DNA of 64,000 nucleotides, from the NCBI GenBank assembly GCA_004565275.1, contig SDOX01000001.1, forward strand, positions 1,002,947-1,066,946. The letters are read 5' to 3'. Source of the DNA: Nannochloropsis salina CCMP1776. Its lineage: Eukaryota; Sar; Eustigmatophyceae; Eustigmatales; Monodopsidaceae. The notes below the pieces were generated by a model. That model was given only the letters and a program-made list of their open reading frames with translations. It was not told where the DNA came from and ran no database searches. The translations under genes were made by a program, and so were the position numbers. Of this stretch, positions 1 to 64,000 are shown one piece after another. Numbering within the stretch: position 1 is the stretch's first letter; every line of letters starts with the position of its first letter.

Positions 1-1261
1 GATTACGGAGAAAGCGTGGAGGACAAGGCGTAAGTAGGAAAGAATGGAAGGAATGAGGTGAAAACGGCCCATGGATGGAGGCATTGGAGCTATCTGCACG
101 GATCACCCGCCGGCACTGGCTTGTTCGTTCCGCCTTGACGTCGGTTTTCTCACAAGTCTTACCGCATCCCTACCAGCGAGGCCATATTCTATTCATCCCT
201 GGACACGATCATCGCCCTCTCCTTGGCCCTCTTCGTCAACGCGGCCATCCTTATCGTTGCAGCCGCCGCTTTTTTTGATCCCAGTGGTTCCACTCAGGAT
301 GCTCCTTCCGTATCGGAAGCCTACGATTTACTGGCACCCGTGCTAGGTGAGAAAGTTCGGGAGTTAGGAGAGGGGTATTTTTTTTTTCTTTTCTGGTGGT
401 TGGCTCTTAAAGGGCATGAACGAATGGAAGAATGCGAGCTCCCTGCATGAGAAGGGAAGGAAGGGGATGGAGAAAGGCGGTCCTGCTCCTTACACATCCT
501 TGATGCACGCATTTTGGATTCCTATTCCAACAGGCAACAAAGCTGCGTCCATTCTCTTTGGAGTTGCCCTCCTCGCGTCGGGTCAGAACAGTACATTGAC
601 CGGCACATTGGCAGGGCAAATTGTAATGGAGGGCTTCGTGCAGGTATTAGCTTGACCAATTGACAACATCCAGAAGATTTTTTTCCCCTGAAAGGTCACC
701 TGTCGTGCGCAGTGCTTGGTCGTGTTACCACTTTGTCTGCTATTCATGTCAAGAATTTCTCCCTTCGTTATCTTTTTATTTTATCTTCGTAAGGTACGCT
801 TGAAACCCTGGCTTCGTCGCCTTATCACACGCCTGGTGGTGATCGTCCCCGCTGTGTTCACTGTAGTGTTGGCAGGCGACAAAGGAGTAGACTTCCTTCT
901 CGTCCTTTCGCAGGTAAATGGACGAGGAATGTTCCGCGAGACTGAAGGGGCGGAGAATGAAAATGGGCCAAGCGCAAAGAGAGCTTTTTGGATCGGAAAT
1001 TATCGTGGTGTCAAAATACATAGTGATGACCCGAGCTGACACATCATATGTATTATACCACTCCAGGTTATACTGTCGTTCCAACTCTCCTTCGCAGTTT
1101 TCCCGCTCGTTATGTTCACTAGCGATGTCTCCGTCATGGGTACAGAGTTTGTAAATTCCCCATCGACTTCCTTTCTGGCCTGGGTCTCTGCCATTCTTAT
1201 AGCCGCTTTGAACATATGGTTGTTGGTCATGACAGTTGGACAAGGCAGCATCCCTGCTTAA
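1..1261 (+). CDS. NRAMP-family divalent metal transporter, 3' part
   Basis: C-terminal half of a proton-coupled divalent metal (Mn/Fe) transporter of the NRAMP/SMF family; the 5' part lies outside the window. Five exons fit in phase: 1-29, 177-346, 534-643, 794-913 and 1067-1261 (stop TAA 1259-1261). The second exon gives a membrane segment with [12 protein letters not shown], very like TM7 of yeast Smf proteins. The third carries the family's transport signature as [20 protein letters not shown]. The fourth has [12 protein letters not shown], the conserved loop after that signature, and the last adds two hydrophobic segments and ends QGSIPA. The DPG/MPH part of the metal site would lie upstream and cannot be checked. 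The match to conserved helices is strong; the substrate is inferred from the family only. Confidence 0.9.
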
Positions 1262-2079
1262 TTGGCCAACGGCGAGGAAGTGTATTTGCAGTAATCTAGT
1301 CATGATATTCATGATCGTGTGAAGCGAGAACCAGCAGTGGTAGCTGTTCTCTTAATTTGAGCTCATCTGGTCTCTTTCGGTGGCTATCGACTAAAAGGGC
1401 AAAGTAAAATAGTTTGGAAATCACTGTTGAACGTGCCAATGTGAATTCAAAGGCATGTTAAGATACCTCGAAAATCGAAAGAAAGGAAGCAAGAGGAAAG
1501 TTGGGATCAGGAAGTGACCTGTATGTGTTTCACATCCTATAAAGTATACATCCCAAGGAGTCTGCTAGCGCCAGACATCGAGCACAAATTAGTTAAGGAA
1601 CCACATAATGTTATCTTTTCTCCTCTTAAAAAATAAGAAAAGTTCCTTGTAAGAGCTGGAGAAGGCCATAGACTTAATTATTGAAGATAGAGAAGGCAAA
1701 CATAGAATAATATTTAAGACAGCTGGATCTAGAATGTGAAAATTGGAGAAAGTGAGAATGTTTTTCAGTAGAAACTGCTTTGATACAGGGTCATAAGAAT
1801 TCCTTCCTGCATGATCCAAATCAATCAATGGTTTTAATATTGACGCATACGCAGGCAAGCTGATCAATGTTTTTCTTTTGAATTGAAATCCGCTCGATAA
1901 ATGGCATGGGCTATGTCCTAGCCATCGCAAGTCTGCCTTTCTCCTCGACCTTTTATCCAAAGAACTGGTGCAGTAGCAGACCTTCTCGATTCGTTCGTTG
2001 CTAAGTAGAAGGCGACTATCGTTAGAAGTCTAATGCACAAAAAGTTTTCTACAAAATCATTGCTTTCAGATGTTCCAGT
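1262..2079. other. Intergenic, nothing recognised
   Basis: AT-richer 0.8 kb between the transporter stop and the next gene's stop. It should hold both 3' ends. I see no convincing exon, RNA gene or repeat. Confidence 0.5.
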
Positions 2080-2694
2080 CTAACGTGTTGAGGGGGGACC
2101 CACAGGCTTCGGCGGGGCTGGTTTGCCTTGGTCGATCATCCGCCCGACAGGTGTGCTATCACCACGCGCCAGGCTCTCCTCTGCTCCAACATCTACAGGC
2201 GGCAATGGCTCAGGCGTGGATGGATCTCCGGCTGTGAACAGAGCATCAGATGCGCGTTCTGAGGGGGGACCCACAGGCTTCGGCGGGGCTGGTTTGCCTT
2301 GGTCGATCATCCGCCCGACAGGTGTGCTATCACCACGCGCCAGGCTCTCCTCTGCTCCAACATCTACAGGCGGCAATGGCTCAGGCGTGGATGGATCTCC
2401 GGCTGTGAACAGAGCATCAGATGCGCGTTCTGAGGGGGGACCCACAGGCTTCGGCGGGGCTGATTTGTCATTATCAATCATTCGTTCGCTGGATGCGACT
2501 GAACGTGGGTCAGGAGCCGCGATTTTGCCATGATCATACATAAGCCCTCGGAAAACAGAGGATAAGGTATCTGACGTCGCTCGAAGGTGTCCATGTGAGC
2601 GTAAAATATCAACGCCCTGTACTGGCATTGGTCCAGTGGCAATGAAGAAGCAAATAGTCCATGCCAGGATAACAATAGAAGCGCTCGCTTTCAT
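2080..2694 (-). CDS. Small secreted repeat protein
   Basis: Single-exon gene for about 204 residues; no family recognised. The chosen start gives a clear signal peptide (MKASASIVILAWTICFF..., cleavage near PVQG). An in-frame ATG seven codons upstream is possible but puts charged residues before it. The mature part starts VDILRSHGHLRATSD and then consists of Pro/Glu/Asp-rich tandem units of 57 residues, with landmarks RMIDQGKPAPPKPVGPP, SERASDALFTAGDP and EESLARGDSTPVG. Two units are full and essentially identical in DNA; a diverged unit precedes them and a truncated one ends the protein at PPSTR. The composition suggests a disordered extracellular or cell-wall protein. Signal peptide and repeats are seen; location and role are inference. 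Confidence 0.7.
   Translation of the reverse strand: MKASASIVILAWTICFFIATGPMPVQGVDILRSHGHLRATSDTLSSVFRGLMYDHGKIAAPDPRSVASSERMIDNDKSAPPKPVGPPSERASDALFTAGDPSTPEPLPPVDVGAEESLARGDSTPVGRMIDQGKPAPPKPVGPPSERASDALFTAGDPSTPEPLPPVDVGAEESLARGDSTPVGRMIDQGKPAPPKPVGPPSTR
2091..2433 (-). repeat. 171-bp coding tandem repeat
   Basis: Two consecutive 171-bp units (starting 2091/2092 and 2262) look identical base for base and are followed from 2433 by a third partial unit that diverges after about 30 bases. The period is a multiple of three, so copy-number change keeps the frame of the secreted protein. Confidence 0.9.
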
Positions 2695-2715
2695 TTTAAT
2701 GGCTCGATCACTCAA

Positions 2716-3208
2716 ATCTGAAACCTGTCTTTAAGTTGTTGATCATGACAGAAACAAAAGAATAAAAACTGTGAAATATATTGCTTTAACCAAGCCAGAA
2801 ATGGTGAGCCATGCCAAACCTGCAAAGGTAAAACCCATAGCTACGCCATTCGTCAAATAAATATCTAGAATTCATGGATTCTTCGGAATTAGTCGCATCA
2901 TTTGCCTTTCTGTACAGATTTGTGGCGAAGGCCACGACAGGGTTCGATCGAACCGTTTCACTTGGACGACTGGAACTGCGAGTGCAACGGTTTTTCGAAA
3001 AAGGGGCAATAGGAGGTTTTGATGTATGCACTCATAAAATGTGAGCGTGTCGAGATGTTATCGCTTGGGAGGTCAAATGTAAAATTTCGGACAGGAAATC
3101 TCGAGGCCATACCAGACTGCTGCGACGTAAAGAGAAGAACAAGTCGTGTGTCGCATAATTATTTCATTGATTTGGTATTCGCAAATGATTTTTATTGAGT
3201 TTAAAATT
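2716..3208. other. Intergenic: promoter of the secreted protein and 3' flank of the kinase
   Basis: About 0.5 kb upstream of the minus-strand secreted repeat gene and downstream of the minus-strand kinase. An 81-codon minus reading frame at 2786-3031 shows no domain, and I do not call it. Confidence 0.4.
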
Positions 3209-6200
3209 TTAGCTGACGACGCAGCATCCGCGGGTCAATGATTGATTGACTCCCTCAGAAGATGAAGTTACTAGAGGTAAATCTCCTTGAACGACTGCTG
3301 TAGTATCTTCGCTTCCCCTCAAACCTTTAATATCGTCATTATCATCGCTAGCTTTACTCGCTAAAATGTGATCATTACTTGTCAACATGTTCAACTTCGC
3401 ACTTCCCTTTTCACTGTACAAAAACGATGCTTTTGATTTAGTAGCTACACCATTTCCTCGTGACAATAAAAGGCTGGAAGAGGAACAGGAATTAGATAAA
3501 TTTGACCTCTGTTCGCCATCATCGTGGACGGTGATTCCGCAGGTGTCTTGGCGAATTAATGATGATGCCCGTCGTACAAACATAGGATGGAGTGATCGAC
3601 CGGAAAGAGACCATACTGAGACAGATAAGGATGAGGAGGACCGCGACGCATGACCACTGATCTCACCACCTGTCATATTTCCTCCTCCTGTGCCTTGCTC
3701 TCCTTTCAAGGCGATATCTAGCTCCTTGTCCGGGAACATAACAAGACCGCAGAGTTTAATATGCAGGGTCTCTTTTACATAGGCCTCTTCAATGTGCAGC
3801 GTCTCCGCTAGTCTGCGGATCTGGCTTGGGGTAACGTGATCCATCGTATTGAGGGAAGAAAAAGGCAAACTGTATGCCCCAAGGTTACCGCTACCACCTC
3901 TACTAGCTCCATTTATTCTCGCACTCATCACGTGGCCGGTTGCCGATCCCGATATAGAGGCAGAACCAATGCTTTCCATGCGGCTTGAACGCTGGCGACG
4001 TTCAAAATGCACCGCCAAGGCGTCTGCGATCTGATGGAGTTCCGCCCTCTTCACCTTTAAAGATTTGATCGCTGTTGTCGCCATAGGTGAGCCATAATCT
4101 GTCTTGACTGGTGTTTCGCCACCCTTGCTCAACCAGTCTCCTCCCGTATGCTTTTGTACGTACGGATGGAACAAGAGAGTTTCTGCCGAAGGTCGTTCGC
4201 TTGGATCTTTCAAAAGGCATAAGCGGAGAAAATCTCGGAACTCTGGGCTGAAACGGCGGTCTCCTGGGGGCAACTCTGGGCTGGGTTCGTCACATACAGC
4301 ATTGACAAGTTCAAAATAACTTAAGGAAGAGACCTGACGTTCAAATGGGAATGCGCCCAACGCGCACGCCAAAAGGCTTAAGCCAAAGCTCCACACATCG
4401 GCCTTGGCATTGTATTTGTGGCCCTGAATTCGCTCGGGACTCATGTACCCGACCGTGCCCACAAACGTCTTGGAGAGATCCGAGGTCCCTGTAAGATTGC
4501 GAGAGACACCGAAATCGGCGATTTTAACTACACCTTTGGTATTCATCAAAAGGTTTCCCGGTTTAATGTCCCGATGTATTTTTTGTCGTTCGTGCAGATA
4601 GTTCAGACCCACCAAAATATTCCGCGCCATATTTGCCAAGACCGCTTCGTCGTCGCAACCCCCTGCCCTTACTAAGTCTTCCAAAGATCCACCATCCATG
4701 TATTCTACCAGAAGATTGACTGTTCCCCGCACCGGGTCGGCGAAGATGTCGTAGAATGATACAATGTAGGGGCATGTTTGCGAGGCGGCTTGCGTTGCGT
4801 TCTCATCAAGAGCCATGCGTACCTGCGATCCCACAGTCGGCAATTTCCGATCTCTGACATGTCCAGCACTGGCCATGAAATGCAGGGCATCGGTGGAGGG
4901 GGAGGGCAGAGTCGTAAAAATGGGTGAAGCAGGAGGAAGTTTGATTTGCCTGTCTTTGATCGTAAAAGTAGTCGACGAGGATATACCCGCATCCTCTCCA
5001 GATTCAAAAGGTTTCAAACCGTCCTGCTGATCACTTTTCACCGCAAGATTTTCGAATGCCGGAGCAGGCCGGAAAGACAATCGGGTGGCAGGTTGGAGCG
5101 GCGAAAAGGCAAGGCGACCACGTGTGAACTTTGATAGCACGGGGGCAGACATTGCCTGCTTGTTGTGGCGTCGCATCTTGCTAGTGCACGCGGAGGAAAC
5201 AGATGCGTTTATGGCCAATGAAGGGGGTGGGAAAGAAGCGCCATTTGAATTGAAAGATGGCCTAGGACGGAGATTTTTAGGATCTACCTTGTTACGGTCG
5301 TTGAACTCCTTGGAGGTACATATTTCATCGCCGGTGCCCACATACAGAGGTTGAGGAGCCGCCCTCTCTGTCGGACTGGAGTCTTTCCTCTTGACGTCGT
5401 TCCGATCGTCCAGATCTTCAGGTGAGGCGCCAGTGGGGCTTTCGTTTCCCTCATTTCCCTTCGTAAAAGGGGACACGCCTCCAAATTCACCAGCGTCCAT
5501 CGACAATCCCATCGAATTACCCCGGCGATGGCTTTTCTTTTTCCTCTTCTCCCCTGCCTTTCGTATCATCCCGAATGATTGAGTCCTCTCTGCAACCGAC
5601 TGGGTCGTCTCGCCCGCCACAATGTCTTCCTCAACTTCCTCTTCGTCTTCATCCATAAAGTTGATGTCGGCGAGGTTCGAGTACAACATGCCGAGTTCCT
5701 GGACCATCTGCTGCCGTTTTTCAGGGTTGTGGAGATGGACGCTTTTTAAGGCGACCAGCCGCATGGTTGGGAGGTACACTGCCTTCATGACTGTTCCTCC
5801 ATTTCCCCTGCCTAGCCGTCCCACCACCACGAGGTTGTTTGAGCACCCATCTTCTGTACTGCACGTGCTTAGTCTAGAACTTCTTCCCTCGTTCCCTCCG
5901 CCCATGACTCGCAGACCACTACAACCCCCACTGAGCCTGTGCGAGATCTTCGCCTGACTAGGACTACCTCCACAGCCACTATTCTTGCCTGGACTACCTC
6001 CACAGCCACCATTCTTGCCTTTGTCTTCGCCCCTCGCGAAACTGATTTGAGAGGATAGGCCACTGGAGGAATGGGACGCGAAATGACACCCAGAGAAATT
6101 ACTCTCCGATGGGCTGGGACTTAGGCCGCCAACGCCGATTTCAAAGCCACCGAGTCTGACGCTACCATCCTCCGCAAAGTGGTGCTGTCCATGGTCGGGT

Positions 6201-7270
6201 TGAAAATAGTGCTGGGAAGGGGAGGCGGAGGAACCGACGTTAGGGCTACTGGGTGTGGGTTGCTGCCCGTCCACGTCGTCCTCGTCTGAGGTGTTGCACG
6301 CGTGGAAAGGTCCTGAAGCCGGTGGATTATCCACACGGATTGACAACGGCCGTCGAGATAGCTGCTTCTCAGAAGACGATTGGCGTGGAGAGGAAGTGGG
6401 AGATTGAAACGGTGAAGAAGGTGACATTGAAGAGGGAAGAGATGCAAAGCTGGCGGTAGCGGAGCCGGAAGAGGTGGTGGAGGAAGAGTTTGTTATGCTA
6501 CCGGCGATTTGTTTTTCCGCAACGAAAGTCGCGCGCGGCGCGGATCTGGAGGATGGAAGAGATCGAAACAAGCTTTGGGAAATTGGTGAAGAGTGCGGAG
6601 ATGCGCGTGCTGGTGAGGACTTGGGGCTCTTGCTTGGTGGTGACCCTGTAGAATGGCCACTGGCTCGATGAAGTGGAGAAGGCACGTGGGCGAAAGCAAA
6701 TAGTCGATGGGACTGCATATGTAGTCTCAGATGCGAAGGGCTTAAGGTTACAGAATTTTCGTCGAGCCATCGAAACCTTCGGTCTGGAGATAGACGAAGG
6801 CCGTCCGCAACATGCAGGGTGCCGGGAGAAGATAAGGGGCTCGCAACCTTGCATTGAGGACGTGAGAGCAACGACCATTGGTGCTGCATCGAAAGAGCGA
6901 TAATAGAGGTTAAACCCTTTTTACCTGATTGTTCGAGAGGTTGCTTGTCATTCTTGTATCGAGGGGGGGAAAATGGGTGGAATGAGGGGGATGAAGACTG
7001 CTTGACAGAAGTGCTCCAGGACGGAGAAGTGGCGGGAGAGGATGTCAGACATCCCACGGTGTCAGCAGCTGGTACAACGACAGATATTGAAGCTTTGTCA
7101 TTATCAAAATTTGCGCGCCTTTCGCTTTGAACTTTAGGAAGCAGTAAGCGGAGATTCGGTCTCTTGCGGCCCGCTGCCTGGCCTAAGCGGTCACATGAAC
7201 ACGACGAAAGACCAGAAGAGGATGGAGACGTGGAAAAGGCAGAACTTCCTCCCAGTAAGGGCCACCACAT
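3209..7270 (-). CDS. MAP kinase kinase-like protein kinase with large internal insert
   Basis: Intronless 1,353-residue Ser/Thr kinase of the STE7/MAP2K type. Residues 1-475 are Ser/Pro-rich and low complexity. The Gly-loop is GRLGRGNGG (484-492), ATP lysine VALK (K509), helix-C glutamate E525, IHRDIKPGN (HRD 899-901), DFG 919-921 and GYMSPERI. Residues about 535-830, between helix C and strand 4, are an insert of roughly 300 acidic, Ser-rich residues. The activation loop (SRNLTGTSDLSKTFVGT) offers T927/S933 or T929/T935, matching the S/T-x5-S/T spacing of plant MAP2Ks. After the kinase fold a helical motif, QIRRLAETLHIEEAYVKETL (about 1145-1170), recurs in the neighbouring kinase. It lies head to head with that paralogue across 719 bp. 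All catalytic residues are present, so it should be active; substrate and pathway are inferred from the family. Confidence 0.88.
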   Translation of the reverse strand: MWWPLLGGSSAFSTSPSSSGLSSCSCDRLGQAAGRKRPNLRLLLPKVQSERRANFDNDKASISVVVPAADTVGCLTSSPATSPSWSTSVKQSSSPSFHPFSPPRYKNDKQPLEQSGKKGLTSIIALSMQHQWSLLSRPQCKVASPLSSPGTLHVADGLRLSPDRRFRWLDENSVTLSPSHLRLHMQSHRLFAFAHVPSPLHRASGHSTGSPPSKSPKSSPARASPHSSPISQSLFRSLPSSRSAPRATFVAEKQIAGSITNSSSTTSSGSATASFASLPSSMSPSSPFQSPTSSPRQSSSEKQLSRRPLSIRVDNPPASGPFHACNTSDEDDVDGQQPTPSSPNVGSSASPSQHYFQPDHGQHHFAEDGSVRLGGFEIGVGGLSPSPSESNFSGCHFASHSSSGLSSQISFARGEDKGKNGGCGGSPGKNSGCGGSPSQAKISHRLSGGCSGLRVMGGGNEGRSSRLSTCSTEDGCSNNLVVVGRLGRGNGGTVMKAVYLPTMRLVALKSVHLHNPEKRQQMVQELGMLYSNLADINFMDEDEEEVEEDIVAGETTQSVAERTQSFGMIRKAGEKRKKKSHRRGNSMGLSMDAGEFGGVSPFTKGNEGNESPTGASPEDLDDRNDVKRKDSSPTERAAPQPLYVGTGDEICTSKEFNDRNKVDPKNLRPRPSFNSNGASFPPPSLAINASVSSACTSKMRRHNKQAMSAPVLSKFTRGRLAFSPLQPATRLSFRPAPAFENLAVKSDQQDGLKPFESGEDAGISSSTTFTIKDRQIKLPPASPIFTTLPSPSTDALHFMASAGHVRDRKLPTVGSQVRMALDENATQAASQTCPYIVSFYDIFADPVRGTVNLLVEYMDGGSLEDLVRAGGCDDEAVLANMARNILVGLNYLHERQKIHRDIKPGNLLMNTKGVVKIADFGVSRNLTGTSDLSKTFVGTVGYMSPERIQGHKYNAKADVWSFGLSLLACALGAFPFERQVSSLSYFELVNAVCDEPSPELPPGDRRFSPEFRDFLRLCLLKDPSERPSAETLLFHPYVQKHTGGDWLSKGGETPVKTDYGSPMATTAIKSLKVKRAELHQIADALAVHFERRQRSSRMESIGSASISGSATGHVMSARINGASRGGSGNLGAYSLPFSSLNTMDHVTPSQIRRLAETLHIEEAYVKETLHIKLCGLVMFPDKELDIALKGEQGTGGGNMTGGEISGHASRSSSSLSVSVWSLSGRSLHPMFVRRASSLIRQDTCGITVHDDGEQRSNLSNSCSSSSLLLSRGNGVATKSKASFLYSEKGSAKLNMLTSNDHILASKASDDNDDIKGLRGSEDTTAVVQGDLPLVTSSSEGVNQSLTRGCCVVS

Positions 7271-7989
7271 GAGTAGCGCTCAAACTTTCGTAAGGAATCT
7301 ATTTTTTTTGTGTCTGAGTTCCTTGTTTTTGAAGCCGTCGTTTACCCGAATTGGGGCAAGTACACCCTCAAAGGCATAAAATGTGGCTATGATTGTTTCC
7401 TGTCAAAGTAAAATGTCGTGTAAGTTTGTTAATTTCCAGGGAAGGACAGGGTGTACATGGGGAAGCTTTATCACGTGTGCATACCGCAGACAAGAGGGGG
7501 ACGCTGTCAAGCTGACTACAATGTGCCGTCATTGCCTCAGTTCGACTTTCCGGCCACAAGGCGCGTATAAAGGTCGACAAATATCATTCTACTTATTTCC
7601 TAGCTAGCTGCAGTGTCTCATCCATGTTCTCGCCATAGCGACACGTAGTGTCGGCATGTCAAATTGACAAGAAGTATCTTTTCAAAAACCGTTTAAATTT
7701 TCAAAAAATCAAAAAAAATGGCGCTGGCGTCGTTCCTCTAGGTGTCGTGTGTACGCTAGCTGTACTCTTACTTCAGCTATTCACTGCCCAGCGCTGCGCT
7801 TTAATGCGACACGAGTGACAAGTTATGTCCTTTAGGGAACGTGATACCGGATATATTCAAAGAGAAACGACATTTGGCTAAGCCATTCTCAAAGGACAGC
7901 CAGATGGTAACCTTTGTGCCTTACGAATTGCTCTTGCTTCGCATTTTTCACAGTATTGTCGCATTCTTATTCTTATTTTCCATAAATAT
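7271..7989. promoter_or_regulatory. Shared intergenic promoter region of the two kinase genes
   Basis: 719 bp between two divergently transcribed paralogous kinases, so both promoters must lie here. I see A/T-rich stretches (e.g. 7690-7720) but no motif I would name. Short reading frames at 7368-7607 look like noise. Confidence 0.5.
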
Positions 7990-10900
7990 ATGATTTTATC
8001 GCTAGTGTCAAGCTGGACCGCGATGAGGAAGCTTAACTTTAGGGTCAAGAGTGGGACTAAACCCCCAAAGCCATTGCGTTCACCATCGTCCTCTCCGACT
8101 ACTGCATATCCCTCACCTGTGACTTCTCAAAGTTCCTCCACCGTGGACAACTCATTACTTCTCTCTTTTGACGAGGAACCAGTCATGATTGAGAATAGCA
8201 AACATGGATGCTTACAGTCGTTCCCCGAGTCGGATCGCGTCCCAGCACATGATTTTTTAGGAGCCAACGACGACACAACTGAGGGCGGAAAAAGTCCTTG
8301 CAATGCCCGCGTGCACCCACAGAAAGAAGAGGATGATTATCAACAGGATTTTATTATTCAGGAAGGCCCGAATCAGGAGCAGCAGCAACAACAAGAAGGG
8401 GTGCATCACCATCAAGAAAATGCAAATATGGAAAGGCTCTCACAATCTTTGAGAGACGTGGGTAGCGGAGCCCTCGGAAGTAACAACTCAAGTCCTCGAC
8501 TTCTCACAACACAACGCGTTGCTCATGCGCTGAACAGTCCGTCCTTGTATACCACGCGCTTCACGCCCTCTAGTAAAACGTCATCAGCGTCCTCCACCGG
8601 GCGCTCCTTCTTTCAAATCTCGGGCGGGCCCATGGAGCTCGCTGTCTCTCAACCCACCATCCAGAATGTCGCACTTTTACGGCGTATGGCTTTAGTCCAG
8701 AAAAGAAAACTGTACGAAGAGGTCGAAGCCCGAGCTGAAGCAGCTAATGCTGCAATGACGGCGTCGATGCGAGAGAGAGAGGCAAGGGAAGGGGAAGGGG
8801 TCTTCGAAGAGGGAAAGGAGGACGGGTCAATACCGACTAATCTCGGTATGACAGCACCCAAAGTGGCATGGGCAGGATCACAGGGGATAGGGATGGGAGA
8901 GTGCGGAGGAAATAGTCTTCATTTGGGAAAGTCCTCGGGAGGACAACTGTTTCCGCTAAAGCAGCAGCATGCGGCATTCGGACGACAAGGGAGTAGTAAT
9001 GACAGCGACAGTCCACGTCTACGAGCTCTTCCGCGGCAGCCAGATGGATTAAATGTAGGGCTAGGCCACGAGAAAGGAGTGAAAGGAAGATATGAGAAAA
9101 AGCTGAGTTGGGCCATACCGGAGTGTCCTCCCACTCCAACACCTCATACGCAGCCGGCGCCCGATGACTTTACGGAAATTCGAAAAGAGATGTTGCTTCC
9201 TCCAGAACATCCTGAAAGTGGATGGGAAATGTCTAAGGAACCGTCGCTGGACATGGCTGTATTTCGGCATGGGGTAAACGATGAAGAACGTACACGGAAA
9301 CAAGAGAAAGAGGTGCAAAGTCCGGGAGCGAATTCAGAGAAAGCTACCGAAGGACATTCGATTGCCGGAATAATGCCAGCTCTATCATCGTTGGAAGAAG
9401 AAGATGACGATGAGGACGATCAAAAGGATTCTCAATGGAAGGCGAAAGACGTCAATGAAGACTCATCTATCTTCAAGCATCTCCCCTCGACTCTTCCTCC
9501 TGACCACTCCGCTCTGAGTTCTCCAAACTCATGCGCCCTTTCTCCGCTCGACTCTCAGGCATCTCGTCTTTCTCCTCCCACGCTTGATCCCGCTGCTGCC
9601 TCACGTGCCTCGGTAGCGAGACGGAAGCGCTTGAGTCTGGATCTGCGGCCTGATGACATACTGAAAGTCCGAAGCCACGCTAATGTACAGGCGATAGCAG
9701 CGCAACGATATTACGCCGCCGAGAAAGAAGAAAAGGAGAAGGAAAGACTTACTGGGGTAACAGGGGCAGGAGATGGGATTGATGGAACTATGTCAGAATC
9801 GGTGAGCACCTTGCCTACGCCGGAATCCGATGAGCTGGCCTCGCAAGAGGTCAGCGAACGACGTGGGGAGAAAGATGATGCAATTGTCAGCAACGCCGAC
9901 AAATGGAACATTAAAAGCGGTAGGATCGACGTGGAGGGCCTATTCAAGATAAGTAGCACGGGAATCGTGTTTGCAAATGATGAGAGACACCATCAGTCCC
10001 CCCTTATCAGCAAGGATGGCGGTAACAATTTTATTGAGCTCGTTGAATTGGGCGCCGGGAACGGAGGGGCAGTTTTTAAGGTACGAGGGCTGAAACTGCG
10101 TCAGAAAAGCCGGCTTTAATAATCTTGAAGCGCTCATTTTCAATCATGTCTTCCCATTTCTCACTAAATCAAATTGCTTCAAAGGCATTGCATGTACCCT
10201 CCATGAGAGTTGTGGCTTTGAAAAAGGTCCCTCTCCATCATCCTGAACGCATGCAACAAATTCTTTCCGAGCTGCGAGCTTTGCAAGCAAACATGGTCAG
10301 CTTTACCTCCTTTTCTGAACGAGGAGTTGGTGGGAATAGTGGAAGTCAAACCGGGAGAGAAGGTGGAAAAGAGAATGGAAAGAGCGGTAAACGTTCTCCA
10401 CGGCATACTCCCCAGCACTACCACCGGTCCTCTCCCAGCTTCGAAGCTGGAGAGCAAATTCGCTCAAAGAATACTGCACTCCAGCGACCCAAATCCACAA
10501 GCGCCGCTTCAGGTTCAAGTTTGCCTGTTTTGTCCCGTGTTACTAATTCAAACCTGACGTTGGGCATCGCGACCTCTTCCTCCTCTCCCCCGGGCCCCGC
10601 CGCGGACCAGGGGAGCAAGCGCCTTTCACTGCCCCGACTGGGCCCTGTGAATGTCAAGTGGCCCTCTCAATTCTTATCGGAGATGGAAAACCCCTTCAGC
10701 CACTTTAGCAGCGGTAGCTCCAGTCCCCCGAATCCGACACAGACACAGGCACGACAGCTCCAGCGGTCATCCTTCTGTGTGGAAAATACCGCTCCCCCTT
10801 TGATTAAGACGGATGAACCGCCTGGTCCCGCTACAGAGCCGTTGGGTATGGACAAGGACGGTGATTTCGATGCTGAGGGGCTTCGAGAGCAGCCGCAAGA

Positions 10901-11925
10901 TCAGTTTTGTCCTTACTTGCTGTCATTCTACGATGCATTCGCAGACTTTAAATCCTCACGTGTGTGTTTAGTGTACGAATTTATGTGAGTAATGAGACGT
11001 GGTAGGACGAAGGATAAAGTGAACTAAAGGCATCTTCCCTTATTGAGGGGTGTCGATGGGTTTCTCGCCGCTTTGACACTTCGTTAAGACGCGTGGTGAC
11101 TAATTTTCGATTCCTATCTTCATTCTATGTCTTTTAACTAGGGACGGAGGCTCGCTAGAAGACTTGGTGCGGGCGGGCGGCTTCCGTGACGAAGATTTTC
11201 TCGCCGATGTCGCCTACAATGTCTTGCGGGGCTTGCACTACCTTCATGAGCGGCATATGATTCACCGGGATGTGAAGCCTGGAAATTTGCTGATATCCTC
11301 GGATGGCTTTGTCAAGATAGGCGATTTTGGCCTGGCCGTGTCTCTAGACGTCGCGCAGGATCAAGTGCAAGGGACTCAGCGGTATATCGCCCCAGAGAGG
11401 CTTGAGAATGAAACAGACCAGCTTAGCCCCAAAGCGGATATCTGGAGTTTTGGCCTCTCCCTGTGGGCATTGGCTGAAGGAAAGTTTCCATACGAGGAGG
11501 CGGTGGGCGATGAATTCGACCTGCGGATGGCAATCGTGAACCAAGAGCTGGAGATATCTGAGCATGATTTCTCGCCTAATTTCCGTGAATTTGTGTCTTT
11601 GTGTTTGAAAAAAAATCCTGATGAACGATGGAGCGCGGAGGAACTGCTCGATCACCCTTTTATTACTACCAAGGCAAGCGTACATCTGAAAGAGGCGGAG
11701 CTTTTGCAAATATGTGAGGCGATGAAGACCTATCTGGTAGAAAACCACAATCATGCTGTCTTTTCGCACCAAATGATTCGCCGGCTAGCGGAGGAGTTGA
11801 GACTGGACGAGGCTTTCGTGGAGCACACAGTTAGGGAGCAGCTTGCGGGTATCCCCTACGCTATGGAGACACCGAGGGTACCGAATAAGTTGTGGGCGAA
11901 TTTCAGAAAGGGGTGGTTCCGGTAA
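7990..11925 (+). CDS. MAP kinase kinase-like protein kinase, divergent paralogue
   Basis: Three exons in phase: 7990-10080, 10185-10984, 11142-11925, giving 1,224 residues. A long Ser/Glu-rich front (1-680) precedes the kinase. The Gly-loop ELGAGNGGAVFK ends exon 1, then VALKK (K710), helix-C E726, an insert of about 200 residues (735-935), CPYLLSFYDAF, IHRDVKPGN (HRD 1005-1007) and DFG 1025-1027. The first intron falls right after the loop's FK and the insert sits where it does in the neighbour, so the two are paralogues. The C-terminus repeats the shared helical motif as MIRRLAEELRLDEAFVEHTV. The activation loop (SLDVAQDQVQGTQRYIAPER) has only one Ser and one Thr and lacks the MAP2K S/T-x5-S/T pair, so regulation probably differs. 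A second in-frame ATG at 8023 is an alternative start. Confidence 0.88.
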
Positions 11926-12418
11926 ACAGGATTTCCTCATGCAATCGATATAAATTCTCTAAGAAAACAAAAATGTAACTCTGGATTGCCATGGAGGGAA
12001 AGGCCTGCGGTCTTAGTCAAGGGCTCTTATGGAGCATCAAGTCTATCAGGCTTTTAAAACCTATCACGTTAAGCCGCCCAAAGCTAATTCTTTACCTGTC
12101 AGCAATATTTGATGGGTTGACGGTCGAAAGGCCATCCACTTTTCCCCATCTTTTTTGCATTCCACGCCTCTTCCTTCTCCATCGTACTTAAAACTTGCAA
12201 ACACACCCATGAATATGAAATGTACAGTGTATTATCATCACAGGCCATGATTGACTCCTCTCTCTGAATTTAAGCGCCCTATCTAGTCTTTGACATGCCA
12301 AAGATCGTTGTTCTATGGGTGAACCCAGCCCTTTTCCCCCTCGAAGAGATCCTATACGTCAAAACGTTTGACAACGTTGCCTTCGTGTGCCCTCATCGAC
12401 TCCATCTGTCCTACATTC
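11926..12418. other. Convergent intergenic region
   Basis: About 0.5 kb between the stops of the plus-strand kinase and the minus-strand gene below. It contains two 3' ends; no other feature is seen. Confidence 0.5.
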
Positions 12419-14690
12419 TTAATCTTTGTACAGCTTTTTATACAGCTTGGGATAGCTATATCGCATGACATCAGCGTCGTGGATTGGGTGGAGGACCTAC
12501 AAGGGGAAAAGCGAAAAGGAAACGAGAGAAAGAGCAAAGAGGCCGCGAGATCAACGTGAAGAAGGCATCTGAGATAAGTTTCGGTGAAAAGAGGTGCAGA
12601 GAGTGGAGATGAGTGATAGGAGGAGACACTACCTTGGAGTTGTCAATGCGGGTAAGTACGCAGTGAGCAGCCGCACGGCCCTTGTTGTTTGTGCAAAGCT
12701 GGATGGCAGCGCGCTTCATGAAAATGGCCCCTTCCCCAAACTTGATGTGTACCTATTCGGGTCACGACTTAGCTCAAAGAAGAGTGACAATTTTCTGGCA
12801 CCAAACGGCGGGTGAAGGTACTTACCGAAACAACCAGGCTTTTGTCCGAATCAGATAAGATCTCTGGCAGAACGCCCACCACAAATTGCATGATTTTCGC
12901 CTGTTTAATATTTATGTCACACCAGTCTTCGGCAGTCAGTCTTTTCACTTCCCTATTCGCATTCTAGCAATACCAACGTACCGTGCTGTCCATACTCCCG
13001 TTCAGGCCCGAAAGTTCGATCACGGGGGGATCCAAATATTTCAGCGGAGTTGGAAACGACAGAGATCTATAGACTGCTTCCAGGTCTGTGGGCTCGACAA
13101 GAGGCAAAGCGTCCGGAGCAACTGAAGGTACAAAAAAAAAGGGGAGGAAAAGCGTGTCGGAAATGAATGGGACCAATGACAGAATGAGGGTGCAAGCATG
13201 GTTTACAAAAGAAAATAAAAGGAGTACACACTTCGATCAAAATTGCATATTGAATTATCAGAATAATTTTTTGGAAGCTTACCCTTGCCGACTGAACTTG
13301 TCTTGACAGGGGCTACTCCTTTGCTCTCCTCCAAAAAACGGCGGATGCGAGAGTGATATGCATCTAGGGAAAATATGATATGAATAATAGAGCATGAGAA
13401 CATGGAAATTAGTACAGGACCGATCAAGTCATAAACCGTTCGATAAAGTCAATCACCCTCTTGCCCTTGCTTTACCCTGAGAGACCCACCTTGATAAGAG
13501 CAGGCGTGCGCATGCATCGCTTTCCAAGAGGCAAAACCCTGCACGTTACCCTTACACGCCTGACGAGGAATTAAGAGGCACGAGGGAGATTTTCGCGACG
13601 TCATTTGTGCGGAACAATTAAAACATAGCCGCCGGAAGGAGAATGACGAGGTGATATTCTAGCTACTGAGGAAATTGCGGAGGGGAAATGCGGGAGAGAC
13701 ATGCACCTTGACGAGTGCGGCGATCTCTTGAGAGTCCTCTTCGTCCAGGATCCCACGGCTTTTGAGCCTGTCAAGACCAGTGAGGGATAGAGGGCAGGCG
13801 ACCTGGGAGGAGGAGAGGAAAGAAGAGCCGGTACGCCACTGCCTCCGTGAGTTAACAGTACTTTGCATGATTGGTGGCCTTCATATTTAGTAGACAAAAG
13901 AGCTTACGTTGAGCTTGACGATGACATCGAGTTTGTCCGCAAAATTGTGAAGCAGGTCGCCGTCTTGCAAGTCATATTTTCCATTGATGTTCAGAAACAA
14001 GAGATCTCTGATAATAATGGGAGCGACGGTTACACACGGGCAAGTGCTGGACTTATCAAAACAAATTCTTATACTGTGCCCGTATGCCCCCTTCTTACGT
14101 GTGTATTTGACTCGCGACCTGTGACAGCGTGCGGTCTTCGTCATCTTGCGAGGAAGAACAGATGAGGGAATCCTCCGAGGAGTCATCACTCTGAGAGCAG
14201 GGCTATTTAGGGAATAAAATCCGGAGCTGTTGAGCTAGCCTTCCCCCTCAAGAGATGATAGCAATGGACTCTCTCGAAACCCAAAAATCGTACCCCTACG
14301 CAAAATTCATGATTAAAGTGCACATTAGAGGTCGATCATCGACATGAGAAGCACATTTTCCCTATTCTTATCTGCATGTTAAATCCTTACGTAGAGTCCC
14401 CTCATGAAGTCCTTTCGACGGGCAGGTTGCTTTATCCGTGATGCCCTGCAAGAGGGAATGAACACCTTTTTTCCTCTCCCATCTGTAGAAGGAGTTCCTG
14501 TGGAGCAGTCAGGCCCGATATCAGCCGCTGCATTTCGTTGCTGATTGTATTTTCCTTGAGCATGTCTTGACCCGGTGGAGGGAGCTTTGAATGTGGCTTT
14601 ATCAGACGTTTTCTGCTTCTGTTGCCCTCTACGCTTGCCCCGCGACGATGCTGGTACCCAGCCATCATTGTTGTGCACCTTCTTTTCCAT
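12419..14690 (-). CDS. Unrecognised ten-exon gene (380 residues)
   Basis: Ten exons join with consistent phases: 14690-14391, 14202-14099, 14007-13908, 13802-13707, 13538-13490, 13363-13283, 13121-12982, 12900-12826, 12752-12633, 12496-12419. They total 1,143 nt. Every junction is GT-AG and the last exon ends KLYKKLYKD-stop, so the model is well supported although I know no family for it. The front (1-100) is basic, with GWVPASSRGKRRGQQKQK, followed by a Ser/Asp/Glu-rich stretch. From about residue 135 it looks globular: LLFLNINGKYDLQDGDLL, KLDVIVKLN, FASWKAMHAHA, LDPPVIELSGLNGS, IMQFVVGVLPEILSDSDKS, MKRAAIQLCTNNKGRAAAHC, then VLHPIHDADVMRYSYP. There is no signal peptide or membrane segment. 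The basic tail would suit a nucleic-acid or chromatin protein, but that is a guess. Confidence 0.75.
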
Positions 14691-14744
14691 TACTGGACAT
14701 ATCGTGACGGAGTACAGAAGGAAAGAAAGACTCGGGTAAGATCC

Positions 14745-15263
14745 TTATGCTTCTTCAGCATAGGGCGCCTTCAATAGCGCATCGGTACATTCACACGATT
14801 GGAGGGGCAGAGAAGATTGATCGCGAAGGCTTGTGATGCCAATGATCTTGTCCTCGAAAGCCATTTTAAAAACAGTGGACGAACGCGTGCAGAAAACTTG
14901 GGTGGTATGGTCCGTAGGACTGGAGGATACTTTACAGCTCAAGAGGGGCTGAAAACCAAATTTTGGGAGAAGCCCTGAAAAAACCATGCCGACTTTCCTC
15001 CAATCCTGCCATTAACGGAGATACTGACGAACACGAGCACGTAGCGGGTCTCCGTCTGTGATAGGTGTGGTAGGGTGGTGGAGTGGTTTTCTGGCCGGCA
15101 TCGCCGGCAGCGACAGGCGAGGCAGAGAGGACCTCCTCCCTCGTGGCGCTAGGGTGCTCGAGCGCATAAGAAAGAACCTTTCACGGACACCTTTCAGTGT
15201 GGGGCGAGATTTCGGCTCTGATACAAGCCCCCTTGAACCCTTGATATGGATGGCATTTTCCAC
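14745..15263 (-). CDS. Possible small two-exon gene, unrecognised
   Basis: A minus-strand reading frame from 15263 (MENAIHIKGSRGLVSEPK...) can be joined in phase from 15041 to 14974 (acceptor after a T-rich tract), giving about 150 residues ending APYAEEA. The donor (GTGCTC) is weak and nothing resembles a known domain. The first part is basic and Ser/Pro-rich, the second a possible small fold (LLPKFGFQPLLSCKV, FKMAFEDKIIGITSL). It lies 54 bp upstream of the ten-exon gene's start. It may be a 5' extension of that gene or noise. Confidence 0.3.
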
Positions 15264-15528
15264 TTGTGGGCTCCCTGACTACTTGGAGCCAGGCTGTAAG
15301 TGCAGCATTTCGACAAGAGCAAAGCAGGGAAAAGAGAAGCTACCAAGCAATTTTTAGTGCCTGAGCGTGATGAACCAAGTATTCTTGTCTATCAAATGGA
15401 AAGAAAAACTTTGGATTATTCCAAATTTAACAATGCAGAGGAAAGATTCTTTCGGCATCCAGGTGACGCGTACCTATCATCTCCTTGATACTTTTTCTCG
15501 CGACAGGCACATCAATACCACGCGGACT

Positions 15529-18500
15529 ATGCCCCCAGGTGGGGAGAACCTAGCTGGGGCCGCGGTCGATGAAGGTGGCGGCAGTGCTGAGACAGGGGGA
15601 GGTCAAGGAGGAAATGAAACTGCATTCTTCGGGCGTGACCCTAGCGTCAACGTAGGAGATGGCGAAATGTTACCATGCGAGCAACAAGACAAAAGGTACC
15701 TTATGCTTGTATTATAATCCGGACGTAAGAATTGATTGCAGGGGTAAAATGATGTGAGGTACTGACGACTCTTTTACATCTGACCAATCTTCTCGTGGAC
15801 GTTAATCTCGCACGCCGTCGCTTAGGGAGGGTGGGGCGTGCCAGGACGAGAAGGACCAGAAGGTTGAAACACATATCTCGTATGTTTTATCCCCTCCGGT
15901 GCATCATGCGTTCGTGGATTGGCTTGCCAACTCGCCTGAGAGGTAAATGAGATGGCTGGAAAAAGCCTTGAGGGGAAAGCAAGGGACGGCGTCTTCGGTT
16001 CGCGCCGCTCGCTCCTTTCACTTCTCTCTAGAGACGTCCCAGATAGGCTCTTTTTCTCTTCAATTTGATCCTGTTGACATTGTTTTTTCATCTATTCTTC
16101 CATGTTGTTTCTATGCCTGACCACAGTCATTACCGTTGCGATGTTGAAGGCCAGCACCGGGCGTTGAAGCTCGTGGAAGGGATGGTGAAGAGGCACATGG
16201 GCCTGGGCTATTCCCGACGTCTGGGCATGGAGGTGAGCTCGACAAAGACGAATGCTTGCGGCCATATCGATGACGAGGAAATGGGGTGGTGGGTTGACAT
16301 GTTTTTTCACAGTTGTGTGCATGAAATGGCTCAGGAACGTCCTGGGCATTGCTCGGTGAAGATAAGGTGTCGCAGCGGTTGAAGCGGACCCGTTGATGTT
16401 ATACCTGGCTCTTGTTTCCGTGATTCCAGAACGTTCAACGTGCGGTCCGAACGGTTGGGAGCGTCTTCTGGATCTCTCTTGCCAGTCCTGGCCCTGACGC
16501 CATGCCTCATTCCTCCGAATACTCGGTTTCCTTTCTTCCCCTCCTCCTTCTTTTGACCCTAGATGATGCAGCTCAGCATGAAAGAGTACCGTGGTGATAT
16601 GATGATCGGCTTGGCCGGTCGCATTCGGAAGCTATCCACAGATACGGGAGACTTCCGGGCCTTCCTACGGTCCGTCCTAAATCCCTTTTGCTGGCCTCCC
16701 TCTCGTTTCCCCCCTTAGGGCGTCCTCTCACCTCCCACCCTCTCTCCTTCTCCTTGCTTGGTGCAGCTTCCTCGAACTGGACGACGTCTTCTCTGACCAG
16801 GCAGAGGACGGCGAGACTCGTCCCCGTCGCCGACGGAACCTGGAAAGCCCATCTCCTTCTCTCCCTCCATTTTCTCCCCCCTCCTCCTCGTCACCTACCC
16901 TTGATGGAGCCCAGGGGGAGTATCCAATCCGCAGTGCCCTTACTCCGACCGGTCGGACGAAAGAGGGTGGGAAAGTTGGAGGGGCTCAGGGAAGGACATC
17001 CCTGGGGAAGCAGGGAACGGGAGAGAAGAAGCAGAAGGAGTGGGAGAAAGGGGCAGGGGCCAGGGACTTCTCGGCGGCAGAGAGGGAAGTTGCAGAGCAA
17101 ATGGCATCGCCAAGCAGGGGAGAAGACCCCATCAGGGCTGAGTACGGCAAGGCATTAAAAGTCGGTGAAAAAGACATGGACAAGAAGAGGAAGGAGATGG
17201 AGCAAAGGGAGGTAAGTAGGCCATTCGTAACACAGGCTTGAGGAGACGCTACGGTTGAAATGAAGAGCACACTTGGTCATTTGCCATCGATCAACGCTCC
17301 TCCATTTCTTACTCCCTGGCTCGTCCGTTTCGCCTTTCCACTCTTTCACATGGGTTTAAATCCTACGTTGACAGATATCAGCCGCGAAACTACTACTGAC
17401 GGTCATGACGGCCGATTTGGTTGCAGAATTCACCGAATGGTATTGCGGGGGAGGAGGGAGAGGAAAATGCCAAAAGAAGAAGGGCCGAACGATTTCAGGA
17501 GAGAGAAGAAAGCGCGCGCTTCTGTCTCATATCTAGCGGTGAACTTTTTCCATTCCCTTGCAGGCTGGTACGGGAGCGGCCCATGCTTACACCTGTGACG
17601 ATTCGCAGCTATATTCGGCAACCGGGTGTGATCATAAGGAAACTTGCGGCGGTCTTTGGGGACCAAAAGTACGGAAGAGGGAGAAAGGCGTAGGGGGAGA
17701 GAGTTATAAGGAGACTAGGACTTGGGGCTCGGGCAGTTTGCTGGCTGTTTGCTCCGAATGAAGACAGGGCTGGGCTGTGAAGTTGGTCGTTGGAAGAATG
17801 GCAGAAAAGCTGGGAAATGCTTAAGTGTGACCTCTATTCCCCTCCCCCTTCCACAGATATACACCGCGAGGGAAAGAGGAGTTCAGGGCCTACGTGTTCA
17901 GAAACCACAAGGCTCTGTACTATGCGGTGAGCGAGGAGGATTAGAAAAGGGAGGGGGTGAATAAGACAAGTGAAGGCACGGAAGGGAATGAGGCGGACGC
18001 AATGCCCGTTTCACCAGAGCATAACGTGATTCACTTTCCATACCTGGGCCTGTCATGCATACAGTCTAAAATGGGAACTTTCATGGATAAGGCAGCTTGG
18101 AAATATTTCGCTCTCTTTCTCGAGGTAAGGCTCCGTCAACAAGGACTACCCTCCTTCCTCGCCTGATCGCATTTCAAAGATTCACTTCATCATTTTCTAT
18201 GCCTTCTCGCTCTTTTCTACGCTCGCAGATACCCTTGGCCCAAAATTTGTGGGCTCAAAATGACTCAGTACTACGTTCAAGCCTCAAAGAGAAAGAGGAA
18301 AGGTAAAAAGTTGAGAAGGGAGAAATGCCTAGCAGATTTCCGGAAACGAAAGACGAATTACCACAGGTCACCTATAGGCTCATTGGCTCTCTCTCAACAG
18401 CAATTCAACGCCATCGGCTCCTGCGGATACGACAGAAGGCGATGTTGAAATGTCACACCAGAATCCGGGAGAGGAGGATCAAGGAGACGTAAGAGGGAGG

Positions 18501-21500
18501 AAAAGAGGAAAGAGTCCCTTGAATTTAAAAAGGCGCGCATTCGCTCATTCGTGTGGACAAGGGTGAAAGAGAATGGTGGAGGCGACTTACCACGTTGTAA
18601 TGCGACAAGGGCAACATGTTGCCTCCATCTCTCCTGACCTTCGTCACCCTCGACCTTTCCCCCTGCTTCGTCTCCCACCCCCCTCCCCACTCACGCGCAG
18701 GCGTCTGTCCTCCCCGCCGTAGCAGTGCTCCCAAATCAAGAGCTCGCTCTCCAAGCTACGGAGGCCAAGATAATCATGGGAGGGGAAAGAAGAAAGGATG
18801 AGAAGCAGCAAGAAGGTGTCGGTACAAATTTTCGAGAAGCAGCCGGGGTTAAAGGTACAGACAGAAAGGAAGCGAATGAGAGAGAAGAATACAGGAAAGA
18901 AAGAGAAGCAAGGAAGGTCCGCGAGGAAGGCAATGAGGAGGGGCTGGGAAAAGGAAGATGCAATGCTGTCGCTGATGGAACGCTTGACATGGTATGGGAA
19001 AAGGGGAACAAAGGAGGATTTCACATTGATTTGGACGAGGTAGAAGACGAGACCGAGGAAGAGGAAAATGACGGTAATGTGACAACTAATCATATTAGAG
19101 ACAGTTGCAGGGACTTCTTGGAACATGAGCGGTTGTCCCGAGAAATTCAGGGTACTGACAAGGACAAAGGACCCCATGAAGATATAAGTGCCACTGAAAG
19201 AGAAGAATATAATCCGTCAGCCTTTGAAATGATACGAAATAGTTCCCTCGGTGATAAGGATGGAGGTAATGGCAAAATAGCAGACGAGGGAAGGAGAGAA
19301 GAAGCTCGGTTGGATTCTGGAGGGGATGGAGGGGTCGGGGGCGGGGAGGTAAGGATAGAAGGAGATGTTTCTGCCTACAGATGGAACGTTGGAGCAAATA
19401 TCAGAGGAGGAGATATGGAGCTGGAATTGCCGACAGGAGCTGCCGCGGATGCGGGGTTGGAAAACTATTTGGACGACCCGGGAAGTGAGTGGGAAAGCAG
19501 TGATGGTAGGCAGAAGACGCGTGATCGACGCAGGGAAAGAGGATTCGATGTGGCACGTAGTAACAACTGTTATGGAGAGGGAAGTGATCAAGGGGGGGTT
19601 GTGAGGGGAACGGGAGGGAGCATGGACAGTTTTGCGGCGGAAAAAAAGCCTGAGAAGGAAGAGGGGAGATTGGAACCAGAAATGGCTGATGGTAAAGGAG
19701 AGAGAGTGGGTGGAGACGCTGTCATTGGAGGGGTCTTGTCGATCATGGTAAAGAAATATTTCAGGCTGTACCTACGACAGTCTGGCCTGGTCCGTTATAA
19801 ATGGTACCGGTACGTTCGAATATCATATGCGAGAGGGAGTGTCTTGTCAGGAAGGTTGTAGGTACGGGAAGATCACAGACGGGACTGGGGGAAGAGATGG
19901 GAGACCACCCAGTGTGTAGGACTGTCATATACCCAGATATGCTACAAATCATCACCTTACCTTATTTTTTCTGGGGCCCTCAGGTACACTCAGATGTGTG
20001 ATGGCTTGCTCACTGCCACAATGCGGTCGACACGAAGCGGGAATTCGTGGCAGCCAGAAAGTTTGCAAACGAAAGAAGAGGTAGGCTTAGAGAAAAGGAG
20101 GAGGGATGGCTCGAAAAGCATCGTTGGAGAGGGAAGGAGACAATTTTCACCTCTCGCCGGGGGCACACATTAACTTCATAAGACCTTGAATCCTTGCGTT
20201 CTGAAACCCCCTCTAATCTCTTTGCCCTCCCTCCTTTTCCTGGTCCCAACCAGCTTTTCCATTGGCTCAAGCATCACCTGCCGCAATTCATGGCGAAGAT
20301 CCCTCAGCAGGGTCCTCGTCGGGAGGCAGCTCGCCTACTCCTACTTTTTCTGGGAATTTCTTCGCCTTATGCGGCTCCACTGCTAGATGATGCGAGGATG
20401 GAAAAAGAATTGGGGACGCTTTCCAGCGTAGATTCCACAACCCCCGCGTCGGGAAAGCCATCCAGAGGGCCTTCGGGGGACTTGTTAACCAAAGCGACTG
20501 CTGAAGTCTCAGCCAACAATTTTCACTCGCAAAACCCGGGGGTTGCTAAGGCGTCTTCTTCTGTCCCGTTTCTCTCTCCTCCCTCACCATCCTTCGCTTC
20601 GGCGGATCCCCCTTTGCCTGGGCCCCCCCTCGCACCTCCCCTATCTACGACGCCTCCTTTAACCTTCGATTCAAGAGAGAGTGAAGCGGTGGGGGGCAAC
20701 TCAGTCATACCTCAATTTCTTCTCCTGCAGTTCGAGCACCATTTGTGGCATTTCTGTGGAATGCCTTCGATCAAAGCCAGGGATTTCGCCCGGGCCGTGG
20801 ATGAAGCAGTGGCCTGTTGGTACCAGCGAAGGCGGAACGTAAGGCGGGAAGAAGTGGAAGTGGTAGAAGGAGGGAGCGACCAGAGGTGGCCCCAAATCAG
20901 GGTCTGGGGCGCTTAAATGCTCCCAAAAATACTTAACGGACTCCTCTTTTTTTTCCTTGTGTATTTCTTAATAGTCCCAGCCTGGAAATACAAGTTTACC
21001 AGCCCTTTCTCTCAGGCAACTTTTCGAAAGCGTGCGAGAGCACTGGCAGGAGATTGCGCTGGGAGTGGTCACAATCAGGTGGGAGAGAGAGGAACGGAGG
21101 GCAAGCAATCTAACCGTCGACTTGGAATGGAATCTATGTCTCATACCAGAATTCGCTTTTATTTTTATCACATAATTCACAGGAGCAAGAAGGCTTGTGA
21201 CTCCTTCATGGAGTTTCTTGGCACCGGAACGTACGGAGAGGCAGGGAGGAAAGCAGCTTCGTCCTACTTGCAATGGAAGAACGCGTCCGCACGTCGAGAT
21301 AAAGTAAGTAGTGGTGGTGCAGCTTCTGTAGGAGATGCACTTGGAAGGGAAGAAGAACGGCCGAGGAAGTGGCGAGACTCTAGGCTATTGGCCCCAGTGG
21401 CTGTTGACCGGGGTTATCAGTTCCGTTCAATTCCAACAATAATTTCGAGAGAGGGTTTCGGTCGCTCTGCGGCTCCAGCCATTCTCTTGGCCGGGCTTGG

Positions 21501-24500
21501 GTGCATTCCAGCGCAGCTGACTCACGTGACTTATCCCATTCATCTCCTCTTACAGTCTGTATCCTATCTAGGGGAAGACTGGGAAGGACAAGGCTCACGC
21601 TTGACAGGCTCGACCAGGAAGCCCGATGCTGCCCCGTTTCCCCCTTCATCAGCTGCTGTTTTGCCCTCTACTTCGTCCGGGCATTCACTAGCACACGCTT
21701 CTCTTCTGTTGTCGGCATCTGTTCTTTCTCTGCCCTCCCTTTACGCCCCTCCAGCTGCTCTGTCTGCGTCGCATGTTCCAAGTCTCTCTCTTACTTCAAT
21801 TCGCCCTCCTGCTGAAACTTCCCTCCCCCCATTGGGCGGGCCTGCCTATGATTTGTTCTCACATAGAAGAACAGACCAAGATGGAGAGGCAGGGGGAAGG
21901 GCTGAATGGAATGGAAATTCGACAGAGGACGCAAGAATAAGTGTAGGAAGCAGGCAAGAAGAGGGCGGGAGAGGAAGTAGGGAGGAGAACGAAAGCGGAG
22001 CTGAGGGATGCAGAGAGCGTGATAGGCTGAGAAGATACGGGCAGGAGGAGCGGGGGAAAGGGGGAGGAGGTGGCGATGGAAAGTGTTTCGAGAACGTGAG
22101 GAGAGAAGAGGAACGGCCTCAATGGCTGAGTCAAGATGACGAGGCGGAAGTTCGTGAGGAAGCTCCAGGAGCAGCATTAAGCAGGGCGTCGCTATCGGAA
22201 GTGATACACTTCCACGAGGAAACGGAGCACAGATTCACCTCAGATTCTAATCCTAGACAAGGTGAAAACGTTGCCGGGGAGAAGAGGAAGACGGCAATGG
22301 AAATGACGCATGCGCTGGGTGAAGGCCAAGCCAAAGTGATGAGGATTGAGAACCTCGGGGAAAGCGAGGATACGCCTCAGTCTTGGTGTCCTCCCCGCCT
22401 CAATGAAGGAAATCAAATGGATGACGAAGAAGAGGAAGAAAATATAATGGAGGAGGAGGTGAAGGATAAAGGAAGAGGGCAAGGGTCAGCGAAGCCTGTA
22501 GCTGAGGAGACTTCCAGCGGTGTAACCTTAGGAGCATCGGAGAAAGGAATTGAAATTGAGCGCCAAGAAGGAGCAAACGACAGGCAGAGGGAGACGCAGG
22601 AAGAGAAGGAGGACGATGTAGCTGATGGCATTAAGATTGCATTTCCGCTCAAAATCGTGGATGAAGCGGTGGCAAAACGCTTCCTGACAGCAGCTAGCGG
22701 AGAATTCGGGGGGGAGACTGCTGCAAGACAGCTTCAGAAGGTGGACAGAGTACTAGGTAGGTGTGAATACATGCAGAGCATTGCACAGAAGGGAAGGAAA
22801 GCGAGGGATGCTAGGACTGGCTACTGACTACTTTCAATTTCTTCCATGCCCTGAGAATAGCCATGACTCGGCAAGAGCTGGGGAAAGCTTCGAGGGTGCT
22901 GGGGCGCAGACGTCTGAGGAACTTCATTCGTAAATACGACGGCTTGTTCAGGTGGGTGACGGGGAGGACGAGGGTGCTGGTGGGATCCAAGGAAGGACAG
23001 GAGAGGAGTTGCAAAGAGGTTAAATTTCATCATCTTTCAATCTGATGGGTGGTGCCTCGTGGCTTTCACGGTTCAGGGATATGGCTTCCGACCTGGATTC
23101 CGCCTTTTGGAAGCGAAGCGAGGAGTGCGCAGACCAGAGGGGGGAGCAGTACCAACCAAGAGGAGAGGCGCGCGAGACATCGATTGCCAATAATGATGAC
23201 GACGGATTGAAGGGGGGCGAACGGGAAAGAAATGCGAAAAAAGTGGCGGCAGGAGGAAAGACCGAGGTAGAAGGACCAGGGGAGTGGCTTTCTGCCTACC
23301 ATCTCTTCAGTTCTCACCTGTTGAGGGACGTGGGGGAAGCGAAAATGAAGGAGGGAATGACCAAGTTTTTCCCTGCGGCTTCAAGCGACGTTACGAAATC
23401 CGAAGATGACAATGCAAATTGCTTATCAAACCCAGGCTTCGATGCGAGGCGGTCGTTGCCAGCCTCCCCTTCCTTCCTCTTTCAGCGTGAGGGAAGCCTG
23501 GTCCGCGCATTGTTGAAGAGAGGAAGCGACGTCTTACCGGCCGTATTACTGCAGGGCCCGCCTAGCGAGGATGAGGAAGAGGAAGAGGAAGAGGAGGACG
23601 GGATGGAAGAGGATAGGGAGGATGAGGAATTGGACGAGTGCTGCAAAGAAGAATATGAAGAGGAAGAGGAGGAGGAAGACGAAGAGGAAGAGTCGCAGCT
23701 AGCGCGGGCTTTCTTGTGTGCCTCTCTCTCCCCTTCGGAAAGTCGATCACGATTCTCTCTTTCTTACGAATTAAATGAAATGGGGAAAGAAAGGAACGCC
23801 AGTAGGAACAGCGGATGTGCGGAGAAAGGGAAGGAAGCAATCAAAGCGTCGAGTCCAATCTTGACGCGAGATCTGGCCAGGGACTTGAGAGATTTTCTCA
23901 AGGGTGATGAACGGCAGCTAGCATTGCTAGAGGTGAGTGCTCAAAATTGAAGAATTGAGCGAAAGAGTTGCCTGTGTAATAACTATCTCTCGTCTATGCT
24001 CTTATTGACAGGAAGCCATGGAGGACCTTCGAACAAGAGTCCAGGAAAGCGGATCGTTTTCATCCTCCTGCGGTACGTTCTCCATCTCTTATTCTTCTTG
24101 TAATCTTCGTGATCTTGTGATTGCATACGTTGGCTTCCATCTCCTTTGCAATTTTTGTCGCTCCAGTCCTATTTGTCCCCGCCGTCCTCTCGCCCTCCCC
24201 TCATTCATTCGTCCTGGTCACGTTTCCAGAACTAGGCTCTTTCCTCCGTCGACACGCGCGATTAGTCGCAGCACGGCCCGCAAATGTGGAAGCAGCGTGG
24301 CAGAAACTCTTTGCTTTTGTGGGACTCGAGTCAATTCCTTTGCAGGGACGACGCACGTGAGTAGGAAGGTGGCGGCGGAGATAGGAGAAGAAAGGAAAGA
24401 GGAGACGTATGGTTTCTTCAACATTCGCATGGGTTTGGATTGGGTGGTCCTGCGCTTTTTTGTCGAGAAATGTTTGTTAGTCCAACTAATGGTTTCGCGG

Positions 24501-27500
24501 CATGAGGGACGACTTATTTTTCCCTTCCCCGCACCCTTCCCGCCCGTCAAAAGGCCCCCACTCTCGTCGGGCTCGACCTCTTCATCCTCATCGGTTTGCT
24601 CTTCTTTGTCGTCGTCTTCGAATTCGGGACAGAGTTTCCTGTTGTGGTTGTTCAAGACGGGTCATGTAAGTCCTATCTTTGATTTCTCCTGGTTTTCCTC
24701 GCGGTTCATTCTATTTCTATCCTGTAGCCTTTTCTAGCGCATTGAGCCTTTTCTGGGGGTCAGAGGAAAATTAACCTTTGTATTATTTACCTGGGCTTTC
24801 CCTCCTCCTCGATTCTAGACTACTTCGCACGTGAAAGCTGAAAAAAATGTCAGGCTTCTTGAACGTGTAATTCGCCGTGCCCTGCGGCTGTCAGGCATCC
24901 GTGAGCGATTGCCCGATGGTAGGTGTATTAACTTCAACAAGAAGGATTAAGGGAAGGAAAGTTTGGCACAAATGGAACATCATTAAATCCAAGACCTCAT
25001 TTTCACTTTTTCTGTTGTACCGGCAGGCCTTGGTTCCCGCGCTGCTCTTCGAAGCATAATTCAGAGACCACGACGGCAGAAGCGGTAGGTTCCATTGTCG
25101 ACTGTCTTGATCATTAGGTGTCGCAGTATCTTCGATTTTCCTCCTTCTGCTTACCTTTGTGTCCTACATCTCTTGACCTCAACGTCTCTTCCATCAGACT
25201 GGAGGGAGGTGTTGCCAAAATGCGGAAACCAACCTTGGAGGTCCTGGAGGACGACATCCGCGCCATGCGCTCGGCGGAACTCACCCTTTATTGGTACGAA
25301 AGAGGGCTAGAGAGGTATATGTGTAGAGCATGAAAATGTAAAAATATGGGAATGAGGGGCTTCACTGATTATTCCACGTTTGACAGGCAACACTTTAAGG
25401 ACTATCTCGGTCTCAACCCTGCCTCAGCTTTCAGTAACTCTCGAAGGGGTCGAAGAAGTAGGTCATTACCCCTTCTCTTTTCTACTTTCTCTCTCTTTCT
25501 GCGTCTCGATCGTTTCCTCCCCATATGCTACATATCAGAATATTCTGCCTTTTCCTTTCTTCAAGTACTCGGATTCAAAACACAATGCTGTCTAATGACA
25601 CACAGGCTCGTTGGTCCGCTCTTCCTCTTCACCTACTTTGTCGATCCTTTCTTCAGAGGCGACATGGTACGAAAAGGCTGTCGGAGGCTTCATTGGTCTT
25701 AAAATAGATCATCGCGCCCAGCTCAAGGTACGCCGTTCAGGTCGTTGGAGAAAGAGGCTTAGATACAGACGCATTCACATCTTGTCCGTCTTTATTCTTG
25801 TAAATGACGGGACGGTTTCGCGGCTCGCCTTTTTAATCACTTTTTTTTTTTTAAATTAAGAGCCGGATCGAACGAGGAGGTGTTACCTCTGGTACGGCGG
25901 GGAACTATCTCCGCATGCTTTGTAGCTTACTGAGCCGGCATCTTAAGCGCACCGTGGATGGAGGCCGAGGGTGAGGAAGAGGAAAGGAGGGAAGGAATCT
26001 AAGGCGAGACGTGGGGGGAGAAGTCTTTACTTAGAGCTTGCCTGAGTATTGCATACCAATAATGTCAGTTGTTCCTTTATTATTTTTAAACTGAGAGATC
26101 TTTGTGTGAGCCCAAGATAAGAACTTCAAATCGTGCCGCTCCTCAACCTGTACTTCTGTCTCTTGGGATTGCCTCCGCTCAGGGCCAACATTCAAGCCGA
26201 GCTTAGCTTCGTGTCCTGGACGGCAGTCTCAGCTTTCTTGAAGAAATACGAGGAAACGGTTCGACAGTCTCTACGAGTAGAACACCGAGGTATGGGAATC
26301 AGAGCCGGCAGTAAGAGGGGGACGGGGGATGGAGAGAGGACGGCGGGAAAGAAGAGTGAGGACCCTGAGGACAACAGCACGGCTATTGCAGCTTCCTGCG
26401 GCTTAGCTCCCTGAAGTGAATTTATCTATTCATTCTCACTTCGTCCTTTCCCCTCCTCTTTTTTAAATTACTAAGGAGCACGCCTCGGCCTGGAGCACCT
26501 CATTGCCTTCATCCAGGCCAGAAACCTTGACTCAAGCGCCTCCGAACACCCCTCACCCCATTTCTCCCGCCCGCCCCTCCGACCTGCTTCCACCATTCCT
26601 GCATTCAGCGATGGGATGGCTGAGGCCCTACGTGACTACATTTGCTCATCCCGAGGCGTATCAAGCCTGACAAGTACGGCACGCTCCTTCCCTGTAGATA
26701 TCGTTTTTTGCTCTCCTGTGCCGAATTATTTCTCTCTCCTTGATTTTTCAATTCGCTGGACTTAGCTTTCATTCACTTTTCTATTTTTGAAAGGCCGAAG
26801 CTGCGTAGCATACGTATCAACCTTGCTTGGGCAGGTGGCAAGGGATAAAAGGACTCCTGGCAGGTCCAAGACACTCTTCGAGGCAAGGAGGAGGGGCAGC
26901 GTTTGGGTTAGGCTTCAGTAGAGATGTTATGTATATGCACAGCTCTATGACAGTAATTTCATGTTATTGATTCTTCGGTGCTTGTGTTGTCGCCTAATTA
27001 TTTCTTATGTTCACATATATCGTGATCCTTCACCAGAACTGGACGGATGTCGTCTCGTTCCTTCGAAAGCACGATAAATTATTATCGTCTGCTCTGGCCA
27101 AAAAGCAACAGCACACCAACATTCAACTCGGTTTTGACGCTTTGCGTGGCTATCTGGAAGAAAGAGGTACGGTTGAGATTAGACGAGATATGGAGGGAAA
27201 AATATCTTAATGCTGTACTTTAAACCATTAATGAATAGAATGACTGAAAATGATTCGATGGAAACAATTCCTGAAATTTACTGCAAGCAGGCATTAGCTT
27301 TTGTAGAGGAGTCATCCGTCAGGGATGCAAGCGCGAAGCCGTAGAAGAGGGCGAGGATGGCTTGCAAGAGGAAGAGATAAATGAAGAGGAAGAGGATGAT
27401 CAAAATACACATGATGGCGCCGCTTTCCTTTCACGATTCAGGCACAAGAGGAGGAGAATGCGGCGATCCTCCCTGTCGTCTATGCATCCAGGAATGTTTA

Positions 27501-27981
27501 CGCAAAAGATGTGCGATAGCTTCGCCAGTTGGGTGTGTAAAAATGAGCAACGGGTAAGGAGAATTGTAGTTTGGAAAGGCATCGGGGCGGGTAGACATTT
27601 ATAACGCAAAGAGTGCAGAGAAAAATCCAGAAAAAAAGCCCTCCTTTAGCATAATACATCGCTCCGAACCTCAATGGATACTGCAGGGCCCCAAAATGGC
27701 GGCATCCTACGCGGTAATGATGACAAGTCTCTTTCAGACAGTCAAAGAGCAGGTCGAGAAGGAAAATAATGAAACTGCCAAGAATTTGCAGCTTTCATCT
27801 TGGAAGGCTGTCCGAAGTTTCATGGCGGCCCATGGGGTACGTCGAAAAAGGAAGGCGGGCCGACATGGCGTATACGGTTTTGAAATTCCCGCAGTGAACA
27901 CAGCTCATTGATTAAATATTTACTATGTCGCAGAAATCGTCCTGTCTCCATTGTGACCCCTCAAACAATCAGCTCTTCTAA
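15529..27981 (+). CDS. Giant 35-exon gene, 2,458-residue helical-repeat protein of unknown function
   Basis: I can thread 35 GT-AG exons with every phase consistent (7,377 nt): 15529-15695, 15826-15942, 16127-16232, 16563-16669, 16767-17211, 17375-17439, 17564-17668, 17857-17926, 18065-18124, 18229-18302, 18401-18488, 18701-19809, 19984-20080, 20254-20838, 20981-21078, 21183-21303, 21556-22756, 22861-22951, 23077-23932, 24012-24072, 24230-24356, 24554-24665, 24819-24918, 25027-25084, 25198-25314, 25387-25457, 25606-25727, 25861-25970, 26183-26289, 26476-26673, 26794-26834, 27037-27166, 27291-27553, 27687-27836, 27934-27981. A short motif with a hydrophobic triad recurs more than 20 times, e.g. 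HAFVDWLANSPE, DFRAFLRFLEL, EFTEWLVRERP, RNFIRKYDGLF, AVSAFLKKYEETV, DVVSFLRKHDKLL, AVRSFMAAHGK. Acidic, low-complexity linkers separate the blocks in the large exons (18701, 21556, 23077). No signal peptide, clear membrane span or catalytic motif is seen. The FLKKYE/FLRKHDK units resemble the last helix of SPX domains, but no complete SPX domain is visible. The frame stays open upstream to about 15370, so the start could be earlier. Confidence 0.75.
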
Positions 27982-28745
27982 GTCCTTTACCCTCCATATG
28001 TTTACGGCAGGTAAACTTTACTGCCACGCTGTCCAGACGGAACGGCTCGGTGCAATGCGCATATCGATTGTTACAGAAGTTTCTGGCCACAGACTCGCCT
28101 GACCACTTGTAAGGAATGTATGTGGGCGTGGCCTGCAACAAAACCGCGTGAAGAATTACAAGAACGTCGAGTTTTGTTGTATTGAAAATAATATGCATAC
28201 ATTATTACTTAAACGTGCTCTCGAGGAAACGTAGCCTAAGCTGAGCGCTAAGATTATGCATGTACAAAGAAAATGAAATGGAAGAAAGAAGGAAGGAAGT
28301 GGAGAGAAACGAGTAAAGTACGGTAGAATGTGTAGGAAATGACTAATGAAAAGACATTCTTTGAGTCATGTCTAAATTAGACTTGCGACCGAGAAGCCCA
28401 TATGCGCGATCGAGAAGCCTATATGCGCCGTGAATTAAAGAAACAAGCGCAAAATCAACTCCATTCTTGTGTCCGCTCAACTCAGAGTTTCGTAGAATTT
28501 TTTAATTTGAGTTCCGCTTTAATCCGTTCTAACTCAAAACAGGCTACATACACATAGAGGCAGCCTATCAAACTGCCGTATGGGCGCACACGTCGTCTAA
28601 GCTAGGCTATGCCAAAAATCAAGTATTCTTCCTCAACTCGCATCCCGCGGGAAAAAGGGGGAACTTAAGGACACGTGCTCCCGCTTGTGAATGCAGCGGA
28701 ACGTTCAGTCGCTCTGCTATTTTAAAACCCAAAATGATACATTTT
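27982..28745. other. Intergenic, convergent
   Basis: About 0.76 kb between the giant gene's stop and the glucanase stop. It holds both 3' ends and otherwise nothing I can support; short reading frames on both strands show no domain. Confidence 0.5.
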
Positions 28746-30545
28746 TCACACTGTATTACTAGTTGCAAGCCTCCGTCCCTTGTCACATTTGGGATTGGCA
28801 TAAGCGCCGGGGCTGATGCAATACTGGTCTGATCCTTTTACTGTAATAAACGTGGGGTGGGGCTGCACCTTGGCAAGCAAAGCCAATTTTTTGGGCATAG
28901 GAGTCAGAAAGTCGTAATCTAAGAGGCCACCTGTGTCGCCACTGGAGGCGTGGGAATTGGGTAGGGCAGTTAAAATCATGGTAGGTAGTTTAGGTTAAAA
29001 TTGCAATGCTATCTATGCTACACATCAAAAACACTAGGATGTAGGCTTTAAGTCATACCTGTTAGGGTTCAAACACCAATAGAAGGTGTCCTCGAGGCAC
29101 TCATCGACTAGAAATTTGGCAAAGCTGTCCTGCCAGATTTTATCCTGATTCTCATATCGTCCACCCCATTCACCCACAACAACAGCACGGTCGGTTTGCT
29201 CCTCTACGAAAGCCCACTGTTTCTTCCAAATGTCAGGCATGTTGTCAGGAAAATTTTTCGCTTCAAAGTAGGGTTGCACAAAGGCATCAGGGCCGTAGAC
29301 ATGAGGAGAGTATACAAGCTTCTTGTTCAACGCGTCGGAGCCCAACTCGATAGGAAACTCCTGCACCCCCTCCAGGTCTCCTCCCCACCACTTGTTGTTC
29401 TTATCGAGCTTATGATGCTTGGCTGATGCCAGTTGTGTCCCCTCAACGAAGACTAGGCCCTTATATTGCGGATGCTTCTTGTAGAGGTAAGTTGCCAACT
29501 CCTCAGCCGCTGTGTTCCAGTCCGTCTTGGCTTTTCCACTGCCCCATGTGGCGACTCCGTGGGGCTCATTCTTCAAATCAATGGCAAACAAATTCCAGCG
29601 GTCCCCAAAGGCTGTTAACAGATTGTCCCACGCCTCCTTCACATCGTCCATAGAGTATTTGTCGTCATACCAGAGCTCAGGGATGAAATCCTCGTTCAAC
29701 CGATGCATGTCCAGCATGATGAGAATGCCATATTCGGCTGCTTTGTCGATGATGTTTCCAATCAGCTCTAGGACTGTCAAATCATGCAACTCCTTCTCAA
29801 TTGTATTAGCATTCACCTTTTTATTGGGTTCCAAGGCCAATGCAGTCGAAAAGGGAAGTCGCACGGCGTTGAAGCTCTCATTTCGCAGAAATCCAAAGAT
29901 CTGATCGCGTGTCACAGACCACAGGCCGTGAGGCACTACGCGTTCAATGAAAATAATGAAACGAATAGTGGATGATGGACATGATCAGAAAGAAACGCAG
30001 AAATGAGGTGCAAATGTGGTCCTTGTGGTTCTCAACCGCGTGAGATGGTAATGCCGAGATACAAGAGGCAATTTCTGGTGATGAAACGAATATTCTAAAT
30101 AAATCTAAGACCACGGTAAATTAGATACACGTAGGATGAAAGGACATGAAATGACATATGTTTCAAAGCTTATCCTAGGTCCCTGACTCGTTGCCTTCAC
30201 TTGAGCTATGCAGGCCATGTCCGGACATTAATAAATGAACTTACCTTCATTAGGGGTCTCAAAACCAAAGTAGGACACGCCCTTGAGGTGAAAAGGCTGT
30301 CCATTCAACAATATCTCTCCGCCTTCTGAAGTCCAATCAAGAGATGCAACACACAGGTCTGCAGGCGTGGAGACCTTCGAGGACCCAGAAGCCTTCGCAA
30401 GCTGGCGACTAGCGCGGAGACGAGGGTTCGTATTGACAAGCCCTCCCATGGTGTCACCCGCGTTTGAGGAAGACGGACTTGCCGTCAACAGGAGAAATGT
30501 GACGATAACTGAGCTTATTGCGTCCATGGAGCGATGAAAAAGCAT
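28746..30545 (-). CDS. Secreted GH5 glycoside hydrolase (endo-beta-1,4-glucanase type)
   Basis: Retaining beta-glycanase of family GH5, probably secreted to the wall or medium. Exons 30545-30245, 29935-29059 and 28941-28746 join in phase to 457 residues. A signal peptide (VIVTFLLLTASPSSSNA) is followed by NPRLRASRQL and then the start of the barrel, GQPFHLKGVSYFGFE. FAIDLKNEPHG carries the acid/base glutamate (E224) and VVVGEWGGRYENQ the nucleophile (E356). NAVRLPFS, HVYGPDAF and FYWCLNPN|SGDTGGLL are further GH5 landmarks, the last restored exactly across intron 2, which supports the junction. The tail after TFITVKGSDQYC is short and has no obvious binding module. Family and catalytic pair are clear; cellulose versus another beta-glucan as substrate is inference. 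Confidence 0.93.
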
Positions 30546-31723
30546 ATTTCTAAGTTTCTTGATGACCGTGGTCTAGTTTCGAGATGTGGGGTGCTCCTAT
30601 TAAGGTAAAAATATCTTGCAGATGAATATAATATGCTTATGCACATATAGATACACCAATGTATTAAAAAGACATCATGATGTCGAGTTGATACACCGTC
30701 ACCCAAAATCGTGTGGAAGACGTACAAAAAGAAACGCTGCTGTGACACTGGCGACATTATGGCTTACTCATCGACAAACAATTGTGCAAATCCTGAGAAC
30801 ATAAATTCTTGGTGACGGAACAAATTTTCTTTATTTTCTGGTGAGAAAACTTCCAAAGACTGACCTTGGAGCGGGAGGCACTTTGCGATCTTTGCTTTTC
30901 GAAAGAGATGGTTTTGAAGCGTCCGTTCATATTTGAATTCAAATTGAGAAACCGCTTCCTGGCCGTTGCTGGCCTGGTCACCAAAGTGGTAAGCAACATA
31001 ACCCCTCCTGTCAAGGTCAAAGTCCTAAATTTTTGGATATCAATAAAGTATAAGGTAGATTCAAAGAACTAGCGGTAAGAAATTTCGCATTTTCGAGAGT
31101 TAACGACCTCTCTGCAAAGGCTTAAAGCAAGTCATCAGATTGCTGAGGCATGGACCTATGAGGTCACACCTTATCTACGATTACGAAACTTTAAAATTCA
31201 CATGTTGCATTATTTGAGCTCTCCCTATCAAAAATTTCCATAAAGTATTACCACCGATTCAATCGAAGCTCTTAAGTGGAGCTTATATACCTAAATGTCA
31301 TGTTTTCCCTATGTTGGCGCGCCAACAGCGTGCCCCATTTAAAAATCACAAAAAGAAAAAGGGTTTAGTATCTTTGTTTTTTCTTTGAAATAATTCGAAC
31401 AATACAGGGCATGCTTCATGTGCTATGCTTGAGAATGAGTCAATCGTCTAAGGCAACTTGCAAGAAATCATAAATGGTGAATGGGTCGACCGTGGTGAGA
31501 ATCCTAAAATCCGAGCAAATAGCCGTTGGAAAGCTCCATTTTGTTTAGTGATACTCAATTTTCTCTTCTATTTTTGTATTTAAAAAGGACTGTTATGGCT
31601 CCTTGATGTCAGTCGGACTGAGTTCTTCGAGGACCGGGCCCAGGTGTGCTGTTTTCCGAGTGGGGTGTTTTTGTCTGTTAGAAAGAAAAGGAAACACTGT
31701 CGAGAATGCCCTCTAGCCTATTT
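30546..31723. other. Intergenic, nothing recognised
   Basis: About 1.2 kb of AT-rich sequence holding the glucanase promoter and the 3' flank of the dehydratase gene. No exon, RNA gene or repeat is supported. Confidence 0.5.
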
Positions 31724-33271
31724 TCACCCAATCGACGTACCTAGGACGTCGGGCGCTGTCATCGATCGACGATGTTCCTCAAAAGCCCTTCGACTGGCCC
31801 GCCGCGCAATAAGCGAAGCACCGGCACATGCCCAGAGGACCCTGTCCCGCGGGTCGATTTGACACGTGCTCTCTTTCCCTGATTGAGCCCCCTTTCCCTC
31901 GCTTCCGCGCTCGCTCCTCTCTGCTTTCACAGCTCCTCCATGTGCCTGCTCTTGCATGGCTAGATGTGACCAATGGAGCAGGACCCCCGTCGTGCCCGCT
32001 AAGATATCTCCCAAACCACCTGACCGCCGCCGCGCCCCTTCCTCTGTCACCACCAGCCACCGCTCTCGATCAGCCACGATGTCCTCCCTCCCCTTCAGAC
32101 ATACAGTCACTCTGCCTGCCTTTCCGCCCAACGCCTTGGCCACGGCAATCACATCAGTATGCTGGAAAGGGACGGCAGGAGGAGTCGCCTCTGCTACGGA
32201 GGCTCCTGTCAGTCCGGCCTGTAGGCGCGCGAACTCGATCAGGTTGGGGGTGACCACCACGCCGCCTCCATCATCGCCTTCCGGGTAGTCTTGCAGGATC
32301 TCAGGGGAGTGCGCCACCAGCCAGAGCCCGTCGGCGTCGATCACCAGCGGGAGCGCGTGTGTCTTGGCCTCGACAAGGATGCGCCGCGTCGCCTCCATGA
32401 TCCACGGGTCCCGTCCCAGCCCCGGCCCCACCACCAGCACGTGGAGCTTGGGGAAAAAGGAGGTGACACGCTCGACCATCCGGGCAACCTGCTTCTCCTT
32501 CGCTTTGTGTTCGGCTGAGCGTGCCGCGTCCGAGCACCCGTCCTCCTCGCCCTCCAGGTCCCCTGCGAATCCCACGCCTAAGCCCTTGGCCGAGTACACC
32601 GGCGTGACCATGAGCTCTGGACTGTACGCCTTGAGAGGACCCGAGGCTTCTTCCGCCGTGAAGATGTAGCAGAGATCGCCCCCGACTTTCAAGCCGGCCA
32701 TTCCTGCGTAAAAGGGGGCCCCCGTAAAGTCTGCGGAGCCGCCTAGAAGCCCAACCCTCCCCATCTGTCCTTTCCGAGCTGTGTGCGTAAGCGCGGGAAT
32801 CAAACGCTTGATAGTGCCTATGTCAGATCCGGCAGAGTGGTTGAGGCACAAAGCTCTACCGGGCGCGATAGGAGAGGAGCTTCCACCGGCATCCGACTGA
32901 GAATAACTGGCTGCGTTATGAATGCTAGCGGCCGCGACACCTTGGCCTCGCCCATCAGATAATGCAGCGCCCCGTCCGCTGCTACCGCTTTTAGACGACA
33001 TAGAACCAAAAAACGTCGTAAAGGCTGTGATAGCGAGAGGCAAGAATCGAAGGGAAACCCCCCGTTTTGTGGAATGAGACAGCACCGGTAAAAAGGTAGG
33101 AGGTCGAAGAAAAGGAGGAGGTGGCATCAACCAGGGAGCCCCGGTCGCTTTGCTTGGTGGTTCCAGGTGGGTGTCAGATGCTGTGGGATTGTAGAGTCGG
33201 ATAGGGTGCGGAAAGATGTTGGGAAAGCGTCCCAAAAAAGGGCGCACTACAGAGAGGCCGTCGGGCTTCAA
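31724..33271 (-). CDS. ATP/ADP-dependent NAD(P)HX dehydratase
   Basis: Repair enzyme of the YjeF C-terminal/CARKD family, which dehydrates S-NAD(P)HX back to NAD(P)H using a nucleotide; ribokinase-like fold. One exon, 515 residues from the longest start. Family blocks in order: GRVGLLGGSADFTGAPFYAG (about 168), KVGGDLCYIFTAEEA, VLVVGPGLGRDPW, LPLVIDADGLWLV, VVTPNLIEFARL, RVTVCLKGREDIV and GGLGDILAGTTG (D422, catalytic GD) near the end. The first 100 or so residues are Pro/Ser/Arg-rich, fit an organelle targeting peptide and include other Met codons (e.g. the start of MSSKSGSS). No epimerase (YjeF_N) domain is attached. Head to head with UTP6, 274 bp apart. Confidence 0.92.
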   Translation of the reverse strand: MKPDGLSVVRPFLGRFPNIFPHPIRLYNPTASDTHLEPPSKATGAPWLMPPPPFLRPPTFLPVLSHSTKRGVSLRFLPLAITAFTTFFGSMSSKSGSSGRGAALSDGRGQGVAAASIHNAASYSQSDAGGSSSPIAPGRALCLNHSAGSDIGTIKRLIPALTHTARKGQMGRVGLLGGSADFTGAPFYAGMAGLKVGGDLCYIFTAEEASGPLKAYSPELMVTPVYSAKGLGVGFAGDLEGEEDGCSDAARSAEHKAKEKQVARMVERVTSFFPKLHVLVVGPGLGRDPWIMEATRRILVEAKTHALPLVIDADGLWLVAHSPEILQDYPEGDDGGGVVVTPNLIEFARLQAGLTGASVAEATPPAVPFQHTDVIAVAKALGGKAGRVTVCLKGREDIVADRERWLVVTEEGARRRSGGLGDILAGTTGVLLHWSHLAMQEQAHGGAVKAERSERGSEGKGAQSGKESTCQIDPRDRVLWACAGASLIARRASRRAFEEHRRSMTAPDVLGTSIG

Positions 33272-33545
33272 TTCTCACGTCACGTGCCGTTTCCGGGCTG
33301 CTCAGCGAGTTGCGATGGCTGGGAGCCTCGCACCTCATTCTGGACTATGGCAACAATTGGTTAACTTTGTGCAACAAATTTCCACAGGGCAATCACAGCT
33401 CACCTTACAGTGCGTCCCTGCACGCAAATGATGCAATAATCCTGAGCGTTTAACGCGTCCGCAAAGAGAACCAGCAGGCCAGCCGAGGCCCCCTACCTGC
33501 CGACACTGCTTCTCAGGCCACACATTGTGATCCGCACCTTTCAGT

Positions 33546-35982
33546 ATGGCGGACGCAGTCTACCAAGCTCTGGACCGGATGCTTCCGGCTCTGGAGGATT
33601 TGCAAATACGTGGGCTTTTCACAGCGGTTCGTGTCAGAGATGGGTGTATGCTCGGGTCTCACAACCTCCTGGTGCTTCGAGATCCTACTGTTTTGTTTTT
33701 CATCTGGACTTTTCATGACGCAGAAGTATTGTTGAAACTTTTGTTATCCTGTCTTATTGCCCTGGAGGCTCAACGATTACTGATTATCGACCATTTTCTT
33801 CATATCCACGTGTTTCGCTTATCTGCAGGAGGAGGTCCGCGCAATAGCTGGCAAACGTAGGGACTTTGAGTTCCTTCTGCGTCGTCGCACGGCTCGCAAA
33901 AATGACTTCCTCCGATACATCACACACGAGCTGAACCTGGAGGAGCTTCGTCGCCTTCGGAAGCATAAGGCTGGTCTTGTCAAGACCTCGCTGAGCGACC
34001 ACGCAGGTAGGGGACTCATCCATTTTATCTTCGAACGAGCCCTGCGCAAGTTTCGGGGTGACTTGGAGCTCTGGCTTCAATACCTGGACTACTGCGAGTC
34101 CACCGGCTCCCATAAAGCCCACTCCCGCGCCCTCGCCCAAGCCCTGCAGCTCTTCCCTCGCACTGCCGGCCTCTGGATCCGCGCAGCTTCCTACGAGTTC
34201 TTCGAGCGCGCATCCCCGCCCGCCGCGCGCGTGCTCATGCAGCGAGGTCTGCGCTTGAATGCCAGTGATTCGGCCTTGCTGTGGACGCAGTATTTCAAAT
34301 TGGAAGTCCTGTACGTGATGAAGCTGAAGGGACGGAGAACGGCGTTGGGGTTGGAGGGGGAGGAGAGGGACGAAAAGGGGGAGGAAGGGGGGGGGAAAGA
34401 GGGTGTGCAGCTACCCCTTTTGGAAGGTGAGGAGGGAGGAGTGGAGGAAATGAGGGAGGAAGGGACAGAGGAGGACCCCAGAGACCGAAGTGTGCGGGCA
34501 GTCCTGGCGGGCGCTGTCCCGCGGGTGGTGTACTTGGCGGCGATCAAGGCGAGGCCACGAGACCTGGACATGCGTCTCTCCTTTCTGAGGGCGCTGGAGG
34601 AGGCGGAGACCCTGGAGGGGGGACGGGCAGGCGCGGAGAGCGGGCAAACGTGGGGCCCGCTGGTGGAGGAGGTCCTGCAGGGGGTGGAGGAGGCGTTCGG
34701 AGCGGCGGATGCCGCCTGGGCGAGGGCGAGGCACGTGCTGGCGGGGGTCGGGGGCTTGAGAGGGGTAGACGAGATGACAAGGAAGAGGAGAAAGAACGCC
34801 GGGAAGGAGGGAGCTCGGAGCCCTGCCTTGGGCGGCAGCGCTAGGAAGAGGGGGCGCTGGTCCTCGCTCTCCTTGCCGTCGGGGGGGGAATCGGAGGCAG
34901 TCGAAGCTTGGAAAGAGAGCCTGAGGGACGGCCCTCGGAGGTGTTTGCAGGCGCTGGAGACTGGTCTTGGGAGGGTCGCCGATATCAAGGAGGGCAAGGA
35001 GGCGGAGAAGATGTGGCACTACTACCTTCGAGGCCTCTGCGAGCTCCTCCAGGCCCCCGCGTCTGTCCTCCGGGTCGCTTTTCCCCAGGCCCAGGCTGCA
35101 TTGAGCGCGAATCAGGGGGCAAGCCTCCCGGTTCCCGCCATGTATTTGAGGTGGGCGGCCTTGTGGGTGCCGGCGACGGTACTGTCGTCGCAGACAGAAG
35201 GTGAGGGGCAAGGGGAGGGTTGGAAGGAGGAGGGGGGGAGGACGGACGTGGGCGAAGCACGACGTATTCTGGCCAGGGGAGTTGAGGGACACCAAGACAA
35301 TGCCCGTTTGTGGGAGGCGAGATTACGGGCGGAAGCTTGGGGGCAAGGGGGAAGGGTGGAGGAGGTGTTTGGGATGGCGCAGCGGGCACTGGGACCGACG
35401 GCGGGGATCGATGGCAGAGAGGAGAAGGAGGAAGGCGGGGGAGAGGCACGAAGGTATGCGGTTGCAGGCTGCTGGTATGTGTATTTGGAATGGTTGGTGC
35501 AGCAAGGGGAGACAGAACGGGAGAAGGCGGGTGAGGGAGGGGACACCGACAGCAGCAGCGACGAGGAGGATGAGGACGAGGAGGAGGGCGGGGCGACAAT
35601 GGAAGCAAATTCACGCAAGGTAGAGAAGGCCCTGGAACAAGCCTTGATCAGCACGCGAGGCTTAGGACGCGTGGCAATTTGTGAGCTTTGGCATCGATAC
35701 ACAGGCCTGACGGGGCTGCAGAGGGCCTTGTCTGCAATGGGAGAGGGAGGGATAGAGGAGGGGGAGGCTATGGCAGCCTTATGCCAGCGCGCTATGCGTG
35801 GAGATCGTAGCGGACTCACAGTCGCGTGGTTTGAGGCAGCCCTGGCGTTTTGCGGGCGAGTAAGAGCACAACAGGCAGCTGCGCTGTGGGATGAGTACGA
35901 AGCATTTGAACGTGCTCAAGGTAGACATCGGGCAGCTAACAATGTGCGGTGGCGTAGAGCAAAAGCAATGGGCGAAGAATAG
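33546..35982 (+). CDS. UTP6: UTP6-like U3 snoRNP/SSU processome protein
   Basis: Nucleolar HAT-repeat protein of the UTP-B complex, needed for 18S rRNA maturation. Exons 33546-33626 and 33829-35982 give 744 residues. The N-terminus matches the UTP6 pattern: ALDRMLPALEDLQIRGLFT, then EVRAIAGKRRDFEFLLRRR, FLRYITHELNLEELRRLRK and HFIFERALRKFRGDLELWLQ. HAT-type helices follow (LWIRAASYEFFE, LLWTQYFKLEVLYVMKLKG). The middle and C-terminal parts keep HAT-like features (WHYYLRGLCELL, YVYLEWLVQQG, LWHRYTGLTG) but contain very G/E-rich inserts (about 34340-34480, 35200-35600). These make it longer than typical UTP6 (about 600 residues). They are GC-rich and look like recent low-complexity growth. Confidence 0.9.
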
Positions 35983-36517
35983 CGGCCTTGAATAAGTGAA
36001 AAGAATTGTTTTGCTCTCGGTCGTGCAACAGCGTATCAGCTTACCTTGAGCACACACCAAACACTCAAGGATTAAGTTTTGACTTGATTTCTTCTAGTAC
36101 TTCCACAGCCAATTTATTTCAAATAAGAAAAAGGACAGACTGATGAAAGGGGGAAAGAGGAGATTGAACAAAGGACACAGATTTTTTATTCCTGCTCCCG
36201 TGCAGTCGCCGAGTTTATTTGTTCCACAGGCTTGTCTGTTGTGCTGTATACTCGTCTTGTGACTCTGACAACTGTCCGTGGTCGCGTGCCTTGGTGCACA
36301 ACGTGTCGACCTGTGTCAACCCGTGACAATCACACTTTTTGCAGAAGGCCGTGGTCGCCGGTGTGTGAAGGGGTGTGTTGTTGTTTACTTGCTCCGTGTA
36401 TGTGGGGGAGCGTGCGTGCTACGCGTATGTCAGCAACCTAGTTGAATTTTCTCCTCCTCGTGACTACAATCAGGCTTAACAATTTCTGTCGCGTATGGAT
36501 ACGACCAAGAGAACAGA
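35983..36517. other. Intergenic, tandem orientation
   Basis: About 0.53 kb with the 3' end of UTP6 and the promoter of the next gene. A 69-codon frame at 36232-36441 has no support. Confidence 0.45.
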
Positions 36518-39034
36518 ATGGCTCTCAAAGTAATAAAAAATTTGTCTTCCCGTGCGCCGATGCCAGGTGCAGAATGGTACTTCGCACGCGCAGTCATTCT
36601 GAGCCTCTCCATCTTGGTTTCTGGAAGTGAGGAAGGACAGCCCGAGAAGGTCGGAAGGTACATTAAAGGTCCGATAGCAACGTTGTTACTGGAAGAAGGA
36701 AAATTATGGCGCTGGATATACCACAAACTTGTCGGAGTTGGCCTTCTCCTCCTCCCCTATGTGTCTTATGTAAAGCGTATAATCATTGGTATCCTTCTTC
36801 GGTTCGAGGCTATCTGTGGTACTTGGCACGATATTGGTATGAGATACGGCCTGATACACGAAGAAAGAGAGAAATGGTGTAAAAACATAGCAGCTGGAGT
36901 GATTAGATTTTACATCACGTGCGGTGGGTTCTGGAATTCATATTCATCATTCGTGTTTGCTGTCCTAACGTTTCTTGGGGCGAGTAAGATCCGGAAGTGC
37001 AGGAAACAGACCCAGCAGAGGACTATAGATACGATGGTCGGTGATGATGTAGGACACGCACTTGGGACTGATATGTTTGAGCCAGAAAGTCGAAGCACGG
37101 AGCCGGATCGAATGGTGGAAGAAACGCTAGATTCCGACGAAGTCCGACATCTAGAGGAGCAAGAGCAGAAGCGGCGACATGCACTGGATACACTGCGGAA
37201 CAAACGACAAAGAAGTCTGCTCATAGCTCTTCGGGTAGCAGCAGCCAAGCGTGCAGCCGTAGAAGCGCAGGCTATGGTACGCACCTACTGGCGAAGTTGG
37301 CAGTTGCTACGCTGTCTCTACGTCGAAGAGCGAAACGAAGCTCAAGCGTGGAATGTGCGCGAATGGCGCTTGAAACAATGGTGGTATCAGTTCGATACGC
37401 ATTTTGAGGCTTTGACAGCGTGGGTGAACGGGCGCTCCCAGCCAGAGCCTCGAGGTTTCTCGACGTACTTGGACAGCACTCATTCAGGAGGCGACAGCCT
37501 GGCTTGCCTGTACAGTCGTCTCGCCCGAGCCTTAGGGCCTTGCAAGTACAAATGCATGTGGCCGAGCTTAGATGCCCAGATTGAGGATGTCCATCGCAAG
37601 TTGCAGTGGAAAGAATCTGCCGAGCTAGCGGCGCTGCGTTCTGAGATTTTGTGTCGCTACTGGCGCGATTGTGGGGTAGCCCGCCAGAGGATGTGGGGCC
37701 GAGGCCTGTGGGCAGTCTTGATGAGCAGTGGAGCGATCCGAGACTCCACGCCTCCTCTCCTGCAATATTGGACGCCGCAACCCCGAGAGGAGCTGCGTCT
37801 CCGGTCGCTGGTGCCGGTGAGCGTCAAGAAACAGTATGCCAGTGTAGACGTCGTGCATGCCGCAGAAATTCGGGCTTTAGGGCACGTCACCGCGACAACA
37901 ACCTTGAAATGGGGTGATCCAATGCACGTGCGTCTCTTCGGAGTGACCGTAGGAGCAGGGGGAGTAATGACTTTGAGTCCGACGCCGGACCTTCTGCGAG
38001 ACTGGCTAGATAGGTCGACGCGGGAAAAGCTAGCCAAGGTTGTATCCGCCAGCGTCAAGCTCCTTGAAGAGCGCCGGCTCCTGGAGGTTGAGCCAGTTCT
38101 CACCACAAGCGAACGGAAGCTTCGGAGACGCGTGCGAGCTCGGACGCTCAGATTCCTAACGGAGCAGGATTTAAATGCGCTGGAGATGGCAGCGGTCGAG
38201 GCGAGAGAGATTCTTCCTATGGAAAGCGAGCGATGGAAGCGACTCCTCCTGTCATGTCAAGCATTGCCCTCGGCAGTCGCTCAAGAATACGTGCGACGCC
38301 GCTGTGGGAGACGTACAGGTGTGTGTAAAGGAATGGGGGGAGGAGCCAGCACTCCGTGGCCACAAGCTTTGGAGATCCGTATGGAGCTCCATGGTCGCCC
38401 TCCACCCAAGCAGGCCCTCGCTTGCCATGTCCGCCTTCGCGCAAGTCTGCTGCTTTTGCAATATTCTTCGCAAAAAAATAAAATGATCAAGTCGGTTGCT
38501 ACCGATATAATTGGACCAGATAAAGGCCTGAGTAATCAGAGGGATGACGTGCGAAAGAATTCGGCCATAGGCTCGGTAAAGCTCGACACCGGTGTATCAT
38601 CTGGCGAAATTTACATAACATCAAAGATACATCATGTCCCCGAAAGCTCGACAGCATCAGATGACGTCTCCCTCTCGCACCTTTTCCACCCCCACGGCAC
38701 TGCATCATCCTCGCCTCCAGGCTCCGGTCTCAGGACACTATCACCTTCGCTCCTCAATCACTGGTCACGAAGAGCCAGACGTAAAACGAGGCTTCTTCTT
38801 GCATTTTATATCATAGGAGCGTATGGTATTCCAGCGTACGTGTTTTGTGTGTGGATTTGGCACGTATGCATGCAATGGACGAACGTCATCCAAGTGGATG
38901 AAAGAGATGCCGTCTTGATAGAACGGGGAAATGGCTCCAAAGCTCCTACCCTGGACGACGTGCTTCACTCGCTCCCCGACGTGGGCATAGAGGTATCCAA
39001 GACAATGGGCTGGCGTGATGAAAATGAATGCTAG
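36518..39034 (+). CDS. Unknown membrane protein (838 residues)
   Basis: Uninterrupted frame of 838 codons; I recognise no family. Hydrophobic segments near the N-terminus (around 70-100, LVGVGLLLLPYVSYV and IIIGILL; around 125-155, WNSYSSFVFAVLTFLGA) and one near the C-terminus (LLLAFYIIGAYGIPAYVFCVWIW) suggest a multi-pass protein with both ends near membranes. Between them lie about 550 soluble residues: an Arg/Glu-rich helical stretch (RHLEEQEQKRRHALDTLRNK) and a Trp-rich block (WRSWQLLR, EWRLKQWWYQFDTHFEALTAW), possibly coiled-coil. It runs convergently to the phospholipase gene with 280 bp between stops. The length and lack of stops make it a credible gene; function unknown. Confidence 0.7.
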   Translation: MALKVIKNLSSRAPMPGAEWYFARAVILSLSILVSGSEEGQPEKVGRYIKGPIATLLLEEGKLWRWIYHKLVGVGLLLLPYVSYVKRIIIGILLRFEAICGTWHDIGMRYGLIHEEREKWCKNIAAGVIRFYITCGGFWNSYSSFVFAVLTFLGASKIRKCRKQTQQRTIDTMVGDDVGHALGTDMFEPESRSTEPDRMVEETLDSDEVRHLEEQEQKRRHALDTLRNKRQRSLLIALRVAAAKRAAVEAQAMVRTYWRSWQLLRCLYVEERNEAQAWNVREWRLKQWWYQFDTHFEALTAWVNGRSQPEPRGFSTYLDSTHSGGDSLACLYSRLARALGPCKYKCMWPSLDAQIEDVHRKLQWKESAELAALRSEILCRYWRDCGVARQRMWGRGLWAVLMSSGAIRDSTPPLLQYWTPQPREELRLRSLVPVSVKKQYASVDVVHAAEIRALGHVTATTTLKWGDPMHVRLFGVTVGAGGVMTLSPTPDLLRDWLDRSTREKLAKVVSASVKLLEERRLLEVEPVLTTSERKLRRRVRARTLRFLTEQDLNALEMAAVEAREILPMESERWKRLLLSCQALPSAVAQEYVRRRCGRRTGVCKGMGGGASTPWPQALEIRMELHGRPPPKQALACHVRLRASLLLLQYSSQKNKMIKSVATDIIGPDKGLSNQRDDVRKNSAIGSVKLDTGVSSGEIYITSKIHHVPESSTASDDVSLSHLFHPHGTASSSPPGSGLRTLSPSLLNHWSRRARRKTRLLLAFYIIGAYGIPAYVFCVWIWHVCMQWTNVIQVDERDAVLIERGNGSKAPTLDDVLHSLPDVGIEVSKTMGWRDENEC

Positions 39035-39314
39035 GAGCATACTATTTGGACTTCGACTTTATACGAAGGTGTGATAAGATATTTCACGCTTGTACAAGAA
39101 TAATGCAAAGAATAATGGAAAGACATAAGAGAACAATTACGATTGAAAGACTGGACGGACAATGTAAGAACAAAGATGCACAAGCCTGTAAGGTTAGGGC
39201 AGAGGCCGGAGGTGGTTCTTTCTTTCTGCTCTTTCTTTCTTTCTACAAGAAAAACACACGCGGAAAGAGACCCTTTACAGGACAACAGTGTCTCGTCTTT
39301 GTCCTTCAACGACT

Positions 39315-41891
39315 TTACAATGGCTGCAGAAGAGCATCATTCTCTTGTCCCTCCTCGTTTGGCATGCCTCTGTCAGTGTCTACGGCCGATTTCTCACATT
39401 GGCGGCCTGCTCCATCCAGACCGTAGACCAGCTGAGTGATGAAGTATGCTACGTCGGGCGACGCAAAATAGCACGAATGCGAGGCAATGGATGAAACGTA
39501 CTCATTAATTTGTTCGGAGACCAGCTCTTGAAGCGCATAGTCCACACGGTGCCCGCTATTAATTTTTAGCGCGCTCACATCGGGCTTCCCCTCGGCTTGG
39601 AATTCGTCGTCATCCAGGGGTCGAGGCTTGCCATCCGTGGCATAGCTTGAATCAATCACAGATGAAGTACTAGCACTTTCGCTAAGAGATAGCATCTCCT
39701 GGTGCCCTCCAGCAGCAAGAGCTGGTTTTGCAGCGGTTAGACTCGAGAGAGAACCCAGCAGGCTTTTGGCGCCGGCAGAAACGCTCAAAGAAAGGGCTGA
39801 AAGCGATCCGGTCACGAGCCGTTTCTGTTCTCTAGCCTTGGTGACAAATGTCTTGCAGCCTGGACCTCCGTGATGTGGCACCAGAGCAGGGGGTAAGCTG
39901 GCAAGCGCTGATTGGAGGAGGGGCTCCAGGCGGTAGGCGACCGGGTCGAACGGGTGGAAGACGTTGAAAAAGCGCTTGGCGGTGGGAAAGCGGAACGAGG
40001 CAGACAATTCCTGCTCCCGCACGCAAAGGAACATGCCCACAGGTGAGCCTAGTGTCATGAAAAGGTCCACCGAGAAATCGAGCTGAGGAAAGGTGATGTT
40101 GGAGTCCGACGGGAGCAGGAAGGAGGCTTCCTCTTCCCGCGCTGATTTCTGATGGGCCAGCAGGTCGAAGAGGACGACTGAGCCAAGCGAGTGGCCGATG
40201 ACGGACACCTTTCTGTTGCCGTGGAAGCCCGGGTGGTGCTGGCAAAAAAGCTTGTAGGCCGCGTTGATCCGGGCAGCTACTGTGGCCACGATCTTTTGAC
40301 GGTAACGCGGGTTCATGTAAAGCAGGACATCCAACACGCAGTCGTTGGCGAGCTGCCGGAAGAGCGGCACGGTGTCCAAGGTCACGCGCTGGATGCGCCG
40401 CATCAGCTCTCCTTCGCCGTCCGCGTCACCACGCAAGGCGTCGAACCACTCGATGGGCAGGAACTCGGTTCGCGCCTTTTTCCCCGCGTGGACGTCCGTC
40501 TCCTTGTCGGTCTTCGGGAGGGTCTGTGCGTCCACCTGGTCACCAACCTTCCCTGGAAAAACCCCTCCTGCTGTCTCAACATGCCTCACGCGCTGCGCCA
40601 AGGCGTTGATTCGGAGCTGCTCGACCGAGGCGCGGAGGCTCAGCATGCCCTGCATACTGTTGGAGCTCCAGAGCTTCTCGCCGATCCCATGCACCACAAA
40701 GACCAGATGATCCGGCTCCCGATCCATACTATCGTCCTCCTCCTGCTCGTCGACTTCCAGAGGGGAAAGCGACGCGCCCTTCTTGGTTGCAGCCTCGTCC
40801 GAGGCCTTGGGGCGAGACGCTGTGGCCGGCACTTTCTCGTCCTCGTAGCCCCGCCTCAAAAGACGATTGTGAAGCACGCCGATGCCATAGGAAATCCGCT
40901 GCTGAACCATTTCGATTTCTACGCCTGGTAGCGTGGCCACCGTGAAGGCGGAGGCCGAGGGAGCGGGCACGGACGAGCTTTCCCCCAGGCCCGCCTGTTT
41001 CTCCTCCTGACTTCCTGCCCCCGGCACATCCTTGACAGTGACTACCACTTTGTGGACCTTGTCAGCCAACTCTACCTCCTTCCGCAGCAGCACATGCTTG
41101 CCGCTCCCGCTCCCGCTGGTCGAAGCCGACCGACTGAGAGCGGCTCCGTCCTCTGAGGCGGAGGGAGCTCTTGCCTCTGCGTCCCGAGGGGAGGTCTCTA
41201 GAAACGAGCCTGCCGACAACGATCGCACACTTTCATCCAAGGCCGCTTGGTACATTTCTTCGATGGCGGCCGCGTCACTTTCTTCGTAAGGAACATAACC
41301 GCCTGAGCCCGGAAGGCTCGTCGCGGGTTTGCTAAACCAGGAAGCCCGCAGAACCTTTCGTACGTCCTTGTCCCAATACACTGCACGCAGTTGACGGTCT
41401 CTGATGTCAACCTGGTACCGTCCTCCCTCCACCAACACGGGGACTTCCGCATCTGTACCGTCGCTTGTTGTGGCCAAAGCCGTCAAGGCTTTTTCCAAGG
41501 CCGCGTTGTCACGTTTGCGGAACGGCGTCCACCCTCTTCCTGATTTGACGCTGTCTTGCTTCAGCCAATAATAGGACAAAGGTTCTGCTGCTTTAGCGCA
41601 CGATTCGTTCGCGAGCTTCTGAGCTTCGGCCATCTCTCGGAAAGGATTGCCCAAGGAGGCAGTGGCCGTGAGAGTGGAAGAGGATGCCTGAGGGGCAGAC
41701 ATGACAACCAGGATGATGGCTAGGCCGAGAAGGCGCCCAGCCGAGGGAATAGGATGTGCGCGAAAAGAGGGCTTGGAGGGCGCAATCGTAGCACAACCTT
41801 TTGAAATATGAGGAAGAAACGACGAAATGTTGGGCAGTGGAACATGAGTAATTCTCGGCGCGGAACAAAGTTCTCGGAGGAGTACCCTCAC
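39315..41891 (-). CDS. DDHD-domain phospholipase A1 (PA-PLA1/SEC23IP-like)
   Basis: Intracellular phospholipase A1 family (DDHD1/DDHD2), acting on phosphatidic acid or other lipids at ER/Golgi-related membranes. Single exon, 858 residues. A WWE-like front (YYWLKQDSVKSGRGWTPFRK) is followed by HLVFVVHGIGEKLW (about 390), the lipase elbow GHSLGS with nucleophile S568, then the DDHD region with DLFMTLGSPVGMFLCVRE, FNVFHPFDPVAYRLEP and HRVDYALQE, ending near CYFASPDVAYFI. Acidic Ser-rich linkers separate the parts. The extreme N-terminus is hydrophobic (LLGLAIILVVMSAP), which could be a signal anchor, or translation may begin at that internal Met. Its 5' end is 73 bp from a divergently transcribed DUF423 gene. 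Family assignment is firm; lipid substrate is inference. Confidence 0.92.
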   Translation of the reverse strand: MRVLLRELCSAPRITHVPLPNISSFLPHISKGCATIAPSKPSFRAHPIPSAGRLLGLAIILVVMSAPQASSSTLTATASLGNPFREMAEAQKLANESCAKAAEPLSYYWLKQDSVKSGRGWTPFRKRDNAALEKALTALATTSDGTDAEVPVLVEGGRYQVDIRDRQLRAVYWDKDVRKVLRASWFSKPATSLPGSGGYVPYEESDAAAIEEMYQAALDESVRSLSAGSFLETSPRDAEARAPSASEDGAALSRSASTSGSGSGKHVLLRKEVELADKVHKVVVTVKDVPGAGSQEEKQAGLGESSSVPAPSASAFTVATLPGVEIEMVQQRISYGIGVLHNRLLRRGYEDEKVPATASRPKASDEAATKKGASLSPLEVDEQEEDDSMDREPDHLVFVVHGIGEKLWSSNSMQGMLSLRASVEQLRINALAQRVRHVETAGGVFPGKVGDQVDAQTLPKTDKETDVHAGKKARTEFLPIEWFDALRGDADGEGELMRRIQRVTLDTVPLFRQLANDCVLDVLLYMNPRYRQKIVATVAARINAAYKLFCQHHPGFHGNRKVSVIGHSLGSVVLFDLLAHQKSAREEEASFLLPSDSNITFPQLDFSVDLFMTLGSPVGMFLCVREQELSASFRFPTAKRFFNVFHPFDPVAYRLEPLLQSALASLPPALVPHHGGPGCKTFVTKAREQKRLVTGSLSALSLSVSAGAKSLLGSLSSLTAAKPALAAGGHQEMLSLSESASTSSVIDSSYATDGKPRPLDDDEFQAEGKPDVSALKINSGHRVDYALQELVSEQINEYVSSIASHSCYFASPDVAYFITQLVYGLDGAGRQCEKSAVDTDRGMPNEEGQENDALLQPL

Positions 41892-41964
41892 GACTCCCAG
41901 CGAGCCCAGCTGACGACTCCCAGCCCAACCTCAAATGCCTCAGACACACACATAGGTGGGACAC
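41892..41964. promoter_or_regulatory. Very short bidirectional promoter region
   Basis: Only 73 bp separate the start codons of the DDHD phospholipase (minus) and the DUF423 gene (plus), so core promoters or 5' UTRs must overlap the coding regions or each other. No named motif is seen. Confidence 0.45.
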
Positions 41965-42557
41965 ATGGTCTTTCAGGCTCTAGGAGGGATTTCGATGGCC
42001 ACATCTGTGGGCCTAGGGGTGAGATGGGGGGCTGTGCATGGTGTACTTGAGAGTGTGTGGGTATCGATGCATCGGAACGGCCAGAAAGAGGTTTGATAGA
42101 GGGGAGGTTGTGAAAAACGGGAAGTTCAATTTTGTACTTCCGTCGTCAACCTGAGGGTTCCTTTTGTACCTGAACGACACGAACATAGGCATACGGCGCC
42201 CACGGGCTTGCATCTCGCTTGAAAGAGCTCGAAAAGGCACAGATCCCTCCTGCATCGACTACGGCCTCCCCCCAGGAGGTCTGGTCTCGGGCCAACGCGT
42301 ACCAGCAATTGCACAGTCTGGGTCTCCTACTGACCCCTCTACTCTCAGAGCCACACAGCAAGCTCCGTCCCCTAGCAGGGTTTTCTTTTGCCTCGGGCAT
42401 AGTCCTCTTCTCGGGGGGCTTGTACGCTGCAACGTGGACAGGAAACAGGCAACTCTCGTCGGGGGCGCCTTTTGGAGGGGTAGCGTTCATGATAGGATGG
42501 GTAGCACTTGCCGTGGCGAGACGGCGGCCGCCATCAATCCCTAAGCCCGCACTCTGA
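41965..42557 (+). CDS. DUF423/YgdD-type small membrane protein
   Basis: Small integral membrane protein of unknown role, related to bacterial YgdD. Exon 41965-42018 (MVFQALGGISMATSVGLG) joins exon 42189-42557 (AYGAHGLASRLKELEKAQ...) in phase, rebuilding the family's LGAFGAHGL signature across the intron. The rest carries the family pattern YQQLHSLGLLL, FASGIVLFSGGLYAATWTG and APFGGVAFMIGWVALAVA, i.e. four hydrophobic segments in 140 residues, the usual size. It is transcribed away from the DDHD phospholipase. The substrate or partner is unknown for the family. Confidence 0.88.
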
Positions 42558-42896
42558 TAACACGAGCTGCTTATGTTCGTCAAAAGTGTGCCTTTAAAAT
42601 GATGTATACCTCATTGCGTGCAATCGCACGGGCGAGCCCGATGTAAGAGACGCGCAGGACACCGCGCACAATATGAAAGGCGTGTGACATAAAAGCCTAC
42701 AATTATATCGCTTTCGATACACGACGTGATGAGAAATGTGCATCCGATCCAGTGCACGTTGCTCATGGCGGTAGGATCGTCAACCAGGGCGGGCGCCGAA
42801 GCGAAGGAGGGGGCGATCTTTTCAAGCGAAGAAGGAATCAGTCCGGACAATTACGTCTTTGCTGCAGGTATCCTTTAATTTTTTTCGCCTCTGCTC
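42558..42896. other. Convergent intergenic region
   Basis: 339 bp between the DUF423 stop and the PIG-X-like stop. Apart from a pyrimidine-rich run near 42880-42920, nothing is recognised. Confidence 0.45.
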
Positions 42897-44609
42897 TCAA
42901 TCTCTCTTTTTACCCGCTGGTTCGCTCCCCTCGTCCCGCTGCCTCTTCCCCCCACCCATCCTCTTCCCCTCCCTCCTCGCGCTCCCCGCCATGCCCACCA
43001 CCAGCAGCAGTAGGGCCCCAGTCGCTTCAGCGACAAGGGTGACCCATCCCACATACTCCCGCCTCCAGGCCTCGCCTGCTGGAACGCGAAGGGACAAAGC
43101 CGGGCCCAGAAGGAAGGGGGGGGGAAGAGGTTGCCAGTCGTCCCGGTCGAGCTGATGGATAGGGCGAGTCCAGAGCGAGGGGATGGGCGGGGAGAGGGAG
43201 ACGAAGGGGTGGGTGACGTTGAGGGACGGTAGCGGGTAGCGGAGATGCAACGGGAGTGAAAGGACGAGGGAGGAGGAGGGGACCAGGGAGGGGCAAGGGA
43301 GAAGGAAGGCGATGCAGTGCTGGGCGGAGTGGGAGTAGGGCAGCTCCACGTCCAGAGGTCCGGCGGCGGTGAGGAGGGAGGGCAAGGAACAGGGAGGGGA
43401 GGAGGAAGGAGACAAGGGGGAGGATGGGGAAAAGGGAGGCTCGAGAACGACGGTGTGGCGCTCTGAAAGCTCGTACGTGTCCACATATGCTCCCTGGGGG
43501 AGGTGGAAAACCACGAGGAGGGAGGAGGAAGTCCGCAGGGGGAGATTCGAATAGGAATACCGTATCTCGCGATGGAGACCGGGCGGACCGGGGGCAGTTA
43601 TGGAGAGCGAAATTTTGGGCGGGGGTGGGGAAGAAGAAGACGAGTCGGAGGAGGAAGAAGAGCGCAAGACCCTCGCCTGGACTGGGAGAGAGGCGCTGGA
43701 GGGGTCTGTAGCAAAGGCGGGGGAAGGGGGGTGATTGGACGAAAGCAGGGACGCGGTTAAGAGGTAGCCGAGTATTGAAGCGGTTCCTGGGTCTGCGTCT
43801 CCCTCCGGATCCTCCTCCTCTTCTCGCTGCGGGGCCGACCGAATGAGAAGGGGGAGCAGCCGATCCTCCTCCAAATCTACGGCCTCTGCCACGTGGTACC
43901 AGAGCAAGTCCTCCACCTCCTGATTTTTCTTTTCATTTTCCACTTCAGAACCTTCCCACATCAGTATGTTACCCCGCAAAGTGCGTTGCAGGGCCGTAGG
44001 GACGCGCGCGCATTGCTGGAAGAAGGGGAGGGAGGAAGATGTCTTCTGCTCGGCCGTCAATAAGCTCAAGAGGGGAAGAACCGAGGCATTCTGTACAAAC
44101 GACAATGAAGTGAAGGAGGAAGATGCGGCAGTTGAGGCAATAGATGCATGTTTGAGGGAGGGAGAGAACTCGAAGAAGAGATGCAAGCCTGGTGGGAGGG
44201 AAGTCCATGCCGGGGAGCAGGATGGGGAGAATGAGGGAGACGGAAGAGGTGTCGAAGACGCGCCGGGCGATGACGATGGGGATGGGGAGGGAGATGGAAA
44301 GGAGTGTGTGAAGGAAGAGGTGGCAGGGGGGGAAAGGGGTGAAGACGCGCGCGCCGACAAGTGCACAATGCCAAACCGAGACACGCCGCACCCTCCAAGG
44401 GCTGTCAGTTGACCAATAGATGGCAGACGTGCAGGAAAATCTTCTTGGCAAGAAAAGGATGAAGGACGTGAGGCTGCATCGCATGTCAAGGTGGTGGACA
44501 TCGAGATTAAGCGTGAACAGAGCAGAAGAAGCGGCACGGAGGTCCCTTGAGAGAAATAAAGCCTTCTTCTCCTCGTTCCTTTGCGCAGGCTGCCAGTCTC
44601 TACGGTCAT
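42897..44609 (-). CDS. PIG-X/PBN1-like subunit of GPI mannosyltransferase I
   Basis: ER membrane protein that stabilises the PIG-M/GPI14 mannosyltransferase in GPI-anchor synthesis. Single exon, 570 residues. The signature region is the C-terminal half: PGPPGLHREIRYSYSNLPL, FHLPQGAYVDTYELSER, LDVELPYSHSAQHC, and LPLHLRYPLPSLN. It ends in one membrane helix (WVTLVAEATGALLLLVVGMA) and a short basic tail. This matches mammalian PIG-X (lumenal domain plus one TM). The first 330 residues are Ser/Pro/Glu-rich with a weak hydrophobic start (SVPLLLLCSRLIS), making it about twice the length of human PIG-X. The minus-strand coding sequence is pyrimidine-rich, so the opposite strand shows many spurious open frames. 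Assignment rests on remembered motifs. Confidence 0.8.
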   Translation of the reverse strand: MTVETGSLRKGTRRRRLYFSQGTSVPLLLLCSRLISMSTTLTCDAASRPSSFSCQEDFPARLPSIGQLTALGGCGVSRFGIVHLSARASSPLSPPATSSFTHSFPSPSPSPSSSPGASSTPLPSPSFSPSCSPAWTSLPPGLHLFFEFSPSLKHASIASTAASSSFTSLSFVQNASVLPLLSLLTAEQKTSSSLPFFQQCARVPTALQRTLRGNILMWEGSEVENEKKNQEVEDLLWYHVAEAVDLEEDRLLPLLIRSAPQREEEEDPEGDADPGTASILGYLLTASLLSSNHPPSPAFATDPSSASLPVQARVLRSSSSSDSSSSSPPPPKISLSITAPGPPGLHREIRYSYSNLPLRTSSSLLVVFHLPQGAYVDTYELSERHTVVLEPPFSPSSPLSPSSSPPCSLPSLLTAAGPLDVELPYSHSAQHCIAFLLPCPSLVPSSSLVLSLPLHLRYPLPSLNVTHPFVSLSPPIPSLWTRPIHQLDRDDWQPLPPPFLLGPALSLRVPAGEAWRREYVGWVTLVAEATGALLLLVVGMAGSARREGKRMGGGKRQRDEGSEPAGKKRD

Positions 44610-45334
44610 TCTGGGATATTACCTCTTGTCGAGAAAGTGAAGTAGGTAATATTTCTCTGTGCGTGATACATGGTTGATGAGGAAGGGTGGAGGAGGTGGA
44701 CCGTGAGGCCTACTTGTAGGTTGTACAAAACGCGTGCGGCCATCCATGTATACACTTTATCTATTTCGCCAAATTTTGCAAGAGCAGGGAAGCAGTTGGG
44801 CATTCTTCATTCCGGTCTCGCACGAGTCGTGCACTAAAGGCTGTTCTTGTTTGAAGTGCCAATGTTACTCAGCGTCGAGCGCACAGAAGAAGGGATTGCA
44901 CGGGTCTCGGCGATGACCCGGGTCTTCGGAATTCCGGGCCAAGAAAGGCCTCGATACTCAGCCGTGCCAACAAACAAATGCAAATTTCCTCAATTGCCGG
45001 GCGATGGTGCGCTTCATGACTCGAGATGGAGGCCAATATCAACACGCGATTTCTGGATGGACAACTGTGTCTATAAGGCTGGAAAAAACGTTCGTGTCAA
45101 TTATTCTAAGCACACCAAAAGTTGTTTAAAGGGTTGGAGATGATCTACTCCGTTTCTTTTTTATTTATCTCTTATTTTTAGCTGCCACGTATTTAAATTT
45201 ATATCAATCTGAATTTATATCAATCATTTATTTGTTATGAGACACTTTGCAAGGGAGACCAATGGGGAATGATGAAGCAGAAAAAAAAGGCAGACTTGGC
45301 GAAGAGTTCTTTCGGCTTTCTCCCCTCTCACTTG
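44610..45334. other. Intergenic, tandem minus genes
   Basis: About 0.7 kb: PIG-X-like promoter and 3' flank of the oxygenase. A 98-codon plus frame (44847-45143) and an AT-rich run with a repeated TTTATATCAAT element (45190-45230) are visible; neither is identified. Confidence 0.4.
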
Positions 45335-47688
45335 TCAGAATCCTTGAAAACATTCCTGATATAATGGCGGAGACTCCCCTTCCATCGTACACGTGCCCTT
45401 GTTCTCATCACTCCCGACTTTCTCCCACACCCTATCAAGAGCAATCAAACCTCCTCGCGCAGGGGTCCCTTGCTCGTTTCCTTTCCCCCTAACTCCCTCC
45501 AGCGTTTCTCCGAATCTCCACGCATCCCGTAACCAACGTGGGCAGGGTATGCCTTCTGCGGAAAGCGATGGAACTGCCATATTTGCGCAAGGCTGCTCAC
45601 TCTCTTCATCGTCCTCCCCTCTGCCTTTTCCATTGTGCAATCCTTTTCTTGTCTCCGTGTTATTTGCCATATCATCGCCCCAGCCAGTATACTCTTGTTT
45701 CTGCGGCGGCGGCGCCGGCCGCGATGGGATATGACCCTTCCAAAAGCCGACCATGAACGTTATTCTTCTTCTCTTCTCCTCCCCTTCCCCTTTTGCCTCA
45801 GGCGGTACCCCTCTCCCCGGCACGACTCCGTGCAATCGCTTTGCGTCGAAGAAGCACACTCGGTTCTCTCGTCCGTGACAAAGCCAGCCTTTTCTTGCCA
45901 GCTTACCATCGCTGAGCGCCTGAATGAAGTGGCGAGAGTTTGAAGTAAGTTCCTCGCTCTTGACCGATGACCCTTTCGAGGACATTACTCTCGCGTTCTA
46001 CCATGACTTTGACGTTTGAAAACAATATCGGAGGTTTATTCCCATCATGTAACCCTAGCCGCTCTTCCCTCCTAAAGTCGACATACCTGATCAGTCACCA
46101 GCGTTGGTCCCCCCACCCCGCCTGCTTCCGCGAGGTACAACACGCAAGAGACCAGCGGATGCCGCACGAAGCCCTTTCCCTCCTCCAGAGAATCGAAATG
46201 AAGCTGGTGGCCTTCTGCGTGACGCCGGCAGTGCGCCCACCATTCTGCTGTCAGGGGCAAATCGGGGGAACAAGAGGAAAGACCAGAGCAGGCAGGCGAT
46301 GAAAAGAAATGCGGAAAAGCCTCACGCGCGAGAGGGAGCAGATGGTCGCGGACCACGGCCTCGACCGCCATACTCGGGGGCAGAGGGGAGGGCGATGAGG
46401 ATGACGTCGGGTCGCCCACACTCTTCAAGGACAAGGGGAGGAGGTAGGAAAAGTACCCTCGGTCGCGCCGAAAGTAGCCGTGCTCTTCCCAGAAAGGGGC
46501 GCTTGGGGCGAAGAGTTGCTGCATTGCTAGCAAGGCAGCGGGAGGCAGTACATGGTCGTATACGCGGAGAAAGCTGCCAGCGGAAGGAGAGAGGGGGGCG
46601 AGATCTGAGGCCTCTAGCGATGGGGAAGGAGGGTAGGCCAGGACGCGGGAGGCCAAGCGGTGGGTGAAGCCGAGCTGCCGCAAGACGTGGTCGGCTCCGT
46701 GACTTTGAGTCCCGTTTTGCATCCATAAGAGCGCAAGGGCCTCTTTGGCCTTCCGCTGGCAAGGCTGGCTCTCTTGATCGGACGCTTCGACGGCGCCTCC
46801 TGAGTCATAACCCCAGATGTTGCTCGCTTCAAGTCCCTCTCTTTCTTCTTCAAAGGCCTCGCGGCTTTCAGGAAACATTGTGCCTTCTCTCCTCGCATCC
46901 ACTCTTTCCTTTCGCGCCTCCCCCTCATCCATGTCGGTATCCCATTCGCTCTCATGTCTGACCCTTCGTCCTTCATCGTCGCTTGCCCTTCCTCTCCGCT
47001 GGTCCTCCTCTGTTCCTCCCCCCACCCACTTCTCATCTACGCCACTAGCCAATCGCAAAAGCTCCTCAACATACATTAAATCCTCCTTTCCCACAGCGTC
47101 CAGCTTGAGAATACAAGCCAGCTCGTAAGCGGCATCCAGGTTGCCGTGGTCTGCATGCACCGCAGATTCATAAAGCTTTCGAGAGGAACGTCGCTGGTCG
47201 TTGTGTTGAATGTCGTGCAGGCGGGCCAAAACAGTACTTGCCGTGGAAATTACAGTCTTACTTTCGTCATCAAAATAGATTTGGGCACGGTCAATACAGT
47301 CGCGCAACAACTGCGTAACACTTTCTGTATCCTTAGCCTCCCCTCCAGATATCAAGTCCAAGGCCTTCGCGAGCTTCTGGCGTGCGATCGAGGTGGCCGC
47401 TCCAGATGAGGCAGGAGATTGCGGAGCGGAGAATTTAAATTCCTTCGATGCGATAGGCGGAGGTTGCAGCGACAGTGAGAAAGAGCGTGGACGTTTTCCA
47501 ATCATTTGATCAAGGTCGTGCGCCCTGCAAAACCTGACCAAGTTACAATTAAAGAGATGATGTGAGGTATGTACACGTGAGGTACAAGCCTTCTTCGCCA
47601 CAGGAAATTTCATACAAGAAATGTATCCGATTCCCTGTCCCTCACGGGACGCCAAGTTCATGAGGCTCATCATCCTAACAGCATGCAA
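45335..47688 (-). CDS. 2-oxoglutarate/Fe(II) oxygenase (prolyl-4-hydroxylase-like) with TPR/Sel1-like front
   Basis: Two exons, 47688-46087 and 45919-45335, join in phase (728 residues). The C-terminal part is a 2OG-Fe(II) dioxygenase: GHQLHFDSLEEG gives the H-x-D pair (about residue 496-498), VLYLAEAGGVGGPTLVTDQ the core strand, RLHGVVPG the distal histidine (about 562) and RRRITFMVGFWKG the 2OG-binding arginine. Before it, FLRVYDHVLPPAALLAMQQL and FWEEHGYFRRDRGYFSYLLP form the N-terminal support. Residues 150-210 (KLYESAVHADHGNLDAAYELA) look like one Sel1/TPR unit. The true start may be the Met at 47505, as a good acceptor (TTTTGCAG) lies just before it; a charged 5' exon may begin near 47879. 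A related fragment occurs twice at 58-60 kb. Substrate unknown. Confidence 0.82.
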
Positions 47689-48830
47689 AAAGCCTGATGG
47701 CGTCTTATTTTCATTCGCCTGCAGACAACAAGTTCTTTAATATTCCACGCGCTGCAAAGGACAAATTTCTGGTTTGTCGAGCGTGGTGCGCATTGTCCGT
47801 GCAAAGGGTTACGTGAGCAAAGCTCGGACGCCTTTCGACCGAGCTCTCTGGCTTTTTCGCGGAGTTTTTCTTCGTCCACATCAATATTGATCCGACTTTT
47901 AGCCAGATCTACTTTTATTGGTCAATTTTAAATGCGATCTCTACTCACATAGAGCGAGGCGCTATGATAGACGACTCTGTATCTGTTTTTGGCTAAAGCT
48001 TGTATTTTGAAGGAATATACTGAGCTCAATTTTGAGGTGTCTTCTCCCTCCTCAAAAAGTTGGCTGTCTCGAAATAAGCTTGTAAAGCGCACCAGCCTAC
48101 TTCACAGTGGATACAATGCGTGATGGTTTACCGATGATAAACTACAATGGTAGATCTTTAACATTCGTCACGTTAAGTGCTTCGATTGGCTGGAAAAGAA
48201 CATTTACTCCATCATGGGAGCGTATCCGGTGGCCGAATTAAGGTACGGGGACTCCCTTACCAAGCATAGAAAGCGCTCTCCTAGAAAGGACGCTCCTTTT
48301 TGATAGCAACTTACTCTTTCTTTGTTTGTTATTATAACTGTACGCGTCCAAGTGGTCATAGATATGTCAGGGGCCGTGGCAAGGACTGGGAGGAGTTCCT
48401 CTCCACCGAGGAATGAGCTCAACAATTTAACGTGGATTTAATGAAATTAGCACACTTGTTTCAAGGGCCCATCGTCAAATTTCATTTATTCGGATGTTGA
48501 AGTACGTCAATGTGCTCTGGCATTGTCCTACATGGGCTTTCGACCTAAGTTGACCCGGGAACACGACACATGCATTGAACAGTCGATCGAATTGTACCTT
48601 AGCAATGACTCTCGTACCTTGAGGATCGAGTTCCTGTTTTCCCATTCAATTGAAACAATAATAAGACCGACTTCAACGTTGAAAGAGGGGGTCGAGTCGA
48701 CGATTCGTGATTGGAGGTCGACCCGGACGATCTGCCGTTTTAGAGTTATTTACAGCAAGGCCGTGACCCCTTCTAATATTTGATTGTTCAGGAACGGCGG
48801 CCAATGAATCGATGGTCAGCATGACTCATG
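47689..48830. other. Intergenic, possible 5' exon of the oxygenase
   Basis: A minus frame at 47879-47670 starts MDEEKLREKARELGRKASEL, a charged helix that could be the true first exon of the oxygenase, but I found no donor giving the right phase. The rest (47900-48830) holds nothing recognised except the approach to a DNA-transposon remnant. Confidence 0.35.
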
Positions 48831-48932
48831 TATGCGAATGCCACAGCCTCACTCGAGCGGGCCTTTTCAAAAGTTTGTGGGAGTTCGAAGGGGGGCCTAC
48901 AGCGAAGGGGACGGACACTGCAGGCGCTTTGA
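48831..48932 (+). mobile_element. Probable hAT transposase C-terminal remnant
   Basis: A 33-codon stretch reads ANATASLERAFSKVCGS followed by GLQRRGRTLQAL. This resembles the hAT dimerisation-domain core (A-T/S-x-P-S-E-R-x-F-S followed by a basic RRNRL-like segment). Upstream reading in the same frame is interrupted by stops, and no terminal repeats or target duplication are seen, so it is a decayed fragment. Confidence 0.4.
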
Positions 48933-49246
48933 GGCGGATCTCAGGGCAAAAACGCATTTAAGAGTACCAAAAACGCATTTTCCGATCGAAGGATAAGGGT
49001 TCACATCATTTGTCGGGTCCCTCCTACTAGCCCAAGCGTCATTAATTGAAGGAGTCGACCGATGAGTGGTGACCCTCATTGGTGACCCCTAGTAGGGGTA
49101 ACGGCCGCAGTTGGCGTAACGGAACTAAGTGCATGGCTCCTCGTCGGACGGGTAGCAAAAATGATTCGTGTATGTGAGCCACAGAAGAGTGTCAGGATAG
49201 AAATTCTGACACTGAATAGTTCCTGTGGAGAAATTATCTACGTTAT

Positions 49247-49460
49247 ATGTCCTGCTGAGCTTAAATCAGGTTGTCGATACCAATTTTCATCTATGTCTTC
49301 ATATATACGTGTGCATATGATACATGTCCTAGTGGGCTTTTAGCAGGTTGTCGATACCAAACCTCATATATGTGTTTATGTCTATATGTATATACATGAA
49401 AAATCAAAATGTCTATATGACGTCTTTTGATGATCTTTCGTCAGGTTTTCGATACTTAAC
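49247..49460. repeat. Degenerate tandem repeat, about 80-90 bp period
   Basis: The words CAGGTTGTCGATACCAA (49268 and 49346 regions) and CAGGTTTTCGATACTTAA (near 49442) recur, each preceded by a CCTG/CCTAGTGGGCTT-like element and followed by TCATATATG-type sequence. It lies upstream of or within the 5' part of the fucosyltransferase-like gene. Confidence 0.5.
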
Positions 49461-49638
49461 TTCGTCTTCGAAACTCATTAGTGCTACGCTTGAGACTTTT
49501 GAGTACAAGACACAAGAAAGAGAAATGCAACCAACCAGCTTCTTCTTGTCTAATATATCATGCATGCCTTTTTTTCCTGTATCAAACAAAATAGATATGC
49601 TCCACGCGTCCTGGCGGAAAGACAAGAAAAGCGCCATT

Positions 49639-51676
49639 ATGTCACTGAAACAACAATCAGCCTCGCATCTGGTTGGCTCAAGTCTGTGTATAAGAAAGAA
49701 ATCTTTCAGACAAAAATTGATGGCCATGCTTATTTGTAGCCTAATTTTATTAGGAATTGCTAGTCGTTTGTTCATTCCCCACGCCAAAACGCCGCCGTTC
49801 TCATTCAATAGCATGACAATTTTCTCGAATACGCCAACCAAGGAGAATGCAAGCAGCATAAATGAACAATACATAAAATGTAAAGCAAGAGATCTTGGAT
49901 ACCAATCCATGCATTGTCCTAGGTGGGATGCTTCGGCAGACAATTCCCTAGTCTCAAATGAGCTCGTGGATTACCGCGTGCGTTACCTATGGAAAAAACA
50001 ACACCCTTCAGATTGTAGTAAGGTGAACTATCAATTGCAAAAGGTTGTCGACAACGGACTGGGATTTGGAGCAATGATGCACGGCTATTATTTAGGCCCT
50101 TTTATGGGCGCGATACGATCCGACCGTGTATTTATTCGTGATAAAGATTTTTTTACATATTCTGGATGTAATGACAAAACCTGGTCCTGCTATTTTGAGC
50201 CGATCACCAACTGCTCCTACGAAAGTGATGTCTTACCTATCCTGGAAAGTCATCCAAATGCTCAGAAAGAGTGGAATGACTGGAAAAATGGCACGCATAG
50301 GGTGGTCCAGACAGATAATTGGAAGCCCTCTGGACATTATCCGCCCTATCGGTAAGTAGTAATTTTGAGATGCATATACGAGAAACTCTTTCTCAGAAGC
50401 CTTGTCAATCAAGCTTTCCAACTTTTAAATCCTGTCTTACCTTATTTCTTTCCGCTGTTTCACCAGAGGATTCGACGATTTTTTTAACCCTCATGGCCAC
50501 GAGGAACTTGAAGTTGGAGCATTCCTGTACCTGATGCGCCTCAACACCCGCACCCAGCAAGAGGTGGAGCAAACATTACGTGAGACCATCCCGTGTGATC
50601 TTGATCCTCGTCGAACGATATCGCTACCCATCCGCGCATCAGATAAATGTATTGGAGAATATCATCTTGAATCCGGACTACCGGTACGTGGGAAGCAAAG
50701 CATGCGAGTAATCTGGGCACAACTCGTCATGCAATGTTTCACATTTCATTGCTTACTGAAATGACGGCCCTCACCCACAAAACAATGCCCAAACATGACC
50801 AGGGTGAATCGTCTTGTCCAGATTTCAACACTTATATGGAATTATGTGAGATTATTCGCGAGAATGATCCCATGGTCGACACAATTATTCTCACGTCAGA
50901 GGATGCCCGCTTTATCGAGCCGCGACACGCATACACGACAGCCCGAGGGAATCGAAAGCCATGGCGATTCATCTTAAACTCCAGGGACGTGATGCAAGGG
51001 GGCGGGACAATGCAAGTGATCACTAATAACACAGTTCACGAAGTCTTCATGTCTTTTTTCACGACAATGCAAATGCAGGTCAGTAAAACACCCTTCAATG
51101 CCTTTTCATACATCTTTTAAACGAATCTAGGGCTTCAAAACATTTTTAAAAAAATAAAAGGATCTAACAATGTATAAATCCTCACATTCCTCACAACCCC
51201 GTCTTACGTAGCTAAGAGGAAGATACCTCATACTGAACTGCTCTTCAAAGTTCCATACCATGATTCGATATTTAGTTATGGGTGGAGGCTGTGGATTTGT
51301 TCAGAAGCCGATCATTATTTGTATGGATGAGCAAGCAAGTCGATTCCAGATCTGTACTAAGCACCCTCAACAAAAATATGAAAGATGTATGGATGCAAAG
51401 TTGCCGGAGGATGAACGGATACGAGTCCAAAAAGAAAGAGAAGCTAAGAAGTTAGAAGAACAGCAGCGAAAAGATGAAGACGAGAAAAAAAGACAACAAC
51501 AAAAAGATCAGCCAGCAGCCAAAAAAGCGAATCCGGCAGCATCTTTTGAGGAGCCAGTCAAAAGAGTCAACACAGCATCAGATAGTACTACCGATGAAGT
51601 CAAGAAGACTACATTGGGAGAACATGTCAAACGACGCCTGAGCTTAGATTTAAAACTGATAGATACTCTACGATAA
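49639..51676 (+). CDS. FUT8/NodZ-like glycosyltransferase (type II membrane protein)
   Basis: Exons 49639-50351, 50467-50683, 50803-51078 and 51212-51676 join in phase to 556 residues. I chose this ATG because it leaves about 30 basic residues before one membrane anchor (MLICSLILLGIASRLF), the usual Golgi type II layout; upstream in-frame ATGs (e.g. 49525) exist. The lumenal part has SDCSKVNYQLQKVVDNGLGFG (quoted in part), ISLPIRASDKCIGE, SCPDFNTYMELCEII, VDTIILTSEDARFIE, WRFILNSRDVMQGGG and LRGRYLILNCSSKFH. This pattern recalls alpha-1,6-fucosyltransferases (GT23): a basic/acidic sugar-nucleotide motif, then a surveillance-like LTSED strand. The last 90 residues are a Lys/Glu/Gln-rich tail (EREAKKLEEQQRKDEDEKKR), unusual for the family. 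The fucosyl donor is inferred. Confidence 0.7.
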
Positions 51677-52031
51677 AATTTGAACGACGAATAATTTTAT
51701 GTAGAATGCTAGGCTGTCTTTCCAGGTATTTACGCCTTGAAAACCTACAGAAGGGCTAATCTGTTCAAGCGTCAGGTAGAAACGAATGAAGTAGAATATT
51801 TCATCCTACAAACTATCGTTTACAAGGTCAACTCTTCAGTGTAGAAAACAGTGTCTCTTTAGGGATTATTTTGTAGCATAAATAACTAGCCTTCCTTCAA
51901 GGCCGTAAAAGAACGACTTCACAAAACCTGTCAGGTTAAGATTCGTTCTCCTCTACCTAAGCGCACCTATTCTAAATTAACCTATGACTGACTTTCACAT
52001 TAGAAACTTCACCTAAATCGGGCAAAGAGGG
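51677..52031. other. Intergenic, 3' flank
   Basis: 355 bp of AT-rich sequence after the glycosyltransferase stop, running into an LTR fossil; nothing else is seen. Confidence 0.45.
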
Positions 52032-53091
52032 ATAGGTTGACGCGAATATAAGGATGACATGGTGATGCTGCTAAGGGAGCGTGAGATCAGCGATAGGAGG
52101 TTAAGCGAGTCATTTTACACCTATATCCTTCATGGATCCTCCAGCCTGTATCACGATGTGCTGTCGCTATTGTGTCATGTCATGGTTTGCGTCCACCTAA
52201 TTATTTTATATGTTATCTTGTTATACGACAACAGGACTGACGTCAGTCAGTGTCTTTAGTAGTTGTCTGTCGTACTGGTCAACTTAGTACAAGATTCTTG
52301 GGTGAATCATAGGTATACACTCTCAGGGAGAATAGTAATTGTACTTAAGAATCAAATTGGGTATTGGGTTACCCGCAGCGTTTTTTGTCTGTTTATTCGC
52401 ATCAGGTTATGGGCCCTAATTGACCTAACCTTTGAACTGAATAAAGACACTGATCGACGACCTATCTCTAGTGCAATTGGGTTTGCAGAGATAGACGTCT
52501 GATTTACTGAATCTATTTCATGCAATTGGATTGCAAAGAGTAAGGGCTGTATTAATCAGACCTCTATCTCTGCAAACCCAATTGCACTAGAGATAGGTCG
52601 TCGATCAGTGTCTTTATTCAGTTCAAAAGTTAGGTCAATTAGGGCCCCTAACCTGATGAAGGCCTGTTTTAATCAGCAATTGGTTACTAGACTAAAGACA
52701 GCATTTAATTGGATCTGGAGGCTGAATATTGGGCTGGCCAGGATCACAACTGCAAATCATGGGAGATAAAGTTGACTACCGAATGGCAATCTTCAGTGGA
52801 AGATTGGAAGACTGGGACACCTGGAAGAGCGAGATTGAAAGCTTCATTGGAGCCAAGGACCCAGAGATGGCAGACATCATTGTTGGATTAATCGAGAAGC
52901 TGATTTTCAGGGATGAGACACCATCATATAAGGAAAAGAATGCCAAGGGCTACTTCATTCTCAAGAAGTACCTTAAAGGAGCAGCGGCCAACTTGATTGA
53001 AAAGTTCCGTTTGAACAAAGTCGGCATATGGAATGGTGAAAGTGAGTCTGGAAACACAAGATTTGATGTCTTATTCAAATCCCGTGCTTGA
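52032..53091 (+). mobile_element. Copia-type LTR retrotransposon fossil (LTR plus gag start)
   Basis: Approximate limits. 52032-52312 resembles the LTR-like block at 61978-62282 (shared words such as GATCAGCGATAGGAGGTT and GGTTTGCGTCCACCTAATT). At 52750-53091 lies a short stretch with the Copia gag-start look (FSGRLEDWDTWKSEIESF). Only the left end of an element is present, so it is a broken copy; the visible divergence between LTRs suggests it is not young. Confidence 0.65.
52401..52657. repeat. Long inverted repeat, 104-bp arms
   Basis: Arms 52401-52504 and 52554-52657 are reverse complements with only a few differences, separated by 49 bp. It lies inside the Copia fossil between the LTR-like block and the gag start. 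It could be a nested MITE-like insertion or a snap-back duplication. Confidence 0.8.
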
Positions 53092-53672
53092 TTCTGGGGG
53101 GCGAGGGTGGCGTGTCCGGCGGGTGAGCGGGGATGGAAGATTCGGGGCGCGAAAGCCCTGGCAGTTGTAGAGAGAGGGCGGAGGATCAGCCCGGAGCTTA
53201 GGCAGCATAGCAATCCCGGGGGAGGGGCAGGGAGAGGACGGAGGAGGGGCCCGGTGATTGATTAATGAGATAAGGAGTTTTGTTGTTCATGTTCGTGTCG
53301 GAAGGTGTCACTTGCGGGACCTTCCCCTCCGCAGTGGAGGGGCAGGCCAAGTGCGACGAGGGGGAATGGGGAGATGGTGATCCGGGGGGGCGCAGGGACG
53401 AGGCGCCAGTGAGGGGGAAAGGGCGCGAGGATGCGTGCGGAAGTATTGATGCTTAGCTTTGCTTTGTCAGAGTATGTTATATGCAATAGAGGAAAAAAGA
53501 AGGTACAGACAAAGTGAATTGAAGGCGATGATCGAAAGAGCGTTGTCTGAGAAGTCGGTGATTTCCTTTCCTGCCATTATTCCGCGCTCCCTCCCTCCAT
53601 CGTATGTCGCGTCCATATATGAATATGCTAACGGGCGTCCCTCCCTCTCTTAACTTCATGCCCTCTCTTTCT
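53092..53672. other. GC-rich intergenic stretch
   Basis: 53092-53450 is strongly purine/G-rich, with GGGGAGGGG-type runs and an abrupt change of composition at the end of the Copia fossil. 53460-53672 is ordinary 3' flank of the dynein gene. No gene recognised. Confidence 0.4.
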
Positions 53673-55990
53673 TCAGCACTCCTTGTCCGAGCCGGCTTCC
53701 CCCCCCTCCTCCGCCTCCTTGATCATCGACAAGAAATCCGCATCCACTTCCCGCAAAAGCTCCTCCATTTTTTCCTCTCGCTCTTCGTCTCTCGCTCCCC
53801 CCTGGCCCATAGTCTTCCCTCCCTCCCGCCCTCCCTCCTCCCCGCCTGCCGCCCTGGCTCTCCTACTTTCCCTTTCTCGCGCCTCCATGTTCTTCTCCAC
53901 CCTCATCTCCCGCTCGAGGAGGGCCCCCATGGCGGCTTTCTCGCCCGCTTGGCACTCGCTCAACCCCCTACACAACTCCAAAAGCGCCACCGTGCCCCCC
54001 TCATCCCCTACGGCCATCAGCCTTCCCCCTCCTGCCTCATTTCCTCCTGTCCAAGGCATTGACGCCGCCCTTAGCACCGAGGAAGTGGCGGATGGCGAGA
54101 GAGAGGAGGTGGAGCCGCCCAAGATTGCGAGCGCGGTGATGGGTGTATCACCGACCTTATGGGAAAAGACCTTCTCCCCCTGCTTCTCGAGCAGGTCCCA
54201 GCCCTCCAGTTTGCCATCCTGCCGCGCCAAGAAGAATAAGGAGGGACGCGTGGGCGACCAGCAGCCCGCCGTGATGGGGGAGGGGAGGAAAGGAGTGCTG
54301 AAGAGGGGGGAACGGACGTCGTCGGCCCAGAAGGAGGCGCGCCAGTCGCCGACGGACGCGTAGAACTTGGGGTGGGTGGGGTTTCGATGGAGAGAGAGGA
54401 TGGGCCCGTAGTGCTTGTGGAGGGGAGAAGGATCGGAGGCGAGGAGCCCACTGCTGCTGCTGCTGGCAGCGGAGGGAGAGGTGGGGAGAGCCTGGGAGCA
54501 AAGGAGGGTGGACGATACCAGCGACGGGGATGGGGGCGGCTGCTGCTGGTGCCGGCGGTTTCGCAGGTTGAGGGAAAGGACCAGCCCCTGCTCCGTTCCT
54601 ATCAAGTATTTGGTTGGGCCCGCCTCAAGGGAGTAGTCGAGAGCGGTGGCGCCCAGGAGGGAGGAAGGAAGTGAGGGGCCGAGAGGGAGGAGGAGTGGGA
54701 GGGCATCTGTGGGCTGGGTTAGGCGGCGCGTATCCCACCAAAGCATTTGACCATCGGTCGAGATCGAGACGCACTGATGGCCGGTCTTACTGCTGATCCA
54801 GAACACATCCCGGACGGGGTCATGGTGGGAGTGCTCAAGAACGGACGCCTCGCCCACCACTCCCTGCCCCGCCCCGCTTCCTCCAGCCCCGCCTGAGCCT
54901 TGCCTGCGCAGGTCAAACACGCAAACCAGGCCGTTCTGACAGCCCCCGAGGAGGGTGTCCGGTACCTTGGGGTTGAAGCGGAGGGAGGTGAGCGGGGAAG
55001 GGGGCGAGAGCTCCACGTCGGGCCTATTGGGGCTGTTGATGTCCCAGACGAAGGAAGACCTCGGGGAGGCGCTAGAGCAATAGACACGGAAAGGAGACGA
55101 TGGGAGGGTCAGAAATTCTACACAGAGTCGAAAGTGGCAGTAGAGATAACGCGTGTCCGAGATGATCACGCACACTATCGTGGGGCTCTTCTTTTCCACT
55201 TCCGCCTGTCTCCTCACCTGCTCCACCGCGGGTCCTGAAAGCCGAGGCCACAGTATGCGACCGCGAGCTTGCCCTGTCCGTCAGGATGCCAATTGAGTGA
55301 AGCAATTGGCCGTTTCAAAGAAGATGGATCGCGGAAGACGGCCAGCCCTTTGGCTGTGAAAGACTCGGAGGCATGCTCCTGGTAATATCGGGAGGGATTG
55401 CCGTGCAGATAGGCTCCACCCACAATGGTGTTGGCGCTACCCCCGCCTTTCAGAAATACTCCCGACGGTCCCAAAGTTTCTCCGCCACCTACTGAAGAGG
55501 ATCCTTGATCAACATAGTCGACTCCGACTCCCTCCCAGTCTCGCTCAGACTCTTTTTCTCTGCATTCCCCCACGAAGTATTCCTGATAAATATCTATCGT
55601 GGCATTCTGTTTCATGCATCTCGCCACCACTGGACCCAGCAATTTCAATGCTACCTTACATTCATCATCTTTTTCCGCTTTCTTTCGGAAGCGCGCCACG
55701 TCGGCTTGCTCGGTGTGATCAACGTCTTTTGGCCAACCGCCCTCTACGTGCCTCATGCTTGCATTTTTCAAAACACATGTCTCCGTATTGACAACATGAG
55801 CTGCTATCTCCCGACACGTGCTCACACCAACACTACAAGGATTTTTACGAATAAATTTCGAAGAAAAAGATGGAGAAGCCGGGACAGAGGGCAATGCGAG
55901 GAGCACTTTTGCTGAAGTGTCTTGCAGGGCTTGGCAAACATCTTGCCCAAACGTTGCCCTTGGCTTTAAATATTGGAACGCCACTTCCAT
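53673..55990 (-). CDS. DNAI2: Axonemal outer-dynein-arm intermediate chain (DNAI2/IC69-like)
   Basis: WD-repeat intermediate chain of the outer dynein arm, part of the motile flagellum. Exons 55990-55218 (frame open from 56002) and 55071-53673 join in phase, about 723 residues. The start EVAFQYLKPRATFG parallels the family's opening. Strong family blocks follow: HVEGGWPKDVD, ARFRKKAEKDDE, KQNATIDIYQEYF, VFRDPSSLKRPIASLNWHPD, KLAVAYCGLGFQ, SFVWDINSPNRPDVEL, LLGGCQNGLVCVFD, STDGQMLWWDTRRL, YLIGTEQGLVLS, HYGPILSLHRNP, SVGDWRASFWADD and AALLELCRGLSECQ. The C-terminal RERESRRARAA helix is also typical. An insert rich in Gly/Ser (DQGSSSVGGGETLGPS region) lengthens the N-terminal domain. It implies a flagellated stage unless the gene is a relic; the frame is intact. 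A 147-bp copy lies at 58.8 kb. Confidence 0.93.
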
Positions 55991-56614
55991 TATAAAGCTC
56001 AACAGCTGATTTCCCCTCGGTCAATTTGTCGCGTAATAGAGAATTTGGTTCTGTCAGGTGTCGTTGAGAAGGATAATGTCATGAGGAGGCCAAAATCCCA
56101 AGAACTTCGACAGAGGAAAAAGGGCGAAATTAACATTTGCATTGACGCCGCATGAAAATTGATTAGAAAGCCAACAGTAGGCAGCATTTTTTTTCGAAAA
56201 ACTTTATCGCTTTGAAGGAAAAAAGGGTCTCGATGTGAAGCACTTTTTTCTGATATGGAAAAATGAGCAAGAGGGTGCTGGCATGGGTCTCTCGGCGTTT
56301 CGACAATTTTCCGACTGCAACGGTCAAGTCGCAGAAACGGCAGCCTGAATGAAAGCGTCGGCGCAGGCCAAAGCAGTGACAATGTAGTTCTCCCTTCAAA
56401 GATCTTTCTACATCAGTTTCAGACTCCTCTTTGTAAGACGAGGAGATGAATCTGGGTAGAATCGGCTTAATTTTAACACTTATTGTGTGTTCGAGCTCAA
56501 CCATTTATTTCTACATGTTTTGCACTTTTTGACAAGTGATAAGACTCGTTGTGAGCATCAATGATCACAAATAGCATCAAATTCGGTGTGATCGATGAGA
56601 GCACTGTCAGTTCC
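55991..56614. other. Intergenic, dynein promoter side
   Basis: About 0.6 kb; should contain the dynein-chain promoter. Short minus frames (55999-56504) have no domain. Nothing else recognised. Confidence 0.45.
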
Positions 56615-56808
56615 TCAGACTCGATGCCGTAGGAGGTCGCTATGCCGGGGTACTGGGCCACCTGGATGCTTGCCTAGGCCGGCGCCCCCGTCGATGAAGA
56701 CGCTGTCCTTGCCCAGGCCGCAGTGCGAAATCATCGCATCCTCCACCTTCTGCATGCTACCTGACGTCAGCTTGCCGTAGATGGCCCCGCTGGCGTCGTT
56801 GCGGGGGG
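56615..56808 (-). CDS. Methyltransferase fragment cut by assembly gap
   Basis: A minus-strand stretch emerging from the gap reads GAIYGKLTSGSMQKVEDAM, then CGLGKDSVFIDGGAGLGKH. The VFIDGGAGLGK segment is a class I SAM-dependent methyltransferase motif I, and the preceding YGKLT...MQKV pattern recalls DOT1-like enzymes. The exon probably ends near KHP at a GTGGCC donor; the codons beyond (to 56615) are then intron. Gene limits are unknown because the rest lies in the gap, and the fragment may not be a whole gene. Confidence 0.5.
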
Positions 56809-57717
56809 NNNNNNNNNNNNNNNNNNNNNNNNNNNNNNNNNNNNNNNNNNNNNNNNNNNNNNNNNNNNNNNNNNNNNNNNNNNNNNNNNNNNNNNNNNNN
56901 NNNNNNNNNNNNNNNNNNNNNNNNNNNNNNNNNNNNNNNNNNNNNNNNNNNNNNNNNNNNNNNNNNNNNNNNNNNNNNNNNNNNNNNNNNNNNNNNNNNN
57001 NNNNNNNNNNNNNNNNNNNNNNNNNNNNNNNNNNNNNNNNNNNNNNNNNNNNNNNNNNNNNNNNNNNNNNNNNNNNNNNNNNNNNNNNNNNNNNNNNNNN
57101 NNNNNNNNNNNNNNNNNNNNNNNNNNNNNNNNNNNNNNNNNNNNNNNNNNNNNNNNNNNNNNNNNNNNNNNNNNNNNNNNNNNNNNNNNNNNNNNNNNNN
57201 NNNNNNNNNNNNNNNNNNNNNNNNNNNNNNNNNNNNNNNNNNNNNNNNNNNNNNNNNNNNNNNNNNNNNNNNNNNNNNNNNNNNNNNNNNNNNNNNNNNN
57301 NNNNNNNNNNNNNNNNNNNNNNNNNNNNNNNNNNNNNNNNNNNNNNNNNNNNNNNNNNNNNNNNNNNNNNNNNNNNNNNNNNNNNNNNNNNNNNNNNNNN
57401 NNNNNNNNNNNNNNNNNNNNNNNNNNNNNNNNNNNNNNNNNNNNNNNNNNNNNNNNNNNNNNNNNNNNNNNNNNNNNNNNNNNNNNNNNNNNNNNNNNNN
57501 NNNNNNNNNNNNNNNNNNNNNNNNNNNNNNNNNNNNNNNNNNNNNNNNNNNNNNNNNNNNNNNNNNNNNNNNNNNNNNNNNNNNNNNNNNNNNNNNNNNN
57601 NNNNNNNNNNNNNNNNNNNNNNNNNNNNNNNNNNNNNNNNNNNNNNNNNNNNNNNNNNNNNNNNNNNNNNNNNNNNNNNNNNNNNNNNNNNNNNNNNNNN
57701 NNNNNNNNNNNNNNNNN
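56809..57717. other. Assembly gap (Ns)
   Basis: 909 unknown bases. Its right edge begins in the middle of a sequence that, in the second copy at 59352, is part of a palindrome, so a similar palindrome may have caused the gap. Confidence 0.99.
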
Positions 57718-58823
57718 GTTTTTCCGATCCTATGGTTCCTCCCCTCTTGTTAATGCAACAGCGAGGGCTGCCACAAGCTTGCAACTAGTAAGTTCTTCCT
57801 TGCTCCATTTCGATTTGATGCTCTTGCTCATTTTCACCTCTTTGACCCCACTTTCACCCCATTTTCATACTGTCCAACCAAGCCTCGCCGCTTGATCAGG
57901 TCATTTTATCCATCGAGGAACACTTTAGCATATTTCTCTTCACACGATGCCCATCTTGGCGTGCTTTTTCATAAATAAATCGAAAGTATCCATACAACTT
58001 GTGGTCCATCTGTCGCCGTCCAAAGAATCTCAAGGTTTCCACGCTCATGCTCCCCGCTCAACCCAGCTTTCTCGGTGTGTATACCCATGCACTGCCACCT
58101 ACCTTGCGGGGCATGCACCGACTCTTCCCCCCCGACGCCGCCTTCTGGGAAGAGCACAGCGAATTGTGGCGCGATCAAGGTTACTTTTCCTACCTCTGGC
58201 CCTTGTCTTTCACAGATGCCTATGGGACGACGACCTCCTCCTTGTGGTTGAACGTGGGGGTCGGCTCTATGAGCTCGCCATCATCAGGCTCTAGAGGAGT
58301 GAGAGAAGGACCCCAAAAAAGTGTTGTGCATTCCCAATGTGAGCCCATGGAAGAGCTCAAAGACAACAGGTCAAGAACTGTGCAAATTGCCTCTCTCGCA
58401 ATACTTTCTTCTATCACGTCGTGCGAATGCGGAAGCCAATAATTCTACAAGGTCATCAAGGCTGTAGGCAGGAGTCCCACCCTCTCGTGCCCCCCGTCCC
58501 ATTGCTATGGCATCAAGCCATACAGATCGAGGGTACCTACAATCAATAAGAGGAATACCACATATATCCTTCCAGGTCCACTGCACGTTTGCCTTGATTC
58601 CCCCGTCTTGGGTTCAACTGCCACCTCGGTCACACAAGGTATGCTACTGGTGACCCCCCCACTCACAGAGTACCCTATCGACTCAGTCTGACACGCATCT
58701 CTCTCTACTCCCGATCGAGAAAAAAAAAACATTCCTCTCTCTTTTACCCTCTGTCTTTTACCCAATACCACAATTTTAACACTTGTCTCTGCCCTCCTGC
58801 ATGGGGATCGAGGCTGTGATGCG
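57718..58823. repeat. Segmental duplication, copy A
   Basis: Matches 59352-60460 almost base for base in the same orientation, offset 1,634-1,636 bp, with a handful of single-base and microsatellite-length differences. Its left end is cut by the gap; its right end stops at GATGCGC, where copy A continues into a dynein-gene fragment and copy B into unrelated sequence. Confidence 0.95.
58068..58250 (+). pseudogene. Oxygenase-related exon fragment, copy A
   Basis: After an acceptor-like CCCAG, the frame reads FLGVYTHALPPTLRGM, then RLFPPDAAFWEEHSELW and DQGYFSYLWPLSF. This parallels FLRVYDHVLPPAALLAM / FWEEHGYFRRDRGYFSYLLP of the oxygenase at 45-47 kb, clearly a diverged paralogue. No H-x-D, distal H or R motif follows, so only a fragment of the fold is present, on the opposite strand to the parent gene. 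Confidence 0.65.
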
Positions 58824-58970
58824 CCAGAACACATCCCGGACGGGGTCATGGCGGGAGTGCTCAAGAACGGACGCCTCGCCCACCACTCCCTGCCCCGCCC
58901 CGCTTCCTCCAGCCCCGCCTGAGCCTTACCTGCGCAGGTCAAACACGCAAACCAGGCCGTTCTGACAGCC
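58824..58970 (-). pseudogene. 147-bp copy of the dynein intermediate chain gene
   Basis: Identical to 54798-54944 apart from two substitutions (seen near 58852 and 58928). It covers the WD-repeat segment around the CVFDLRR...HHDPVRDVF region. No flanking dynein sequence accompanies it, so it is a dispersed, non-functional piece inserted between the two duplicated segments. Confidence 0.9.
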
Positions 58971-59041
58971 GATACAAGCAAGACGTCCGACTGGCGCATA
59001 CTCAAGACTATGAGCCCTATCAGGCCGCGATTTCAATAAAG

Positions 59042-59385
59042 AACAAGAGGGGAGGAACCATAGGATCGGAAAAACAAGAGAAGGAGGACTAGCTTTTAAA
59101 ACCCTGCGTCGATAAAAATCTGTAACAGACACATTCAAAGACATGTACAGCGGCGGGGTTAATTAGGACGAGACAGGCGTGAGAGGGGTTGGACGAGACA
59201 AGCTTGTGGCAGCCCTCGCTGTTGCGTTTCTCGTCCAACCCCTCTCAAGCCTGTCTCGTCCTAATTAACCCCGCCGCTGTACATGTCTTTGAATGTGTCT
59301 GTTACAGATTTTTATCGACGCAGGGTTTTAAAAGCTAGTCCTCCTTCTCTTGTTTTTCCGATCCTATGGTTCCTCCCCTCTTGTT
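59042..59385. repeat. Palindrome, 157-bp arms
   Basis: Arms 59042-59198 and 59229-59385 are reverse complements with about one visible mismatch. The 30-bp spacer (59199-59228) is itself close to the reverse complement of 59389-59415, just beyond the right arm. The right arm overlaps the start of duplication copy B. Confidence 0.92.
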
Positions 59386-60460
59386 AATGCAACAGCGAGG
59401 GCTGCCACAAGCTTGCAACTAGTAAGTTCTTCCTTGCTCCATTTCGATTTGATGCTCTTGCTCATTTTCACCTCTTTGACCCCACTTTCACCCCATTTTC
59501 ATACTGTCCAACCAAGCCTCGCCGCTTGATCAGGGCACTTTATCCATCGAGGAACACTTTAGCATATTTCTCTTCACACGATGCCCATCTTGGCGTGCTT
59601 TTTCATAAATAAATCGAAAGTATCCATACAACTTGTGGTCCATCTGTCGCCGTCCAAAGAATCTCAAGGTTTCCACGCTCATGCTCCCCGCTCAACCCAG
59701 CTTTCTCGGTGTGTATACCCATGCACTGCCACCTACCTTGCGGGGCATGCACCGACTCTTCCCCCCCGACGCCGCCTTCTGGGAAGAGCACAGCGAATTG
59801 TGGCGCGATCAAGGTTACTTTTCCTACCTCTGGCCCTTGTCTTTCACAGATGCCTATGGGACGACGACCTCCTCCTTGTGGTTGAACGTGGGGGTCGGCT
59901 CTATGAGCTCGCCATCATCAGGCTCTAGAGGAGTGAGAGAAGGACCCCAAAAAAGTGTTGTGCATTCCCAATGTGAGCCCATGGAAGAGCTCAAAGACAA
60001 CAGGTCAAGAACTGTGCAAATTGCCTCTCTCTCGCAATACTTTCTTCTATCACGTCGTGCGAATGCGGAAGCCAATAATTCTACAAGGTCATCAAGGCTG
60101 TAGGCAGGAGTCCCACCCTCTCGTGCCCCCCGTCCCATTGCTATGGCATCAAGCCATACAGATCGAGGGTACCTACAATCAATAAGAGGAATACCACATA
60201 TATCCTTCCAGGTCCACTGCACGTTTGCCTTGATTCCCCCGTCTTGGGTTCAACTGCCACCTCGGTCACACAAGGTATGCTACTGGTGACCCCCCCCACT
60301 CACAGAGTACCCTATCGACTCAGTCTGACACGCATCTCTCTCTACTCCCGATCGAGAAAAAAAAACATTCCTCTCTCTTTTACCCTTTGTCTTTTACCCA
60401 ATACCACAATTTTAACACTTGTCTCTGCCCTCCTGCATGGGGATCGAGGCTGTGATGCGC
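59352..60460. repeat. Segmental duplication, copy B
   Basis: Second copy of 57718-58823, same orientation, beginning inside the right arm of the palindrome and ending at GATGCGC. Confidence 0.95.
59702..59884 (+). pseudogene. Oxygenase-related exon fragment, copy B
   Basis: Duplicate of the fragment at 58068-58250, with the same FWEEHSELW and GYFSYLWPLSF landmarks. Like copy A it lacks the catalytic half of a 2OG oxygenase. Confidence 0.65.
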
Positions 60461-61111
60461 GACCATAATTGACATTACGATACTGCCTTCTTTGTCCTCT
60501 CCCCTTGAAACATGCATGCTCTGCTGTGCGCTTTGCTTCTGTTGACTTTTCCCACCATCACCGACGCGCACCATGACTAGCGTCTGCCGCGAAAGCGAGA
60601 ACGACGACGATATCAAGCAAGCAACACCTTCCCTAGCGCCTGCTTGTTGGCAACGCAAAGCCCTGCTTCTCATAGCTCCCTTCCCCCTACATCCACCACT
60701 CGCTACCCAGACAGGTTAGGAAGCGACGAGGGACAAAAGCATGCTTTGGAGCTTGGCAAGGAAGGCTGAAGCTATGGCATGGAGAGGAGGCGTGCAATCT
60801 CGTCGAGGTACGGTAGCTTGTGTAATGCAATTTTTGGTGGGCTTGTTGGTGTGGGTGGGTGGAAGGGGCGTTGGGAGCACACGGCCGCCTACTGTCACAT
60901 GATGATCCATTCCCGTCCCGTCTGCCTCTCTGTGCTGTACGTGTTTAATCCTGGTCGTGCTGGCAAGACTTTGTGCCAGGGTGCTCACGCACAAGCACAT
61001 ACATGCACGCCAACAGGGAGGGGAGGCGTGCTGCAGGAGGCGTTCTTCTCGACAGGCGTCACGGAGACGGGCACTGGCAGTGGAGGCGAGTCGAGAAAGA
61101 AGTAGATCATA
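60461..61111. other. Unassigned sequence after duplication
   Basis: About 0.65 kb without a supported gene. A plus frame (60779-61105) and a minus frame (60716-61300) overlap; the minus one is partly an artefact of the inverted repeat at its start. Confidence 0.4.
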
Positions 61112-61497
61112 GACTACCCGGCTGTTGGCGTGGTGGGGGCAGCTGCTAGTGCCACGGCTTACGCTGTCTCGAACTTTGACGAGACTCGGGCGCAAGCTGA
61201 AGTTGCGCGCATCCAGGATAAGGCAGCGACGCGGATCGCTCAGACGAAAGAAGCTGCGCGCATCCAGGCTCAGGCGCAAGCTGAAGTTGCGCGCATCCAC
61301 GATAAGGCAGCGACGGAAAACGCTCAGACGAAAGAAGAAGCTGCGCGCAACTTCAGCTTGCGCCTGAGCCTGGATGCGCGCAACTTCAGCTTGCGCCTGA
61401 GCCTGGATGCGCGCAGCTTCTTCTTTCGTCTGAGCGTTTTCCGTCGCTGCCTTATCCTGGATGCGCGCAGCTTCAGCTTGCGCCTGAGTCTGGATGC
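61112..61497 (+). repeat. Coiled-coil coding repeat with inverted duplication
   Basis: 61112-61342 encodes a hydrophobic segment (AVGVVGAAASATAYAV) followed by heptad-like Ala/Gln/Glu/Arg repeats (AQAEVARIQDKAAT, AQTKEAARIQAQAQ). From about 61343 to 61497 the same DNA words (GCGCAAGCTGAAGTTGCGCG, GATAAGGCAGCGACG, CAGACGAAAGAAG) appear as reverse complements, forming a long imperfect hairpin. The first part looks like an exon of a membrane-anchored coiled-coil protein cut short by the inversion; the gene's other exons are not seen. Confidence 0.6.
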
Positions 61498-62282
61498 TCT
61501 ATCGTCGGCTGAATCGGAGCTGATATCTGCTTGTTCAGCGACACAAAATGCAGTATATATATGTCAATTTCTCGTGGACCTTGGATTAAAGCAAGATGGA
61601 CCTACCATGATTATGGAAGAAAATCAAGCTTGTATTGCGATGAGCAATAATCCGATTTTACAAAAGAGGACTAAGCATATCGATGTACGATATCACTTCG
61701 TACGCGAGAAAGTTGAGAGTAAGGAAGTGGAACTGGTTTACATTCGTGCTCAGCATGAACTTGCGGATATTACAACTAAGCCCGTATTAAGTATTCGATT
61801 AGCGATGATACATGATCAAATGATGGGTTACAAGTTTTAATTGGGGTTTGGAAGGCAGCTGTGGGATCAGCTGTAGATGTATCATAGATGAGAAATAAAG
61901 TTCCCATCTTATGTGTGTGAGTTATAAGGTTAACGACTATGGATCATATTTAAAATGATGAAAAGTACGAGTGGGGGTGACACGAATAATAGAATGACAT
62001 GATAATGATGCTAAGGGAGCAAGGGATCAGCGATAGGAGGTTGAGAGAGCCGTTCAAGCCGTTTTACAGGATTACATCCGTTACAGCCATTGTACACGAT
62101 TATATCCGTTATGGGCTCTCCTCCGGTCTGTACTACGATGTGCTGATCGCTAGTGTGTCAAGTCGTGGTTTGCGTCCACCTAATTGTCTTGTATGATATA
62201 TCATTATACGACAACAGGACAGGCGTCGGCCAGAATCTTTGCTTGTCTTGGTTATCTTAGTAGAGATCCTTGGGTGAATTAG
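61498..62282 (+). mobile_element. Copia-type LTR retrotransposon fossil (RNase H end plus LTR)
   Basis: 61498-61840 has the C-terminal RNase H look of Copia polyproteins (SSAESELISACSATQNAV, RTKHIDVRYHFVREKV, ELADITTKPV). 61978-62282 is an LTR-like block related to 52032-52312. Only the right end of an element is present, directly abutting the coiled-coil inverted repeat. Broken; age uncertain but the two LTR-like blocks differ visibly. Confidence 0.8.
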
Positions 62283-63875
62283 ACAACCTTCAACTCACCT
62301 ATGGATCGTTAAACGAGTACGGGCAACAACTAGTCCATCGCTTGAGGACAGCGCACGCACTAGCGGCCCGAAAATTTGAAAGCCAGCAAGAACAAAGTCA
62401 AGGACGGTAGGCCAGGAAATAAGGCCACAAAAACCATTTCGCAATTGGTCAAAAAGTTTGGCTGTATTGCCCTTACCGCAAAAAGGGGGTCGGGTTGTAG
62501 TGCAAGCTAACAAAACCATAAACAGGCCCCTATCGAATCAGAAAACAATTAGGAGATTATGTTTATTAAATGGAATGGGCAGACGGCACGGCGCGGACAC
62601 CCGTGCAAGTCCACGTGACACGGCTGAAGGTGAAGGCATACATCACAAGACAGCCAATTACATCTCGCTACCAGACCCATCGTCATTCGAGGAAATACTC
62701 ACGAATCCACCCATGAGCAAACCACCATCAATACTTTCGACAGATAAGTTATGTAGAATTGGTAGAACAGACCATTAGGATACCATCATTCGCCCAGAGC
62801 AATTGGGATTGGTGGGGAAAACGCTCCGAATGGGGCGAAAGTGGTTCGTCGTCATCGCAGTCGAGTACGACAGGGAGTTACAAGCGAACGTAGCACGCTG
62901 TAAGGCGTACAAATACAACGCAACGACAGAAACATACATTCTTTTTGGTAAAGCGCAATTCACCGTTTGTGAGACCTTAAAAGTAAATCGATGAATTTCT
63001 TAAAGAAAAATTAGGGAATCACTAATGAAATCCATTGGCCGACAAATTTAAATCTCGGACACCGGCGCTGTAAGCCGAGGACATCTTACGGGCAGGGTAG
63101 GGGGATCTGTTGAAACTGTCGTATCGTGCTACAAGTCAGAGATGGATGTTTCTCGACGTTTCTCGACGTGCAGAAAGGGATAGAGCATTTCGAGTCGCCG
63201 TCCGGCCGAGCCGAGCCGCAATACCATCCGGCGGGATGCACCCAGGGGAGTATAGACTTTCCTTCGGGGAAGAAGGTGCGATCGCAGTTTAACCTATTTG
63301 GTATTTCTCTGTGCCTTTCTTCTCCCTGTGGGTACCGTCGATTCATATGGTTGTAACCATATTTATGGGACGGATTGGCAGAAGAGAATGGGACTCCTAC
63401 CAACGGGTCTGTGATTCGGATCTGTTTGTTTAACACCCGCACGCACAAAGAAATTATGAACGGAGACACATTCTCTCCAGTTTTGGTCTTTTTGTATCTG
63501 AGCTCATAATGTGTGCTCGCCCGGGAATGTCACATTCCTTCACAGAGGTCGTTCCCTTCACCCTCATAGAGCTCGCTAACTTGCTCTGAAGGGCGACCGC
63601 ACCGCTTTTTACACTACTCCCGGGATTCGCCGAAAGCTGGCGCATTGTTTCTTTCAAACCCTCCCGATCTCCGAGAAGTAAAAGACCCTTTGACAGCATC
63701 TCTCGTAGCAGTCATAAAAATAAAGGCATGAATCGACCTCTTCATTCTCGACGCATATCTGTTCGTTCGCAAAAGATACTAGAAAAGATTTTTTGGTGAA
63801 GTATTCGAATCTCTCGTCGTTGAGAATACTCCTAAGATTCGCCGAAGCTCGGCACATCTCCGGGATGTATAGATT
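62283..63875. other. Unassigned 1.6 kb
   Basis: Short open stretches on the plus strand (62458-62778; 62803-62994, with RKWFVVIAVEYDRELQ) and on the minus strand (63454-63857) resemble nothing I know. A small imperfect repeat with GATTCGCCGAA.GCT recurs near 63622 and 63836. No gene is supported. Confidence 0.35.
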
Positions 63876-63910
63876 CTATATCTATCTATCTATATATATA
63901 TATATATATG
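63876..63910. repeat. Microsatellite (TATC)n/(TA)n
   Basis: Simple repeat of TATC units passing into TA dinucleotides. The last 90 bases of the window after it show nothing recognised. Confidence 0.95.
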
Positions 63911-64000
63911 TTATACAGAAATTCTTTCGAACTATCCCGAGCTCAATATATTACACCTCACAATGTGGACTGTATTTTCTTGCCAAAGCTTCGACAAGCT

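Follow-up and report, generated by a model that had tools for sequence, protein, structure and literature searches.

About ten diverged four-helix modules, possibly akin to recombinase core-binding domains, in a predicted 2,495-residue protein of Nannochloropsis salina

The core-binding (SAM-like) domain of tyrosine recombinases binds the recombination site and, in the account given in PMC8138268, diverges much more in sequence than the catalytic domain does while its architecture is preserved; the RitA group described there has two core-binding domains in a row. In animals, genes derived from Cryptons retain DUF3504, a domain that resembles recombinases but lacks most of the catalytic residues, and Cryptons are reported from oomycetes and a diatom (PMC3212892). 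The Crypton-derived DUF3504 genes listed in that source (KCTD1, ZMYM2–4, QRICH1 and WOC), which are eukaryotic, made from recombinase sequence and without most of the catalytic tetrad, are a possible parallel to the protein considered here. Two other kinds of helical protein also bear on it, the alpha-solenoids, of which PPR and OPR proteins are described as frequent in algae and plants (PMC13126933), and the SPX proteins, where the SPX domain of Vtc2 is reported to have eight helices and the filter applied by the same authors accepted SPX domains of at least 130 amino acids in first position (PMC10167327).

We analysed a 64,000-nucleotide stretch of Nannochloropsis salina CCMP1776 (contig SDOX01000001.1, positions 1,002,947 to 1,066,946; hereafter the window, in whose numbering all positions are given), which contains the following gene.

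15529 to 28112, plus strand: the whole coding region, 35 exons and 2,495 amino acids, from the curated exon chain, the unsupervised gene model and its shuffles
28011 to 28112, plus strand: the revised last exon, the unsupervised model's own choice, which finishes helix D of the tenth domain

The gene in 15529–28112 is real. The first-pass annotation had argued this from 35 exons in perfect phase, and we agree: all 34 introns (79–330 nt) are GT–AG, the 35 curated exons join in phase, and an unsupervised splice-and-codon dynamic-programming model, with codon scores taken from nine long open reading frames of the window and splice weights from the general consensus, gave the plus strand of 15300–28700 a score of 450.8. 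The reverse strand scored 180.2, and 12 shuffles in which dinucleotide content was approximately kept gave 26.6 to 91.0. Donor sites have G at −1 in 26 of 34 cases and at +5 in 30, and retention of an intron breaks the frame or adds a stop in 33 of 34. An Rfam search at the gathering threshold and a tRNA scan were both empty.

The unsupervised model recovered 26 of the 35 curated exons exactly (28 starts and 31 ends), disagreed with the curated chain at exons 1, 4–7, 17, 18, 21 and 29, and placed an extra 21-nt exon at 24738. Curated exons 4 and 5 were taken, against this model, from peptides quoted in the first-pass annotation; exon 6 (17375–17439), absent from it, came from runs with lower intron penalties (two of three settings); and exons 21 and 29 were picked by our own reading of the repeat. 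It should be noted that, because exons 4–6, 21 and 29 are partly hand-chosen, the first two repeat domains and part of the sixth cannot count as wholly independent evidence for the repeat. At the 3' end, the earlier last exon, KSSCLHCDPSNNQLF* ending at 27981 and giving 2,458 residues, is probably wrong, as the unsupervised model takes 28011–28112 and extends the protein to 2,495 residues. The start is ambiguous, with an in-frame ATG at 15433 that would add 32 residues.

The short aromatic motif h..[FYW][LIVM], which had been said to recur more than 20 times, occurs 34 times in the protein, compared with 10.4 expected from local shuffles (sd 2.9), and the ratio of 3.3 lies above the 0 to 1.9 of ten other long open reading frames in the window. 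That it often falls once per small exon proved partly right, since among the 29 exons of at most 70 residues 11 have one motif, 12 have none and six have two or more. The period of 35–45 residues that had been suggested is not that of the unit: on the sequence comparisons described below, the motif is enriched, yet the repeat unit is very probably one of about 100 residues with four helices, present in about ten copies. A two-helix unit of 45 residues was our first model and was rejected in favour of the four-helix unit after leave-one-out tests gave weak support for many of its units; a search of the PDB with its profile was empty, and a spacing test was marginal (0.032 for 25–32 residues).

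Repetition was also seen in a self-alignment of 40 of 82 windows, which were chosen for being hydrophobic and free of strong residue bias, without regard to the motif. Eight of 752 window pairs scored at least 40, compared with a mean of 1.2 and a maximum of 4 in ten shuffles, and the best pair, with a score of 57, aligned residues 2153 onward with 2282 onward (the eighth and ninth domains). The alignment of the four-helix unit, called A5, consists of ten segments of 85–119 residues cut by eye and aligned with default settings, which together span 1,039 of the 2,495 residues and include 31 of the 34 motifs. Helix names A–D are our reading of A5, in which helix A ends in F..WL, helix B is long, helix C is of the type SW..V.SFLRKH and helix D of the type A...L..FL. 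Each copy was then left out in turn and scored, against 500 shuffles of itself, with a model made from the other nine; as the alignment columns had been set with the tested copy present, this somewhat favours it. The ten domains (d1–d10) are listed below, nine of them with the leave-one-out score and the number of shuffles scoring as high.

15890 to 16809, plus strand: d1, residues 78–180 of the protein in A5, with exons 4 and 5 following the earlier peptide; 7.7 bits, 1/500
17405 to 18270, plus strand: d2, residues 325–428, which of all copies comes nearest to the core-binding domains of recombinases; its helix A depends for the most part on exon 6 (17375–17439)
19730 to 20391, plus strand: d3, residues 812–916; 21.3 bits, 0/500 (12.1 bits without d1 and d2)
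20701 to 21243, plus strand: d4, residues 1020–1120, a weaker copy with an ambiguous helix register, a recombinase HMM taking residues 1065–1137 instead; 8.0 bits, 1/500 (3.2 bits, 9/500 without d1 and d2)
22642 to 23140, plus strand: d5, residues 1503–1592, helix D weak; 15.4 bits, 0/500 (8.5 bits, 1/500 without d1 and d2)
23858 to 24348, plus strand: d6, residues 1832–1916, helix B short; 21.0 bits, 0/500
24621 to 25432, plus strand: d7, residues 1942–2056, the least certain copy; 4.5 bits, 2/500 (1.8 bits, 44/500 without d1 and d2)
25656 to 26543, plus strand: d8, residues 2082–2200; 29.5 bits, 0/500
26601 to 27310, plus strand: d9, residues 2220–2331, helices C and D in exon 32; 36.8 bits, 0/500
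27488 to 28109, plus strand: d10, residues 2391–2495, reaching the C-terminus; 32.7 bits, 0/500

Across the ten copies, the scores ranged from 4.5 bits (d7) to 36.8 bits (d9), and none of the 500 shuffles scored as high for six copies, one for three copies and two for one. When d1 and d2 were removed, the count stayed at 0/500 for d3, d6, d8, d9 and d10 and became 1 for d5, 9 for d4 and 44 for d7; as d4 and above all d7 weaken in this way, 'about ten' is the fair count. Intron positions rarely coincide among the copies (3 of 24 intron columns in the alignment are common to two copies, none of these in equal phase), and we therefore set aside an origin by exon shuffling.

Whole modules are each spread over several exons, and the parts folded with AF2 were half-modules, which gave helical hairpins. 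For exon 32 alone, with helices C and D of d9, the model (mean pLDDT 73.9) is a hairpin of two helices, to which Foldseek found no PDB match, 43 residues being an uninformative length. The model of exon 14 alone, used for helix positions only, had helices at the sites expected for d3 C/D and d4 A/B with low confidence (mean pLDDT 52.3).

Between the domains lie linkers of 19 to 383 residues. Acidic linkers had been proposed, and this is right for residues 429–811, 1121–1502 and 1593–1831 (net charges of −38, −25 and −31), the last of which includes an acidic run encoded by the following tract.

23567 to 23692, plus strand: a GAG/GAA-rich tract, which codes for this run (between d5 and d6)

It is wrong for the three short linkers between the last domains, which carry a small positive charge (+1 to +5) and abound in Ser, Pro, Gly, Thr, Gln or Asn. 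Summed over the protein, the net charge is +50 for the domains, two of which are slightly acidic, and −95 for the linkers. The earlier idea of a scaffold of repeated helices is well supported, the linkers being of low complexity, and from the alignment beads on a string would be a better description of the architecture than a continuous solenoid. Alpha-solenoid proteins (PPR, OPR, TPR, HEAT and HAT) are likewise large, all-helical and repetitive, but their repeats are contiguous pairs of helices of about 30–40 residues, whereas the units here have about 100 residues, four helices and linkers of up to 383 residues, and no segment had a Pfam match to any of these families.

No recognised family had been seen in this protein and we found none, with nothing above the curated cut-offs in Pfam (whole protein) or NCBIfam (four segments only) and no convincing match among PDB sequences (four segments and two profiles). 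In PHROGs, three segments gave two matches (E 5e-4 and 0.35), neither of them to a family with a known function. We took as chance or composition the Pfam matches to DUF3475 (E 0.016, in a contiguous frame including an intron), HTH_TANC1 (E 0.053), SR-25 (E 0.064), Pex19 (E 0.12) and DndB (E 0.13), those of several Pfam families on the acidic run, the PDB match to DNA polymerase epsilon subunit C (6wjv, E 0.014), over a stretch with an acidic run in it, and single-segment PDB matches at E 0.39 and above. Apparent resemblances to RGS, LisH, FF, PAH and Sfi1 were dropped, no segment having a Pfam match to any of them. No relatives were found in viral contigs (two queries), prokaryote genomes (one query) or phages; the contig scans, which use a few 8-residue patterns, reach close relatives only. 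A literature search made without the name of the organism, which is weak evidence of absence, found no description of the protein.

Among the Pfam Phage_int_SAM families the best match was PF13102 (Phage_int_SAM_5) on d2, with E 0.11 and 13.3 bits compared with a gathering cut-off of 22.3, and no part of the protein reached the Phage_int_SAM cut-off. The recombinase idea was formed after this match and by eye, and then tested. For this we used a core-binding profile made from Escherichia coli XerC and XerD and their relatives in viral contigs (83 sequences, 41 rows after length and duplicate filters), and compared it with A5 using hhalign. The match had a probability of 77 (E 2e-5 for one comparison) and was co-linear over 83 columns, at positions 17–101 of 117. 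Without d2 the probability was 41 (E 2.8e-4, 81 columns), and without d1 and d2 it was 39, still co-linear over 81 columns. The score of 31.3 (30.8–32.9 when realigned) compares with 8.7–12.3 for A5 against a reversed profile, two catalytic pieces and a DnaB N-terminal profile, and with 43.8 for the lambda Int core-binding domain against the same core-binding profile. Among control sets aligned with the automatic setting of MAFFT, 25.5 was reached by none of 120 mixed, 60 UTP6 and 120 shuffled sets. The best single copy was d2, with a probability of 87 (E 4e-6), and an HMM of the full recombinase touched residues 313–390, 1065–1137 and 2387–2480 (2.5, 1.1 and −1.8 bits) in its core-binding part only (positions 17–107). 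The repeat shares with the Xer and phage core-binding domain a length of about 100 residues and, by eye, with XerC and XerD the helix ending F..[FW]L. Tyrosine recombinases also carry a catalytic domain (the RKHRH pentad and tyrosine nucleophile), and of this HMMs of two catalytic pieces found no match in the protein.

Other results pull the opposite way. Corrected for some 20,000 families, the E-value of 2e-5 is not significant. Taken singly, the nine copies other than d2 had probabilities of at most 2.4 against the core-binding profile (8.7 for residues 1066–1145, the alternative register of d4), d2 with the alternative exon of the unsupervised model fell to 17, and one of the catalytic pieces gave a higher probability than the core-binding profile in five of ten single segments (at most 5.9). 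The core-binding HMM scored the whole protein at only 4.4 bits, against 4.3 for the best of 200 shuffles; for the best single stretch, two of 200 shuffles scored higher. Against single sequences, A5 had probabilities of 22 (XerC), 0.2 (XerD) and 0.4 (lambda Int); for lambda Int and lambda CI the 80 relatives kept for each were 95–100% identical to the query, so single sequences only were used. Two other alignment settings of the repeats gave probabilities of 12–13, and ten realigned leave-one-out sets ranged from 1.6 to 81, three of them dropping to 1.6–2.3; in the realigned setting the repeats scored 21.6 and 60 control sets at most 15.3. Circularly permuted copies reached 31.3 in one of 60 sets and 25.5 in five. 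Finally, a PDB profile search with the repeat alignment listed six chance-level matches, with no recombinase among them. The core-binding similarity, which is sensitive to alignment and was looked for after a weak Pfam match, is suggestive but not proven. The exon on which d2 depends is disputed, d4 and d7 lose strength once d1 and d2 are taken out, and a catalytic piece is matched no less often by single segments; these points slightly lower our confidence in the kinship, in the ten modules and in the preferred reading below, and slightly raise it in a scaffold without such kinship. From the sequence comparisons we would place kinship of the module with the recombinase core-binding domain a little short of an even chance.

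Our preferred reading, to which we give a probability of roughly 0.42, is that a single large eukaryotic gene codes for about 2,500 residues, with about ten diverged four-helix modules set on low-complexity linkers, and that this protein would act as a multivalent scaffold gripping DNA or partner proteins. The module would be nearest to the core-binding half of a tyrosine recombinase that lacks its catalytic half, and the modules, jointly more basic than the linkers, may hold DNA or partner proteins at many points. A multivalent scaffold is likely and DNA binding is perhaps its role; binding of DNA or protein, nuclear location and disorder of the linkers are what we infer. A close competitor, which we also hold at somewhat under even odds, is a new and perhaps lineage-specific scaffold of helical modules that binds proteins and resembles core-binding domains through generic four-helix character alone. 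This would fit our searches of Pfam, NCBIfam and the PDB, in which no family reached a threshold, the failure of nine of ten copies when compared singly with the recombinase profile, the average score of 18.9 for circularly permuted copies, and the position of UTP6 HAT windows above the other non-permuted controls (mean 11.0, maximum 20.3). A generic resemblance is, however, harder to reconcile with the finding that none of the 300 non-permuted control sets reached the score of A5, and with an A5 match that keeps its order along the entire domain when d1 and d2 are left out.

The remaining alternatives are less probable, beginning with a division of the modules among two or more adjacent genes, which we regard as unlikely. 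At several points splitting is nearly or wholly free in the gene model, where gene ends carry no charge: with 31 cuts and each side scored separately, the sums lay between 33 less and 6 more than the score of the undivided gene, with gains of 6.3 at 18000 and 6.2 at 24400. The phase is nonetheless unbroken over all 34 introns, and each of these two cuts has modules of one family to its left and to its right. A tandem array of modules that bind DNA through a different fold, for instance CUT or another lambda-repressor-like domain, is improbable; the SATB1 CUT domain was among the six PDB profile matches (profile positions 3–68 of 101), but its E of 0.45 is at chance level, single lambda CI against A5 had a probability of 0.1, and no segment matched CUT in Pfam. 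The first-pass suggestion of degenerate SPX-like helices that bind inositol pyrophosphates is very hard to sustain. Short look-alikes such as FLRKHDK are what the repeat and the SPX domain have in common, but this one is helix C of the repeat, and unit size, helix number and architecture all differ; no segment matched Pfam SPX at a limit of E 10, in searches where most matches above about 0.1 are removed by the HMMER filters.

Judged by the libraries searched here, the repeated module represents a new domain family, whose profile offers a way to look for relatives in other protists. No segment matched DUF3504 in Pfam, and where the Crypton-derived genes retain that domain (PMC3212892), this protein would have a core-binding-like module only, in repeated form. 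One doubtful but specific history is that a host gene captured a core-binding domain (for example of Crypton or DIRS type), lost the catalytic half and multiplied the module about tenfold into a chromatin- or DNA-organising protein; such a captured array would be unlike the domesticated recombinases described in PMC3212892, which keep DUF3504. Recombinases described in PMC8138268 have one core-binding domain or, in RitA, at most two, compared with about ten copies here. If the kinship is true, the DNA-binding domain of a mobile element would have found a new use apart from its enzyme and been copied about ten times.

The genes and open frames around the main gene, most of them named from Pfam, are listed here with the tandem repeats of the window.

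Neighbouring genes and tandem repeats (window positions)
2089-2467, tandem repeat with a 171-bp unit, 2.2 copies, 99% matches
3209-7279 (-), open frame with a protein kinase domain
11104-11925 (+), open frame with a protein kinase domain
29034-29984 (-), GH5 cellulase (Pfam)
31724-33274 (-), NAD(P)H-hydrate dehydratase (Pfam)
33784-35982 (+), UTP6-like (Pfam)
39315-41930 (-), WWE plus DDHD domain protein (Pfam)
42897-44618 (-), PIG-X/PBN1 (Pfam)
61238-61299 and 61342-61435, 33-bp tandem repeats

The stretch that carries the 33-bp repeats is open in both strands. An open frame of 856 aa which contains hydrophobic stretches lies at 36464-39034 (+), and a Pfam search of this frame with E-values up to 1 gave no family. 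At 56809-57717 a run of Ns marks an assembly gap, and this gap accounts for the seeming drop in GC and the long open frames at that place.

Within d6, the sixth four-helix repeat domain of the main protein, aa 1846-1899 (window about 23900-24300) matched phrog_10982, a family of phage proteins whose function is unknown, in a PHROGs search of three protein segments (E = 5e-4), and this similarity between sequences may be a chance helical resemblance.
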